A DNA stretch of 44,549 bases from a bacterium (GTDB lineage Bacteria > Oederibacteriota > CAKKQC01). Position 1 is the stretch's first letter. The number at the start of each line of letters is the position of its first letter. Shown in pieces: positions 1 through 44,549 of this stretch. The notes under the pieces are model-generated. The model searched no databases. It was given only the letters and a program-made list of their open reading frames with translations, and was not told where the DNA came from. Made by a program: the position numbers and the translations under genes. The stretch spans positions 1 through 44,549 of the forward strand of contig CAKKQC010000079.1 in the NCBI GenBank assembly GCA_919901855.1, read 5' to 3'.

Positions 1-1
1 G

Positions 2-373
2 GGGCGATGGTGCTCCGGCACCTCAGGAAGCGGAAGTACTTACGTGACCCCTACACGCACCCACGTCCGGGCGGAGGCGTCCACGATCGACGCCGCCAAT
101 GCCGTGACCCTGCCGAACGGGACCTACATGCCCGCGCTCAAGACCCGGTGGGCCGAGACCGACGTCGAGCTCCCAGCCAAGTCCACGGTCATCATCGCGG
201 GGCTGATCCAGACCGAGGACGTCCGGATCATGACCGGCCTCCCCGTGCTCATGGACCTGCCGCTCCTGGGCTGGCTCTTCCGCCACACGCGGGACGAGAA
301 GATCGAGACCGAACTCGTGATCTTCGTGACCCCGAGCTTCGCGACCGCGCAGGCGGGGACGGCGGGCTCGTGA
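2..373 (+). CDS. Secretin C-terminal fragment (CpaC/RcpA-like, Tad pilus)
   Basis: This is the last 123 codons of a gene whose start lies before the window; the frame is open from base 2. The readable part contains the late secretin-domain signature: VELPAKSTVIIAGLIQ followed by TGLPVLMDLPLLGWLFR and the closing strand ETELVIFVTP. In the family these residues form the outer-membrane ring of type II secretion or pilus secretins. The next gene is a CpaE-CpaF fusion that overlaps it by four bases (GTGA at 370-373), so a Tad/Flp pilus secretin (CpaC/RcpA) is the best reading. A type II secretion secretin cannot be excluded because the N-terminal domains are missing. Confidence 0.8.
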   Translation, partial: GRWCSGTSGSGSTYVTPTRTHVRAEASTIDAANAVTLPNGTYMPALKTRWAETDVELPAKSTVIIAGLIQTEDVRIMTGLPVLMDLPLLGWLFRHTRDEKIETELVIFVTPSFATAQAGTAGS

Positions 374-2382
374 GCGACGGCCCCTCCGCGGGACGCGTCG
401 TCACCGTCGTCGGCGCCAAGGGCGGCGTGGGCACGACCGCGGTCGCGGCGGCGCTGGGCGCGGCGCTCGCGAAGAAGGCCGACGTCCTCCTCGTGACCAT
501 GCCGGGACCGGGCGAGGACCTGAGCCTCTGGTTCGCGGCAGCCTCGGTTCCGGGTGGGAGCCTGGCGGACCTCCAGGGGAGTCTCGCGTCGCTGACCCCG
601 GAGCTGCTCGAGTCGTCCACGCGGCCCGCCGGACCGCGGCTGCGCCTCCTCACGCCCGGGGGCGGGACCTGGTCCGCGGCCGACATGAAGGCCCTGCTGC
701 GCCTCGCGCGGGCGAGGTTCCCGTGGGTCGTCGTCGACGCCGGGGCGTGGCGGGGCGGGGAGCCCGAGGGCCCGCTCGCGGGGGCGGTGGGCGAAGCCGC
801 GCTCGCGCTGATCGTGGTCACGCCCGACCCGCTCGCGATCCGCCGGGCCCGCGCGCTGGGCGAGGCCCTCCGGTTGTCGGGCCGGCCCGTGCGGGCCCTC
901 ATGAACCGCGCGGCGGCGGGAGGCGCGCGCGGTCGCGACGCGGCGGCCCTGGACGGGCTTCCCGTGCTCGGCACGCTGGCGGAGGCGGCCGAGTTCGCGG
1001 AGGCCATGCTCCGGGGCGAGCCCGTGGGCTGGGGGGCCGCGAAGTCGCCGGCGGCCGGGGAGGTGGGCCGGGTCGCGGACGCGCTGGCCGAGTATGCACC
1101 TGCCGCTACGGACGCAGTGGCAGCCGTTTCTGCGGACGCAGAAACGGCCGGTGACGCGTTCCGGACCCCGGCCTTCCGGGCGCTCAAGCGGACCCTCCAC
1201 GCGAAGTTCCTGGAGCGGATGCGCGAGCGTCCGGGGCTGGTCGCCGAACCCGCGCGCGTCCAGGCCGAACTGGCCGATCTTCTCGCGGCCGAGGGCGTGC
1301 CCGATCTCACGGCCGGCTTCCGGGATCGCCTGCTCAAGGAACTGGCCGACGGCGTCCTGGGGCTGGGCTCGCTCCAGGACCTCCTCGACGACCCCGAGGT
1401 CTCGGAGGTCATGGTAAACGGGCCCGACGAGATCTACGTGGAACGGCGGGGCAAGCTGTCGCGGGTCCAGCGGTCGCTCGACGGCGAAGCCGAACTCCGG
1501 GGGCTGATCGAGCGCATCGTCGCCCCTTTGGGGCGGAGGATCGACGAGGCGTCGCCGCTCGTGGACGCCAGGCTCAGCGACGGGTCGCGGGTCAACGCGA
1601 TCATCCCGCCGCTCGCGCTCAAGGGGTCGAGCCTCACGATCCGGAAGTTCATGAAGCGGCGGATGACGATCGACGAGCTGGTCGCGAACGGGAGCCTGAC
1701 CGCGCCCGCCGCGGCGTTCCTCCGCGCCTGCGTCGGGGGCCGGATGAACTGCCTGATCTCCGGCGGGACCGGCTCGGGCAAGACCACGCTCCTGAACATC
1801 CTGGCGTCGTTCATCGGACCCGACGAGCGGATCGTCACGATCGAGGACGCCGCCGAGCTCAAGCTCCCGCAGGATCATGTCGTCTCGCTCGAGTCGCGGC
1901 CGGCGAACCTGGAGGGGAAGGGCGCGGTCACGATCCGGGACCTCGTCCGGAACGCGCTCCGGATGCGTCCCGACCGCATCGTAGTCGGCGAGTGCCGCGG
2001 GGGCGAGTCGCTCGACATGCTCCAGGCGATGAACACGGGCCACGACGGCTCGCTCTCGACCCTGCACGCGAACACGCCCCGGGACGCGATGGCGCGGCTC
2101 GAGACCATGGTGCTGATGGCGGGCATGGACCTGCCCCTGCGCGCGATCCGGGAGCAGGCGTCCAGCGCCATCGACCTCATCGTCCAGATCGCGCGCCAGC
2201 GCGACGGCGGCCGCCGCGTGACCCAGATCACGGAAGTCTGCGGGATGGAGGGCGAGGTCTTCCGGCTCCAGGACATCTTCGTCCGCCGGGGCGAAGGGCC
2301 GCTCGAGTCCGCGGGGCTCGTGCCCCGGCTCGCCGAGAAGCTCGCCGAGCGCGGCCACCCCCTGCCACCCGGCGTGTTCTGA
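370..2382 (+). CDS. CpaE-CpaF fusion: MinD/ParA-like ATPase joined to Tad pilus secretion ATPase
   Basis: The chosen start is the GTG at 370, which overlaps the secretin stop; the open frame before it is only shadow. Residues 1 to about 245 are a ParA/MinD-type ATPase with a deviant Walker A motif (GAKGGVGTT at 15-23), like CpaE but without its receiver domain. After an Ala-rich linker (about 245-265), residues to 670 form a CpaF/TadA-type ATPase: EVSEVMVNGPDEIYVER, Walker A GGTGSGKTT near 465, Walker B RPDRIVVGE near 533 and the His box STLHANTPRDAM. CpaE localises Tad machinery and CpaF powers pilus assembly; they are normally separate proteins. TadB and TadC, which usually follow CpaF, are absent here. 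The linker carries a 26-bp palindrome at 1123-1148. Confidence 0.85.
   Translation: MSDGPSAGRVVTVVGAKGGVGTTAVAAALGAALAKKADVLLVTMPGPGEDLSLWFAAASVPGGSLADLQGSLASLTPELLESSTRPAGPRLRLLTPGGGTWSAADMKALLRLARARFPWVVVDAGAWRGGEPEGPLAGAVGEAALALIVVTPDPLAIRRARALGEALRLSGRPVRALMNRAAAGGARGRDAAALDGLPVLGTLAEAAEFAEAMLRGEPVGWGAAKSPAAGEVGRVADALAEYAPAATDAVAAVSADAETAGDAFRTPAFRALKRTLHAKFLERMRERPGLVAEPARVQAELADLLAAEGVPDLTAGFRDRLLKELADGVLGLGSLQDLLDDPEVSEVMVNGPDEIYVERRGKLSRVQRSLDGEAELRGLIERIVAPLGRRIDEASPLVDARLSDGSRVNAIIPPLALKGSSLTIRKFMKRRMTIDELVANGSLTAPAAAFLRACVGGRMNCLISGGTGSGKTTLLNILASFIGPDERIVTIEDAAELKLPQDHVVSLESRPANLEGKGAVTIRDLVRNALRMRPDRIVVGECRGGESLDMLQAMNTGHDGSLSTLHANTPRDAMARLETMVLMAGMDLPLRAIREQASSAIDLIVQIARQRDGGRRVTQITEVCGMEGEVFRLQDIFVRRGEGPLESAGLVPRLAEKLAERGHPLPPGVF
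1123..1148. repeat. 26-bp in-frame palindromic element, copy 1
   Basis: A perfect inverted repeat with 12-bp arms (first arm GCCGTTTCTGCG) and a GA spacer. It sits in the linker of the CpaE-CpaF fusion and is read as AVSADAETA. A second palindrome of equal length and the same layout lies at 33145-33170. Confidence 0.7.
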
Positions 2383-2417
2383 CAAGAGAGACGACAGTTG
2401 TGTCATAATATATGACA
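2379..2417 (+). promoter_or_regulatory. Promoter with palindromic operator of the toxin-antitoxin-like pair
   Basis: A perfect palindrome occupies 2401-2417 (arm TGTCATA, spacer ATA, second arm TATGACA). It covers a CATAAT box at 2404-2409 and ends on the A of the ATG at 2417. A weak -35 (CTGACA, 2379-2384) lies 19 bp upstream. A second short inverted repeat (GACA at 2393-2396 with TGTC at 2401-2404) abuts it. The ATG follows the box by 7 bases, so the transcript is probably leaderless. The arrangement fits autorepression by the HTH protein; that is inference. Confidence 0.55.
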
Positions 2418-2953
2418 TGAGAACCGTGCTCGAGTCCCTCCCCGGCGGGTCGTGGACCGTCCGCCGCTACGACGACGCGGGAGGACTGGTGGAGGAGGTG
2501 TCGCGGGCCATCCCCGTCTCCGAACTTTGCCGGAGGCTCGGGAAGTCGAGGCGCCAGGTCTACCGGTACCTGACGCAGGGGTGGTTGCAGTCCTCCGGCA
2601 AGTACCTGGGGGAATGGCTGGTGAGGGAGCAGGGCATCGAGTGGCTGGCCCGTGGCGCACGGGTCAGGTTCCGGCCGATCCCGAGGTCCGCTCAGACCCT
2701 GTTCCCCGAGTACCGGCTTGCGCGCCTTCACCCCTTCCACGACGGGTCGCTGATCATCCCGCGGATCATGGAGCAGGGGGGGCGCGAGGAGCTGATGTGG
2801 ATGATGCGGCAGTACGATTCGCGCGCGCTCAGACGCTGGCTGGCGGCGGAGGGCTGGAAGCTGACTCCGCGCGCCGCAAGGTTCTGGTCATGGTGGTTTC
2901 GGGTGCCGCCCCCTCCGCCGCGGCGCCTGCCGGCCGCCGGGGGGAAGGCATGA
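2417..2953 (+). CDS. HTH protein with DUF6922-like C-terminus, putative antitoxin
   Basis: 178 residues. A helix-turn-helix segment (VSELCRRLGKSRRQVYRYL, about 33-51) suggests DNA binding. The second half (LFPEYRLARLHPFHDGSLII, then EELMWMMRQYD and LTPRAARFWSWWF) follows the pattern I know from DUF6922 proteins, which are often found beside AbiEii nucleotidyltransferases. The stop overlaps the next start by four bases (ATGA, 2950-2953), so the two are translationally coupled. A palindrome over its own promoter is a likely binding site. This is not the canonical AbiEi antitoxin; the antitoxin role is inferred from position and partner. The tail is rich in proline. Confidence 0.6.
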   Translation: MRTVLESLPGGSWTVRRYDDAGGLVEEVSRAIPVSELCRRLGKSRRQVYRYLTQGWLQSSGKYLGEWLVREQGIEWLARGARVRFRPIPRSAQTLFPEYRLARLHPFHDGSLIIPRIMEQGGREELMWMMRQYDSRALRRWLAAEGWKLTPRAARFWSWWFRVPPPPPRRLPAAGGKA

Positions 2954-3612
2954 AGCTTCACTGGAACCGTCTCGGCCGGGCCCGCCGCTCGTTCCTCCTG
3001 GAGGTCGCGGCACAACCGGTGGTGAGGCGGTTCACGCTCGCCGGCGGGAGCGGCCTGGCCCTGCTGGCCGACCACCGCAACTCCGAGGATTTCGACTTCT
3101 TCGTCGAGTCACCCGCGCTCAGGCTTCCCGACATGCAGCCGCTGAAACGGTTCCTCGGGGGCCGGCCGGGTTTCCGCATCAGGGCCGAGGAGCCGGGAAC
3201 CCTGCACCTCGATGCGGAGGGCGTGCATATGAGCTACCTTGCGACTCCGTACTCCGCAATGAGGCCGCCGGTGCGCGCCGGGGGCCTCGTGATCGCGCAT
3301 CCGGTCGAGATCGGGCTCATGAAGCTCTCGGCGATCGTGTCGCGGGGGGCGCGCAAGGACTTCATCGATCTGGCGTGCGTCCTCGACCGCTGGGCGTCCC
3401 TGAAGATCCTGCTTGGGCTCGCCCGCAAGAAGTACGCCTCGTCGGGCGACTTCGTGGCGATCGTCCAGCGGCCGCTCGTCTACTTCGCGGAGGCGGACGC
3501 GGAACCCGATCCCGATTGCCTCGACCCGCGCTACGCCTGGAACCGGGTCAAGGACCGGATCGAGAAGGAGGCGCGCACGGCCCTGTCCTCCTTCGTCCCG
3601 CCGCCCCGGTGA
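2950..3612 (+). CDS. Nucleotidyltransferase, AbiEii/AbiGii toxin-like family
   Basis: 220 residues from the ATG at 2950. The nucleotidyltransferase signature is clear near the N-terminus: LAGGSGLALLADHRNSEDFDFF (GGSxLxxxxxHRxSxDxDFF), with the paired acidic residues expected to bind metal and nucleotide. IGLMKLSAIVSRGARKDFIDL is the second conserved block of the family (K..A...R...KD..D). AbiEii-type proteins act as toxins in type IV toxin-antitoxin and abortive-infection systems by transferring nucleotides to RNA. Coupling to the HTH gene just upstream supports a toxin-antitoxin module, though some members are stand-alone enzymes of unknown role. Confidence 0.75.
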   Translation: MKLHWNRLGRARRSFLLEVAAQPVVRRFTLAGGSGLALLADHRNSEDFDFFVESPALRLPDMQPLKRFLGGRPGFRIRAEEPGTLHLDAEGVHMSYLATPYSAMRPPVRAGGLVIAHPVEIGLMKLSAIVSRGARKDFIDLACVLDRWASLKILLGLARKKYASSGDFVAIVQRPLVYFAEADAEPDPDCLDPRYAWNRVKDRIEKEARTALSSFVPPPR

Positions 3613-3691
3613 TACGCGCGGCATGGAGGGCGAGGCATGTCGGCTCGCTGTGGGCCTCAATGTCCCGGACGCCTTAGTCACCGGCCCGCAA

Positions 3692-3708
3692 AAGGCTCTC
3701 GCAGCCTT
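3692..3708 (+). terminator. Possible weak hairpin between the toxin gene and the surface-protein operon
   Basis: AAGGCT and AGCCTT form a 6-bp stem with loop CTCGC, followed only by TTGTGT rather than a run of T. It is the only terminator-like structure I see in the 3613-3739 gap. Confidence 0.25.
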
Positions 3709-3739
3709 GTGTCGACAATGGAATAGCGCCGGGCCGTCT

Positions 3740-3768
3740 TTGACCCCGCCCTGCCCTGCGCGCATAAT
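3740..3768 (+). promoter_or_regulatory. Promoter of the DUF11 surface-protein operon
   Basis: TTGACC at 3740-3745 and CATAAT at 3763-3768 are separated by exactly 17 bp, a strong match to a housekeeping sigma-70 promoter. The ATG at 3775 lies where transcription should start and no ribosome binding site precedes it, so the message is probably leaderless. Confidence 0.7.
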
Positions 3769-3774
3769 CTGTGA

Positions 3775-6700
3775 ATGGCAGTGACTGACGGCAAGGGGTC
3801 CCAACCGGCTCATTCCGCCCGATCATCGGCAAGCGGTCTTGTGACGGTGGCGGCCTTGATCTTGAGCATGACGCGGGGGATCGCTGCCGCCGGTTGCATC
3901 GAGGACATGTACGCAACATCCGTTTCCCCCTTCAAGGATTTCGTTTCCGTGTTTCCGAATTGGTACCACGCACCCGTAGCGTCCTTCCAGATCATGGACT
4001 GCGGGGAGGTTTCGTGCCCTGGGGCGAATCCCATCGTCGGCGTCACGATCGTGAACTACGGCACGGCTTCCGGCGGGGCCACGGGAGATATCACGGGCGT
4101 TTCCTTCAGGATTACGTGCAACACGAGCGACTCAGGCGACCGGCCCATGACATTCGCCGGCGTCTGGACGATCGGGACCGGAACCTATCCGGCTTGGACC
4201 TGGTCGGGATCCTACACCTGGGCGGTGGACTCGTGCGATGCCAAGTCCGGATGTTCCTGCGCCCCGAACTTCTACGTCTATGCCGACATCCACTCATGCG
4301 CGACGGACGGCGCGACCATCGCACTGGGGCCGTCGTACAACGATATCCAGATGATTGGCGGCATCACCGACACGTGGGCCTGCTCGGCGCCTTGGGCCAT
4401 CCTGCCTTCCCCGGACAAGACGATCAACGCGGCGGTGGTCCGGGCTTCTTCGGATACCGCGGCGCCGGGCGACACGGTCACCTACACCATCTTCTACGGA
4501 CGCCGGGGCAGCAGCGCGATCAACCCGATCACGATCGTGGAGACGTTACCCACGTACACACATTATGTAGCGGGAAGCGGGATCCCTGTTCCGGATGTGG
4601 GGTGGGATCCCAACACCGGTCCTCCCGCCGCGCTGAAGTGGACCGTGCCGGGGCCCTTCTCTCCGGGGGGGGGCGCGACCGGACAGATCACGTTCCAGGC
4701 GACTGTGGATTGGGGTAACGGCGAGTCCTTCGAGCCGGGATCGGGTGATGTGGCCGCCCCCGAGGGCATACGGCTCGACAGCCGTGCGCAAGTCTCGTGG
4801 ACCGGTGCGTCGTGCTCCGGCGCCGTGAGCAACCAGGCGCAGGCCACGGTCAGGCGGTTCCTCATGTGGATGGTCGGAGACAACGACGTCCTGTTCTCGC
4901 CCTCGTACGGCCAACAGGCCGACGAGATGATCTACACGATCTTTCTCAAGAATGTCTCGTCGACCAAGACGTGGTGGGACGTCCGGATCTGGGACACGGT
5001 ACCGTTCAGCCTGGATGCTTGGTGCCCGGGATGCGGGCTCGAGGACCCGTGTCAGGGGTGGACGATGACGCCGTCCGGTTGCGCCGCGGCAACGCCCGGA
5101 AAGAACGTCGTGGCCGGGAACACGATACTGACGTGGAAACTCGACATGCCGCCGCAGTTCACGATGACGGTGCGTTGGAAGGCGAAAGTTAAGTCCATTG
5201 CCGTGGCCGGATCCACCGCGATCAACTCCGTGTCCGTCCTGGAGATGGGCCGAACCGGGATCGTCGCCGGTACGGGCCGGTCGACGATCCCGTCCAGGTT
5301 TGCCCACCTCTCCTCCATCATTCTGCCCACGAGCTACGTCAGCTATATGGCATTTGGCGGATCGAATTGGATTCAGCCGGATCTGAACGGCGTCGGCGAC
5401 GCCCTTGTGATGTTCCCGCTGAACAAGAAGACCCAGTTCGAGCTTCGAGCCATTTCTTATGAGGGAGCCGGATGGGCCACCAGCGGGGGCACCAGCGACT
5501 CCATCGGATGCCTGATCGGCGACTGCCTCGGGGGTTTCCCGGGCAGCGCCGGCCCCTGTCCGTCCATAGCCATCGGGACGGGAGCCGGCAGTCTCGCAGG
5601 ATGCAAGGCCGAGAGGATCCCGGCCCGGTACGAGCGCCCGACCATGACCGCCGTCCCATACCAGAATGTATACAAGGTCACTTCGAACTCGCCGATCAAC
5701 TGGCAATCGCAGCCGGGGTTCGGCGTCCAGTGCGGGGACTTCACGATGTACGCGCCCTCGACTACTCTGACATATGTCGGCCTCATGCATTACTATTGGA
5801 AGAACTCATACCACGCATCGTTTCTGAATTCGGGTACAGGGATGTTCTTCATGAGTACAGGCAAGGACGCCTATGGGACTTTCGACTCGACCATGCCGAC
5901 CACGGTGCATGTCTTCCGTTTCAACTACACGACACTGGCCTGGGACTACCAGAAGAGCTACGAGCTTGCGGGGGAGAGCGCTGCGTGCGACTCACACACC
6001 CTCCTCGGTGAGGAGGGTCCCTACCGCAGTATTTCGTCGCAAACCCAGCTCATCGTGTGGCAGGGCTATCAGGCGCTGAGCACTCTGGGATGCGGGTGTC
6101 CCTGCTACGACAACAGCGGGCCCATGCCGACGCGCGAGACCGGCAATGCGGTTTCCCAGGTCGGATCCGGAACCTTCTACGGAGTGATGCAGGGCTATGG
6201 GAATGAGACCAAGGTCTCGCTGGGCAATGTCGGAACGGCTGACGCCTCGTACAGGGTCTCCCTCTACGTGCCCGACGACCAGTCGGGACCGGCTGAGGTC
6301 CCACTGTATATGCGCGGAAGGTCCGGGAGCTGGCAGGTGCAGGGCGTGGCGACGGTGCCGCAGGGACTCATGGCCGCGCTTAACCCGCAGATCTACGGTG
6401 TGGACGGCAGCCTGTTCAATGCGCCCAGCACGGCTGCGTTCAAGGTGGAGCTTCTCGGAGGGGGGCCGATCCAGGTAATCCATGGCGCGCGCGTCTTTAC
6501 GGGATGGGGCGGCGGAGCGGTGCTCAATGCCTCTGACGGTCAGCAGACCGGGAGTGATTTCTGGTTGCACACGACCTACACCGACGGCACCTCCGGCGCA
6601 TCACCCGAGACCTACGCGGTGGACGTATTCTGCCCCGCCAAGGGAACGGCGATCCGGTGCGTGGACGACGTCGGCCTGTCCACCACGTATACGACCACGG

Positions 6701-7554
6701 GACCGGATCAGTGCATTTCTTTCATTGGATTTGCCAATCCCGTCCGCAAGAGGAACGTCCGGGTAACGAGGGTCGGAGGCTCGGGAAACGTGATTGCCCA
6801 ATACATGAATGCGGGGCCTGACAAGGGGTTCACGGCGCCGTTCCTTCCGGTCGGGACCTACTATTCCTTCGTTACTCCGCCGGTGGTCTACGTGGGCCAG
6901 AGTTTCTGGATCACGGTCGTGATCATGGATCAATCCGGATCGACCAAGACTGACTACTGCGGAACGACGAGCTTCACGTCCACCGATCCGTCGGCCAAGA
7001 TCGAGGGCTCGGCCATGGAGAGCTTCAACTTCACGTGGTCCAGCGTCAGTGCCTGCAATGCGGCGCCGAACGAGAACGGCGTCAAGCTGTTCCTGAATCT
7101 GACGTTGACCAGGCTTGGGATGCAATCCATCGTCGCGAACGACTTGTTGGATGGGTCGATCACCGGGCTGGGTGTCGTCAGCGTGGTCGGGGTGAACGTG
7201 CAGTACGAAGGCTCCCCGCGGCTCACGATCGCCGCCAGTTCGGACACCGTGCAGTTCAAGGTTTGCTGGAGCAACTACTCTGCGGCGAGCGCCTTCACGT
7301 TCGTGATGACGGATGCTGTTCCGGTTGGCATGACGTTCGTCCCCGAGGCGGGGTCCTCGGCCCTGATGTGTGGAGGGAATTGGGGTGGGGCGGGAGCGGT
7401 GGCCTATTCGACCCTGGCGTCTGCGACCATGCCGCTCGCGGCGTCGTTCAGTACGGGGAACCCCGTGGCGGGGACGCGGTGGCTGAGGTGGACGGCGCCG
7501 GTCGTGGGAGTGCGGACGACCGGCTGTGCGTGTTTCCGCGTTACGGTGAACTAG
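3775..7554 (+). CDS. Large secreted Cys-rich protein with DUF11-like domains, first gene of surface operon
   Basis: 1259 residues. A Sec signal peptide covers about 1-38 (hydrophobic VTVAALILSM, likely cut near GIAAA). Residues about 215-360 and 360-510 look like DUF11-type beta-sandwich domains (PGDTVTYTIFYG and ADEMIYTIFLKNVS, each followed by DTVP/ETLP-type strands). About 520-1130 is a long Gly/Ser/Cys-rich beta region I cannot assign. The last 120 residues (from 1139) are another DUF11-like domain, VCWSNYSAASAFTFVMTDAVP to RWLRWTAPVVG, matching the single-domain paralogs encoded next. Many cysteines suggest disulfides outside the cytoplasm. The ATG at 3775 is preferred because it coincides with the predicted transcription start; GTG at 3781 is an alternative. 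Confidence 0.7.
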   Translation: MAVTDGKGSQPAHSARSSASGLVTVAALILSMTRGIAAAGCIEDMYATSVSPFKDFVSVFPNWYHAPVASFQIMDCGEVSCPGANPIVGVTIVNYGTASGGATGDITGVSFRITCNTSDSGDRPMTFAGVWTIGTGTYPAWTWSGSYTWAVDSCDAKSGCSCAPNFYVYADIHSCATDGATIALGPSYNDIQMIGGITDTWACSAPWAILPSPDKTINAAVVRASSDTAAPGDTVTYTIFYGRRGSSAINPITIVETLPTYTHYVAGSGIPVPDVGWDPNTGPPAALKWTVPGPFSPGGGATGQITFQATVDWGNGESFEPGSGDVAAPEGIRLDSRAQVSWTGASCSGAVSNQAQATVRRFLMWMVGDNDVLFSPSYGQQADEMIYTIFLKNVSSTKTWWDVRIWDTVPFSLDAWCPGCGLEDPCQGWTMTPSGCAAATPGKNVVAGNTILTWKLDMPPQFTMTVRWKAKVKSIAVAGSTAINSVSVLEMGRTGIVAGTGRSTIPSRFAHLSSIILPTSYVSYMAFGGSNWIQPDLNGVGDALVMFPLNKKTQFELRAISYEGAGWATSGGTSDSIGCLIGDCLGGFPGSAGPCPSIAIGTGAGSLAGCKAERIPARYERPTMTAVPYQNVYKVTSNSPINWQSQPGFGVQCGDFTMYAPSTTLTYVGLMHYYWKNSYHASFLNSGTGMFFMSTGKDAYGTFDSTMPTTVHVFRFNYTTLAWDYQKSYELAGESAACDSHTLLGEEGPYRSISSQTQLIVWQGYQALSTLGCGCPCYDNSGPMPTRETGNAVSQVGSGTFYGVMQGYGNETKVSLGNVGTADASYRVSLYVPDDQSGPAEVPLYMRGRSGSWQVQGVATVPQGLMAALNPQIYGVDGSLFNAPSTAAFKVELLGGGPIQVIHGARVFTGWGGGAVLNASDGQQTGSDFWLHTTYTDGTSGASPETYAVDVFCPAKGTAIRCVDDVGLSTTYTTTGPDQCISFIGFANPVRKRNVRVTRVGGSGNVIAQYMNAGPDKGFTAPFLPVGTYYSFVTPPVVYVGQSFWITVVIMDQSGSTKTDYCGTTSFTSTDPSAKIEGSAMESFNFTWSSVSACNAAPNENGVKLFLNLTLTRLGMQSIVANDLLDGSITGLGVVSVVGVNVQYEGSPRLTIAASSDTVQFKVCWSNYSAASAFTFVMTDAVPVGMTFVPEAGSSALMCGGNWGGAGAVAYSTLASATMPLAASFSTGNPVAGTRWLRWTAPVVGVRTTGCACFRVTVN

Positions 7555-7582
7555 TTTGGTTGCCAGGGGGAGGTGGATGGGA

Positions 7583-8107
7583 ATGGCTTGTAGGGCGGTG
7601 GTGATTGCGGCCTTGGCGTTCGTGTTCGGGGCCGGAAGGGCCGGGGCGTTTCTGGAAACGGGTACGCTGTTGACCAATGCTGCGTCCGCGACCTATTCGG
7701 GCGGTGGTCAGGGAGCCAGCGTCAGTTTCTCGGCCACGATGAAGGTCCTGCTGGCCAATCCGTCGTTGTTTCTCTGGAAGGCCACGACGCCGACGATCGT
7801 GACATCGGTGGGCGGGTACGTGACGAACACCATATCGTTCTCGAACGGGGGGGCCAACACCGCGTTTATCGTTACGATCAACGACAAGCTTCCGAACGGG
7901 GCGGGTTGCTGGTTCATGCAACAGGTGGACGCGTGGTCGGGATCGGGAGTCCCCGCGGCGTCGTGGTCGGGGAACAACACGTCGTGGGCGGCCGGGGCGC
8001 CCCCGGTGGGCCAGACGTCCGCGACATCGATATTCCTGAGGTGGATCGTGCCAAGCCTCGGCGTCGGCGTGAGCGGGGTGATCACGTTCGTGGTGTCGTT
8101 CGGATGA
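7583..8107 (+). CDS. Small secreted DUF11-like protein, array member 1
   Basis: 174 residues. This is the only array member with its own ribosome binding site (GGGGGAGG at 7566-7573); the ATG at 7583 is 9 bases from it, and the in-frame ATG at 7577 is a close alternative. The signal peptide ends near GAGRAGA. The mature protein begins FLETGTLLTNAASATY, the N-terminal block shared by the array, followed by the domain core KATTPTIVTSVGG, TNTISFSNGG and the DKLP turn, and a closing RWIVPSLGVG strand. It carries one mature cysteine. The 28-base gap to the preceding gene suggests the same transcript. Confidence 0.7.
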   Translation: MACRAVVIAALAFVFGAGRAGAFLETGTLLTNAASATYSGGGQGASVSFSATMKVLLANPSLFLWKATTPTIVTSVGGYVTNTISFSNGGANTAFIVTINDKLPNGAGCWFMQQVDAWSGSGVPAASWSGNNTSWAAGAPPVGQTSATSIFLRWIVPSLGVGVSGVITFVVSFG

Positions 8108-8697
8108 GGATGCGGTGGCTGGCAGTCGTGCCGGTCGCGATCCTGGCGGCCCCAGCGCCGTTGGCGGCTTCAGTGACCTCGGGGATGCTCCTGACGAACT
8201 TCGTCTCCGCGACTTTCTCGCTTCCGGGCGGATCGGGCGTAAGCTCTTCGGGTCCCGGCGTGTCCATGATCAACATCCCGAACAGCGCATCCACCTGGGT
8301 GTTGGTAACCGACTCGCCCCAGCTCTGCATGAAGGGCTGGAAGGTCGCCCTCGGCGATCCCAACGGGACACGGCTTTCTGACCCGCCGAGCGTGTACCCG
8401 GGGGACCTCCTCTGTTTCGAGATCGGGTTCTCGAACTGCGGCGGGCTCACGATGTGGTCGGTGACCTTGAACGACGCGCTTCCGGCGAACGTCGTGAAGG
8501 CGCCCGCCATGCCGGGCAACGTCTGGGTTCAGGGGGGGTACTCGAGCATTTCCGTCTCTTGGGCGACCAGCCTCGGCGGACCCTGGTACTCCTCCTCCGA
8601 TGCGGGGCAGGCCGCTCCGATGCATATCCGATGGATCCTGGGCAAAGTGGGTATGAACCAGACCGGGTATGTCCGGTATTGCGTAACGGTTCTGTGA
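8104..8697 (+). CDS. Small secreted DUF11-like protein, array member 2
   Basis: 197 residues, starting at the ATG that overlaps the previous stop (ATGA, 8104-8107). The signal peptide (MRMRWLAVVPVAILAAPAP) ends at LAA. The shared N-terminal block reads SGMLLTNFVSATFS. It is the most divergent member: the usual K-T-x-T-P-T run is replaced by a longer KGWKVALGDPNG stretch, but PGDLLCFEIGFSN, LNDALPANV, RWILGKVG and the terminal VTVL strand remain. Four mature cysteines. Function unknown. Confidence 0.65.
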   Translation: MRMRWLAVVPVAILAAPAPLAASVTSGMLLTNFVSATFSLPGGSGVSSSGPGVSMINIPNSASTWVLVTDSPQLCMKGWKVALGDPNGTRLSDPPSVYPGDLLCFEIGFSNCGGLTMWSVTLNDALPANVVKAPAMPGNVWVQGGYSSISVSWATSLGGPWYSSSDAGQAAPMHIRWILGKVGMNQTGYVRYCVTVL

Positions 8698-9290
8698 AGA
8701 TCGCGGCGGGTGCACGAAAGAAGAAGTATTTCCGGCGCGTGGTGGGTCTTCTTGCGCGCGCCATGGTGTGCATCGCCGCTGCTGGCTTGCCGGCGAGAGG
8801 GCAAGCTGCCACGGCATGCGGCACGATGATCACCAATATCGCCTCCATGACGATGTCATCCGGGTTTCCCAGTTACGTCGCTTACACGATCACCTACTCG
8901 ATGTCGATCCAGGTCCGGGTCCTCTGTCCGCCCGTCGTCCGGGGCCTCAAGACCGTCTGGCCGGCGACCGGCGGGGCGGGAGAGACACTGACGTACTCGA
9001 TCTGCGTCGTCAACGAGCGGACGGAGTCGATCTGGGATATCACGGTAACCGACGCGTTGCCGGGGAACATGACGTTTGCGGCGATGAGTCCCGCGAACTA
9101 CGACATGACAAACGGGGGGCCGTTCGTGCTGGGGGCGGTGGTGGAGTCGAACGCGTCGGCCACGGCGGGACCGTGGAACGCCGGGGGCCCGACGGTGGGG
9201 CAGGCGCCGGCGTATTACCTGCGGTGGGTGATTCCGGGCGTGGGACCGGCGAAAAGTGCGTGCGTGACGTTCAGTGCGAGGATCCTGTGA
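8694..9290 (+). CDS. Small secreted DUF11-like protein, array member 3
   Basis: 198 residues from the GTG at 8694, which overlaps the previous stop (GTGA). The signal peptide has an unusually long basic n-region (ARKKKYFRR) before VVGLLARAMVCIAAAG and is probably cut after GQA. The mature protein starts ATACGTMITNIASMTMS, then KTVWPATGGAGETLTYSICV, VTDALPGNMTF, GQAPAYYLRWVIPGVGP and a final strand ARIL. Four cysteines in the mature chain. An in-frame ATG within the signal (AMVCIAAAG) would give a shorter leader but would lose the overlap. Confidence 0.65.
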   Translation: MKIAAGARKKKYFRRVVGLLARAMVCIAAAGLPARGQAATACGTMITNIASMTMSSGFPSYVAYTITYSMSIQVRVLCPPVVRGLKTVWPATGGAGETLTYSICVVNERTESIWDITVTDALPGNMTFAAMSPANYDMTNGGPFVLGAVVESNASATAGPWNAGGPTVGQAPAYYLRWVIPGVGPAKSACVTFSARIL

Positions 9291-9823
9291 AGGTCGCGCG
9301 GCTCCTCCGGCTGTGGGTGGCGGCAGCTGCCGTGGCGTGGGCCGCGCAAAGCCGGGCCGCCACGGCCGACGGCACCCTCATAACGAACCTCGCCTCTTTC
9401 ACCTACCGGCTCAACTCGGGGATGATGGTGACCCTGAGTTACGGTGCGACCGCAACCGTGATGGTGGCCAGGCCTGCGGTGCTTCTGCAGCGTGTCCTCA
9501 CGCCGACGATCCAGAGCGCGGGAGGGACGCTCACGTTTCGGATCACGATGTCCAACGCCTCGTCCTATGCGTCGGCGTTTGCGGTGACGGCGACGGAGAC
9601 CATGCCGGGAAACGTCAAGTTTGCGGGAGGCGCGGAGACCTATGCCCTCGATCCGCCGGGGGGGACGATCACTCCGGCATGGTCGACGAACGCCGGCGCC
9701 AACTGGACGAGCGGGAGCTATCCGGCAACCGGGCAGGCCGGGCCGCTCCAACTGCGCTGGTCGGCCGACATACTGGGCCCCAAAGCTACGGGTGTGATGA
9801 CTTACACGGTGTCGATCCTATGA
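9287..9823 (+). CDS. Small secreted DUF11-like protein, array member 4 (cysteine-free)
   Basis: 178 residues from the GTG at 9287 (GTGA overlap). Signal peptide to about AAQSRA; mature start ATADGTLITNLASFTY, the clearest version of the shared block and nearly identical to the opening of the 1804-residue protein downstream. Core: VLTPTIQSAGGTLTFRITMS, TETMPGNVKF, GQAGPLQLRWSADILGP. No cysteine at all, unlike its neighbours, so disulfides cannot be essential to the fold. Confidence 0.7.
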   Translation: MKVARLLRLWVAAAAVAWAAQSRAATADGTLITNLASFTYRLNSGMMVTLSYGATATVMVARPAVLLQRVLTPTIQSAGGTLTFRITMSNASSYASAFAVTATETMPGNVKFAGGAETYALDPPGGTITPAWSTNAGANWTSGSYPATGQAGPLQLRWSADILGPKATGVMTYTVSIL

Positions 9824-10407
9824 CCTATCGCGGGGGTCGTCTGGGGCGCGTCCGGCGAACGCTGGGGGCCGTCGCGATTGCGGCGATCCTGGCGGGCGGG
9901 ACGGGGAGCGCGGTGGCGGCCACGGCCGAGGGGACGTTGATCACGGGTGTGCTGTGCATGACCTACGGCTCCGTCAACCCGGGCGTCCAATACTCGGCAA
10001 GTTACTGCGTGACGGGGGTGGCGCTAGTGGCGAACCCCCAGATCCTGGCCACGAAGATCGCGACGCCGTCCATCGAGAGCAGCGGGGCGACCCTGACCTA
10101 CTGCATCTGGGTGTCGAACGTGTCGGCCTTCACGTCGGCGTTCAACGTGCACGTGATCGACATCATCCCGGGGTCATCGGGGGTGATGGCGTACGTGCAG
10201 GGGCAGGAGAACTGGATAACCGCTACTCCTGGGGCGACTGTCACGTTCGGGTATGGATCGCAGCCACCGTGGAATGCGTTCAGGACGCTGTACTGGGGCT
10301 CGGAGTGTCCGGCGGGGCAGACGGGGCCGTACGGAATCCGGTGGGTGGTGAGCCTGATCGGGCCGGGGAAGAGCGCGTTGCTGTGCTGGAAGGCGTCGAT
10401 CCTGTGA
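9820..10407 (+). CDS. Small secreted DUF11-like protein, array member 5
   Basis: 195 residues from the ATG at 9820 (ATGA overlap). Signal peptide with basic GRLGRVRR start and cut near SAVA. The shared block reads ATAEGTLITGVLCMTYGS, with Gly in place of the usual Asn after ILT/IT. Core: KIATPSIESSGATLTYCIWVS, HVIDIIPGSSG, a longer loop, then GQTGPYGIRWVVSLIGPG and ASIL. Five mature cysteines, an odd number, so one could be free or pair between subunits. Confidence 0.7.
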   Translation: MTYRGGRLGRVRRTLGAVAIAAILAGGTGSAVAATAEGTLITGVLCMTYGSVNPGVQYSASYCVTGVALVANPQILATKIATPSIESSGATLTYCIWVSNVSAFTSAFNVHVIDIIPGSSGVMAYVQGQENWITATPGATVTFGYGSQPPWNAFRTLYWGSECPAGQTGPYGIRWVVSLIGPGKSALLCWKASIL

Positions 10408-10949
10408 GGAAACCCGCCATCCTCGCGCTCGCCGTAGTGATGCTGCTCGGGATGCCCCGGCAGGTCCGGGGGATGACCTCGGATGGGGCCATGATCACGA
10501 ACTACGCTTCCGTGACCGGGTACTGGGGCCTGGCGGGACCGGCCTACACGTCTCGTTTCACGATGAGCTTCAACGTTACCGCCGGCGCGATCGTCTCCAA
10601 CCCGGTCATCCTGGCCCAGAAGACGGTCACGCCGACGATCATGAACGCCGGCGGGACGCTTACCTTCTCGGTCTGCGTCGTCAACCTCTCGCTCCAGTGC
10701 TCGTCGTGGAACGTCGTGGTCCAGGAGAAGCTCGCGGACAGCGTCGCCTACGTGAATCTCAGCATGACGAGTTGGGTGCCGGCGGGGTCGTCGTGGAACC
10801 TGTCGGATTCGGGGAACGGGACGACGTGGGCGGCGGAGCCCGCGGAGCCGCCGGCAGGGCAGACGTCGCCGTTCTTCATGCGCTGGGCGCTGGACAAGCT
10901 GGGACCCGGCACGAGCGCATCCGTCACGTTCAGGGCGGTGGTGCAATGA
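10404..10949 (+). CDS. Small secreted DUF11-like protein, array member 6
   Basis: 181 residues from the GTG at 10404 (GTGA overlap). Signal peptide RKPAILALAVVMLLGMP, cut near QVRG. Shared block: MTSDGAMITNYASVTGYW. Core: KTVTPTIMNAGGTLTFSVCV, VQEKLADSVAY in place of the usual TDxLP turn, a NGTTWAAEP loop, GQTSPFFMRWALDKLGPG and a final RAVVQ strand. Two cysteines. Confidence 0.7.
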   Translation: MRKPAILALAVVMLLGMPRQVRGMTSDGAMITNYASVTGYWGLAGPAYTSRFTMSFNVTAGAIVSNPVILAQKTVTPTIMNAGGTLTFSVCVVNLSLQCSSWNVVVQEKLADSVAYVNLSMTSWVPAGSSWNLSDSGNGTTWAAEPAEPPAGQTSPFFMRWALDKLGPGTSASVTFRAVVQ

Positions 10950-11473
10950 GGGGGAGGCGGCTGGCCGGGGTGGCTGGATTGCTCATCCTGCTCGCGGGGG
11001 TGGGACCGGCTAACGCCATGACGTCCGACGGAACGATGATCACGAGCGTGGCCTGCATTACGCATTCGTCTCCGTCGGGGTATGGCTTCACCGTGAGCTT
11101 CTGCGTCACGGCGAGGGTCTTCATCAGCAACCCGTGCCTCACCGGCCAGAAGACCGCGAATCCGTCCGCGATGGAATCGGGTGGCGTGATGACCTACACG
11201 ATCTGGGTCGTGAACTGCTCGTGCACGGGCTCGGCGTTCAACATCAACGTGACCGACCGCCTGCCGGACAACGTGGTGATGGGATTCAACATGGCCGGGT
11301 GGAACGGCGGGTCCGGCGGAGCCTGGTTCGTGTCGAGCGGATCCAACAACACGACGTGGGCGGTGAACGCTCCGCTGTCAGGTCAGGCGCCGCCGTACTT
11401 CCTCCGGTACGTCCTCGACCAGCTCGGGCCATGCCGCAGCGCGTATTCGGCGTTCACAGTGACGCTGCAATGA
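10946..11473 (+). CDS. Small secreted DUF11-like protein, array member 7 (six cysteines)
   Basis: 175 residues from the ATG at 10946 (ATGA overlap). Signal peptide cut near ANA; shared block MTSDGTMITSVACITHS. It is closely similar to member 8 across the whole mature chain: VNCSCTGSAFNINVTDRLPD, WNGGSGGAW, SGSNNTTWAVN, YFLRYVLDQLGPCRSA. Six cysteines at positions shared with member 8. The pair looks like the newest duplication in the array. Confidence 0.7.
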   Translation: MRGRRLAGVAGLLILLAGVGPANAMTSDGTMITSVACITHSSPSGYGFTVSFCVTARVFISNPCLTGQKTANPSAMESGGVMTYTIWVVNCSCTGSAFNINVTDRLPDNVVMGFNMAGWNGGSGGAWFVSSGSNNTTWAVNAPLSGQAPPYFLRYVLDQLGPCRSAYSAFTVTLQ

Positions 11474-12006
11474 GCACCATGCGCAGACTCGCAGCTTGGG
11501 TGGTCGTGGCGGCCTGGCTCGCGAGCCGGGCGGGGCCGGCGAGCGCCATGGTCGCGGACGGGACGATGATCACGAACGTCGCCTGTATCACGTACATGTC
11601 GTCAATCGGGATGGGCTTCTCCGTGAGCTTCTGCATGACGTCCACGGCCCTGATCCTTCCTCCCCCCTGCATTACGGCCCAGAAGATCGTGACGCCGTCG
11701 CTTCAGGCTTCGGGCGGGTTGATGACGTTTCGGATCTGGGTCATCAACTGCTCCTGTTTCAGCTCGGCGTTCAACATCACCATGACGGACCGCCTGCCGG
11801 ACAACGTGACGATGGGCACGAACCAGGCCCCGTGGAACGGCGGGTCGGGCGGGAGCTGGTACGCGGCGAGCGGATCGAACAACACGACGTGGGCGGTCAA
11901 CCCGCCGCTGGTGGGGCAGGGGGTTCCGTACTACCTCCGGTATGTCCTGGACCAGCTTGGGCCGTGCCGAAGCGCGTTCGCTTCATTCACGGTGTCGGTG
12001 CTGTGA
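11470..12006 (+). CDS. Small secreted DUF11-like protein, array member 8 (six cysteines)
   Basis: 178 residues from the ATG at 11470 (ATGA overlap); a second in-frame ATG follows three codons later. Signal peptide cut near ASA; shared block MVADGTMITNVACITYM. Core: KIVTPSLQASGGLMTFRIWV, INCSCFSSAFNITMTDRLPD, WNGGSGGSWYAASGSNNTTW, YYLRYVLDQLGPCRSAF, VSVL. Sister copy of member 7. Confidence 0.7.
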   Translation: MSTMRRLAAWVVVAAWLASRAGPASAMVADGTMITNVACITYMSSIGMGFSVSFCMTSTALILPPPCITAQKIVTPSLQASGGLMTFRIWVINCSCFSSAFNITMTDRLPDNVTMGTNQAPWNGGSGGSWYAASGSNNTTWAVNPPLVGQGVPYYLRYVLDQLGPCRSAFASFTVSVL

Positions 12007-12545
12007 GCACGATCCGGCAACTCGCGGGCCGAGCATTCACGTCGATGCTGGTCGCCGGGCTGGCCGGCTGGGCCGGGCCTGCCCCCGCGATGACCGCCGA
12101 CGGGGCTGTCATCACGAACACGGCCTGCATTACGTTTTCATCCGCATCCGGCCGGGGATGGTCCGTGTCGTTCTGCGTCACGGCGCGGCCGATGGTCGCG
12201 AATCCGTGCGCGCTGGTGCAGAAGACCGTGAGCCCCACGTCCCAGACGGCCGGGGGCACGATGACCTATACGATCTGGGTCGTCAACTGCGCGTCCGTGG
12301 CGTCGGCGTTCAACCTCGTTGCCGTGGACCCATTGCCGTCGAACGTGGCGTATGACGCGTTTCTCGGGAGCTGGCCGGGGGTGTCGGCGGGGACCTGGGC
12401 GCGGTACCGGGGGGCGGACGGGGCAAGCTGGCAGGCAGCAGATCCCGTTGCGGGCCAGGCGTCGCCCTACTACCTCCGGTTCGTGCTGGACATGCTCGGA
12501 CCGAACCGGAGTGCGATGCAGGTCTACTCGGTAACGGTCCTGTGA
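12003..12545 (+). CDS. Small secreted DUF11-like protein, array member 9
   Basis: 180 residues from the GTG at 12003 (GTGA overlap). Signal peptide cut near APA; shared block MTADGAVITNTACITFS. Core: KTVSPTSQTAGGTMTYTIWV, VNCASVASAFNLVAVDPLPS, WARYRGADGASW, YYLRFVLDMLGPNRSAM, SVTVL. Four cysteines; it lacks the NCSC and GPC cysteines of members 7 and 8. Its stop overlaps the start of the giant protein. Confidence 0.7.
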   Translation: MSTIRQLAGRAFTSMLVAGLAGWAGPAPAMTADGAVITNTACITFSSASGRGWSVSFCVTARPMVANPCALVQKTVSPTSQTAGGTMTYTIWVVNCASVASAFNLVAVDPLPSNVAYDAFLGSWPGVSAGTWARYRGADGASWQAADPVAGQASPYYLRFVLDMLGPNRSAMQVYSVTVL

Positions 12546-15500
12546 GGAGCGGGTTGCGGGTCCGGAGGGTCCTGTCGGCCTGCGGGGTCGTGGCGGGCAT
12601 CCTGGTCGCGGCACCGCTGCCGGCGCGGGCGGCGACGGCGGACGGGTCGATCATCACCAACCTCGTGTCGATCGCGTGGACCACGGTCTGGGGCGTGACG
12701 GCCACCGGGGCGCAGTTCACGCAGACCAGCGCGACGGCCTACGCGACCGTGATCTCAACCGCGTTCGGGGTGACCCAGGACTGGTGGAACGTGACCGCGG
12801 GCGCCAAGGCGAATCCGGTGCCGGGCGACGTGATCCAGTTCACGGTGACGATCACGAATTCGGGCGCGACGCCCCTGACGACGATCCACGTGACCGACAC
12901 GCTGGCGGCCGGGCTCACGTACCAGGCGGGGAGCCTGAACGTGGAGCCGGCCGCGGGATGGACGACGAACGCGGCGGGGGCGATCCTGCGGGCGGACCAG
13001 AGCGGGTCCACGATCGCGCCGGGTGGGACGGCCCTGATCGTCTTCAGTGCGACCGTCGACCCGGTCTGCACGACGGTCACCATCGGGAACACGGCCTATT
13101 TCGACGGCGCGGGGAGTCTCTTGGGCGCGTCGCCCGTGTTCGTCGTGGCGGGGCCGGTGACGGACCTCTCCGTGACGCACCAGGTCACCGACGGAGGCTC
13201 GGTGGGGTCGGTCGTGACGTACCAGATCACGGTCGCGAACACGGGGGAGACGACCGTGACGGACCTGACGGTGACGGACACGGTCGCCGCCCTGGTGACC
13301 GGGGCGGCAGCGGGAACGCCCGCGGGCTGGGCGGCTCCGGTGGTGACGAGCGTGGCGTCGGGTACCCGGTTCGTATGGACCGGGACGGGGCTGACGCTGT
13401 GGCCCGGGACGAGCACGACGTTCACGATCGCGGGGGCCTACGGGCTGGTCTGTGTCCCCACCCAGCTCTCGAACACGGTCGTCGTGACGGGCGGGAACTC
13501 GTGCGCGCGGGCTGCCCCCCATTCGGCGGTGGCGGCCGGGTCCGTGATCGCGCCCTACGTCACGGCTGTGGCCCTCCGCCAGGACGTGGTCCAGGCGCCG
13601 GTCAATTCCGCCGACCCGGTGAAGTACCGGCTGGTGGTTTCGAACACGGGGACGGCGACGATCACGAGCCTGACGGTGGCGGATACCGTCGCGCCCCAGG
13701 TGGTCGGAGTGACGACCGAGCAGACCGCCCCGTTCGGGGCTCCCGGAGTGACGCAGGGGCCCTCGGGGACGATCTACGTCTGGAGCGCGTCGGCGGCGGC
13801 CCTGCTGGTGCCAGGCGCGACCTTCACGTTCACGATCACGGGGGCGGCCGGATCCGTGTGCGTCCAGACGGCGGTGTCGAACACGGGGTACGTCGCCGGT
13901 GTGGGTACCTGCGCGGGGGCGTCGGCGCTCTCCGCACCGGCCGCGGGGTTCGTGATCACGGCTCCGACCATGGACTTCACGGTGACGAGCCAGTTGACCG
14001 GCGGCGGCACCGTGGGTGCGGCCATGAGCTACGGCATTATCGTGGCCAACACGGGCACGGCGACAATCACGAACCTGACGGTCGTGGACACGGTACCGGC
14101 CGTGATCGCGAACCAGGCGGCGGGGACGCCGGCCGGTTGGGCGGCGCCGGTGGTGACGAGCGTGGCGTCGGGGACACGGTATGTGTGGAGCGGGGCGGGG
14201 CTGAGCCTGTCGCCGGGCGCGACGACGACGTTCGCGATCTCGGGGAACTACGGCGTCGTGTGCGTTCCCACCCCGGTTTCTGACACGCCCTACGCGACGG
14301 GCGGGATCTCGTGCGCGCAGGTTAACCACCTCGGCAATGCGGCGGGGATGCTCCTGCCGCCGGTGACGACGGGGCTGGCGGTGTCCATGCTCCAGACGCC
14401 GGCATCGCCCGCGATCGGATCTCTGGTCACGTACCGCGTGGTGGTGACCAACACGGGGACGGCGACGATCACGAACCTCGTGGTCGTGGACTCGATTCCG
14501 GGGCTGGTGATGAGCGCGACGGCGAGCGAGCCGAGCGGGTTCCCGACGCCCACGGTGGCTAGCGGGTCGGTGTTCACCTGGGGCAGCAGCGCGGCGAACC
14601 TGGGGCTCGGTCAGAGCTTCACGTTCACGGTCACGGGGACGGTGGGGGCGGTCTGCGCGAACACGGCGGCGTCCGCCTCGGCGTTCGTGACGGGCACGGC
14701 AGTCTGCTCGACCACGGTGCTGACCACGAACCCGGTCGGGTTCGTGGTCCCTGCGCCGGTGACGGGGCTCACGATAGTGAAGACCCAGACGCCGGCGTCG
14801 CCGGGAACGGGGTCGCCGGTTACGTACCGGATCGTGGTGGCGAACTCGGGGGACGCGACGATCACGAGCCTGACCGTGACGGACACGATCTCGCCGGTGG
14901 TGACGGCGGCGGCGGGGGACCAGCCGGCCGGATTCGGGGCGGCGTCGGTCACGAACAGCTCGTCCGGCACGCTGTTCGGCTGGAACAGCGCCGCTGCGAA
15001 CCTGGGCCCGGGCAAGTCGTTCACGTTCACGATCACGGGCGTGGTGGGGCCGATCTGCGTGCAGACGGCGGTCTCGAACACGGCGTACGCGACCGGGACG
15101 AGCGCGTGCTCGGCGACGGTTGTCAGCACGAGCCCGTCTCCCGGCTTCGTCCTGTCGGCGCCGGTCATGGACTTCACGGTGACCAAGCAGGTGACGGGTA
15201 CTGCCGCGGTGGGGTTGCCGGTCACGTACACGATCACGGTCGCCAATACCGGTGAGGTCACGATCCAGAACCTGACGGTGGTCGACACGGTTTCCGCCGT
15301 GGTGGCGGGACCGGCGGCGGGGACGCCGCCAGGTTGGGCGGCGCCGGTGGTGACGAGCGTGGTATCGGGGACCCGGTTCGTCTGGACCGGTGCCGGGCTC
15401 GTCCTCGGACCGGGGACGAGCACGACGTTCACGATCGCGGGGACCTACGGTGTCGTTGGCAACCCCACGCAGGTGTCGAACACGGCGTACGCCACGGGTG

Positions 15501-17956
15501 GCATCTCGTGCGCCCAGGTGATGCATTACAGCAATACAGTCGGCGCCCTGATCCTGCCTCCGGCCGCGCTGGCGGGGTCGATGAGCGTACTCCCGAATCC
15601 GCAGAGCGTGGGGCACATCTTCCTCCTGACGCTGACCGTGACCGACACGGGCGCGGCCGGGGCCAACGGGGTGAGTCCCGCGGCGCCGCTGGTCACGGGC
15701 TCGGGAGCCGCGGTTCTCGTCAGCGGGCCGATACCGTCGCCGCCCGTCGCGCTCGCCGGAGGGGGGGCCGTCACGTTCACGTGGACGTACACGGCGACCG
15801 TGGCGGGGAACCTGCTCTTCACGGTCACGGTGACGGGCACGGACGCGGTCTCGGCGGGCGCGCTCTCGATCGTCCGGTCGGCCGCGATGGTCGTGCAGTC
15901 GGCGGCGTCGCTGGCCGGGACGCTCGCGTGCTCGCCCAACCCCGCGGCCGCGGGGGCCACGGTTCAGGCGGTGCTGACCGTGACGAACTCCGGGGCCGCG
16001 GCCGTCCAGGGCGCGACGCCCGCGATCCAGGTGAACGCGGGGTCCGGCCTGCTCACGCTCCTCAGCGGGCCGTCTCCGGCCGGGCCCCTCACGATTCCCG
16101 GCGGGGCTGCCCAATCGTTCACGTGGACGTACTCGATGACCGGGGCGGGCGTGGTATCCCTCACGGCGACGGTTGCCGGGCTCGACGTCAACGCGGGCAC
16201 GCCCGTGGTCGTGGCCGGGTCATCGGTCGTGACGGTGGCCGTGCCCGCGAGCCTGGTGTCGGTGATGGCGGTGAGCCCGTCCCCCGGGTATGTCGGGTAC
16301 TGGCTTACGGTCGACCTCACGGTGACCAACACGGGCGGGGCGTCGGCCGGAGGGATCACGCCGTCGCTGACGGTGGCGACAGGCGCATCGCTCGTCGCGG
16401 CGGTGAATGGGCCGGTGCCGGCGGGCCCGGTCACGCTGCCGGGCGGGTCGAGCGTCACGTTCCGGTGGACCTACTCCGTATCGGGGGCGGGCGCGGTCTC
16501 GTTCTCGGCGTCCGCGACCGGCACCGACGGGACGTTCTTCACGGCGGCGATATCGGGCGCGGCCGGGGGCGTCACGCTTCAGACCGCCGGGACGCTGGCG
16601 GCGGGGCTCGCCGTCACCCCGCCCGTGGCGTCGTTGTGGCAGCAACTCGTCACGGTGGAGCTCACGGTCACGAACACGGGCGGCGCGACGGTGAACACGG
16701 TGGCGCCCGCCCTCCAGGTCAACCGGGGGGCCGGCGTGCTCACGCTCCTGAGCGGTCCGGTCCCGGCCGGGCCGGTCTCGATCGCGTCGGGGCTGTCGCA
16801 GACCTTCGTGTGGACTTACACGGCTTCCGGCGCGGGATGGCTGTCCTTCACGGGAACGGGAACGGGGGTGGATACGGCCGGGGGCGGCACGGTCGGGGCC
16901 GCAGCGTCGGCGTCGGCCACGATGCAGACCGGGGCGAACCTCGTGTGTGCGCTCGCGGCGACGGTCCCGTCGCCGCTGGGGGCGCGCCAGCCGATCACGC
17001 TCGTGCTCACGGTCACCAATACGGGAGATGCGGCCGCGATCGGCGCGTTGCCGTCGGCCGACGTGGGGCCCGCGCCGGAGACCGCGGGCGAGAAGGTCGG
17101 TGGTCCGGTTCCGGCCGGCCCGGTCGCGATCCCGGGCCATGGGACCGTGGCGTTCACGTGGATCGTGCAGGCGATCCAGGCGCCGCCGACGCTGACGTTC
17201 ACGGTGACGGTCGAGGCGCAGGATGCCAACTCGGGAGCCCCGCTGGCCGCCGCCCGGACCACGGCGGCGCTGGTCGTGTCGGCCGACGGCCGGCTGGTCG
17301 CCTCGGCGGAGACGTCGCCCGTCGAGGTCAGGGAGGGCGAGACCGCCGAGATCCGGCTGACGGTCGAGAACACGGGCATCAGCGACGTGCTGAACGTGCA
17401 GCCGTCCCTGACGCTGGCCGACCCGAGGCTCGCCAAGGTCGTCTCCGGCCCCGTGCCCACCGGGGGTCTGACGCTCACGGCGACCGGGAGCGTCGTCTTC
17501 GTGTGGAGGGTGACGGCCCAGCGCGAGGGACACCTCGTCTACACGGCGGCGGTTACCGGCGTGGATTCCAACTCCGGTGCGCCGTTGAGCGCGGGGGTGG
17601 ACGCCGTGGAGACCTTCGTCGAGATCCGGCCGGCGCGGTTCTTCAAGGTGAAGAAGGGCTCGGCGCTGGTCGCCCCGAACGTGCTCGATCTGTCGGATCC
17701 GTCGAGCAACCTGCACTTCGTGTTCAAAGGGAAGGCGGGCGGGCACGTGGCCCTGACCATCTACGACGAGGCGCACCGGTATGTGGGGGCGGAAGACGTG
17801 GTGCTGGACTGGTCGGGCATGGGCGAGATCTCGACGAGGAACGGACGGCTCGGCATCCTCCAGCTCGGGCAGGGCGTGCACTGGGCGGTGGCGAAGGGCG
17901 GCGGCGTGGATGACATCCTGCCGTTCGTCGTCGTCGTGAAACGGAAGCTCCAGTGA
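12542..17956 (+). CDS. Giant secreted repeat protein: seven DUF11-like and six CARDB-like domains plus FlgD/T9SS-like C-terminus
   Basis: 1804 residues from the GTG at 12542 (GTGA overlap). Signal peptide to about residue 30 (PLPARA), then the array's opening block ATADGSIITNLVSIAW. Seven DUF11-type domains of about 133 residues follow (about 78-1008), each with TYxIxVxNTG, DTV and TFTITG strands. Six Gly/Ala-rich domains of about 115 residues (about 1009-1696) carry LTVTNTGGA and SGPVPAGPV motifs and resemble CARDB or similar Ig-like repeats. The last 105 residues (SNLHFVFKGKAGG, VALTIYDEAHRYV, GVHWAVAKGGG, VVVVKRK) resemble the FlgD-like or T9SS-type C-terminal beta domains that mark surface export in some phyla. 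Adhesin or surface-fibre backbone is a reasonable guess. No catalytic motif seen. Confidence 0.8.
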   Translation: MRSGLRVRRVLSACGVVAGILVAAPLPARAATADGSIITNLVSIAWTTVWGVTATGAQFTQTSATAYATVISTAFGVTQDWWNVTAGAKANPVPGDVIQFTVTITNSGATPLTTIHVTDTLAAGLTYQAGSLNVEPAAGWTTNAAGAILRADQSGSTIAPGGTALIVFSATVDPVCTTVTIGNTAYFDGAGSLLGASPVFVVAGPVTDLSVTHQVTDGGSVGSVVTYQITVANTGETTVTDLTVTDTVAALVTGAAAGTPAGWAAPVVTSVASGTRFVWTGTGLTLWPGTSTTFTIAGAYGLVCVPTQLSNTVVVTGGNSCARAAPHSAVAAGSVIAPYVTAVALRQDVVQAPVNSADPVKYRLVVSNTGTATITSLTVADTVAPQVVGVTTEQTAPFGAPGVTQGPSGTIYVWSASAAALLVPGATFTFTITGAAGSVCVQTAVSNTGYVAGVGTCAGASALSAPAAGFVITAPTMDFTVTSQLTGGGTVGAAMSYGIIVANTGTATITNLTVVDTVPAVIANQAAGTPAGWAAPVVTSVASGTRYVWSGAGLSLSPGATTTFAISGNYGVVCVPTPVSDTPYATGGISCAQVNHLGNAAGMLLPPVTTGLAVSMLQTPASPAIGSLVTYRVVVTNTGTATITNLVVVDSIPGLVMSATASEPSGFPTPTVASGSVFTWGSSAANLGLGQSFTFTVTGTVGAVCANTAASASAFVTGTAVCSTTVLTTNPVGFVVPAPVTGLTIVKTQTPASPGTGSPVTYRIVVANSGDATITSLTVTDTISPVVTAAAGDQPAGFGAASVTNSSSGTLFGWNSAAANLGPGKSFTFTITGVVGPICVQTAVSNTAYATGTSACSATVVSTSPSPGFVLSAPVMDFTVTKQVTGTAAVGLPVTYTITVANTGEVTIQNLTVVDTVSAVVAGPAAGTPPGWAAPVVTSVVSGTRFVWTGAGLVLGPGTSTTFTIAGTYGVVGNPTQVSNTAYATGGISCAQVMHYSNTVGALILPPAALAGSMSVLPNPQSVGHIFLLTLTVTDTGAAGANGVSPAAPLVTGSGAAVLVSGPIPSPPVALAGGGAVTFTWTYTATVAGNLLFTVTVTGTDAVSAGALSIVRSAAMVVQSAASLAGTLACSPNPAAAGATVQAVLTVTNSGAAAVQGATPAIQVNAGSGLLTLLSGPSPAGPLTIPGGAAQSFTWTYSMTGAGVVSLTATVAGLDVNAGTPVVVAGSSVVTVAVPASLVSVMAVSPSPGYVGYWLTVDLTVTNTGGASAGGITPSLTVATGASLVAAVNGPVPAGPVTLPGGSSVTFRWTYSVSGAGAVSFSASATGTDGTFFTAAISGAAGGVTLQTAGTLAAGLAVTPPVASLWQQLVTVELTVTNTGGATVNTVAPALQVNRGAGVLTLLSGPVPAGPVSIASGLSQTFVWTYTASGAGWLSFTGTGTGVDTAGGGTVGAAASASATMQTGANLVCALAATVPSPLGARQPITLVLTVTNTGDAAAIGALPSADVGPAPETAGEKVGGPVPAGPVAIPGHGTVAFTWIVQAIQAPPTLTFTVTVEAQDANSGAPLAAARTTAALVVSADGRLVASAETSPVEVREGETAEIRLTVENTGISDVLNVQPSLTLADPRLAKVVSGPVPTGGLTLTATGSVVFVWRVTAQREGHLVYTAAVTGVDSNSGAPLSAGVDAVETFVEIRPARFFKVKKGSALVAPNVLDLSDPSSNLHFVFKGKAGGHVALTIYDEAHRYVGAEDVVLDWSGMGEISTRNGRLGILQLGQGVHWAVAKGGGVDDILPFVVVVKRKLQ
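12775..15567 (+). repeat. Seven tandem DUF11-type coding repeats, two alternating subtypes
   Basis: The repeats start near 12775, 13160, 13562, 13971, 14368, 14762 and 15168. Repeats 2, 4 and 7 share GTPxGWAAPVVTSV, TRFVWTGAGL and TGGISCAQ-like segments. Repeats 3, 5 and 6 share TPASP or its equivalent, TATITSL and AANLGPGKSFTFT-like segments. Near-identical nucleotide stretches within each subtype suggest recent duplication or gene conversion. Confidence 0.7.
15568..17630 (+). repeat. Six tandem CARDB-like coding repeats
   Basis: Units of about 115 codons begin near 15568, 15905, 16250, 16590, 16934 and 17285. Each has a TVTNTG-type strand, a SGPVPAGPV-type segment and an aromatic FxWTY strand; the last two are the most divergent. 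The domain name is a resemblance, not a proven family assignment. Confidence 0.6.
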
Positions 17957-19332
17957 GGCGGGCGACGGGACTCGCGGCGGCCGTCCTCGTGGCGTCCGCG
18001 CTGGGAGGACGCGCGGGGGCGGCCACGACGACCCCGGCCGGGGCCGCGTTCCTCGCCATGCCGCTGAGCGTCCAGCAGATGGGGATGGGGGATGTGACGC
18101 TCGGAGGCCACGACATCATGCGGGCGTGGATGAACCCGGCCATGCTGGCGGAACAGGCCAACGAGGGCGAGGTGGCGATTAACGGCGGACCGCAGTTCCA
18201 GTCCGTGGAGACGACGCTGGGGCTGGGGGTGGGCTGGAAGCGTACTCCGCAGAACATGATCGGGGCGTTCCTGTCCTACTACAGCGCGGCGTTTCCCGAG
18301 GTGTCGCTCCTGGGTGACGAGACCGGGACGAAGGTCGCGGTGAACAACATCGCGGCGGGCGTGGCGGCCGCCTACCGCTGGGAGGTCGTGCGCATCGGCG
18401 TGACGGCCAAGTTCCTCTCCCAGAGCTACCTGGGGGAGAGCTCGGCGGGGGTGGCGGGGGATGCCGGCGCGCTCGTGACGTGGAAGGGGATCACGGGGGG
18501 CGTGTCGGCGCGGAACCTCGGGCCGAATCCGCTGGCGCCGGACGAGATGACGTCGTTCGGCATGGCCCTGCCGTTCGAGATCCGGGGCGGGCTTTCCTAC
18601 TCGTATGTGCCGATGAACCTGAGTGTGGGGGCGGAGTACGTGGCGGCGAAGGAGCGGAATCCGGGTATCGGCGCGGGAGTGGAGTGGTGGCTGGCCAAGT
18701 ACCTGGGGGCCCGCGCCGGGTACATGGGGCTGAACTCGGGGGGATCGCCGGCGCTCACGTTCGGGTTGTCGGCGATGTACGCGGGCATCGGGCTCGACTA
18801 CGCGATGCAGGCCTCGGCGGTGGGATCGGGGCACCACATCAGCCTGTCGTATGCCGTCGGCGCCAAGCGGTCCGATTCCCGCCCCGCGGCCGCGGGGGAG
18901 GCGCTTCCCGAGGCCGCCGAGGACACGGGGACGAAGCTCAACGTCGCGGTCGCGGACCTGAAACCCGAGGGCGTGTCCTCCAGCGATGCGGCGGTCATCT
19001 CCGAGCTCCTCCGCGCCGAGCTGGTCATGGTGGGCACGCTCAACGTGGTGGAGAAGGCGAACATGGACAAGATCCTGGCCGAACACGCGTTTCAGCAGAG
19101 CGGATGCACGGCGCAGGATTGCGCGGTCAAGCTCGGCAAAATCCTGAACGTCCGCCGCATGATCGTCGGCTCATTCGGCAAGTTCATGAACCGCTTCTAC
19201 ATCACGGTCCGGGTCGTGGACGTCACGACCGGAAAGGTGCTCTTCAGCGACACCGAGCGGATGGGGGTGAACGCGGAAGTGCAGGATGCCGTGCATGCCC
19301 TCGCCGGCCGGGTCGCCAAGCGGATGAAATAG
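17953..19332 (+). CDS. PorV/PorQ-like outer-membrane barrel fused to a CsgG/LpoB-like domain
   Basis: 459 residues from the GTG at 17953 (GTGA overlap with the giant gene). Signal peptide to about GGRAGA. Residues about 25-305 resemble PorV/UPF0164 barrels: FLAMPLSVQQMGMGDVTLGG, AWMNPAML near the N-terminus, repeated amphipathic strands and a closing HHISLSYAVG. After an Ala/Glu-rich linker, about 329-459 form a CsgG/LpoB-like domain (LNVAVADLKPEGVSSSDAAV, then LRAELVMVGTLNVVEKANMD, GKILNVRRMIVGSFGK, YITVRVVDVTTGKVLFSD). PorV proteins shuttle surface proteins at the outer membrane in type IX secretion; CsgG domains occur in curli export and in periplasmic regulators. As the last gene of the operon it is the likely export or anchoring partner. 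Confidence 0.75.
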   Translation: MRRATGLAAAVLVASALGGRAGAATTTPAGAAFLAMPLSVQQMGMGDVTLGGHDIMRAWMNPAMLAEQANEGEVAINGGPQFQSVETTLGLGVGWKRTPQNMIGAFLSYYSAAFPEVSLLGDETGTKVAVNNIAAGVAAAYRWEVVRIGVTAKFLSQSYLGESSAGVAGDAGALVTWKGITGGVSARNLGPNPLAPDEMTSFGMALPFEIRGGLSYSYVPMNLSVGAEYVAAKERNPGIGAGVEWWLAKYLGARAGYMGLNSGGSPALTFGLSAMYAGIGLDYAMQASAVGSGHHISLSYAVGAKRSDSRPAAAGEALPEAAEDTGTKLNVAVADLKPEGVSSSDAAVISELLRAELVMVGTLNVVEKANMDKILAEHAFQQSGCTAQDCAVKLGKILNVRRMIVGSFGKFMNRFYITVRVVDVTTGKVLFSDTERMGVNAEVQDAVHALAGRVAKRMK

Positions 19333-19351
19333 ACCCCGCAGGCTCGGCTGA

Positions 19352-19357
19352 TATGAT
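19352..19357 (+). promoter_or_regulatory. -10-like box (TATGAT) for the beta-helix gene
   Basis: TATGAT ends 6 bases before the ATG at 19364; no -35 element or ribosome binding site is visible. Leaderless start suspected. Confidence 0.4.
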
Positions 19358-19363
19358 GTGCGG

Positions 19364-20722
19364 ATGGGCACCTGGTACGTCGACGCCACCAACGGCCGCG
19401 ACCGGAACTCCGGCCGGTCTCCCGCCAAGGCCTGGAAGACCCTGCGCCGCGCCCGACGGCAGGCGCTGCACGCCGGCGATGCCCTCCTCCTGCGCCGCGG
19501 GGACAGTTGGGCCGAATCCCTGCGACTGCGCGGGAGCGGCCGTCCCGGGCGCCCGATCACGGTCGCCGCGTACGGGTCCGGTCCCCGGCCCCGGTTGGCG
19601 CCCCGGGGCGTGACCGTCGTCGAGAACGAGGGTCCCGTCTCGTGGTGGCGGCTGGCGCGGCTCGAGCTCTGCGGCGCGGAGCCGTGGGCGCCTTTCGCGC
19701 GCGAGGGCGGAAGGGCGGCCGGGATCGCGATCCACCAGGCCTCGCCTTCGGAGGGGCTCAGCATCGAGGACTGCGTCGTGCACGACGTCAGCGGACCGGG
19801 CATCGCTTTCCACGCGGGGGCTTCCGACGGAACGGTCTTTCGCGGATGGACGGTCACGGGGTGCGAGGTTTATCATGCCGCGACCGGCATCACGGCCGGC
19901 GGGCCGTGGCCCCCAGGCCCGAACCCGTGGCAGTACCACGAGAAGTTCGCGGTCCGCGACTGCCGGGTCCACGATATCGCGACCGACGGCATCGTGCTCT
20001 CGCACTGCCGGGACGGCGTGATCGAGCGGTGCACGGCGTACAGGTCCGGGATCGGCCGGACCCGGCGGACGCCGGTCGGCATCTGGTTCTTCCAGGCCCT
20101 CCGGTGCGTGATCCGGCTCAGCGAGTCGTTCGACAACCACACGGCCGGGGGCAAGGCCGACGGCGGGGGGTTCGACCTCGACGGCGGCGCCGTGGACTGC
20201 GCCATGCTCGACAACTACTCGCACGACAACGACGGGGCCGGGTACCTGGTCTGCTCCTACGATCCCGTCAACGCCCCGTGCACGGGGTGCCTGACCCGGG
20301 GCAACGTGTCCGTGAACGACGGCCGGGCCAACGACTACGGCGCGATCCTCTTCTGGCAGGCCCACCATTGCCGGACGGAACGCAACCTGTGCCTCACGCG
20401 GATCTCCCCGGGACTCAAGTTCACGAGCGAGACCCACGGGAACGTGTTCGCGGACAACACCTTCGTGGTCGACGCCCGCTCCGACGTGGCGGTGCTGAAG
20501 TCCTCGTTCCCCGTGGACGCGAACACGTTCCGCGGCAACCGGTGGTGGCGGACCGGGGGACGGCCGCGGTTCGAACTGCCGGGCCATCGCCGGCTCGATC
20601 TCGGGGGGTACGCGAAGCTGACGGACGCGAAGGGGGAACGGGCGACGAATCCCGGCTGGGAGGATCGTCTCGGTAGGGAACTCCGGCGGCTCGAGGTTGC
20701 CCGGCGGGCCTCGGTCGGCTAG
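19364..20722 (+). CDS. Right-handed parallel beta-helix protein
   Basis: 452 residues from the ATG at 19364; the GTG at 19358 would add two residues but falls against the -10 box. The N-terminus WYVDATNGRDRNSGRSP, LHAGDALLLRRGDSW and PITVAAYGSG is typical of secreted-type beta-helix proteins (polysaccharide lyase or carbohydrate-binding-like). The middle contains about ten coil repeats with the pattern xxIxxCxVxxxxxxGIxxxx (for example DCRVHDIATDGIVLSHC). No signal peptide is visible, which is odd for a polysaccharide-active enzyme. No catalytic residues could be assigned, so the substrate is unknown. Its stop overlaps the convergent gene in a shared CTAG (20719-20722). Confidence 0.7.
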   Translation: MGTWYVDATNGRDRNSGRSPAKAWKTLRRARRQALHAGDALLLRRGDSWAESLRLRGSGRPGRPITVAAYGSGPRPRLAPRGVTVVENEGPVSWWRLARLELCGAEPWAPFAREGGRAAGIAIHQASPSEGLSIEDCVVHDVSGPGIAFHAGASDGTVFRGWTVTGCEVYHAATGITAGGPWPPGPNPWQYHEKFAVRDCRVHDIATDGIVLSHCRDGVIERCTAYRSGIGRTRRTPVGIWFFQALRCVIRLSESFDNHTAGGKADGGGFDLDGGAVDCAMLDNYSHDNDGAGYLVCSYDPVNAPCTGCLTRGNVSVNDGRANDYGAILFWQAHHCRTERNLCLTRISPGLKFTSETHGNVFADNTFVVDARSDVAVLKSSFPVDANTFRGNRWWRTGGRPRFELPGHRRLDLGGYAKLTDAKGERATNPGWEDRLGRELRRLEVARRASVG

Positions 20723-21216
20723 GCCGGCGTCCCCGGCGTCTGCCGGGACCGGGTGATCCGCTCCGAGATCTCGATGTCGACCAGTTCCTCCCGCCGCTTG
20801 GCTGCCGTCCGGTTGATCATCTCCGCGAGGTGGGGGTTGCCGAGGAGCACGTTCCGGAAGGTGTCGCGCAGGAGCGTGAAAACGACGCCGTCCTCCTCGC
20901 ACGCGACCGTGGCGGACCTGGGCTGGCGGCTGAGCAGGGCCATCTCGCCGAAGTAGGAGCCCGGTCCCAGGCGGGCGATCTGCTTGTCGAGGAACGCGCG
21001 CTTGCGGTAGACGCCGACGGAACCGGAGGCGACGATATAGAAGATCGAACCGATCGTGCCCTGCTCGATCAGGAGCTCGCCCTTCTTCATTTCGGCCTTA
21101 TCGAAGCCGGCGAGCAGGGCCTCGGTCTCGGCTGCGCTCAGGTACTGGAGGAAGGAAAGATCCTTCAGTGCACCCTTGAGCTGCTCGACGTCCGCGGCGG
21201 TCAGTTGCGTACCCAT
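20719..21216 (-). CDS. Cyclic-nucleotide-binding domain protein (CRP-like sensor, no DNA-binding domain)
   Basis: 165 residues. A single cNMP-binding fold spans about 15-130: LSAAETEALLAGFDKAEMKK, GELLIEQGTIGSIFYIVASG and the phosphate-binding cassette GSYFGEMALLSRQPRSATV with the conserved Glu and Arg. A short helical tail rich in charged residues follows, with no helix-turn-helix, so it is not a CRP/FNR regulator by itself. It could sense cAMP or cGMP and act through protein contact. The ATG at 21216 has a purine-rich ribosome binding site (AGGGGGA) and its own promoter. Confidence 0.8.
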   Translation of the reverse strand: MGTQLTAADVEQLKGALKDLSFLQYLSAAETEALLAGFDKAEMKKGELLIEQGTIGSIFYIVASGSVGVYRKRAFLDKQIARLGPGSYFGEMALLSRQPRSATVACEEDGVVFTLLRDTFRNVLLGNPHLAEMINRTAAKRREELVDIEISERITRSRQTPGTPA

Positions 21217-21253
21217 GCGTTCCCCCTCGTGCCTTCCGCTCTCCCCCTGTCAG

Positions 21254-21281
21254 AGATTACCACGTCCATGATCCATGTCAA
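21254..21281 (-). promoter_or_regulatory. Promoter of the cyclic-nucleotide-binding gene
   Basis: On the minus strand TTGACA (21281-21276) and TAATCT (21259-21254) are 16 bp apart. The start codon lies 37 bases past the box, with a ribosome binding site, so this transcript has a normal leader. Confidence 0.6.
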
Positions 21282-21340
21282 TTCAACCCATGACCGCCCG
21301 AACCGTGTTCCCGGCTTCGCGCCGAAGGCCCCTTGCGATC

Positions 21341-22123
21341 CTACAGGGCGGACATCGCCTTCCCGCCGCACACGGGGACGAAGGCGCCCGTCACGAAACT
21401 GGCGAGGTCCGAGGCCAGGAAGGCGACCACGTTCGCGATCTCCTGGTCGGTACCCCGGCGGCGCAGGGGGATCATCCTGGCGTAGTCGGGCTGGACCTCC
21501 GTGCCCTTCTCCCGGTCCCGGTCGCTGACCGTCCATCCGGGTGCCACCTCGTTGACCGTGATCCCGTGCTCGCCGACCTCGCGCGCGAGGACCTTGAGGA
21601 CCGCATCCATCCCGCGCTTGCCCGCCGTGTACGCGCTCTGCGAGGGCAGGCATTCCATCGCGCAGTCGGTCGAGATCGCGATTACCCGGCCCCCCTGGCG
21701 TGCGATCATCCCCGGCACGAAGGCCTTCGCCATGAGCACGTTCTGCATGACGCACGACCGGAACTGGCTCTCGTAGTCCGCAAGCCCCTGTTCCAGCACA
21801 CTCGTCCACTTGTACTGCTCGACGGCGTTGTTGACGATAATGGCCGGCGCGCCGAGCGCCGCGGCGACGGCGTCGCGCATAGCCAGAACCGACCGCTCGT
21901 CGGTCACGTCGGCCTGGACGGCGACGGCACGGCCGCCGGCCGCCGTGATCTCGCCGGCCACCGCCTCGGCCTTGGCCCGGTTCTGTTTGCAGTGCACGGC
22001 GACCGCGGCGCCGCACCGGGCCAGCGTGCGCGCCATCACGCGTCCGAGCTGGCCCGAGCCGCCGGTAACGACCGCCGTCTGTCCCGAGAGATCAATCGTG
22101 AGCCGCGTATCCGGTGTGTTCAT
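21341..22123 (-). CDS. Short-chain dehydrogenase/reductase (SDR)
   Basis: 260 residues. Classical SDR features: cofactor loop TGGSGQLG near residues 20-27, QADVTDE, NNAV in place of NNAG, a Ser in the STD segment, and the catalytic YTAGK (YxxxK). The glycine-rich loop with a basic residue following (HCKQNRAK) suggests NADP(H) preference. The end GAFVPVCGGKAMS matches the usual family C-terminus. Substrate unknown; relatives act on sugars, polyols or acyl carriers. A TACACT box stands 7 bases before the ATG and there is no ribosome binding site. Confidence 0.85.
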   Translation of the reverse strand: MNTPDTRLTIDLSGQTAVVTGGSGQLGRVMARTLARCGAAVAVHCKQNRAKAEAVAGEITAAGGRAVAVQADVTDERSVLAMRDAVAAALGAPAIIVNNAVEQYKWTSVLEQGLADYESQFRSCVMQNVLMAKAFVPGMIARQGGRVIAISTDCAMECLPSQSAYTAGKRGMDAVLKVLAREVGEHGITVNEVAPGWTVSDRDREKGTEVQPDYARMIPLRRRGTDQEIANVVAFLASDLASFVTGAFVPVCGGKAMSAL

Positions 22124-22130
22124 GGTCCCG

Positions 22131-22136
22131 AGTGTA
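22131..22136 (-). promoter_or_regulatory. -10-like box (TACACT) for the SDR gene
   Basis: On the minus strand TACACT is followed by 7 bases and the ATG at 22123. No -35 element seen. Confidence 0.4.
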
Positions 22137-22256
22137 GCAGGAGTGCGGGGGAGGGCTCGGTGCCCCGCGGGACGGGGGGTCGATTCGAGGACCGGCCAAG
22201 GCCTGAAACGCGATCATTCGGCCGGCGGGATGGTGGAGCAGGCGGTCAGGCGGGGT

Positions 22257-22880
22257 TCAGGCGTTCTTGACCGCGATGCCCTCGACGATGTTGGCCACGT
22301 CCTCGCACCGGTCGGTCGCGGATTCGAGCGACTCGTAGATGTCCTTCCACTTGATGATCGTGGCAGGGTCCAGCCCGTTCTCGAAGAGTCCGCCGAGCGC
22401 GTGGTGGAGGATCCGGTCGCCCTCGTTTTCCTTCGTGTTGACCTCGATGCACATCTGGAGGATTGCCGCGGTCTTCATGTCGTGCCGCAGGCGCGACAGG
22501 AGGTCCACGAGAATCTTGGTGGATTCCACGAGGACCTGGGCCATGGCCTTGGCGTCGTCGGGAATCGTCTGGACCCGGTAGAGGATCATGCGCGAGACCG
22601 AGGCGTCGATGAGGTCGAGAACGTCGTCCAGCCGGGTGATCAGTTCGTGGATGTCCTCCCGGTCGAACGGGGTGATGAACGTCTTGTTCAGCCGGGTCAT
22701 GGTCTCGTGCGTGATCCGGTCCCCGTTATGCTCGATCTCCTTGATCTTCGCGGCCTTGGCCTCGACATCCCGGAAGTCCGCGAACAGCTCCGCCAGGGCG
22801 AGCGCCCCCGCGTGCGTGTTGCGCGCCCCTTCCTCGAACAGGTCGAAGAACGACTCCTCGTGTGGAATGAGTCTGAACAT
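22257..22880 (-). CDS. DUF47 family PhoU-like protein
   Basis: 207 residues, all helical. The conserved DUF47 pattern is present: KIKEIEHNGDRITHETM near residues 44-60, FITPFDREDIHELITRLDDV near 68-87, and a second half with KENEGDRILHHAL. In other bacteria DUF47 (Pap/PhoU-like) proteins accompany Pit-type phosphate transporters and modulate uptake. No Pit gene adjoins it here, so its partner must be elsewhere or it works alone. A full promoter lies directly upstream and leaves no room for a leader. Confidence 0.85.
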   Translation of the reverse strand: MFRLIPHEESFFDLFEEGARNTHAGALALAELFADFRDVEAKAAKIKEIEHNGDRITHETMTRLNKTFITPFDREDIHELITRLDDVLDLIDASVSRMILYRVQTIPDDAKAMAQVLVESTKILVDLLSRLRHDMKTAAILQMCIEVNTKENEGDRILHHALGGLFENGLDPATIIKWKDIYESLESATDRCEDVANIVEGIAVKNA

Positions 22881-22888
22881 CGGGAGGT

Positions 22889-22917
22889 ATTGTGGCCTTC
22901 CGGGCCGCGGTTGTCAA
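22889..22917 (-). promoter_or_regulatory. Promoter of the DUF47 gene
   Basis: On the minus strand a perfect TTGACA (22917-22912) and CACAAT (22894-22889) are 17 bp apart, and the ATG at 22880 begins 8 bases after the box. This is the best single example in the window of a complete promoter giving a leaderless message. Confidence 0.7.
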
Positions 22918-22980
22918 TGAGGGCGCGGGGTTTCGCCCGGCCGGGGAGCCCGTTCGTCAAGATCGGGTAAAGACCACGGC

Positions 22981-23010
22981 TTGCGGCCCTGAATGCGGTG
23001 GGCGTAGACT
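22981..23010 (+). promoter_or_regulatory. Possible promoter of the Gfo/Idh-isomerase-peptidase operon
   Basis: TTGCGG at 22981 and TAGACT at 23005-23010 with an 18-bp spacer. A leader of about 33 bases with AAGGAGG would follow before the ATG at 23050. Confidence 0.4.
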
Positions 23011-23049
23011 GACGGCGTTGGCCGGACGGAATACACAAGGAGGCTACCG

Positions 23050-24072
23050 ATGGCACTCAGGATCGGCATCGTCGGGCTCGGATTCATGGGCAAGATGCAC
23101 TTCGACACGTACGGCCGGATGAAACACGCGAAGGTCACGGCCATCTGTGACGTGGACCCGAAGAAGCGGGCGGGGGACTGGTCCGGCATCCGGGGCAACA
23201 TCGGCGGCGGCGGGAGGCGCGTGAACCTGTCCGGGGTGCGCACGTATTCGAGCCTCCGGGACATGCTCGCGGATCCCGGCGTGGATGTCGTGGATGTGAC
23301 GCTGCCGACGTACCTGCATGCTCGCGCCGCGATCGCGGCGTTCCGGGCGGGCAAGCACGTGATCTGCGAGAAGCCGCTCGCGATCAACGCCCGCGAGGCG
23401 GCCGCCGTGGTGACGGCTGCGCGCCTTGCGCGCAGACGCCTGTTCGTCGCCCAGTGCATCCGGTTCTGGCCGCAGTACGCGGTGGCGCGGAACCTGGTGC
23501 GGTCCGGGAAGTGGGGGCGGGTGCTTACGGCCGCGTTCCGCCGGTTCTCGAGCTCCCCGCTGTGGAGCTGGCAGGGCTGGCTTCAGGACCCCCGCCGGAG
23601 CGGCCTCGCGGCGCTGGACCTGCACATCCATGACGCGGACTTTGTGCTTCACACCTTCGGCACGCCGAGGTCCGTGACCGCTCACGGCGGCGGACTCAAG
23701 GCCGGCCGCCTGGATCACATCCTCGCGTCATACGACTACGGGAAGGGCAAGCTCGTGACGGCCGAGGGAGCCTGGGAGTTCGCGGCCGGGTTCCCCTTCT
23801 CCATGACCTTCGCGATCGTGATGCAGAAGGCGACGCTCGCCATGGGCCCGGACCTCAAGCTCCTGCTGCACCGGGTCCGGGGCGGGACCGTCGAGGTGAA
23901 GGCGCCGGCGGGCGACGGCTACGGGCACGAGCTCGCGCACTTCGTCGAGTGCATCCGGAAGAACAAGGCGTCGCCCGTCGTGACCCCGGAATCGGCCCTG
24001 CAGAGCGTGAAGCTCGTCGAGGCCGAGGTGCGGTCCGTACGGTCCGGAAAGACGGTCCGGGTCAGGCTGTAA
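23050..24072 (+). CDS. Gfo/Idh/MocA family oxidoreductase
   Basis: 340 residues; strong ribosome binding site AAGGAGG before the ATG. N-terminal Rossmann fold with GIVGLGFMG (6-14) binding NAD(P), the family hallmark EKPLA near 107-111, and DLHIHDADFV near 194-203, which supplies the catalytic Asp/His pair. Family members oxidise or rearrange sugars and inositols, often with bound NAD(P). It starts an operon with a sugar phosphate isomerase/epimerase, a common pairing in carbohydrate breakdown. The exact substrate cannot be read from sequence. Confidence 0.9.
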   Translation: MALRIGIVGLGFMGKMHFDTYGRMKHAKVTAICDVDPKKRAGDWSGIRGNIGGGGRRVNLSGVRTYSSLRDMLADPGVDVVDVTLPTYLHARAAIAAFRAGKHVICEKPLAINAREAAAVVTAARLARRRLFVAQCIRFWPQYAVARNLVRSGKWGRVLTAAFRRFSSSPLWSWQGWLQDPRRSGLAALDLHIHDADFVLHTFGTPRSVTAHGGGLKAGRLDHILASYDYGKGKLVTAEGAWEFAAGFPFSMTFAIVMQKATLAMGPDLKLLLHRVRGGTVEVKAPAGDGYGHELAHFVECIRKNKASPVVTPESALQSVKLVEAEVRSVRSGKTVRVRL

Positions 24073-24084
24073 GGGGAGGACGCC

Positions 24085-24966
24085 ATGAAATCCGGCACGA
24101 TGCAGATCAACTACTGGACGATCGGGGGCTTCGACGCGAAGAAGCCCGTGGAGCTGGCGCTGCGCGAGGCCAAGGACATGGGATTCGAGGGCGTCGAGCT
24201 GACGTTCGAGACCGGCGCATTCGCTCCGGGGATCACGAAAGCCCGGTGCCTCGAGATCCGGCGGGAGGCGGCCCGGCTCGGGATGAAGATCGAATCGCTC
24301 GCGAGCGGCGCGTTCTGGGGCCAGTCGTACAGCTCCCCGGACCCGGCCGTGCGCGCGAAGGCGGTCGCGTTCACGAAGGAGTACCTCCAGGTCGCGAGCT
24401 GGGTCGGGGCGAAGGTCGTGCTCGTGATCCCGGGAGCGGTCGCGGTGCCGTGGGACCCCTCGAAGCCGGTCGTGCCGTACGCGGACGTGTGGAAGCGCTG
24501 CACGGAGGGAATCCGTAAGGTCCTGCCGGCGGCGGCTAGCTCCAAAGTCGCGATCGGGATCGAGAACGTCTGGAACTGGTTCCTCGCGGACCCGGTCGCG
24601 ATGCGGACGTTCGTGGACCAGTTCAAGTCGCCGTGGCTCGGCGTCTACTTCGACGTCGCGAACGTGCTCATCAACGGCTACCCCGAGCACTGGATCCAGA
24701 TCCTGGGCAAGCGGATCAAGGCCGTGCACTTCAAGAACTTCGCCCGGCAGGACGCCGGCGGGGTCCTGCACGGGTTCGGCGACGACCTCATGGCCGGGGA
24801 CGTGAACTGGCCGGGCGTGACGGCGGCGCTGAAGAAGATCAACTACCGGGGCCCGGTCACGGCGGAGATGATTCCGTTCTCGCGCCTCCCTGATCTTGTT
24901 CTTCCGGACATGGCGCTCGCCCGCGACACCGCAGGCAAGCTGAAGAAGATCATGGGGAAGGCCTGA
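24085..24966 (+). CDS. Sugar phosphate isomerase/epimerase (AP endonuclease 2-like TIM barrel)
   Basis: 293 residues, 12 bases after the previous stop with a GGGGAGGA ribosome binding site. TIM-barrel motifs are FEGVELTFE near the N-terminus and a likely metal set made of Glu in IGIENVWN (about 160), Asp in VYFDVANV, His in AVHFKNF and the late Glu in VTAEMI. The family isomerises or epimerises sugars and inosose-type substrates. Paired with the Gfo/Idh/MocA gene it probably works on the same sugar pathway. Substrate unassigned. Confidence 0.85.
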   Translation: MKSGTMQINYWTIGGFDAKKPVELALREAKDMGFEGVELTFETGAFAPGITKARCLEIRREAARLGMKIESLASGAFWGQSYSSPDPAVRAKAVAFTKEYLQVASWVGAKVVLVIPGAVAVPWDPSKPVVPYADVWKRCTEGIRKVLPAAASSKVAIGIENVWNWFLADPVAMRTFVDQFKSPWLGVYFDVANVLINGYPEHWIQILGKRIKAVHFKNFARQDAGGVLHGFGDDLMAGDVNWPGVTAALKKINYRGPVTAEMIPFSRLPDLVLPDMALARDTAGKLKKIMGKA

Positions 24967-24968
24967 CC

Positions 24969-27896
24969 GTGCGCCGCGGGGTGCCCATCCTCCTTGCCGC
25001 GTGGCTGGCGGCGGGTGCGGGGCTCGCGGCCTCACCCAAACCGGCGGTCGACCGGTCGCTCTGGCCGAATGTCCCGGCCGTCGTCGCGACGCCGCTGGCG
25101 AACGACCTCATGCAGGTCACCGTGCACCGGCTCGCCAACGGGCTCACGGTGTACCTCGCGCCGAGCCACGACAAACCCAGGATCACGGCCCGGATCGTAG
25201 TGCGCAGCGGGAGCCGGCACGATCCCGCGGACTGCACCGGGCTCGGGCACTACCTCGAGCACATGCTGTTCAAGGGATCTACCCGCCTGGGCACGCTGTC
25301 GTGGGAGCGTGAGAAGCCGCTCCAGGCCCGGATCGTGGACCTCTACACCCGGCGGTTCACGGCCACGGACTCGGGGGAGAAGGATCGCCTGTACGGCGAG
25401 ATCGACCGGGCCAACGTGGCGGCGATGAAGCTCGAGGTCCCCAACGAGCTGGACAAGCTCTACAACCAGCTCGGCTTCGACGGCGTGAACGCCTTCACGA
25501 TGGACGAGGGCACCGCGTACATCTGCAACTTCCCCCGAAACCGGGCCGAGGCGTGGGCCCGGCTGGAGTCGGACCGGTTCACGAACCCGGTCTTCCGGCT
25601 CTTCACGACCGAGCTCGAGACGGTCTACGAAGAGAAGAACATGTCGATCGACGACCCGGAAACCGGGCTCTACGAGGCGCTCGGGCTGGCCCTCTATCCC
25701 CGGCACCCGTACGGGACTCAGCCGACGCTCGGCACGATCGAGCACCTCAAGAACCCGTCGCTCCAGCGCGTCTACGACCAGTTCCGGGTGAAGTACGTTC
25801 CGAACAACATGGCGATCGTGCTCGCCGGAGATTTCGAGCGGGAGGAGATGCTGAAGCTGGTGGCGCGGCACTTCGGAAGCTGGACGCCCGCGGCCGTCCC
25901 GGCCCCGCAGGCCTACCCCATTCCGCCCCCCGAAGGGGTCAAGCAGGTCGAGGTGAAGTTCGAGGCGGAGGAGAAGATCATCATCGCGTGGCCGACCGTG
26001 CCGGTCCTGCATTCCGATTCCGACGCGCTCATGATCATGGACATGCTCGTGGACAACGCGACCACGGGGATCGTCAACCTCGAGTTGGTCCAGAAGCAGA
26101 AGGTGAAGGGGGCGGGGAGCTGGAACTCCTTCCAGAACGAGGCGGGGTTCTGGGCCATGTGGGCGGTGCCGAAGACGGGCCAGACGCTCGAACAGGCCGA
26201 GGACCTCCTGCTCTTCTGCATGGAGAGGCTTCGAAACGGGGAATTCGCGGACGACGATATCCGGGCGGTCGTGACGAACTGGGAGGTCAGCGAGAAGCGC
26301 GCGCTGGAGTCCGACGAGGCGCGGGTGAGCCGAATGATGGGTTCGTTCCTCCGGGAGGAGGAGTGGGCGCGCACGGCGGCGTGGCTCGAGCGGGCGCGCA
26401 AGGTGACGAAGGCCGACGTACTTCGCGTCACGCGGCGGTACCTGGGACCGGACCGCGTCGTCGCCTTCCGGCGGGCGGGGAAGCCCGACCTGCCCTCGAT
26501 TGCGAAGCCGGCGTTCACAAAGGTCGAGCTGGACCCGAAGCGGGAGTCGGCCTTCTTCCGGTCGATCGTCACCCTCCCCGCGAAGCCCATCCAGCCCCGG
26601 TGGATCGTCTCGGGCACGGATTACACGGTCAGCGACCGGCCGTTCGGGAAGCTTTACACGGGGCCGAACCCGATGAACGACGTCTTCACGCTGTCGATCG
26701 GCTGGGCCTTCGGGACCGCCGACGAAAAGGAGATGGGGGCCGCGTTCGACCTGCTGGACAAGGCGGGGGCCGGCGACCTCACGGCGGAGGCGTACAAGAA
26801 GAGGTTATTCGCCCTCGGGAGCGGCGCGGGGATCGGCGCCTCCGACCGGTGGATCTTCATGTCGGTCAGCGGGCTCGAGGCCAACCTCGAGGAGACGGTC
26901 CGGCTGGCGTTCCAGCGAATCACGGACCCGCGGGTCGAGCCCGGGACGCTCGAGAAGATGGTCGATGTCGCGATCGGGGTGCACCGGGACAACAAGAAGA
27001 ATCCGGACTACGTCTTCTCCGCCCTTCTGGGGTATGCCGGGCGGGGCGCGCAGAGCCCGGTGCTGCGGGAGCTGTCGGACGCCGAGTACCGGGCGCTGAA
27101 CCGGGACCGCCTGCTGGCGCTGGCCCGGTCCGTCCTCGACTACCCGGCCGACGTGCGGTACGTGGGCACCCGGTCGGCGGACGAGATCGAGCGGATCGTC
27201 GCGGCGGTACTGAAGCCCACCAGGCCTAAGCGCAAGTCGGGTCCAATCGTTTACCTCAAGGAGACGAAGCCGCGGGTCGTCTTCACCCACCGGGAGATGG
27301 TGCAGTCCCAGATTCGCGTCCACGCGCCGGACGGCATCCTGGACCCCGCCCGGTTCACGGACTACGAGTTCTTCGGGAGCTACATGGGCGGGTCCATGAG
27401 CTCCGTGGTCTTCCAGGAGATCCGGGAGGCCCGGGCGCTGGCGTATTCGGCCTGGGGCGGCTACGGCCAGGGCCACTGGGCCGGGGACGAGAACCGCGTG
27501 CTGGGCGTCGTGACCACGCAGTGCGACAAGACCTTCGACGCAGCCAGCCTGCTCGAGGAGCTCCTGCACCAGCCGCCGCTGTCCGCGGAGCGGTTCGCCG
27601 AGACGAAGCGGTCGATCGTCGAGGGCTACCGGACGAACCCGATACACTTCCGGGGCGTGCCCGAGGTCGTCATGCGGTGGGAGGAGTTGGGGCTTCGCCC
27701 CACGGATCCCCGGCCGGCCTGGTTCGCGCGGGCCCAGAAATACACGCTGAAGGATCTCGAGGCGTTCTCCCGCCACATCGCGGGGCTGCCGTTCACCCTC
27801 GGGATTCTGGGCAACAAGGATCGCGTGGACCTTAAGGCCCTCAAGGCCCTCGGTGACGTCGAGGAGATTCCGCTCGACAAGCTTTTCCCGTACTGA
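24969..27896 (+). CDS. M16 family metallopeptidase (pitrilysin-like), secreted
   Basis: 975 residues from the GTG at 24969, two bases after the upstream stop. Signal peptide to about AAWLAAGAGLAA. The inverted zinc motif HYLEH is at 94-98, and a third ligand Glu lies near 215 in TELETVYEEKN, with a longer insertion between them than in pitrilysin. The first M16 half has the usual YVPNNMAIVLAGDF strand; the second, inactive half includes DYEFFGSYMGGSMSSVVFQE and REARALAYSAWGG. Such enzymes degrade peptides in the periplasm or outside. Why it is coupled to two sugar-metabolism genes is unclear. Confidence 0.9.
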   Translation: MRRGVPILLAAWLAAGAGLAASPKPAVDRSLWPNVPAVVATPLANDLMQVTVHRLANGLTVYLAPSHDKPRITARIVVRSGSRHDPADCTGLGHYLEHMLFKGSTRLGTLSWEREKPLQARIVDLYTRRFTATDSGEKDRLYGEIDRANVAAMKLEVPNELDKLYNQLGFDGVNAFTMDEGTAYICNFPRNRAEAWARLESDRFTNPVFRLFTTELETVYEEKNMSIDDPETGLYEALGLALYPRHPYGTQPTLGTIEHLKNPSLQRVYDQFRVKYVPNNMAIVLAGDFEREEMLKLVARHFGSWTPAAVPAPQAYPIPPPEGVKQVEVKFEAEEKIIIAWPTVPVLHSDSDALMIMDMLVDNATTGIVNLELVQKQKVKGAGSWNSFQNEAGFWAMWAVPKTGQTLEQAEDLLLFCMERLRNGEFADDDIRAVVTNWEVSEKRALESDEARVSRMMGSFLREEEWARTAAWLERARKVTKADVLRVTRRYLGPDRVVAFRRAGKPDLPSIAKPAFTKVELDPKRESAFFRSIVTLPAKPIQPRWIVSGTDYTVSDRPFGKLYTGPNPMNDVFTLSIGWAFGTADEKEMGAAFDLLDKAGAGDLTAEAYKKRLFALGSGAGIGASDRWIFMSVSGLEANLEETVRLAFQRITDPRVEPGTLEKMVDVAIGVHRDNKKNPDYVFSALLGYAGRGAQSPVLRELSDAEYRALNRDRLLALARSVLDYPADVRYVGTRSADEIERIVAAVLKPTRPKRKSGPIVYLKETKPRVVFTHREMVQSQIRVHAPDGILDPARFTDYEFFGSYMGGSMSSVVFQEIREARALAYSAWGGYGQGHWAGDENRVLGVVTTQCDKTFDAASLLEELLHQPPLSAERFAETKRSIVEGYRTNPIHFRGVPEVVMRWEELGLRPTDPRPAWFARAQKYTLKDLEAFSRHIAGLPFTLGILGNKDRVDLKALKALGDVEEIPLDKLFPY

Positions 27897-27903
27897 CGGA
27901 GTA

Positions 27904-28896
27904 TCAGCCGAGGAGGGCGAGGATCTCGGCCGGGCTGGCGGTGCCGCACCGGCGCAGCTTCGCAACCGTCACCGAGGCGGCGAGGATGCCGAGTTCGGCG
28001 GCCGCCACCGGGTCCCGGCCGCGTGCCAGCGCGAGGCTGATGCCGGCGAGCAGGCTGTCGCCCGCGCCGACGATGTCGATCGGGCCGTCGATCCGGCGGG
28101 CGGGAACCTCGTGCAGCCCCTGCGCGTCCCGGATCACGACGCCGTCGGGTCCCCGGCTGACGAAGACGGGCTGACGGGCCTTTGCGAAGAGAGCTTCCAT
28201 GGCGGCGATGACGCGTTCGCGCGACGGCCGATCCGGACGTTCCCCGCCTTCCTGGAACTGGATCGCCTCCCGGTCGTTGATCCGCAGGAACGCGTCCCGG
28301 TACTCGTTGGCGTGGTACCGGCTATCCACGATGAACTTCCCCTGCCACCGGTCCGCCATCGCACACAGCTCCCTTCGGAACCATTCCGCGTGCAGGCTGT
28401 CCGGGATCTGCTCGTTGATGATCACGAGATCCAGGTCCGGCAGGCTGGCCTCGACCTGGGCGATGAGCCGGCGTCCCGTCGCGGGGGAAAGCTCGTTGTA
28501 GTCGGCCGTGTCGAACCGGGCCTGCTCGGTGCCTTCCAGGTGGGGCTTCACGAACACGGGGGTGGCCCACCGCTCCGGCTGGACGAGGAGCCCGGCCGGG
28601 GAGACCCCCAGCGCGTCGAGCTGGCGGGCGAGCTCGCGGCCCCAAGGGTCGTCGCCGGTGACGCCGAAGGCGAAGACCCGGCCGCCGAGCGCGGCCAGGT
28701 TGGCCGCGATGTTGCCACCGCCGCCGAGTTCGTACCGCTGCTCGCGGATGGGACGGGTGGCCAGTCCGGTTTCGAGCGAGATCGAGCTCCTGGCGGGGTC
28801 GAGGGTCCAGTAGGCGTCGATGGCGAAATCGCCGACAATCCCGATCCTGGCGAACCGCGCTTCCGCGAGCAGCGCAGCGGCCTCGCCGCGAGTCAG
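27904..28896 (-). CDS. PfkB-family carbohydrate kinase, RfaE/HldE N-terminal-like, probable CTG start
   Basis: 330 residues. GIVGDFAIDAYW near the start, YELGGGGNIAANLAALGG near 58 (sugar-binding Gly-rich strand) and DIVGAGDSLLAG near 278 (catalytic Asp) place it in the ribokinase/PfkB fold, closest in pattern to the kinase half of heptose-phosphate enzyme HldE. The usual RISPEAPVPV segment is altered to SISLETGLATRPI, so heptose specificity is doubtful. No ATG, GTG or TTG fits: the only start that keeps the N-terminal strand is the CTG at 28896, which overlaps the GH2 stop (CTGA) just as ATGA and GTGA do elsewhere. A start inside the GH2 gene is unlikely. Confidence 0.65.
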   Translation of the reverse strand: MTRGEAAALLAEARFARIGIVGDFAIDAYWTLDPARSSISLETGLATRPIREQRYELGGGGNIAANLAALGGRVFAFGVTGDDPWGRELARQLDALGVSPAGLLVQPERWATPVFVKPHLEGTEQARFDTADYNELSPATGRRLIAQVEASLPDLDLVIINEQIPDSLHAEWFRRELCAMADRWQGKFIVDSRYHANEYRDAFLRINDREAIQFQEGGERPDRPSRERVIAAMEALFAKARQPVFVSRGPDGVVIRDAQGLHEVPARRIDGPIDIVGAGDSLLAGISLALARGRDPVAAAELGILAASVTVAKLRRCGTASPAEILALLG

Positions 28897-30845
28897 GGCA
28901 GGGCTCCGTGCCGGGACCGCTGGAGCCGCCGGAAGAGGTCGCCGAGCGCGTGGTAGATCGCCTTCGGTGTCAGGTCCCAGTCCGTGACCGAGTCCGACTG
29001 CTGGGGCCAGCAGTCGGAGACGTTCCAGAGCATGAATCCCCAGAACCCGGGGTCGGCCGAGAACCTTTCGATCCAGGCCACGACGGCCTCGGTCTGGAGA
29101 TCCTGCGAAGCTGTCACGGCTTCCTCGATCGTCTTCGGGTCCGGCTTGCCGCAGGCCTTGAGGGATTTCAGGATGTGCCCGGCGCCGCGGAAGTCCTTGC
29201 GCCGTATCGTGTCGGCGCCGTGGTACGACCACATCGCGCTCGTCAGCGGCCACTCGGTGCCGGCCGGGAACGTCCGGCGGATGAGCGCGAGCGACGGGAG
29301 CGAGAGGTGGCCGAACTCGGACAGGAACCGGGGCTTCATGTTCCAGAACCATGGAATGCGGTAGTCCTCGCCGTGGCAGTACGAGTGCACGTCGCCCTCG
29401 GTCTGGGCGTTGGGGTCGGCAGACTGCGGCGACATGGGGGAGGAGGGCACGTAGGGCCGGTCCGGATCCAGGTCGCGGCAGACGGCGGCGAGTACCTCGC
29501 GCGTCAGCCGGTTCTTCGGCGCGAGTTCGGGCCAGAAGGCGTCGTTCTCGTTGTCGCCCGCCCAGATCGCGATGCACGGATGGCGGCGCAGGTCGCGGAC
29601 CACCTGCCGCCCCTCCTCGTCGAACACCAGCGCCCACTCGTCCGTCTGGGGGTACCAGCCGCACGCCATCATGAAGTCCTGCCAGATCATGATGCCGAGC
29701 CGGTCGCACTCCTCGTAGAAATGCCTGGTTTCGTATACGCCGCCGCCCCAGACCCGGAGCATGTTGCACCCGATCGCGGCCATGGCCTCAAGGGCGCGCG
29801 TCGTCTTCTCCGGCGTCACGCGGGGGAAGATCGAGTCGAGCGGGGTCCAGTTCAGCCCGGTCACGAACAGGTCGCGGCCGTTGACGCGAAACTTGAACGA
29901 CGTCGTCCCGCCGTCCTGGGGCTCCTGGACGAGCGCGACCGTGCGCAGGCCCGTCCGGAACTCCGCGCGGTCCATGGCGATCCCGTCCGCCTCGAGGGTC
30001 GCCTCCACCCGTACGAGCCGGGGCCCGCCCAGGCCGATCGGGTTCCAGAGCGGCGCGCGCTCGATCCGGACGGCGCCGACGAGTTCGTTGGCGCCCGGCT
30101 GGAGCAGGCCCCGGGCGTCGAACGGCACGCCGTGCACGGTGCCCGTGATCCGGCCGGGCGTGCCCGTAGCGCCCGCCCAGTCGACGCCGGCGACCACCTG
30201 CGCGTCGACGCCCCCATCGCGGAGGCCGATCGTGCGCACGGTCACGTCGGTCAGCCGTCCGGCGTCCGCGATCACGAGTTCGATGGGCCGCCAGATTCCG
30301 CGGGTCATGAGCCGCGGCGCGATGTCCCAGCCGAAGCTCATCTGGGCCTTCCGGCAGAAGACGCGCTCGGGCGACCAGACCAGCGGGGTGAGGGCGGGAT
30401 CGAACGGGATTTCGTACCGGGGGCTGGCGAGCCGGATCACGAGGTCGTGGGACGGGCCGGAGGCCAGCCGCGCGGTCACGTCCCATTCGCGGCGCAGGTG
30501 CATGTTCGCGGACCGGCCCACCTCCTCGCCGTCGAGCCAGAGACAAGCGTACGTGTCCAAGCCGTGGGCGACGAGGAGCACGCGCCGGCCCGGCTCGACC
30601 GGGGGCGCGTAGAGCTTGAGGGCGTACCAGACGTCCGTTTCCTCGATCCAGCCCGCGTGGTCGAGGTCGTCGCCACGGTAGAGGTCGGCGGGCAGGAGCC
30701 CGGCGGCGATTAGATCCAGGTGGATGTCTCCGGGCACGCGGGCGGGCAACCAGGGTCCGCGAGCAGCCTCCGGGCGGGGCGAGCCGCCCTGGTGGGACGT
30801 CCATGCGACCTGCCAGCCGGCGTCGAGGGGGAACCGCTCGAGCAT
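28893..30845 (-). CDS. Glycoside hydrolase family 2, beta-mannosidase-like
   Basis: 650 residues, no signal peptide, so cytoplasmic. N-terminal jelly roll (VPGDIHLDLIAAGLLPADLY; WYALKLYAPP), Ig-like middle, then a TIM barrel with FVTGLNWTPLDS and MLRVWGGGVYE, the beta-mannosidase signature. Acid/base Glu lies in AIWAGDNEN (about 432) and the nucleophile Glu in RFLSEFGH (about 510). It is shorter than most beta-mannosidases (over 800), lacking C-terminal domains. The ATG at 30845 has no good ribosome binding site and comes 6 bases after the stop of a short upstream ORF in the same frame. The kinase gene downstream overlaps it, suggesting hydrolysis followed by sugar phosphorylation. Confidence 0.85.
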   Translation of the reverse strand: MLERFPLDAGWQVAWTSHQGGSPRPEAARGPWLPARVPGDIHLDLIAAGLLPADLYRGDDLDHAGWIEETDVWYALKLYAPPVEPGRRVLLVAHGLDTYACLWLDGEEVGRSANMHLRREWDVTARLASGPSHDLVIRLASPRYEIPFDPALTPLVWSPERVFCRKAQMSFGWDIAPRLMTRGIWRPIELVIADAGRLTDVTVRTIGLRDGGVDAQVVAGVDWAGATGTPGRITGTVHGVPFDARGLLQPGANELVGAVRIERAPLWNPIGLGGPRLVRVEATLEADGIAMDRAEFRTGLRTVALVQEPQDGGTTSFKFRVNGRDLFVTGLNWTPLDSIFPRVTPEKTTRALEAMAAIGCNMLRVWGGGVYETRHFYEECDRLGIMIWQDFMMACGWYPQTDEWALVFDEEGRQVVRDLRRHPCIAIWAGDNENDAFWPELAPKNRLTREVLAAVCRDLDPDRPYVPSSPMSPQSADPNAQTEGDVHSYCHGEDYRIPWFWNMKPRFLSEFGHLSLPSLALIRRTFPAGTEWPLTSAMWSYHGADTIRRKDFRGAGHILKSLKACGKPDPKTIEEAVTASQDLQTEAVVAWIERFSADPGFWGFMLWNVSDCWPQQSDSVTDWDLTPKAIYHALGDLFRRLQRSRHGALP

Positions 30846-30851
30846 CCCGGT

Positions 30852-30920
30852 TCAGTCCGGGCTTGCGGTCCGCGCGCCCGGATCGAGTCTCTTCAGGGAG
30901 TCGTTCGGCCGAATCGCCAT
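30852..30920 (-). CDS. Possible 22-codon leader ORF before the GH2 gene
   Basis: The ATG at 30920 lies exactly 7 bases after a TATCAT box (30933-30928), as at other suspected leaderless starts in this window. The ORF begins MAIRPNDSLKR and ends with TGA 6 bases before the GH2 ATG, in the same frame. It may serve translation coupling or attenuation. The peptide has no recognised motif, and coding status is uncertain. Confidence 0.35.
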   Translation of the reverse strand: MAIRPNDSLKRLDPGARTASPD

Positions 30921-30927
30921 GGTTTCC

Positions 30928-30933
30928 ATGATA
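30928..30933 (-). promoter_or_regulatory. -10-like box (TATCAT) upstream of the leader ORF and GH2 gene
   Basis: TATCAT on the minus strand. A poor -35 candidate (TTTCCC) lies 17 bp upstream. It is divergent to the DedA gene promoter region. Confidence 0.4.
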
Positions 30934-30966
30934 GCGATCCCGCGGAGGCGGGGGAAAGCGCTCTGC

Positions 30967-30972
30967 TACTAT
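30967..30972 (+). promoter_or_regulatory. -10-like box (TACTAT) for the DedA gene
   Basis: TACTAT ends 9 bases before the ATG at 30982, so the leader would be at most a few bases long. No clear -35. Confidence 0.35.
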
Positions 30973-30981
30973 GGGACTTCT

Positions 30982-31575
30982 ATGGAGGAAATCCTGATCC
31001 GGTTCGGCCTGCCGGCCGTGTTCCTCGGGAACACGCTGGACAACGACCTCACGCCCCTGCTGGCGGGAGTGCTGGCGCATCTGGGCTACCTCGATGCGAC
31101 CAGCGCCTTCCTCACGGGCTCGCTCGGGGCTCTCACGGGCGACTGCGTGTTCTTCACGGTCGGGTGGATCTGGTCGGCGCGCGCGAGGCGGACGGATGTC
31201 TACCGGCGGTTGTGCCCGCGGGTGGCGGGTCTCGTGGGCCGCATCGGGGCCTGGGAACTCCTGGCCGCCCGCGTGGTCTACGGGATCCGGTACGTGAGCA
31301 TGCTGTTCTGGGGCATCCAGCGCATGCCTCCGGCCAAGTTCCTCCTGGTTGACGCGTTCGGATGCGCGGCGTGGGTCGGGCTCCTGACCTCGCTCGGATT
31401 CTTCATGAGCGAGACCGCGCGCGAGATCATCGGCGGGGTCCGGCGGATCGAGTTCTGGCTTGCCGGCGCCCTTCTGCTGGGCATCGTCGGCTACGAGATC
31501 GTGCGATTCCGCTGGGGCCCCAGGCTCTTTCCGGCGGCACCGGAACGTTCGCGCCGCCGCCGGCGTTCCAGATGA
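30982..31575 (+). CDS. DedA/SNARE-associated family membrane protein
   Basis: 197 residues from the ATG at 30982. Several hydrophobic helices, an N-terminal re-entrant-type segment (FLGNTLDNDLTPLLAGVLAH), the loop FLTGSLGALTGDCVFFTVG and the motif ARVVYGIRYVSMLFWGIQRMP match DedA proteins, which move lipid carriers across the inner membrane and support envelope integrity. The tail is very basic (RSRRRRRSR). It is followed 12 bases later by the metal-binding gene, probably on the same transcript. Confidence 0.8.
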   Translation: MEEILIRFGLPAVFLGNTLDNDLTPLLAGVLAHLGYLDATSAFLTGSLGALTGDCVFFTVGWIWSARARRTDVYRRLCPRVAGLVGRIGAWELLAARVVYGIRYVSMLFWGIQRMPPAKFLLVDAFGCAAWVGLLTSLGFFMSETAREIIGGVRRIEFWLAGALLLGIVGYEIVRFRWGPRLFPAAPERSRRRRRSR

Positions 31576-31587
31576 CAGGAGGACATC

Positions 31588-31815
31588 ATGGCTGATCGGC
31601 AGGTGGTTCTGGTCATCGACGGCATGGGATGCGACGGATGCGTGAGAGCCGTGACGCAGGCCCTCTCGGGTGTGCCCGGAGTGGTGCAGGTGGAAGTCAA
31701 CCTCAAGGATGGACGCGCCACGGTGCGCGGGGATCTGGGCGCGGAAGGCACGGCGACGCTGATCCGTGCGGTGGAAGAGGCCGGGTACGGGGCGACCGTC
31801 CGCCCGTCCGCCTAG
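31588..31815 (+). CDS. Heavy-metal-associated domain protein (copper-type metallochaperone)
   Basis: 75 residues, with AGGAGG five bases before the ATG. The single HMA domain has the metal motif GMGCDGC (residues 12-18; consensus GMxCxxC) and the expected beta-alpha-beta-beta-alpha-beta pattern ending AGYGATV. Such proteins carry Cu(I), or sometimes other soft metals, to P-type ATPases. No metal pump is nearby. Confidence 0.85.
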   Translation: MADRQVVLVIDGMGCDGCVRAVTQALSGVPGVVQVEVNLKDGRATVRGDLGAEGTATLIRAVEEAGYGATVRPSA

Positions 31816-31851
31816 TTCTCGCCGGTCTCGTGACGCTGGAGGGCGCGACCG

Positions 31852-32679
31852 TCAGACGGTGAGGGGCGTTCCTTCCGTTGCGATCGAGACGCCCTGCCAG
31901 CGCCGCCTGGCTTCCCGCAGGAGCCGGGCCATCGCGGCGTCGTCGTGCCGGGGATCGTGGTGGAAGAGGACGAGCCGCTTGACGCCCGCGGCCTTCGCGG
32001 TCGCGATCCCGACCTCCCAGGTGCTGTGCCCGCGCCCCCGCATGCCCGCGGCGTACTCGGCGGGGGTGTACATGGCGTCGAAGACGAGGACATCGGCATG
32101 CCGGGCCAGCTTCACGATGTTCGGGTCCGGTCCGCTCTGGTGCTCGGAGTCGGCGCAGTGCGCGACGATCCGGCGGCGGCCGCGTTCCACCGCCTCGATC
32201 CGGTAGCCGAGCGCACCGTTCGGGTGGTTGAGCCGTCCGACGCGCACGGTTACGCCGGAACTCACGCACACCGCGGTTCCGGGCCGTACGGTATGGAAAG
32301 AGAGCCGGCCGCGCATGATCGACAGCGGCACCGGGAAATAGGGCGGTGACATGTAGTCGCTCAGGACGCCGCGGACGTCCTTCCCGAGCTTGCGCTCGCC
32401 GTGGACGCGGAGCCGCGTGGACGGCACGTAGGCGGGGACGAAAAAGGGCCAGCCGCAGACGTGATCCTGGTGCATGTGCGTGAAGAAGAGGCTGGCTTCC
32501 AGGGGGTGGTGTTCCTTCATCAGGGCATTGCCCAGCGGGAAAATCCCGGTCCCGGCGTCGATGATGATGATCCGGTCGCGGGCCCGGATCTCGACGCAGG
32601 CGGTGTTGCCGCCGATGCGCAGCGTCTCCTTGCCCGGGCACCCGATGCTTCCCCGCACACCCCAGAATCGGACGATCAT
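31852..32679 (-). CDS. MBL-fold metal-dependent hydrolase
   Basis: 275 residues. RFWGVRGSIGCPG and GGNTACVEIR at the start, IIIDAGTGIFPLG, and the metal motif THMHQDH (about 66-72; HxHxDH) are typical. Further ligands are probably in LNHPNG, HCADSEH, FDAMYTPAEY and FHHDPRHDD. The architecture resembles cAMP-phosphodiesterase-like or PhnP-type phosphodiesterases of the lactamase fold. A GGGAGGA ribosome binding site precedes the ATG. The natural substrate is unknown. Confidence 0.85.
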   Translation of the reverse strand: MIVRFWGVRGSIGCPGKETLRIGGNTACVEIRARDRIIIIDAGTGIFPLGNALMKEHHPLEASLFFTHMHQDHVCGWPFFVPAYVPSTRLRVHGERKLGKDVRGVLSDYMSPPYFPVPLSIMRGRLSFHTVRPGTAVCVSSGVTVRVGRLNHPNGALGYRIEAVERGRRRIVAHCADSEHQSGPDPNIVKLARHADVLVFDAMYTPAEYAAGMRGRGHSTWEVGIATAKAAGVKRLVLFHHDPRHDDAAMARLLREARRRWQGVSIATEGTPLTV

Positions 32680-32876
32680 TGGCTCTCAGTCCTCCCGTGT
32701 GGCTCCGCCGTGTGGCCCAGTAGGAATCCTATCGCGCGGCCGGGCGAACACAAGGTCTCCGGGGCGCACGTGATCGCATCCACCGCAACGGGTGGGGGCC
32801 TCCAGCCGGATGGTCTCCCGCCGGCTGGGGATGGCGCCGGATACTGCCGTCGGGCCCCAAGGGGCCAGGGGCTGGT

Positions 32877-33323
32877 TCAGGTGGAGCGGGGGGGGGCGCG
32901 GCCGCCGGCTCCTCCGGGCAGCGACGGGCTCACTCCGCGTCCGCGGGCCGACCTCCAGGCGACCAGTCCAGCCACGAGAAGGAGGATCAGGAGCATGAGC
33001 CACCACCACGAGCGTCCGCCCTTCGAGTCCGGTCCGCCGGCGGTGATGACCGTGGCGGAGGGCACGGGGGCTGCGGCGACGGTGGCACGCCGCTTGATGA
33101 CTCGCTTCACGCGGCGCGGGGCGGCCGGAGTCTCCGGAGCGCGCGCCGTTCCGGCGTCCGCCGGAACGGCGGGGGTCGCCTCGACCCCGGCGGGCTTGGG
33201 CGTCTCCGCGGCAGGAGCGGGCGTCTCTTCGGCGACGGGCTTCACGAGGCCTTGGGTCGCGCATCCGGCATGCACGAATGCCGCCGTGACGAACGCGAGG
33301 GGGAGTGGCCACCGTATGCGCAT
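32877..33323 (-). CDS. Pro/Ala-rich exported or membrane-anchored protein
   Basis: 148 residues. A short N-terminal signal (MRIRWPLPLAFVTAAFVHAG) followed by Cys suggests a lipoprotein, although His at -3 is a poor lipobox. A disordered Pro/Ala/Glu segment follows, then a basic patch (RRVKRVIKRRA), a Trp-rich transmembrane helix (WWWLMLLILLLVAGLVAW, about 103-120) and a basic tail. No family recognised. The disordered part holds the second palindromic element at 33145-33170. A TACGAT box lies 15 bases before the ATG; an in-frame CTG 6 bases after the box is another possible start. Confidence 0.55.
   Translation of the reverse strand: MRIRWPLPLAFVTAAFVHAGCATQGLVKPVAEETPAPAAETPKPAGVEATPAVPADAGTARAPETPAAPRRVKRVIKRRATVAAAPVPSATVITAGGPDSKGGRSWWWLMLLILLLVAGLVAWRSARGRGVSPSLPGGAGGRAPPRST
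33145..33170. repeat. 26-bp in-frame palindromic element, copy 2
   Basis: A perfect inverted repeat with 12-bp arms (plus-strand first arm GCCGTTCCGGCG) and a TC spacer; the flanking bases extend it by one pair. On the minus strand it is read as AVPADAGTA, in the same frame as AVSADAETA in copy 1. Three positions in each arm differ from copy 1 and stay paired. Confidence 0.7.
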
Positions 33324-33394
33324 TTGACCCAGGACTCGATCGTAGCACGCGCTCGGGGGAGCGGATCGCGGGGGATGCGGAATCCTTGCGGAGG

Positions 33395-33400
33395 TACAAT
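33395..33400 (+). promoter_or_regulatory. -10-like box (TACAAT) for the hydrolase gene
   Basis: TACAAT ends 6 bases before the ATG at 33407. No -35 element recognised. Confidence 0.45.
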
Positions 33401-33406
33401 TAATCC

Positions 33407-34369
33407 ATGTATGGCAGGGGGATTGCCGCCGGTCTCGGGCTGATCGCGGTCGTCGCGCTGCTGGCCGTCCTGGGTCCCCGTTCCCGGGCGCGTCCGAAGG
33501 TCGGGGACGTCGTGCTCCCCGCCGACCTCGACGCCTATCTTGCGTCCGCCGAGTCCCGGGTGCCGAACCTTCGGCCCGGATGCGCGAAGGGCATCCGGTG
33601 GGCCGATCCCGCGACGAAGACGCCGACGCCGGTCTCCATCGTGTACCTGCACGGATTCCCCGCGAGCCGGGACGAGCTCGCGCCGGTGTGCGACCGGCTG
33701 GCCGGAGCGTGGAGTGCCAACGTCTTCTACACCCGGCTCGCCGGACACGGCGCCGACGAGGAGGCGCTCGGGCACGTGCGTGCCAACGACTGGTTCGAGG
33801 ACGCGGACGAGGCCTGGGCGATCGGGCGGCGGATCGGCCGCCGCGTGGTTCTCATCGGGATGTCCACTGGGGCGCCGCTCGCGGCCTGGCTCGCGTGCAC
33901 GCGGCCCGAAGCCGCTCTCCTCGTCCTGGTCTCGCCGAACTTCGCCCCGGCCGATCCGCGGACCCGGTGGCTCCTGTGGCCCTGGGGCCGCCAGCTCGCG
34001 CGGATCGTGGCGGGCCGGGCCCACGTGCTGATCGCCGAGAATGCCGAGGCCGCCCGGATCTGGACGATCCGGTCGCGGTCGGAATCGCTGGCCGAGATGA
34101 TGGCGGTCGCGGATTTCGGGTCCCGGCTGGACCTGGAGCGGTTGGCGATCCCGGCGCTGGTCGTCTACACGGGGCGCGACGAGCTCGTGAACGTGGGCGC
34201 GATTCGTCGGGCGTTCGAGCGGATCGGGTCGTCGCGGAAGAAGTGCGTGGACCTCCCCGGCGCCCGCCGTCACGTGCTCGCCGGTGACTGCCTCTCGCCC
34301 GGGACGACGCCGGAGCTTGTCCGCACCATCCTCGATTTCGCCCGGGAAACCGGCGTGGGGTCTCGCTAG
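33407..34369 (+). CDS. Alpha/beta hydrolase (esterase/lipase-like), membrane-anchored or exported
   Basis: 320 residues. An N-terminal hydrophobic segment (GLGLIAVVALLAVLG) acts as signal or anchor. The oxyanion strand SIVYLHGFPASRDE, nucleophile elbow GMSTG (Ser near 152), acid in VVYTGRDELV and His in ARRHVLAGD make a complete catalytic triad. LAGHGADEEALGHV resembles lysophospholipase or carboxylesterase relatives. Substrate unknown. The gene stands alone between a divergent and a convergent neighbour. Confidence 0.8.
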   Translation: MYGRGIAAGLGLIAVVALLAVLGPRSRARPKVGDVVLPADLDAYLASAESRVPNLRPGCAKGIRWADPATKTPTPVSIVYLHGFPASRDELAPVCDRLAGAWSANVFYTRLAGHGADEEALGHVRANDWFEDADEAWAIGRRIGRRVVLIGMSTGAPLAAWLACTRPEAALLVLVSPNFAPADPRTRWLLWPWGRQLARIVAGRAHVLIAENAEAARIWTIRSRSESLAEMMAVADFGSRLDLERLAIPALVVYTGRDELVNVGAIRRAFERIGSSRKKCVDLPGARRHVLAGDCLSPGTTPELVRTILDFARETGVGSR

Positions 34370-34373
34370 CCGG

Positions 34374-34793
34374 CTAGAAGGACACCTTTACGGGGCTCGT
34401 GGCCCGCAGGACGGATTCCTGCCCGAACTGCTTCCGGTAGATGGCGCGGATCTCCTCGATCCTCGCGTGGAGCGCGGGGTCGGGCGGGTGCAGGAGGAGG
34501 AGCACCTTGGCCGGCTCGGCCGTTACCCGGCCTTCGGCGTTGCGCCACTGGCCGGAGGCGTCGAGGACCGTCAGTCCCGCGGGAAACCGCGGCGTTACCT
34601 CGGCATCGAGGAACACCTGCCATTCCGCCGGGGTCACGGTGCGATTCCCGGGCAATCCCAGGCCGAAAACGAGCTCGGTGCGCACCCATTCCTCGCCGGG
34701 GGCGTCCGCGCGGAACGCCCGGCCGGCGCGGTCGCAGGCGCATCCCGCGCCCATGAGCGCGAGCCCCAGAGCCGCGGCCGTCAGGGCACGCAC
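34374..34793 (-). CDS. DUF3574 lipoprotein
   Basis: 139 residues from the GTG at 34793, overlapping the preceding DUF6785-like gene by 13 bases. A short signal with GLALMGAGC suggests lipid attachment. The body follows the DUF3574 pattern closely: VRTELVFGLGLP, VTPAEWQVFLDAEVTPRFP, GLTVLDASGQWRN, EPAKVLLLLH, RKQFGQESVLRATSPVKVSF. The family's function is not known. Confidence 0.8.
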   Translation of the reverse strand: MRALTAAALGLALMGAGCACDRAGRAFRADAPGEEWVRTELVFGLGLPGNRTVTPAEWQVFLDAEVTPRFPAGLTVLDASGQWRNAEGRVTAEPAKVLLLLHPPDPALHARIEEIRAIYRKQFGQESVLRATSPVKVSF

Positions 34794-36778
34794 GGGATCC
34801 CGGGTATGCCGGTGAGCAGTCCGGCCACGGTGAGGATGACCGAGATCGTGCACTCGCCGATCGCGAGCCCGATGAAGAACGGCAGGATCCGCCGGTAGGC
34901 GGGGGCCCCCCCGAACCCCATCACGCAGGTCTTGCACAACCATCCGATCAGGATGGAGAACCAGATGCGCTGGATCGCCCAGGTCGAGCAGAAGATGAAG
35001 CCGAACGGGTGCAGGGGCCACCAGGCAAACAGGCCGCGCAGGACGAGCATCCCCCCGACGAGTGCGGCGCCCACGACCATGTGCGCGAGGTTCGTCGGAC
35101 AGACGGCGTGGGTCCCGATCTTGAGCATCGCGAACTCCGGCGGGTTCTTCTGCCGGTTGGCGGCGTCGCCGAAGTAGTACATGGGCGCCATGACGGCGGC
35201 CCAGGACTCCACGTTGGTCGCACCGTACTTGTGGCTGGTCGTGATGAACCCGTAGCCGCCCGCGGCGACGCCGAGCGCGGCGGCCAGCGCGAAAACCGGG
35301 AGGACCCTGCGCAGGGGCAGGCCGCCCTCCTCGGCGGCCCTGAGTCCGTTGACCAGGTGGGGCATCAGGATCTTGCGCGTGTCCTCGGCGATTATCCCGC
35401 GGTGCATCACGAGCGAGGCAAGCGAGGCGCCGCTGATCCACGAGGCGGGGAAGAGCCCGGTTATGACCCGGAACGGCTCCGTGATCGAGCTCAGGAAGAG
35501 CATGCCGGATTCGGCCACGACCCGGCCCATGACCAGGAGCATGACGAGGGTGCACGCGGTCGCCAGCGCTCCCACCCAGAACTGCGCGCCCGCGACGACG
35601 TGCCAGAGCGTCATCGCCAGGAACCCTCCGGCGATCAGGAGCAGGGACAGCCACGGGGGGATGGCGTCCTCGACGGGGTCCGACCTGCCGGTCACGGCGC
35701 GGCGGAGCCAGGCGGCCAGGGACCGCCGCGCCGTCCAGCACATGAACGCCGCTACCGCGAACATGCCGCCCGAGGCCTGGAAGACCGTGAACCCCGTCCA
35801 CCAGTTGCCGAAGAAGCCCGTTCCGCCGGCGCCCAGCCACGCGACGAACACCCAGCTCGCCCGGTAGAGGACGTAGAAGAGCCAGAACGAGAGCCCGACT
35901 TCGCGCGTGAGCAGGAACGAGAGCCCGATCGCGGAGAAGAAGACCTCGGCACTGAGAAGCCGGAACTCGCTCCACGGCCGGTCGGGGAAGATGCTCCAGA
36001 GGTTCCACGAGAGCGGGAAGTCGGGCAGGCCGGTCACGTACGACCGCAGTCCCTTCCAGCCCCAGAGCAGGACCGGGATCGCGATCCCGGCCCAGGCGCC
36101 CGGGTTGCGGAAGAAGCGGTTGAGCAGGCGGCCGGGCGCGGGGTCCGCCGCCACCTCGGCGGGCATGTGCACGATGGGGAAGATCAGGCGCTCGCGCACG
36201 GACCACTGGCGGAAGAAGACGGCGCAGAGCGCGAGGTTGGAGGCGTAGAGGACGAGGACGAATCCTCCCCACGCCGCGATCGGCCCGATCCACGACCCCC
36301 AGGGGATGGACCGCCCCCTAGGCAGTCCCTCCATGAACCAGCGGAGGGCCGGATGGTTGGGGTCGCGGGAGACCACCATCCAGTCCGGCAGGTGCCGGAC
36401 GATGTAGGTGCCCCATTCGTTGGCCGGGGAGGCGTAGTAGGCCGGCGCGACGACGAACGAGGGGAAGTAGCCGACGCACGAGTACGAGGACACGGAACCC
36501 GTGATGCCGACGAGCGACCAGACCAGCATGAGCTCGCCGTGGGACAGCCCCGCGACGCCGAGGTACCGCCGGGCGGCCGCGTTGACGCCGAGGGCCAGGA
36601 CGCACACGAGGACGATGGACGCGACGGGGAAGTAGTTGCCCACCAGCAAGGTGTTGGAGAGATAGCAGTCGTTGTAGGCCGAGAGGAGGCAGATGAGTAT
36701 CCCTGCGCCGATCCCGAGGCAGACGGCCCGGGCGGTGACGGGCGACGGCGGGAGGCCGGCGGGGCCTGCCGGTGGCAT
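34781..36778 (-). CDS. DUF6785-like polytopic membrane protein, putative transporter
   Basis: 665 residues from the ATG at 36778. This start is chosen over the ATG at 36787 because a TATCAT box (36791-36786) sits 7 bases before it and overlaps the upstream one. About 14 hydrophobic helices. Conserved-looking segments are LSHGELMLVWSLVGI, LRWFMEGLPRG, SVRERLIFPIVHMP, ATACTLVMLLVMGRVVAESG, TSHKYGATNVESW and WWPLHPFGF. These match the DUF6784/DUF6785 proteins of Planctomycetota, Armatimonadota and similar groups, which resemble oligopeptide-transporter-type proteins but have no proven role. Confidence 0.75.
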   Translation of the reverse strand: MPPAGPAGLPPSPVTARAVCLGIGAGILICLLSAYNDCYLSNTLLVGNYFPVASIVLVCVLALGVNAAARRYLGVAGLSHGELMLVWSLVGITGSVSSYSCVGYFPSFVVAPAYYASPANEWGTYIVRHLPDWMVVSRDPNHPALRWFMEGLPRGRSIPWGSWIGPIAAWGGFVLVLYASNLALCAVFFRQWSVRERLIFPIVHMPAEVAADPAPGRLLNRFFRNPGAWAGIAIPVLLWGWKGLRSYVTGLPDFPLSWNLWSIFPDRPWSEFRLLSAEVFFSAIGLSFLLTREVGLSFWLFYVLYRASWVFVAWLGAGGTGFFGNWWTGFTVFQASGGMFAVAAFMCWTARRSLAAWLRRAVTGRSDPVEDAIPPWLSLLLIAGGFLAMTLWHVVAGAQFWVGALATACTLVMLLVMGRVVAESGMLFLSSITEPFRVITGLFPASWISGASLASLVMHRGIIAEDTRKILMPHLVNGLRAAEEGGLPLRRVLPVFALAAALGVAAGGYGFITTSHKYGATNVESWAAVMAPMYYFGDAANRQKNPPEFAMLKIGTHAVCPTNLAHMVVGAALVGGMLVLRGLFAWWPLHPFGFIFCSTWAIQRIWFSILIGWLCKTCVMGFGGAPAYRRILPFFIGLAIGECTISVILTVAGLLTGIPGIPCVP

Positions 36779-36785
36779 GAGTCCC

Positions 36786-36791
36786 ATGATA
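36786..36791 (-). promoter_or_regulatory. -10-like box (TATCAT) for the DUF6785-like gene
   Basis: TATCAT on the minus strand, 7 bases before the ATG at 36778. The same hexamer and spacing occur at 30928-30933 and 43107-43112. Confidence 0.45.
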
Positions 36792-36859
36792 GAGGCCCAC
36801 GGGGGAGGCCTGCCGGGGGACGGGAACTAACCGGGCCGCCGGGGCCTTACAGCTTCAGG

Positions 36860-37387
36860 ATGGCCAGAGGGTGGTGGATCGCGGCCCTGGCGGTGGCGGC
36901 GGGGTTGATGGTGCTGGGTGCCCGGCCGGGCGGGAAGGCTCCCGCGGCGGGGAAGCCCGTTGCGGGCAAGGAGCGGCTCATGAAGACCGAGGCGGAATGG
37001 AAGAGGATCCTGACTCCCGAGCAGTACCGGGTCATGCGGCTGCGGGACACGGAGCTGGCCTGTTCGGGCCCGTGGTGGAACCACCATCAGCCGGGGACCT
37101 ACGTTTGCGCCGCGTGCGGGGCGTCCCTGTTCGCCTCCGCCCAGAAGTTCGACTCGCAGACGGGGTGGCCGAGCTATTGGGCCCCGGTGTCCACGGAGGC
37201 GGTGGCCACCGAGACGGACACGAGCTTCGGGGTGGTGCGGACGGAGGTCCACTGTGCCCGGTGCTCGGGGCATCTGGGCCATCTCTTCGACGACGGTCCC
37301 GCCCCCACCGGCCTTCGTTATTGCATCAATTCCGTCTCTCTGACCTTCATTCCGGCGGGCCACCCGGTTCCCGCCGAGAGGCAATAA
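36860..37387 (+). CDS. msrB: Peptide-methionine (R)-S-oxide reductase MsrB, exported
   Basis: 175 residues from the ATG at 36860. An N-terminal hydrophobic segment (WWIAALAVAAGLMVLG) exports or anchors the enzyme. The MsrB domain begins at EAEWKRILTPEQYRVMR. Zinc ligands are the two CxxC pairs in CAACGASLF and CARCSGHLGHLFDDG. The catalytic Cys is in RYCINSVSLTF, and QTGWPSYW is the substrate-binding motif. It reduces methionine-R-sulfoxide in envelope proteins. The next gene, a peroxidase, follows after 32 bases. Confidence 0.9.
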   Translation: MARGWWIAALAVAAGLMVLGARPGGKAPAAGKPVAGKERLMKTEAEWKRILTPEQYRVMRLRDTELACSGPWWNHHQPGTYVCAACGASLFASAQKFDSQTGWPSYWAPVSTEAVATETDTSFGVVRTEVHCARCSGHLGHLFDDGPAPTGLRYCINSVSLTFIPAGHPVPAERQ

Positions 37388-37419
37388 CGGCGGCCGGAGC
37401 GGGGTTAAGGAGGGTGGAG

Positions 37420-38043
37420 ATGCGACGACAGGTATCGGCGATCATGGCTGGCTGGCGGGCGATGCTGGCGCTTGCCGGCATCGCCTCGGTCGCTCTGGCG
37501 AGCGCCGGGTGCTCCGGCAAGGTCTTGGATGTGCCGAAGGGAGTTGCGATGGGCGGGAGCGAGAGCATGTACGACTTCACGATGAAGACCATCGACGGAC
37601 ATGAGCGCAAGCTCTCGGAGTACCGGGGGAAGGTGCTCCTGGTCGTGAACGTCGCCTCCAAGTGCGGGTTCACGCCCCAGTACGAGGGGCTCGAGGCCCT
37701 GTACCGCATGTACCGCGCCCGCGGGTTCGTGATCCTGGGCTTCCCGGCCAACAACTTCATGCACCAGGAACCGGGGACCGATGCCGAGATCCTGACCTTC
37801 TGCCGGACCAGGTACGACGTCACCTTCGACCTGTTCTCGAAGATCAGCGTCAATGGCGACGACATCCATCCGCTCTACGCGTACCTGACTGAGCGCTCTC
37901 CGGTGCCCGGTAAGATCACGTGGAACTTCAACAAGTTCCTCGTGGATCGGGAGGGCCATGTGGTGGCCCGGTTCGACTCCAAGGTAGCGCCCATGTCGAA
38001 AGAGATCACGGACCGCGTCGAGGGGCTCCTGGGGAAGCCGTGA
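37420..38043 (+). CDS. Glutathione peroxidase family thiol peroxidase, exported
   Basis: 207 residues, with AAGGAGG before the ATG. The signal ends in ALASAGC, possibly a lipoprotein (Ser at -3 is acceptable but not ideal). Family motifs: VVNVASKCGFTPQYEGLE with a cysteine (not selenocysteine) peroxidatic residue, FPANNFMHQEPGT, and WNFNKFLVD. The Gln usual in FPxNQF is Asn here. Enzymes of this type with Cys normally use thioredoxin to reduce peroxides. Together with MsrB it makes an envelope oxidative-damage unit. Confidence 0.85.
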   Translation: MRRQVSAIMAGWRAMLALAGIASVALASAGCSGKVLDVPKGVAMGGSESMYDFTMKTIDGHERKLSEYRGKVLLVVNVASKCGFTPQYEGLEALYRMYRARGFVILGFPANNFMHQEPGTDAEILTFCRTRYDVTFDLFSKISVNGDDIHPLYAYLTERSPVPGKITWNFNKFLVDREGHVVARFDSKVAPMSKEITDRVEGLLGKP

Positions 38044-39161
38044 ACGCACCTTCGTATCCCGATCGGCGCTCGCGTGGCGGTTCCGGCCGCACCACGGGGA
38101 TCGAGAGCGCCGGCATCCTGATCGTGGACGACCAGCAGGGCGATCTGGACATCCTGCGCGATCTGCTGGTGCAGGCGGGCTTCCTGCACGTGGAGTGCGA
38201 GCGGGATTCCCGGCGGGCTGCCGAGCGGTACGCAGCCGCACGGCCCGACCTGGTCATCCTGGACCTCGAGATGCCCGAGCTCGACGGATTGGCGGTGCTC
38301 GAACAGCTCCGGACGCTGGAGCCGAACGGATGGCTGACGGTCCTGGCGCTGGCCTCGCGGCCGGATCCGGACACGCGCCTGCGGGCGCTCGACCTGGGGG
38401 CGAAGGACATCATCGCCAAGCCGTTCCACCCCCCGGAGGCGCTCGCGCGCATCCGGAACCTGCTCGAGACCCGCCTCCTGAGCCGGCGCGTCTCGGAGCA
38501 GAATCTCCTCCTGGAACAGAGCGTGCTCGACCGGACCCAGGAACTGCGCTCGGCCCAGCTCGAGATCGTGCACCGGCTTGCCGCCGCGGCCGAACGCCGG
38601 GACCACTCGGCGGGTCCGCACCTCATCCGGATGAGCCACTTCAGCGCGTGCGTGGCGAAGGCCCACGGCTGGTCGCCGGATCGGGTGGATCTCTTGAGGC
38701 AAGCCAGCCCGCTCCACGATGTGGGGAAGATCGGGATTCCGGACGCCATCCTGCTCAAGCCCGGTCCCCTCACGGAGGAAGAGTGGAAGACCATGCGCAC
38801 GCACACGTCCATAGGCGCGGGGATGCTGAGCGGGGGAGCGTCCCAGCTCATCCGGACGGGGGCCGTGATCGCGCTCTCGCACCACGAACGCTGGGACGGG
38901 GCGGGATATCCGGAGGGCCTGGCCGGCGAATCCATCCCGGTCTCCGCGCGGATCTGCTCGGTCTGTGACGTGTTCGACGCCATGAGTTCCTTCCGCTGCT
39001 ACCATTCGCCGATCAGCCTGGAAGAGGCGGCGGCCTTCGTCGTCGCGGGCCGCGGCACGCGGTTCGACCCGCAGGTGGTGGCGTCCTTCGAGCGCGCCCT
39101 GCCCGAGATACTGGAGGTGCGGAAAGCGACCATGTCCGCGGAGGAATCGGCTCCCGCCTGA
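38040..39161 (+). CDS. Response regulator with HD-GYP domain (c-di-GMP phosphodiesterase)
   Basis: 373 residues from the GTG at 38040, overlapping the peroxidase stop (GTGA). The receiver domain (about 20-145) has the acidic pair in ILIVDDQ, phosphoacceptor Asp in LVILDLEMPELDG and Lys in IIAKPF. A coiled linker (SEQNLLLEQSVLDRTQELRS) leads to the HD-GYP domain with PLHDVGKIGIPD, RTHTSIGAGML and HHERWDGAGYP. RpfG-type proteins hydrolyse c-di-GMP when phosphorylated. No histidine kinase lies next to it. Coupling to MsrB and peroxidase genes suggests redox or stress-linked signalling; that link is inference. Confidence 0.9.
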   Translation: MNAPSYPDRRSRGGSGRTTGIESAGILIVDDQQGDLDILRDLLVQAGFLHVECERDSRRAAERYAAARPDLVILDLEMPELDGLAVLEQLRTLEPNGWLTVLALASRPDPDTRLRALDLGAKDIIAKPFHPPEALARIRNLLETRLLSRRVSEQNLLLEQSVLDRTQELRSAQLEIVHRLAAAAERRDHSAGPHLIRMSHFSACVAKAHGWSPDRVDLLRQASPLHDVGKIGIPDAILLKPGPLTEEEWKTMRTHTSIGAGMLSGGASQLIRTGAVIALSHHERWDGAGYPEGLAGESIPVSARICSVCDVFDAMSSFRCYHSPISLEEAAAFVVAGRGTRFDPQVVASFERALPEILEVRKATMSAEESAPA

Positions 39162-39184
39162 GGCGGCGGCCCGCCTTCCTCAGG

Positions 39185-40372
39185 CTAGAGCGCCTGGGCG
39201 GCGGCGAAGGCCGAGGCCCAGGCCCAGTGCAGGTTGTATCCGCCGAGCCGGCCCGTCACGTCCACGACCTCGCCGATGAAGAACAGGCCCGGCATCCGCC
39301 GCGCCTCCATGGTCTTCGAGGAAAGCTCGCGCGTGTCCACGCCTCCGCGCGTCACCTCCGCCCGCTCGAAGCCCTCCGTGCCCGCCGGCTCGACCCGCCA
39401 GGCCTTGACCGCCTCCACGAGGCGCGCGATCCCGCCGTCCGAGATGCGCGCCAGCGGCGTCGGGGGAAAGTGGTCCGCGGCAAACCGGGCCGCGAACCGC
39501 GTCGGGAGCCGGCTCAGCAGGATCGCCTCGGGCTTCTCGCTCCCGCGCGTCCGGCGGATGGACTCGAACCAGATGCGGGGGTCGAACCCGGGCAGGAGGT
39601 CGATCGTGAGCGGGTCGTCCCCGCGCCAGTGGAGCGACGCGTCGAGGATCGCGGGTCCGGAAAGACCCGTATGGGTGAGGAGGACCGCGTTACGGGTACT
39701 CGTCTTCCGGCAGGTCACGGTGACGTCGGGCAGGGCCACCCCCGCGAGATCGGCCCACCGCCCGCGATCGGGCTCGCTCCACCGCAGGCCCACGAGTGCC
39801 GGTTCGGGATGAATCACCTTGAGCCGGAAGGACTTCGCGATCGCGAACCCGAACCCCGTCGCGCCGGTCTGCGACGCGGACGAGCCACCGGTGGCGATCA
39901 CGAGCCGCGGGGCCCGCAGGACGCCATGGTCGGTCCCGATCCGGAACCCGCCCCCCGCCTCCGCCGCGATGCCCTCGATGCGCCGCGCGAGCGCGAACTC
40001 GACGCCCGCCGTCCGGCAGTCCTCGACCAGCGCGTCCCGGATCGCGGCGGCCGGCCCGTCGCAGAAGAGCTGGCCCTGGGTCTTCTCGTGGTACGGAATG
40101 CCGTGCGCGTCCACGAACCGGACGATGTCGTCCGGAGTGAAGGTCGAGAGCGCGGAGACGCAGAACGGGGGGTTGGCCGACACGTAGGCATCGGGGCCCG
40201 CGTGGAGGTTGGTGAAGTTGCACCGGCCGCCGCCGGTCACGAGGAGCTTGCGCCCGGGCTCGGGCGAGTGATCCACGACGACGACGCGGCGGCCGCGCGC
40301 GCCCGCCTCCCGGGCGCAGAAGAGCCCGGCGGCGCCCGCGCCCACGATGACGACTTCCGCGGTGGGGGGCAC
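39185..40372 (-). CDS. HI0933-like (BaiN/RdsA-type) NAD(P)/FAD-dependent flavoprotein
   Basis: 395 residues from the GTG at 40372; a TTG at 40378 is an alternative. FAD-binding GAGAAG is near residue 10, then the family hallmark KLLVTGGGRCNFTN, then VIATGGSSASQTGATG and a C-terminal GLFFIGEVVDVTGRLGGYNL with the second dinucleotide-binding segment. These flavoproteins reduce unsaturated substrates in some gut bacteria; in most genomes the role is unknown. It follows the glycoside hydrolase gene by 10 bases. Confidence 0.85.
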   Translation of the reverse strand: MPPTAEVVIVGAGAAGLFCAREAGARGRRVVVVDHSPEPGRKLLVTGGGRCNFTNLHAGPDAYVSANPPFCVSALSTFTPDDIVRFVDAHGIPYHEKTQGQLFCDGPAAAIRDALVEDCRTAGVEFALARRIEGIAAEAGGGFRIGTDHGVLRAPRLVIATGGSSASQTGATGFGFAIAKSFRLKVIHPEPALVGLRWSEPDRGRWADLAGVALPDVTVTCRKTSTRNAVLLTHTGLSGPAILDASLHWRGDDPLTIDLLPGFDPRIWFESIRRTRGSEKPEAILLSRLPTRFAARFAADHFPPTPLARISDGGIARLVEAVKAWRVEPAGTEGFERAEVTRGGVDTRELSSKTMEARRMPGLFFIGEVVDVTGRLGGYNLHWAWASAFAAAQAL

Positions 40373-40382
40373 GCTCAAGCGG

Positions 40383-41690
40383 TCAGCGGCGCTCGAGCCG
40401 GAGGAAGACCGGGGATTCGTCGTAGGGAACGAGGACTCGGCCGCCCCGGGGGCGCAGGGCCGGCCCGGCTGCGGCGCGAGGCGATAGGTGCATCTTCTTG
40501 ACGCCCGCCAGGGCATGGCCCTCGAGATCGAGATCGAAGGTCCCTTTCTTTCCGGCGCCCGTCGGCGACCAGATTGCCACGACGGCCTTGGCGGGGTCGT
40601 CGCCGTGGACGAACCGGTAGGCGTAGACCTTGCCCGAATCCTCGCGGATGACCCGGTCGAACCGGTAGTCCCCGAGGGTGGCCAGGAGATGGGCGACCGC
40701 ATGATACGAGGGCTTCGGCTTGAAGTGCCGGGTCAGTCCGGACGATCCGTGGAACTGCGGCTCGTCCTCGTCGTTGAAGAAAAAGATGTAGGCCCGGGCC
40801 ACGCCGAGCCGGGCCAGGACCATGTAGGAGCGGACGAGATACTGGGCCTGCCGGGTGTCGGAGACATCCTCCCACTTCGCGAAGTCGCCGGTGGCCGGCG
40901 GTTTCCTCGTGCCCGCGTCCCAGCCGAACTCGGTGACCCAGACCGGCTTGGCCCGGGCATGGGCGTCGCGCCAGGCCAGCATCTCGCGCACCTCGGCGAG
41001 GTACCGGATGGACGGGTCCTCGGGGTACGACCGGCGCCACGTCGGCCAGCCCGCGGCCAGCGCGTACACGTGCAGGTTGAGCGCGTCGTACCGGTCGCCC
41101 AGCCCCTCGACGCACGAGACGCTCTTGGCATACTCTCCGCTGACCGTCGTGGTTAGGGCGCAGGGCAGGATCGTGATCCGGGGGTCGCCGGCGCGGAGCC
41201 CCGCCGCCATCGCGGCGAAGATCCGGCGGTATAGCGCGTCGTCGTATTTCCCCGGTTCATTGCCGATCTCGGCCGAGGTCACGAGCGGGGTGGCGGACGA
41301 CGGCCCGAACGCGCGGGCGAAGGCCTCGCCGTAGCCCCTAGCGCTCGCCTCAGCGTCCCGCCATTTGGTCGCCCCGATCTGGTCGAACATGAGGCAAGCG
41401 TCGGTTGTGAATCCCTCCTTCCGCCAGGACCCGTAGACCGCGAGCCAGTCGACGCCGTTGCGCGCCATCGGAAACGTCGTGGGGGTGGCGGGATCGTCGC
41501 CGAAGTCCCAGTCGATGGGGTGGTAGTCGCGGACCAGCCGGCACGTGGGGGCGTAGAGGGCGGGCCGGAACTGGACCGTGTGCCCGTTGATCCCCATGAA
41601 CTCGCGGAACAACGGCGCGGGCTCCTGGGCCGCGGCATGCAGGGCGGGCAGCAGGGACATCCATCCAGCGTATATGAGGGCGCGCGTCAC
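40383..41690 (-). CDS. Secreted glycoside hydrolase, clan GH-A-like
   Basis: 435 residues from the GTG at 41690, preferred because a TATGCT box (41702-41697) ends 6 bases before it; the ATG at 41696 would abut the box. Signal peptide to about LPALHAAA. The TIM barrel carries the clan-A pair: acid/base Glu in SAEIGNEPGKYDD (about 144) and nucleophile Glu in VWVTEFGWD (about 253), with a late beta-sandwich domain. LNLHVYALA between them supports the fold. It resembles GH39 or GH5-type proteins without a clear family. Likely acts on plant or microbial polysaccharide in the periplasm or outside. Confidence 0.75.
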   Translation of the reverse strand: MTRALIYAGWMSLLPALHAAAQEPAPLFREFMGINGHTVQFRPALYAPTCRLVRDYHPIDWDFGDDPATPTTFPMARNGVDWLAVYGSWRKEGFTTDACLMFDQIGATKWRDAEASARGYGEAFARAFGPSSATPLVTSAEIGNEPGKYDDALYRRIFAAMAAGLRAGDPRITILPCALTTTVSGEYAKSVSCVEGLGDRYDALNLHVYALAAGWPTWRRSYPEDPSIRYLAEVREMLAWRDAHARAKPVWVTEFGWDAGTRKPPATGDFAKWEDVSDTRQAQYLVRSYMVLARLGVARAYIFFFNDEDEPQFHGSSGLTRHFKPKPSYHAVAHLLATLGDYRFDRVIREDSGKVYAYRFVHGDDPAKAVVAIWSPTGAGKKGTFDLDLEGHALAGVKKMHLSPRAAAGPALRPRGGRVLVPYDESPVFLRLERR

Positions 41691-41696
41691 CTCCAT

Positions 41697-41702
41697 AGCA
41701 TA
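41697..41702 (-). promoter_or_regulatory. -10-like box (TATGCT) for the secreted glycoside hydrolase
   Basis: TATGCT on the minus strand, 6 bases before the GTG at 41690. It overlaps the TAGAAT box (41701-41706) of the divergent tRNA-Leu gene. Confidence 0.4.
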
Positions 41703-41714
41703 GAATGAATTGTC

Positions 41715-41800
41715 GCCGGGATGGCGGAATTGGCAGACGCCGGAGACTTAAAATCTCTTGTCCCGAAAGGGACGTGCTGGTTCAAATCCAGCTCCCGGCA
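41715..41800 (+). tRNA. tRNA-Leu (anticodon UAA)
   Basis: 86 nt. Acceptor stem GCCGGGA pairs with TCCCGGC, with A as discriminator; CCA is not encoded. The anticodon loop CTTAAAA gives TAA; a long variable arm (GTCCC/GGGAC) is typical of tRNA-Leu, and the T-loop is TTCAAAT. A TAGAAT box lies 8 bases upstream. Confidence 0.93.
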
Positions 41801-41830
41801 GGACATTGTGGAACTTGGGAGGATGGGAAC

Positions 41831-42310
41831 ATGACGGAAGCCGAGGCCCGGGAGACCGCGAAGACGCTGATGCTCATGGCGGCGTCCGAGCTGGCGGTCG
41901 GGCGCCTTTACATGGCGTGCGCGAAGGCGGACGACGACCGGCGCGAGGTGTGGGAGCGCATTGCGGGAGCGGAGCGGAACCACGCCAAGTGGATCGAGGC
42001 GATGGCGGGGATGCTGCTCGCCCGGAACGGCGAGGGTTTCCGGATCGGCCGCAAGTTCGAGCCGAAGGCCGTCGAGGCGTTCACCGATGAGGTCCGCAAG
42101 AACGAGGCCGACGTGCAGACGGGCGCGATCAAGGGCCGCGTGATGTACATGATCGCGCGCGGGATCGAGGCCGCCCTGCTCGAGGACCGGTTCTTCGAGT
42201 TCGTGGCGACGGAGGACGAGGAATACAAGAAGCTCGTGACCCGGATCGTGACCGAGACACGGCAGCACCAGACGTTGATGCAGGCCTGGGTCAAGGCGGC
42301 GGGAGCGTGA
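41831..42310 (+). CDS. Ferritin-like/rubrerythrin-like four-helix protein
   Basis: 159 residues, all helical. The first metal-type pair is Glu in AASELAVGRLYMACA and GAERNHAKW (ExxH). A second pair may be Glu in ARGIEAALLED and VTETRQHQTLM, where Glu and His are one residue further apart than in rubrerythrin. No rubredoxin domain. It may store iron or reduce peroxide, but with imperfect spacing it could have lost a metal site. GGGAGG precedes the ATG. The start is 30 bases after the tRNA-Leu end. Confidence 0.6.
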   Translation: MTEAEARETAKTLMLMAASELAVGRLYMACAKADDDRREVWERIAGAERNHAKWIEAMAGMLLARNGEGFRIGRKFEPKAVEAFTDEVRKNEADVQTGAIKGRVMYMIARGIEAALLEDRFFEFVATEDEEYKKLVTRIVTETRQHQTLMQAWVKAAGA

Positions 42311-42360
42311 GTGCGCTGATATACTGAAGGCCTGAGGGAGGAATCCAAGGAGGGATCGCG

Positions 42361-42693
42361 ATGAAACGATTTGTCTTGATCGTATGCGCGGGGTGGACGG
42401 CGGCGGTGCTGTCGGGATGCGCGACGGTGACGGTGGAGGCGCCCGCGGGCTCCCCGGTCGCCCTGGCCTCGACGGGAAAGACCCTGACGCGGATGGAGAG
42501 CTTCAAGAAGTGGTACTTCCTCTGGGGCATGCTCCCCGTGAGCGAGACCTCGACGGCGCAGGACATCAAGGAGTGCGGGTACAAGAACGTCCGGGTCGTG
42601 ACCAAGATGGGGGTCGACGACTTCCTCATGAGCCTGCTGGGGATCGTGCCTGTCATTCCCTGCTCCAGGACCGTCGAAATCTGGGGGGAGTAG
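42361..42693 (+). CDS. Small Bor-like lipoprotein
   Basis: 110 residues. Clear lipoprotein signal with lipobox AVLSGC. The rest, FKKWYFLWGMLPVSETSTAQD followed by a DIKECGYKNVRVVTKMGVDD segment, MSLLGIVPVIPCSRTVEI, has the layout of Bor/Iss-like outer-membrane lipoproteins (tryptophan-rich strand, then a conserved Cys and a final beta strand). AAGGAGG lies before the ATG and a TATACT box is at 42320-42325. The family role is serum resistance in enteric phages and plasmids; here it is unknown. Confidence 0.6.
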   Translation: MKRFVLIVCAGWTAAVLSGCATVTVEAPAGSPVALASTGKTLTRMESFKKWYFLWGMLPVSETSTAQDIKECGYKNVRVVTKMGVDDFLMSLLGIVPVIPCSRTVEIWGE

Positions 42694-42706
42694 GCCCGGG
42701 CGACCG

Positions 42707-42774
42707 AAGGGAGCGGACCTGCGAGCGACGCTTCGGAGCCCTGAGCGAGGCTTTGCGAGTCGAAGGGTCGAAGG
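42707..42774. repeat. Mosaic intergenic repeat with CCCTGAGCGAG and GTCGAAGGG blocks
   Basis: The stretch contains CCCTGAGCGAG, CGAGTCGAAGGG and a second TCGAAGGG, plus an inverted pair CCGAAG/CTTCGG. Blocks of this type are common between genes in many environmental genomes. Only one copy is seen here. It may act as a transcript end for the lipoprotein gene. Confidence 0.4.
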
Positions 42775-42775
42775 G

Positions 42776-42805
42776 TTGCGTGTGCCGTGAGCCGCGGGCT
42801 ATCAT
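42776..42805 (+). promoter_or_regulatory. Promoter of the initiator tRNA gene
   Basis: TTGCGT at 42776 and TATCAT at 42800-42805 with an 18-bp spacer. The mature tRNA begins 5 bases after the box, so transcription starts at or near its 5' end. Confidence 0.5.
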
Positions 42806-42810
42806 GATTG

Positions 42811-42886
<76 letters not shown>

Positions 42887-42921
42887 GCTTGATGCGTTGG
42901 GCATAACCGGAAGGTGTGCAG

Positions 42922-42960
42922 CCCCACGCGGGCCTAAGAAACCTGCGTGGGGTTTTCCTT
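42922..42960 (+). terminator. Rho-independent terminator after the initiator tRNA
   Basis: An 11-bp stem (first arm CCCCACGCGGG, including one G-T pair) with a 9-base loop, followed by TTTTCCTTTGT. It follows the tRNA by about 36 bases. Confidence 0.8.
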
Positions 42961-43084
42961 TGTCGTCGACTCGACCAAGATGGGCTCTAACCTCTTCGAC
43001 GCTCGTGGCGACCAGAATCGACCTCGCGTGACCTCTTGGCCACCCTCCGGGGAAGATGTTGGCAGAAAAATGGGCATACGCCAA

Positions 43085-43112
43085 TTGACCGTTCGGCGGC
43101 TGCGGCTATCAT
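43085..43112 (+). promoter_or_regulatory. Promoter of the accessory two-gene unit
   Basis: TTGACC at 43085-43090 and TATCAT at 43107-43112 with a 16-bp spacer. The ATG at 43120 follows the box by 7 bases, while the upstream ATG at 43111 overlaps the box and would not be transcribed from this promoter. Confidence 0.6.
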
Positions 43113-43119
43113 GAACGCG

Positions 43120-44331
43120 ATGTCCGAATCCGAAGCTACGACGCTGTTCGATGTCTTTGAGCGCACGAACATGCACAAGTCCAAGCATGCCGAAACCGGG
43201 TACTCGTTCTACAACAATTCAGCATGGCCGGCAGTCGTCAAGATTCGAGCGCTACTCGAAGAGTGGTTCCTCGCCTATCCCCAAGAACCCCGTACGGCAT
43301 TCCTGAACCGCTTTCGCGATGCGAACCAGCACCCCTCAGCATTCTTCGAACTGTTCCTCCATGAACTCTTCCTCAGAATTGCAGGTTCTGTAAGAGTGGA
43401 AGCTCCTTGCTCGTGGACGACTCACAAGCCTGACTTCCTCGCGCCAATCGAAGGATCATCTGGCGTCATCATTGAAGCAGTTGCAACGACTGGTCTGAAT
43501 CATGAAGAGAATACTGGTGAACGCTATTTCGCACGCGTCTACGATGCCCTCGAGTCCGTTCCCTCTCCGGACTTCTTGCTTACGCTCCGGCCTAAGGGAC
43601 AGCTCGCGACCCAACCACCGATCGACGAATTCGTTTACTCCGTGCAGACCTGGCTTGGCACCCTGGACTATGATGAGTGTCAGTATCTATGCGAGTCCAA
43701 GAACTCGCACAAATTGCCTGTCAGGGTTCTTCGCCACGGAGAGTGGAACATGGAGATATCTGTCTGGCCGAAGATCGGCTCTCTTCGGGGTCGCCTAGAC
43801 GGACTGACACTCAGTGGAACCTCATTCGGCTTTCGTCAGGAGAAAGTTCACGAGATCATCCACAAGGCACTTGATCGAAAAGCCAACATGTACAAAGACG
43901 AGATTTCTCCCCTTGTGTTGGCAATCAACCTCGGTCGAGCCTTCATTGATGAGGAGAGCGTTCTGGCGGCGCTCTTTGGTGATGTGGCTAGTGAGATCCG
44001 GCATGATGGTCGCGGGAATAGCATCTCCAATGGCCTTATCGCCAAGGCTCGTCACCGTTCAGTGAGTGGAGTCCTCGTCGCATGGGATTGCTACCCCAAC
44101 TCCGTCGCGCGGACCCGATTGATGCTATATGAGAACCCCTGGGCTTCTCATCCGCTCGCAGACGGCATTCCGGGGCTGGCCCGATGCATCACAACGTTCC
44201 GGGGCTCACAGATCATATGTGAGAAACGAGAAGGCAAGGAAAGCTCGGAGCTCTTCGGACTGCCTCGTGACTGGCCGGGTCCAAGATACGGTGATTCAGA
44301 CAACCCACCGGAAGAGGACGCTCCAGAATGA
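43120..44331 (+). CDS. Uncharacterised accessory protein, possible PD-(D/E)XK-like remnant
   Basis: 403 residues from the ATG at 43120; the ATG at 43111 is possible but overlaps the -10 box. Composition is clearly lower in G+C than the rest of the window and codon use differs, which suggests acquisition. I do not recognise a family. Near 104-120, THKPDFLAP followed by GVIIEAVATTG has the Pro-Asp...Glu spacing of restriction-endonuclease folds, but the catalytic Lys would be missing. HELFLRIAG before it fits the helix that precedes such cores. No transmembrane segments. The stop overlaps the next start (ATGA), so the two genes are coupled. A defence function is only a guess from context. Confidence 0.55.
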   Translation: MSESEATTLFDVFERTNMHKSKHAETGYSFYNNSAWPAVVKIRALLEEWFLAYPQEPRTAFLNRFRDANQHPSAFFELFLHELFLRIAGSVRVEAPCSWTTHKPDFLAPIEGSSGVIIEAVATTGLNHEENTGERYFARVYDALESVPSPDFLLTLRPKGQLATQPPIDEFVYSVQTWLGTLDYDECQYLCESKNSHKLPVRVLRHGEWNMEISVWPKIGSLRGRLDGLTLSGTSFGFRQEKVHEIIHKALDRKANMYKDEISPLVLAINLGRAFIDEESVLAALFGDVASEIRHDGRGNSISNGLIAKARHRSVSGVLVAWDCYPNSVARTRLMLYENPWASHPLADGIPGLARCITTFRGSQIICEKREGKESSELFGLPRDWPGPRYGDSDNPPEEDAPE

Positions 44332-44528
44332 CCTCCACTACCTCGACATTGTTGTTCAAGGACATCCTTGCATGTTTGTCTGCGCTGGACAGGTGGTGCA
44401 ATGCAATTGGAATTGAGGACCGTTCTCGTCTTCAGCGCCTTGAGGTGAGCGTTAAGCGTGTGCGGTTTCTCGCCGAGTTCTATAAGGATCCCCTCCTAGC
44501 CCAAGTTCCGCAGTTGGCGCCCATCTGA
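44328..44528 (+). CDS. Small helical partner protein of the accessory unit
   Basis: 66 residues, starting in the ATGA overlap with the upstream gene. Mostly helical and amphipathic (FKDILACLSALDRWCNAIG; RLQRLEVSVKRVRFLAEFY). No family recognised. Its size, coupling and low-G+C setting fit a small partner or regulator of the larger protein. The unit may continue beyond the window. Confidence 0.5.
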   Translation: MTSTTSTLLFKDILACLSALDRWCNAIGIEDRSRLQRLEVSVKRVRFLAEFYKDPLLAQVPQLAPI

Positions 44529-44549
44529 GGGGAGTTTCGATCCAGAACG

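Follow-up and report, generated by a model that had tools for sequence, protein, structure and literature searches.

The closest described relatives of the proteins studied here are the CLIPPER (DUF11) domains, whose crystal structure (PDB 9IFR) contains an isopeptide bond between Lys715 and Asn806, with Asp748 as the likely catalyst (PMC12617251). The bonds described in CLIPPER domains are intramolecular. The locus presented below encodes proteins of a similar fold in which Lys, Asp and Asn occupy similar positions, but its small proteins are cut before the last two strands, which are found instead at the front of the chain. A comparable arrangement is known from donor-strand pili and filaments, including chaperone-usher pili, TasA and the archaeal thread Saci_0406, which likewise combine an incomplete Ig-like domain with an N-terminal donor and, as at this locus, have a cap or tip protein that lacks either of these elements (PMC9715654). 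In contrast to these fibers, the locus draws on another fold family, has a two-strand hairpin rather than a single strand as candidate donor, encodes nine different subunits, and places a sorting domain at the presumed base; a profile scan of the operon genes found no usher or PapD-like chaperone among them.

Two further systems are relevant. Type B cargo of the type IX secretion system consists, like the largest protein of this locus, of large adhesin-like proteins with a C-terminal sorting domain and a partner encoded directly downstream, with many such pairs per genome (PMC12618676, PMC9143113). The partner of type B cargo is often a cognate PorP/SprF shuttle encoded adjacent to it, whereas all type A cargo of Bacteroidota shares one PorV, as in Flavobacterium johnsoniae, where a single PorV serves all type A domains (PMC12618676). 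Here, the partner combines a PorV-family part with a CsgG/LpoB-like domain in one chain, and the sorting domain is similar to the type A/FlgD-Ig kind. Finally, engineered split isopeptide domains (tag/catcher pairs and RrgA welding) likewise separate the acceptor from the strand that bears the partner residue (PMC5487036, PMC5333627); those constructs are man-made, whereas the split at this locus would be natural and chained.

Organization of the operon and its neighborhood

The window, that is, the whole stretch of 44,549 nucleotides that was analyzed, is one entire contig of a 4.68 Mb draft genome in 91 contigs. The open reading frames of a twelve-gene operon are present where the initial annotation had placed them (Table 1), comprising genes for proteins of 1259, 1804 and 459 residues and nine small paralogs of 174–198 residues, designated s1 to s9 in gene order. 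The 4-base ATGA or GTGA overlaps are likewise present at 10 of 10 junctions from s1 through the PorV-CsgG gene; at the first junction, a gap of 22–28 nt separates the gene for the 1259-residue protein from s1. Third-position GC is high (0.81–0.93) across all twelve genes, which supports the coding status of each. The promoter that had been proposed proved less secure: a TTGACC-17-CATAAT element is indeed present, but as a consensus match that is not above chance, since three matches of this type were observed against 1.4 expected from shuffled sequence. It would put the start of transcription at about the ATG and yield an almost leaderless transcript.

The nine small proteins form a single alignable family (28–35% identity to s1), in agreement with their annotation as paralogs. 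DUF11 is matched above the Pfam cut-off by the 1259- and 1804-residue proteins and by some of the small proteins, the others scoring below it. Signal-peptide-like N-termini are found on each small protein and on the 1804-residue protein. On visual inspection, the mature small proteins start with Met, Ala, Phe or Ser; the lipobox Cys that marks the lipoprotein pilin precursors of type V (FimA-type) pili is absent, and a relationship to these pili was rejected. F-ENA fibers were set aside as DUF11 relatives because F-ENA corresponds to DUF4183.

Table 1. Coordinates of the operon features in the window; the terms donor and acceptor denote proposed roles
Feature	Position	Strand	Remarks
Sigma-70-like promoter consensus (TTGACC-17-CATAAT)	3740..3768	+	Consensus match only
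1259-aa secreted protein	3775..7554	+	Candidate tip/adhesin; two internal DUF11 stretches
Truncated DUF11 core, C-terminal, of 1259-aa protein	7186..7551	+	Acceptor without last two strands; Gly at Lys site
s1	7583..8107	+	Start 7577 or 7583; donor hairpin 7652-7762, truncated DUF11 core after hairpin
s2	8104..8697	+	Donor hairpin 8173-8316
s3	8694..9290	+	Donor hairpin 8808-8930
s4	9287..9823	+	Donor hairpin 9359-9475; acceptor triad altered (Lys to Arg, Asp to Glu)
s5	9820..10407	+	Donor hairpin 9919-10038; Gly replaces Asn
s6	10404..10949	+	Donor hairpin 10473-10604; acceptor Asp to Glu
s7	10946..11473	+	Donor hairpin 11018-11134; Ser replaces Asn
s8	11470..12006	+	Donor hairpin 11548-11664; mature form modeled with AlphaFold2
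s9	12003..12545	+	Donor hairpin 12090-12206
1804-aa protein	12542..17956	+	Candidate base/stalk: signal peptide, donor hairpin, tandem DUF11/DUF7507 repeats, CARDB repeats, sorting domain
Donor hairpin, N-terminal, of 1804-aa protein	12632..12763	+	
Type IX/FlgD-Ig-like sorting domain, C-terminal, of 1804-aa protein	17648..17947	+	Basic tail
459-aa PorV-CsgG protein	17953..19332	+	PorV-family barrel (~residues 30-300) and CsgG/LpoB-like domain (~327-459); candidate cargo shuttle/anchor

Other genes of the window were also inspected. Just upstream of the operon (2417–3612), a helix-turn-helix/DUF6922 protein precedes a nucleotidyltransferase of the AbiEii type (Pfam AbiEii, 42 bits), and this pair is likely type IV toxin-antitoxin-like. 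A 791-residue open reading frame at 7–2382 carries a MinD/ParA-type ATPase domain (CbiA) and a type II/IV secretion ATPase (T2SSE) in a single chain. A right-handed beta-helix protein with no obvious signal peptide is encoded at 19358–20722, 26 nt past the PorV-CsgG gene, and the product of a 792-residue open reading frame at 35009–37387 ends in a complete methionine sulfoxide reductase B domain (SelR).

Truncated cores, N-terminal hairpins and the isopeptide triad

The small proteins are all DUF11 (CLIPPER) domains whose register is shifted, with the last two strands moved to the front. In tandem DUF11 domains, strands A–E are followed by the F–G hairpin, whose first strand bears an NtA motif. 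The small proteins start with an F–G-like hairpin (GTxITNxAsxT...) and stop directly after strand E. Against a profile of 44 tandem DUF11 repeats, all taken from giant proteins and none from the small ones, 15 of 20 small proteins align from inside the F–G segment of the preceding domain, such that the Asn of their ITN falls on the Asn of SNTA; no match from the 20 reaches the end of the second F–G segment. A MAFFT alignment gives the same shifted register.

The two large DUF11 proteins of the operon contain the same elements. The 1259-residue protein ends in the truncated core of the small proteins, and the 1804-residue protein starts with the hairpin, placed ahead of an already complete domain. 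A hairpin profile yielded 14 strong matches in the genome, corresponding to 12 small proteins and 2 candidate base proteins, all within two operons (see below); the next-best match had an E value of 0.003. No other alignable block is as well conserved between the two base proteins as the hairpin (53% identity, against 23–45% elsewhere). Thirteen stand-alone paralogs of the 1259-residue protein were examined, and all 13 have the truncated core at their C-terminus, where it ranks with their most conserved regions; none has an adjoining donor gene. The anatomy of tip, subunits and base is that of donor-strand polymerization, and we infer that the proteins polymerize.

The register was also examined in AlphaFold2 models, which were run as monomers for about 20 sequences. 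In the model of mature s8, the core has a pLDDT of ∼90 and the hairpin one of 55–70, a low confidence that on its own proves nothing. Superposition of this model on 9IFR covers chain residues 18–109 and stops at the last residue of s8 (Z 8.4, 91 residues). Because the match ends at 109 of 18–140, s8 lacks ∼31 residues of the domain, and the hairpin ahead of its core has a similar length. For the 1804-residue protein, the N-terminal model covers the whole domain, 18–140 (Z 14.8, 2.0 Å, 119 residues), with its first 39 residues, the extra hairpin, left unplaced. A complete nine-strand domain that includes the Asn-bearing strand is thus present in the first repeat of the 1804-residue protein and not in s8. 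The sequence of 9IFR gave no direct match to a core-plus-hairpin profile. Virtual joins of a core to the next hairpin raised the Pfam DUF11 score slightly in some pairs (for example, from 32.8 to 36.1 bits, with reach to profile position 96), and one pair lost score.

By alignment, Lys715 is residue 10 of the 123-residue 9IFR chain, which makes Asn806 residue 101, or 118 in the 18–140 numbering of the entry; as position 118 lies beyond the segment matched by s8, Asn806 belongs to the part that s8 lacks. The triad of the small proteins is divided: the core supplies Lys and Asp, and the hairpin supplies Asn. Of 20 small proteins, 18 have retained Asn in the donor hairpin, as have both base proteins, and 18 have retained Asp in the core. 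The donors without Asn (s5 and s7) and the cores without Asp (s4, which has also lost Lys, and s6) share the same junctions, s4–s5 and s6–s7, and no two losses coincide within a single protein. The chance of such co-loss is 1 in 36 to 1 in 45 (p ∼0.02–0.03), calculated for two events that were spotted after the sequences had been viewed. At the level of sequence, these paired losses favor complementation of each core by the neighboring protein. Two observations fit less well. Gly occupies the Lys site in the 1259-type protein of each operon, while the 13 stand-alone paralogs keep both Lys and Asp; at the tip junction of the present operon, the acceptor thus has Gly at the Lys site, yet the donor s1 retains Asn. 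The Lys of s2 is found only with a shifted alignment. A Lys–Asn bond between subunits may form at the junctions that retain the triad.

Two other readings bear on these observations. A donor-strand fiber could be purely non-covalent, with Lys, Asp and Asn surviving as structural leftovers of CLIPPER domains. Not every DUF11 domain forms an isopeptide bond (PMC12617251), and two junctions, in addition to the tip junction, have no triad; that Asp and Asn have been lost together, junction by junction, nevertheless suggests a function at those that remain, and we consider the non-covalent reading less likely than not. Alternatively, the small proteins could be self-contained monomers, that is, circularly permuted DUF11 domains in which the hairpin fills the core of its own chain, secreted as separate adhesins or coat proteins. 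Hairpin and core do share one chain, and subunits of archaeal threads can self-complement in predictions (PMC9715654). The linker from hairpin to core is, however, only ∼6 residues long in the model of mature s8, as between tandem domains. The termini of Ig-type domains usually lie at opposite poles, which also counts against folding back. Moreover, the triad losses coincide between neighbors and never inside one protein, which disfavors self-completion, and neither the hairpin that precedes a complete domain in the 1804-residue protein nor the core without a hairpin at the end of the 1259-type proteins fits a monomer. We therefore judge self-contained monomers to be rather unlikely and retain complementation between neighboring subunits as the preferred reading.

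Distribution of the small-protein family

Elsewhere in the genome, the small family is found in one place only, a shorter copy of the operon (C1:37857–39513). Its genes encode, in order, a 265-residue protein that corresponds to the C-terminal part of the 1259-residue type with a signal sequence of its own, s1-, s2- and s9-like proteins, a large repeat protein with a sorting domain, and a 391-residue protein of the PorV family (88.3 bits; cut-off 90) that lacks the CsgG part. The junctions of this operon overlap as well. Beyond this genome, strong matches to the small family were confined to the sister genus among 59 genomes, and none was found in plasmids. In the sister genus, represented by the sole other genome of the family, orthologs of s6, s5, s8, s7, s3 and s4 lie in a row on one contig, and s1–s2 are found on another, between a gene whose product ends in a sorting-type domain and a PorV-like gene. 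The search for a conserved gene order that the initial annotation had recommended thus had a divided outcome, in that the shorter operon repeats the layout and parts of it recur in the sister genus, but the small genes retain their order there only in part. With an order of s6-s5-s8-s7-s3-s4 in the sister genus, gene order may differ from the order of assembly. Each of s1 to s6 clusters with its own counterpart from other operons (support 0.93–1.0); because they group with counterparts and not with neighbors, the small subunits are old and not interchangeable.

DUF11 is abundant in the genome, with 147 matches, and the 1259-residue protein has ∼14 relatives (44–54% identity). Open reading frames of up to 10753 residues packed with DUF11 repeats were also noted on contigs C40, C8 and C7 of the same genome. 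The wealth of DUF11 domains and of stand-alone 1259-type proteins with an open core would suit a two-dimensional coat or matrix, in which small proteins bind many 1259-type and repeat proteins; the single hairpin and single open core of each small protein favor a chain instead, making a coat distinctly improbable. Least probable is an expanded array of duplicated adhesin genes with no joint assembly, which the rampant family expansion in the genome would explain, since six positional ortholog groups are kept across genera, the genes are coupled by 4-base overlaps, and two operons follow the same logic.

Export, anchoring and a candidate assembly scheme

The 459-residue protein matches PorV_fam (NF033709; E 9e-17, 61.6 bits against a model cut-off of 90) and a CsgG/LpoB/TolB_N-type domain, consistent with its description as a PorV-like barrel with a CsgG-like domain; an NCBIfam scan of this protein listed PorV/PorQ models and no PorP/SprF model. 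The CsgG part is an alpha-beta domain of ∼140 residues, whose best stretch spans profile positions 40–98 of 210. As the domain looks too short, a full CsgG channel looks unlikely, and identity with the curli channel was rejected, the matches being to CsgG/LpoB/TolB_N-like domains only. Nor is the PorV-CsgG type unique to the operon, as it has 37 matches in the genome. In the genome collection, its relatives are found only on contigs of a Candidatus Coatesbacteria MAG (four) and of Caldiserica (one). The Coatesbacteria proteins are its nearest relatives with a name, so the host is probably related to that group.

With its last 100 residues, the 1804-residue protein falls into a family of basic-tailed C-terminal domains similar to FlgD-Ig and to type IX sorting domains. 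Among its siblings, 11 of 17 match FlgD_ig and 4 of 17 weakly match TIGR04183; the sorting domain of the 1804-residue protein itself has no direct match to TIGR04183, a model with 18 matches in the genome. Of 20 strong copies of the sorting domain, 18 are followed within 90 nt by a PorV-type gene in the same orientation. At least 18 gene pairs of this kind, a large secreted protein with the shared C-terminal sorting-type domain and a PorV-type partner, are scattered through the genome. Cognate pairing of cargo and shuttle is seen here with a PorV-family partner. SprA is present (1951 residues, 263.5 bits; cut-off 200), and six further genomes of the phylum have SprA-like proteins that fall below the cut-off piece by piece. 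For the sortase PorU, the genome has no match above the cut-off, only matches to its sorting-domain parts. The SprA gene, within the region C23:58000–77900, lies directly upstream of a gene for a 709-residue protein with a DUF11-like start and a sorting-type end, beyond which is a weak PorV-like match.

The initial annotation had envisaged a multi-subunit surface fiber with a dedicated outer-membrane partner. The fiber gains support from the split DUF11 register, which supplies a logic for assembly; the PorV-CsgG type, by contrast, is not special to the operon, with at least 18 copies following sorting-domain genes. On balance, we think that the operon probably encodes a hetero-polymeric surface fiber, built by donor-strand complementation of split CLIPPER domains and anchored in a type IX-like manner. 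The small proteins would be exported by their own signal peptides through Sec. The hairpin (strands F–G) of the following subunit would complete the open A–E core of the preceding one, in order, which would place the 1259-residue protein, with an open core only, at the distal end. The nine small proteins would form the shaft, and the 1804-residue protein the base, with its hairpin in front and its repeats as a stalk. SprA would translocate the sorting domain of the 1804-residue protein, the adjacent PorV-CsgG protein would hold it, and through the CsgG/LpoB-like domain the complex may be linked to the periplasm. The small proteins lack a sorting domain, which counts against the scheme; they may cross the outer membrane attached to the base protein. 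Polymerization and its order, formation of the bond, the outer-membrane route of the small proteins, and the roles of tip and base are all proposals drawn from this anatomy.

At most junctions, an acceptor Lys and Asp would meet a donor Asn, and a Lys–Asn isopeptide lock could form without a sortase. We tentatively put forward the full version of such a scheme, although we hold it to be unlikely in its entirety: a self-polymerizing chain in which every subunit combines a catcher (Lys and Asp) with a tag (the Asn hairpin), with covalent Lys–Asn bonds made without a sortase, a fixed order of nine, a catcher-only tip, and a tag-only base for which a PorV-CsgG shuttle of its own provides export and anchoring. 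More speculatively, the stand-alone proteins of the 1259 type, in which Lys and Asp are intact, could be alternative tips.

Every domain of the operon belongs to a known kind; the split CLIPPER domains and the possible natural tag/catcher chain were not part of the initial annotation. If correct, the model would add a surface fiber made of split CLIPPER domains. Engineered tag/catcher chemistry would then have a natural equivalent, with nine different and presumably orthogonal pairs. The model would also describe a type IX-like system outside Bacteroidota with its own PorV-type shuttle for each large cargo, so that the way in which shuttles select their cargo could be tested on the many paralogous pairs that a single genome offers.
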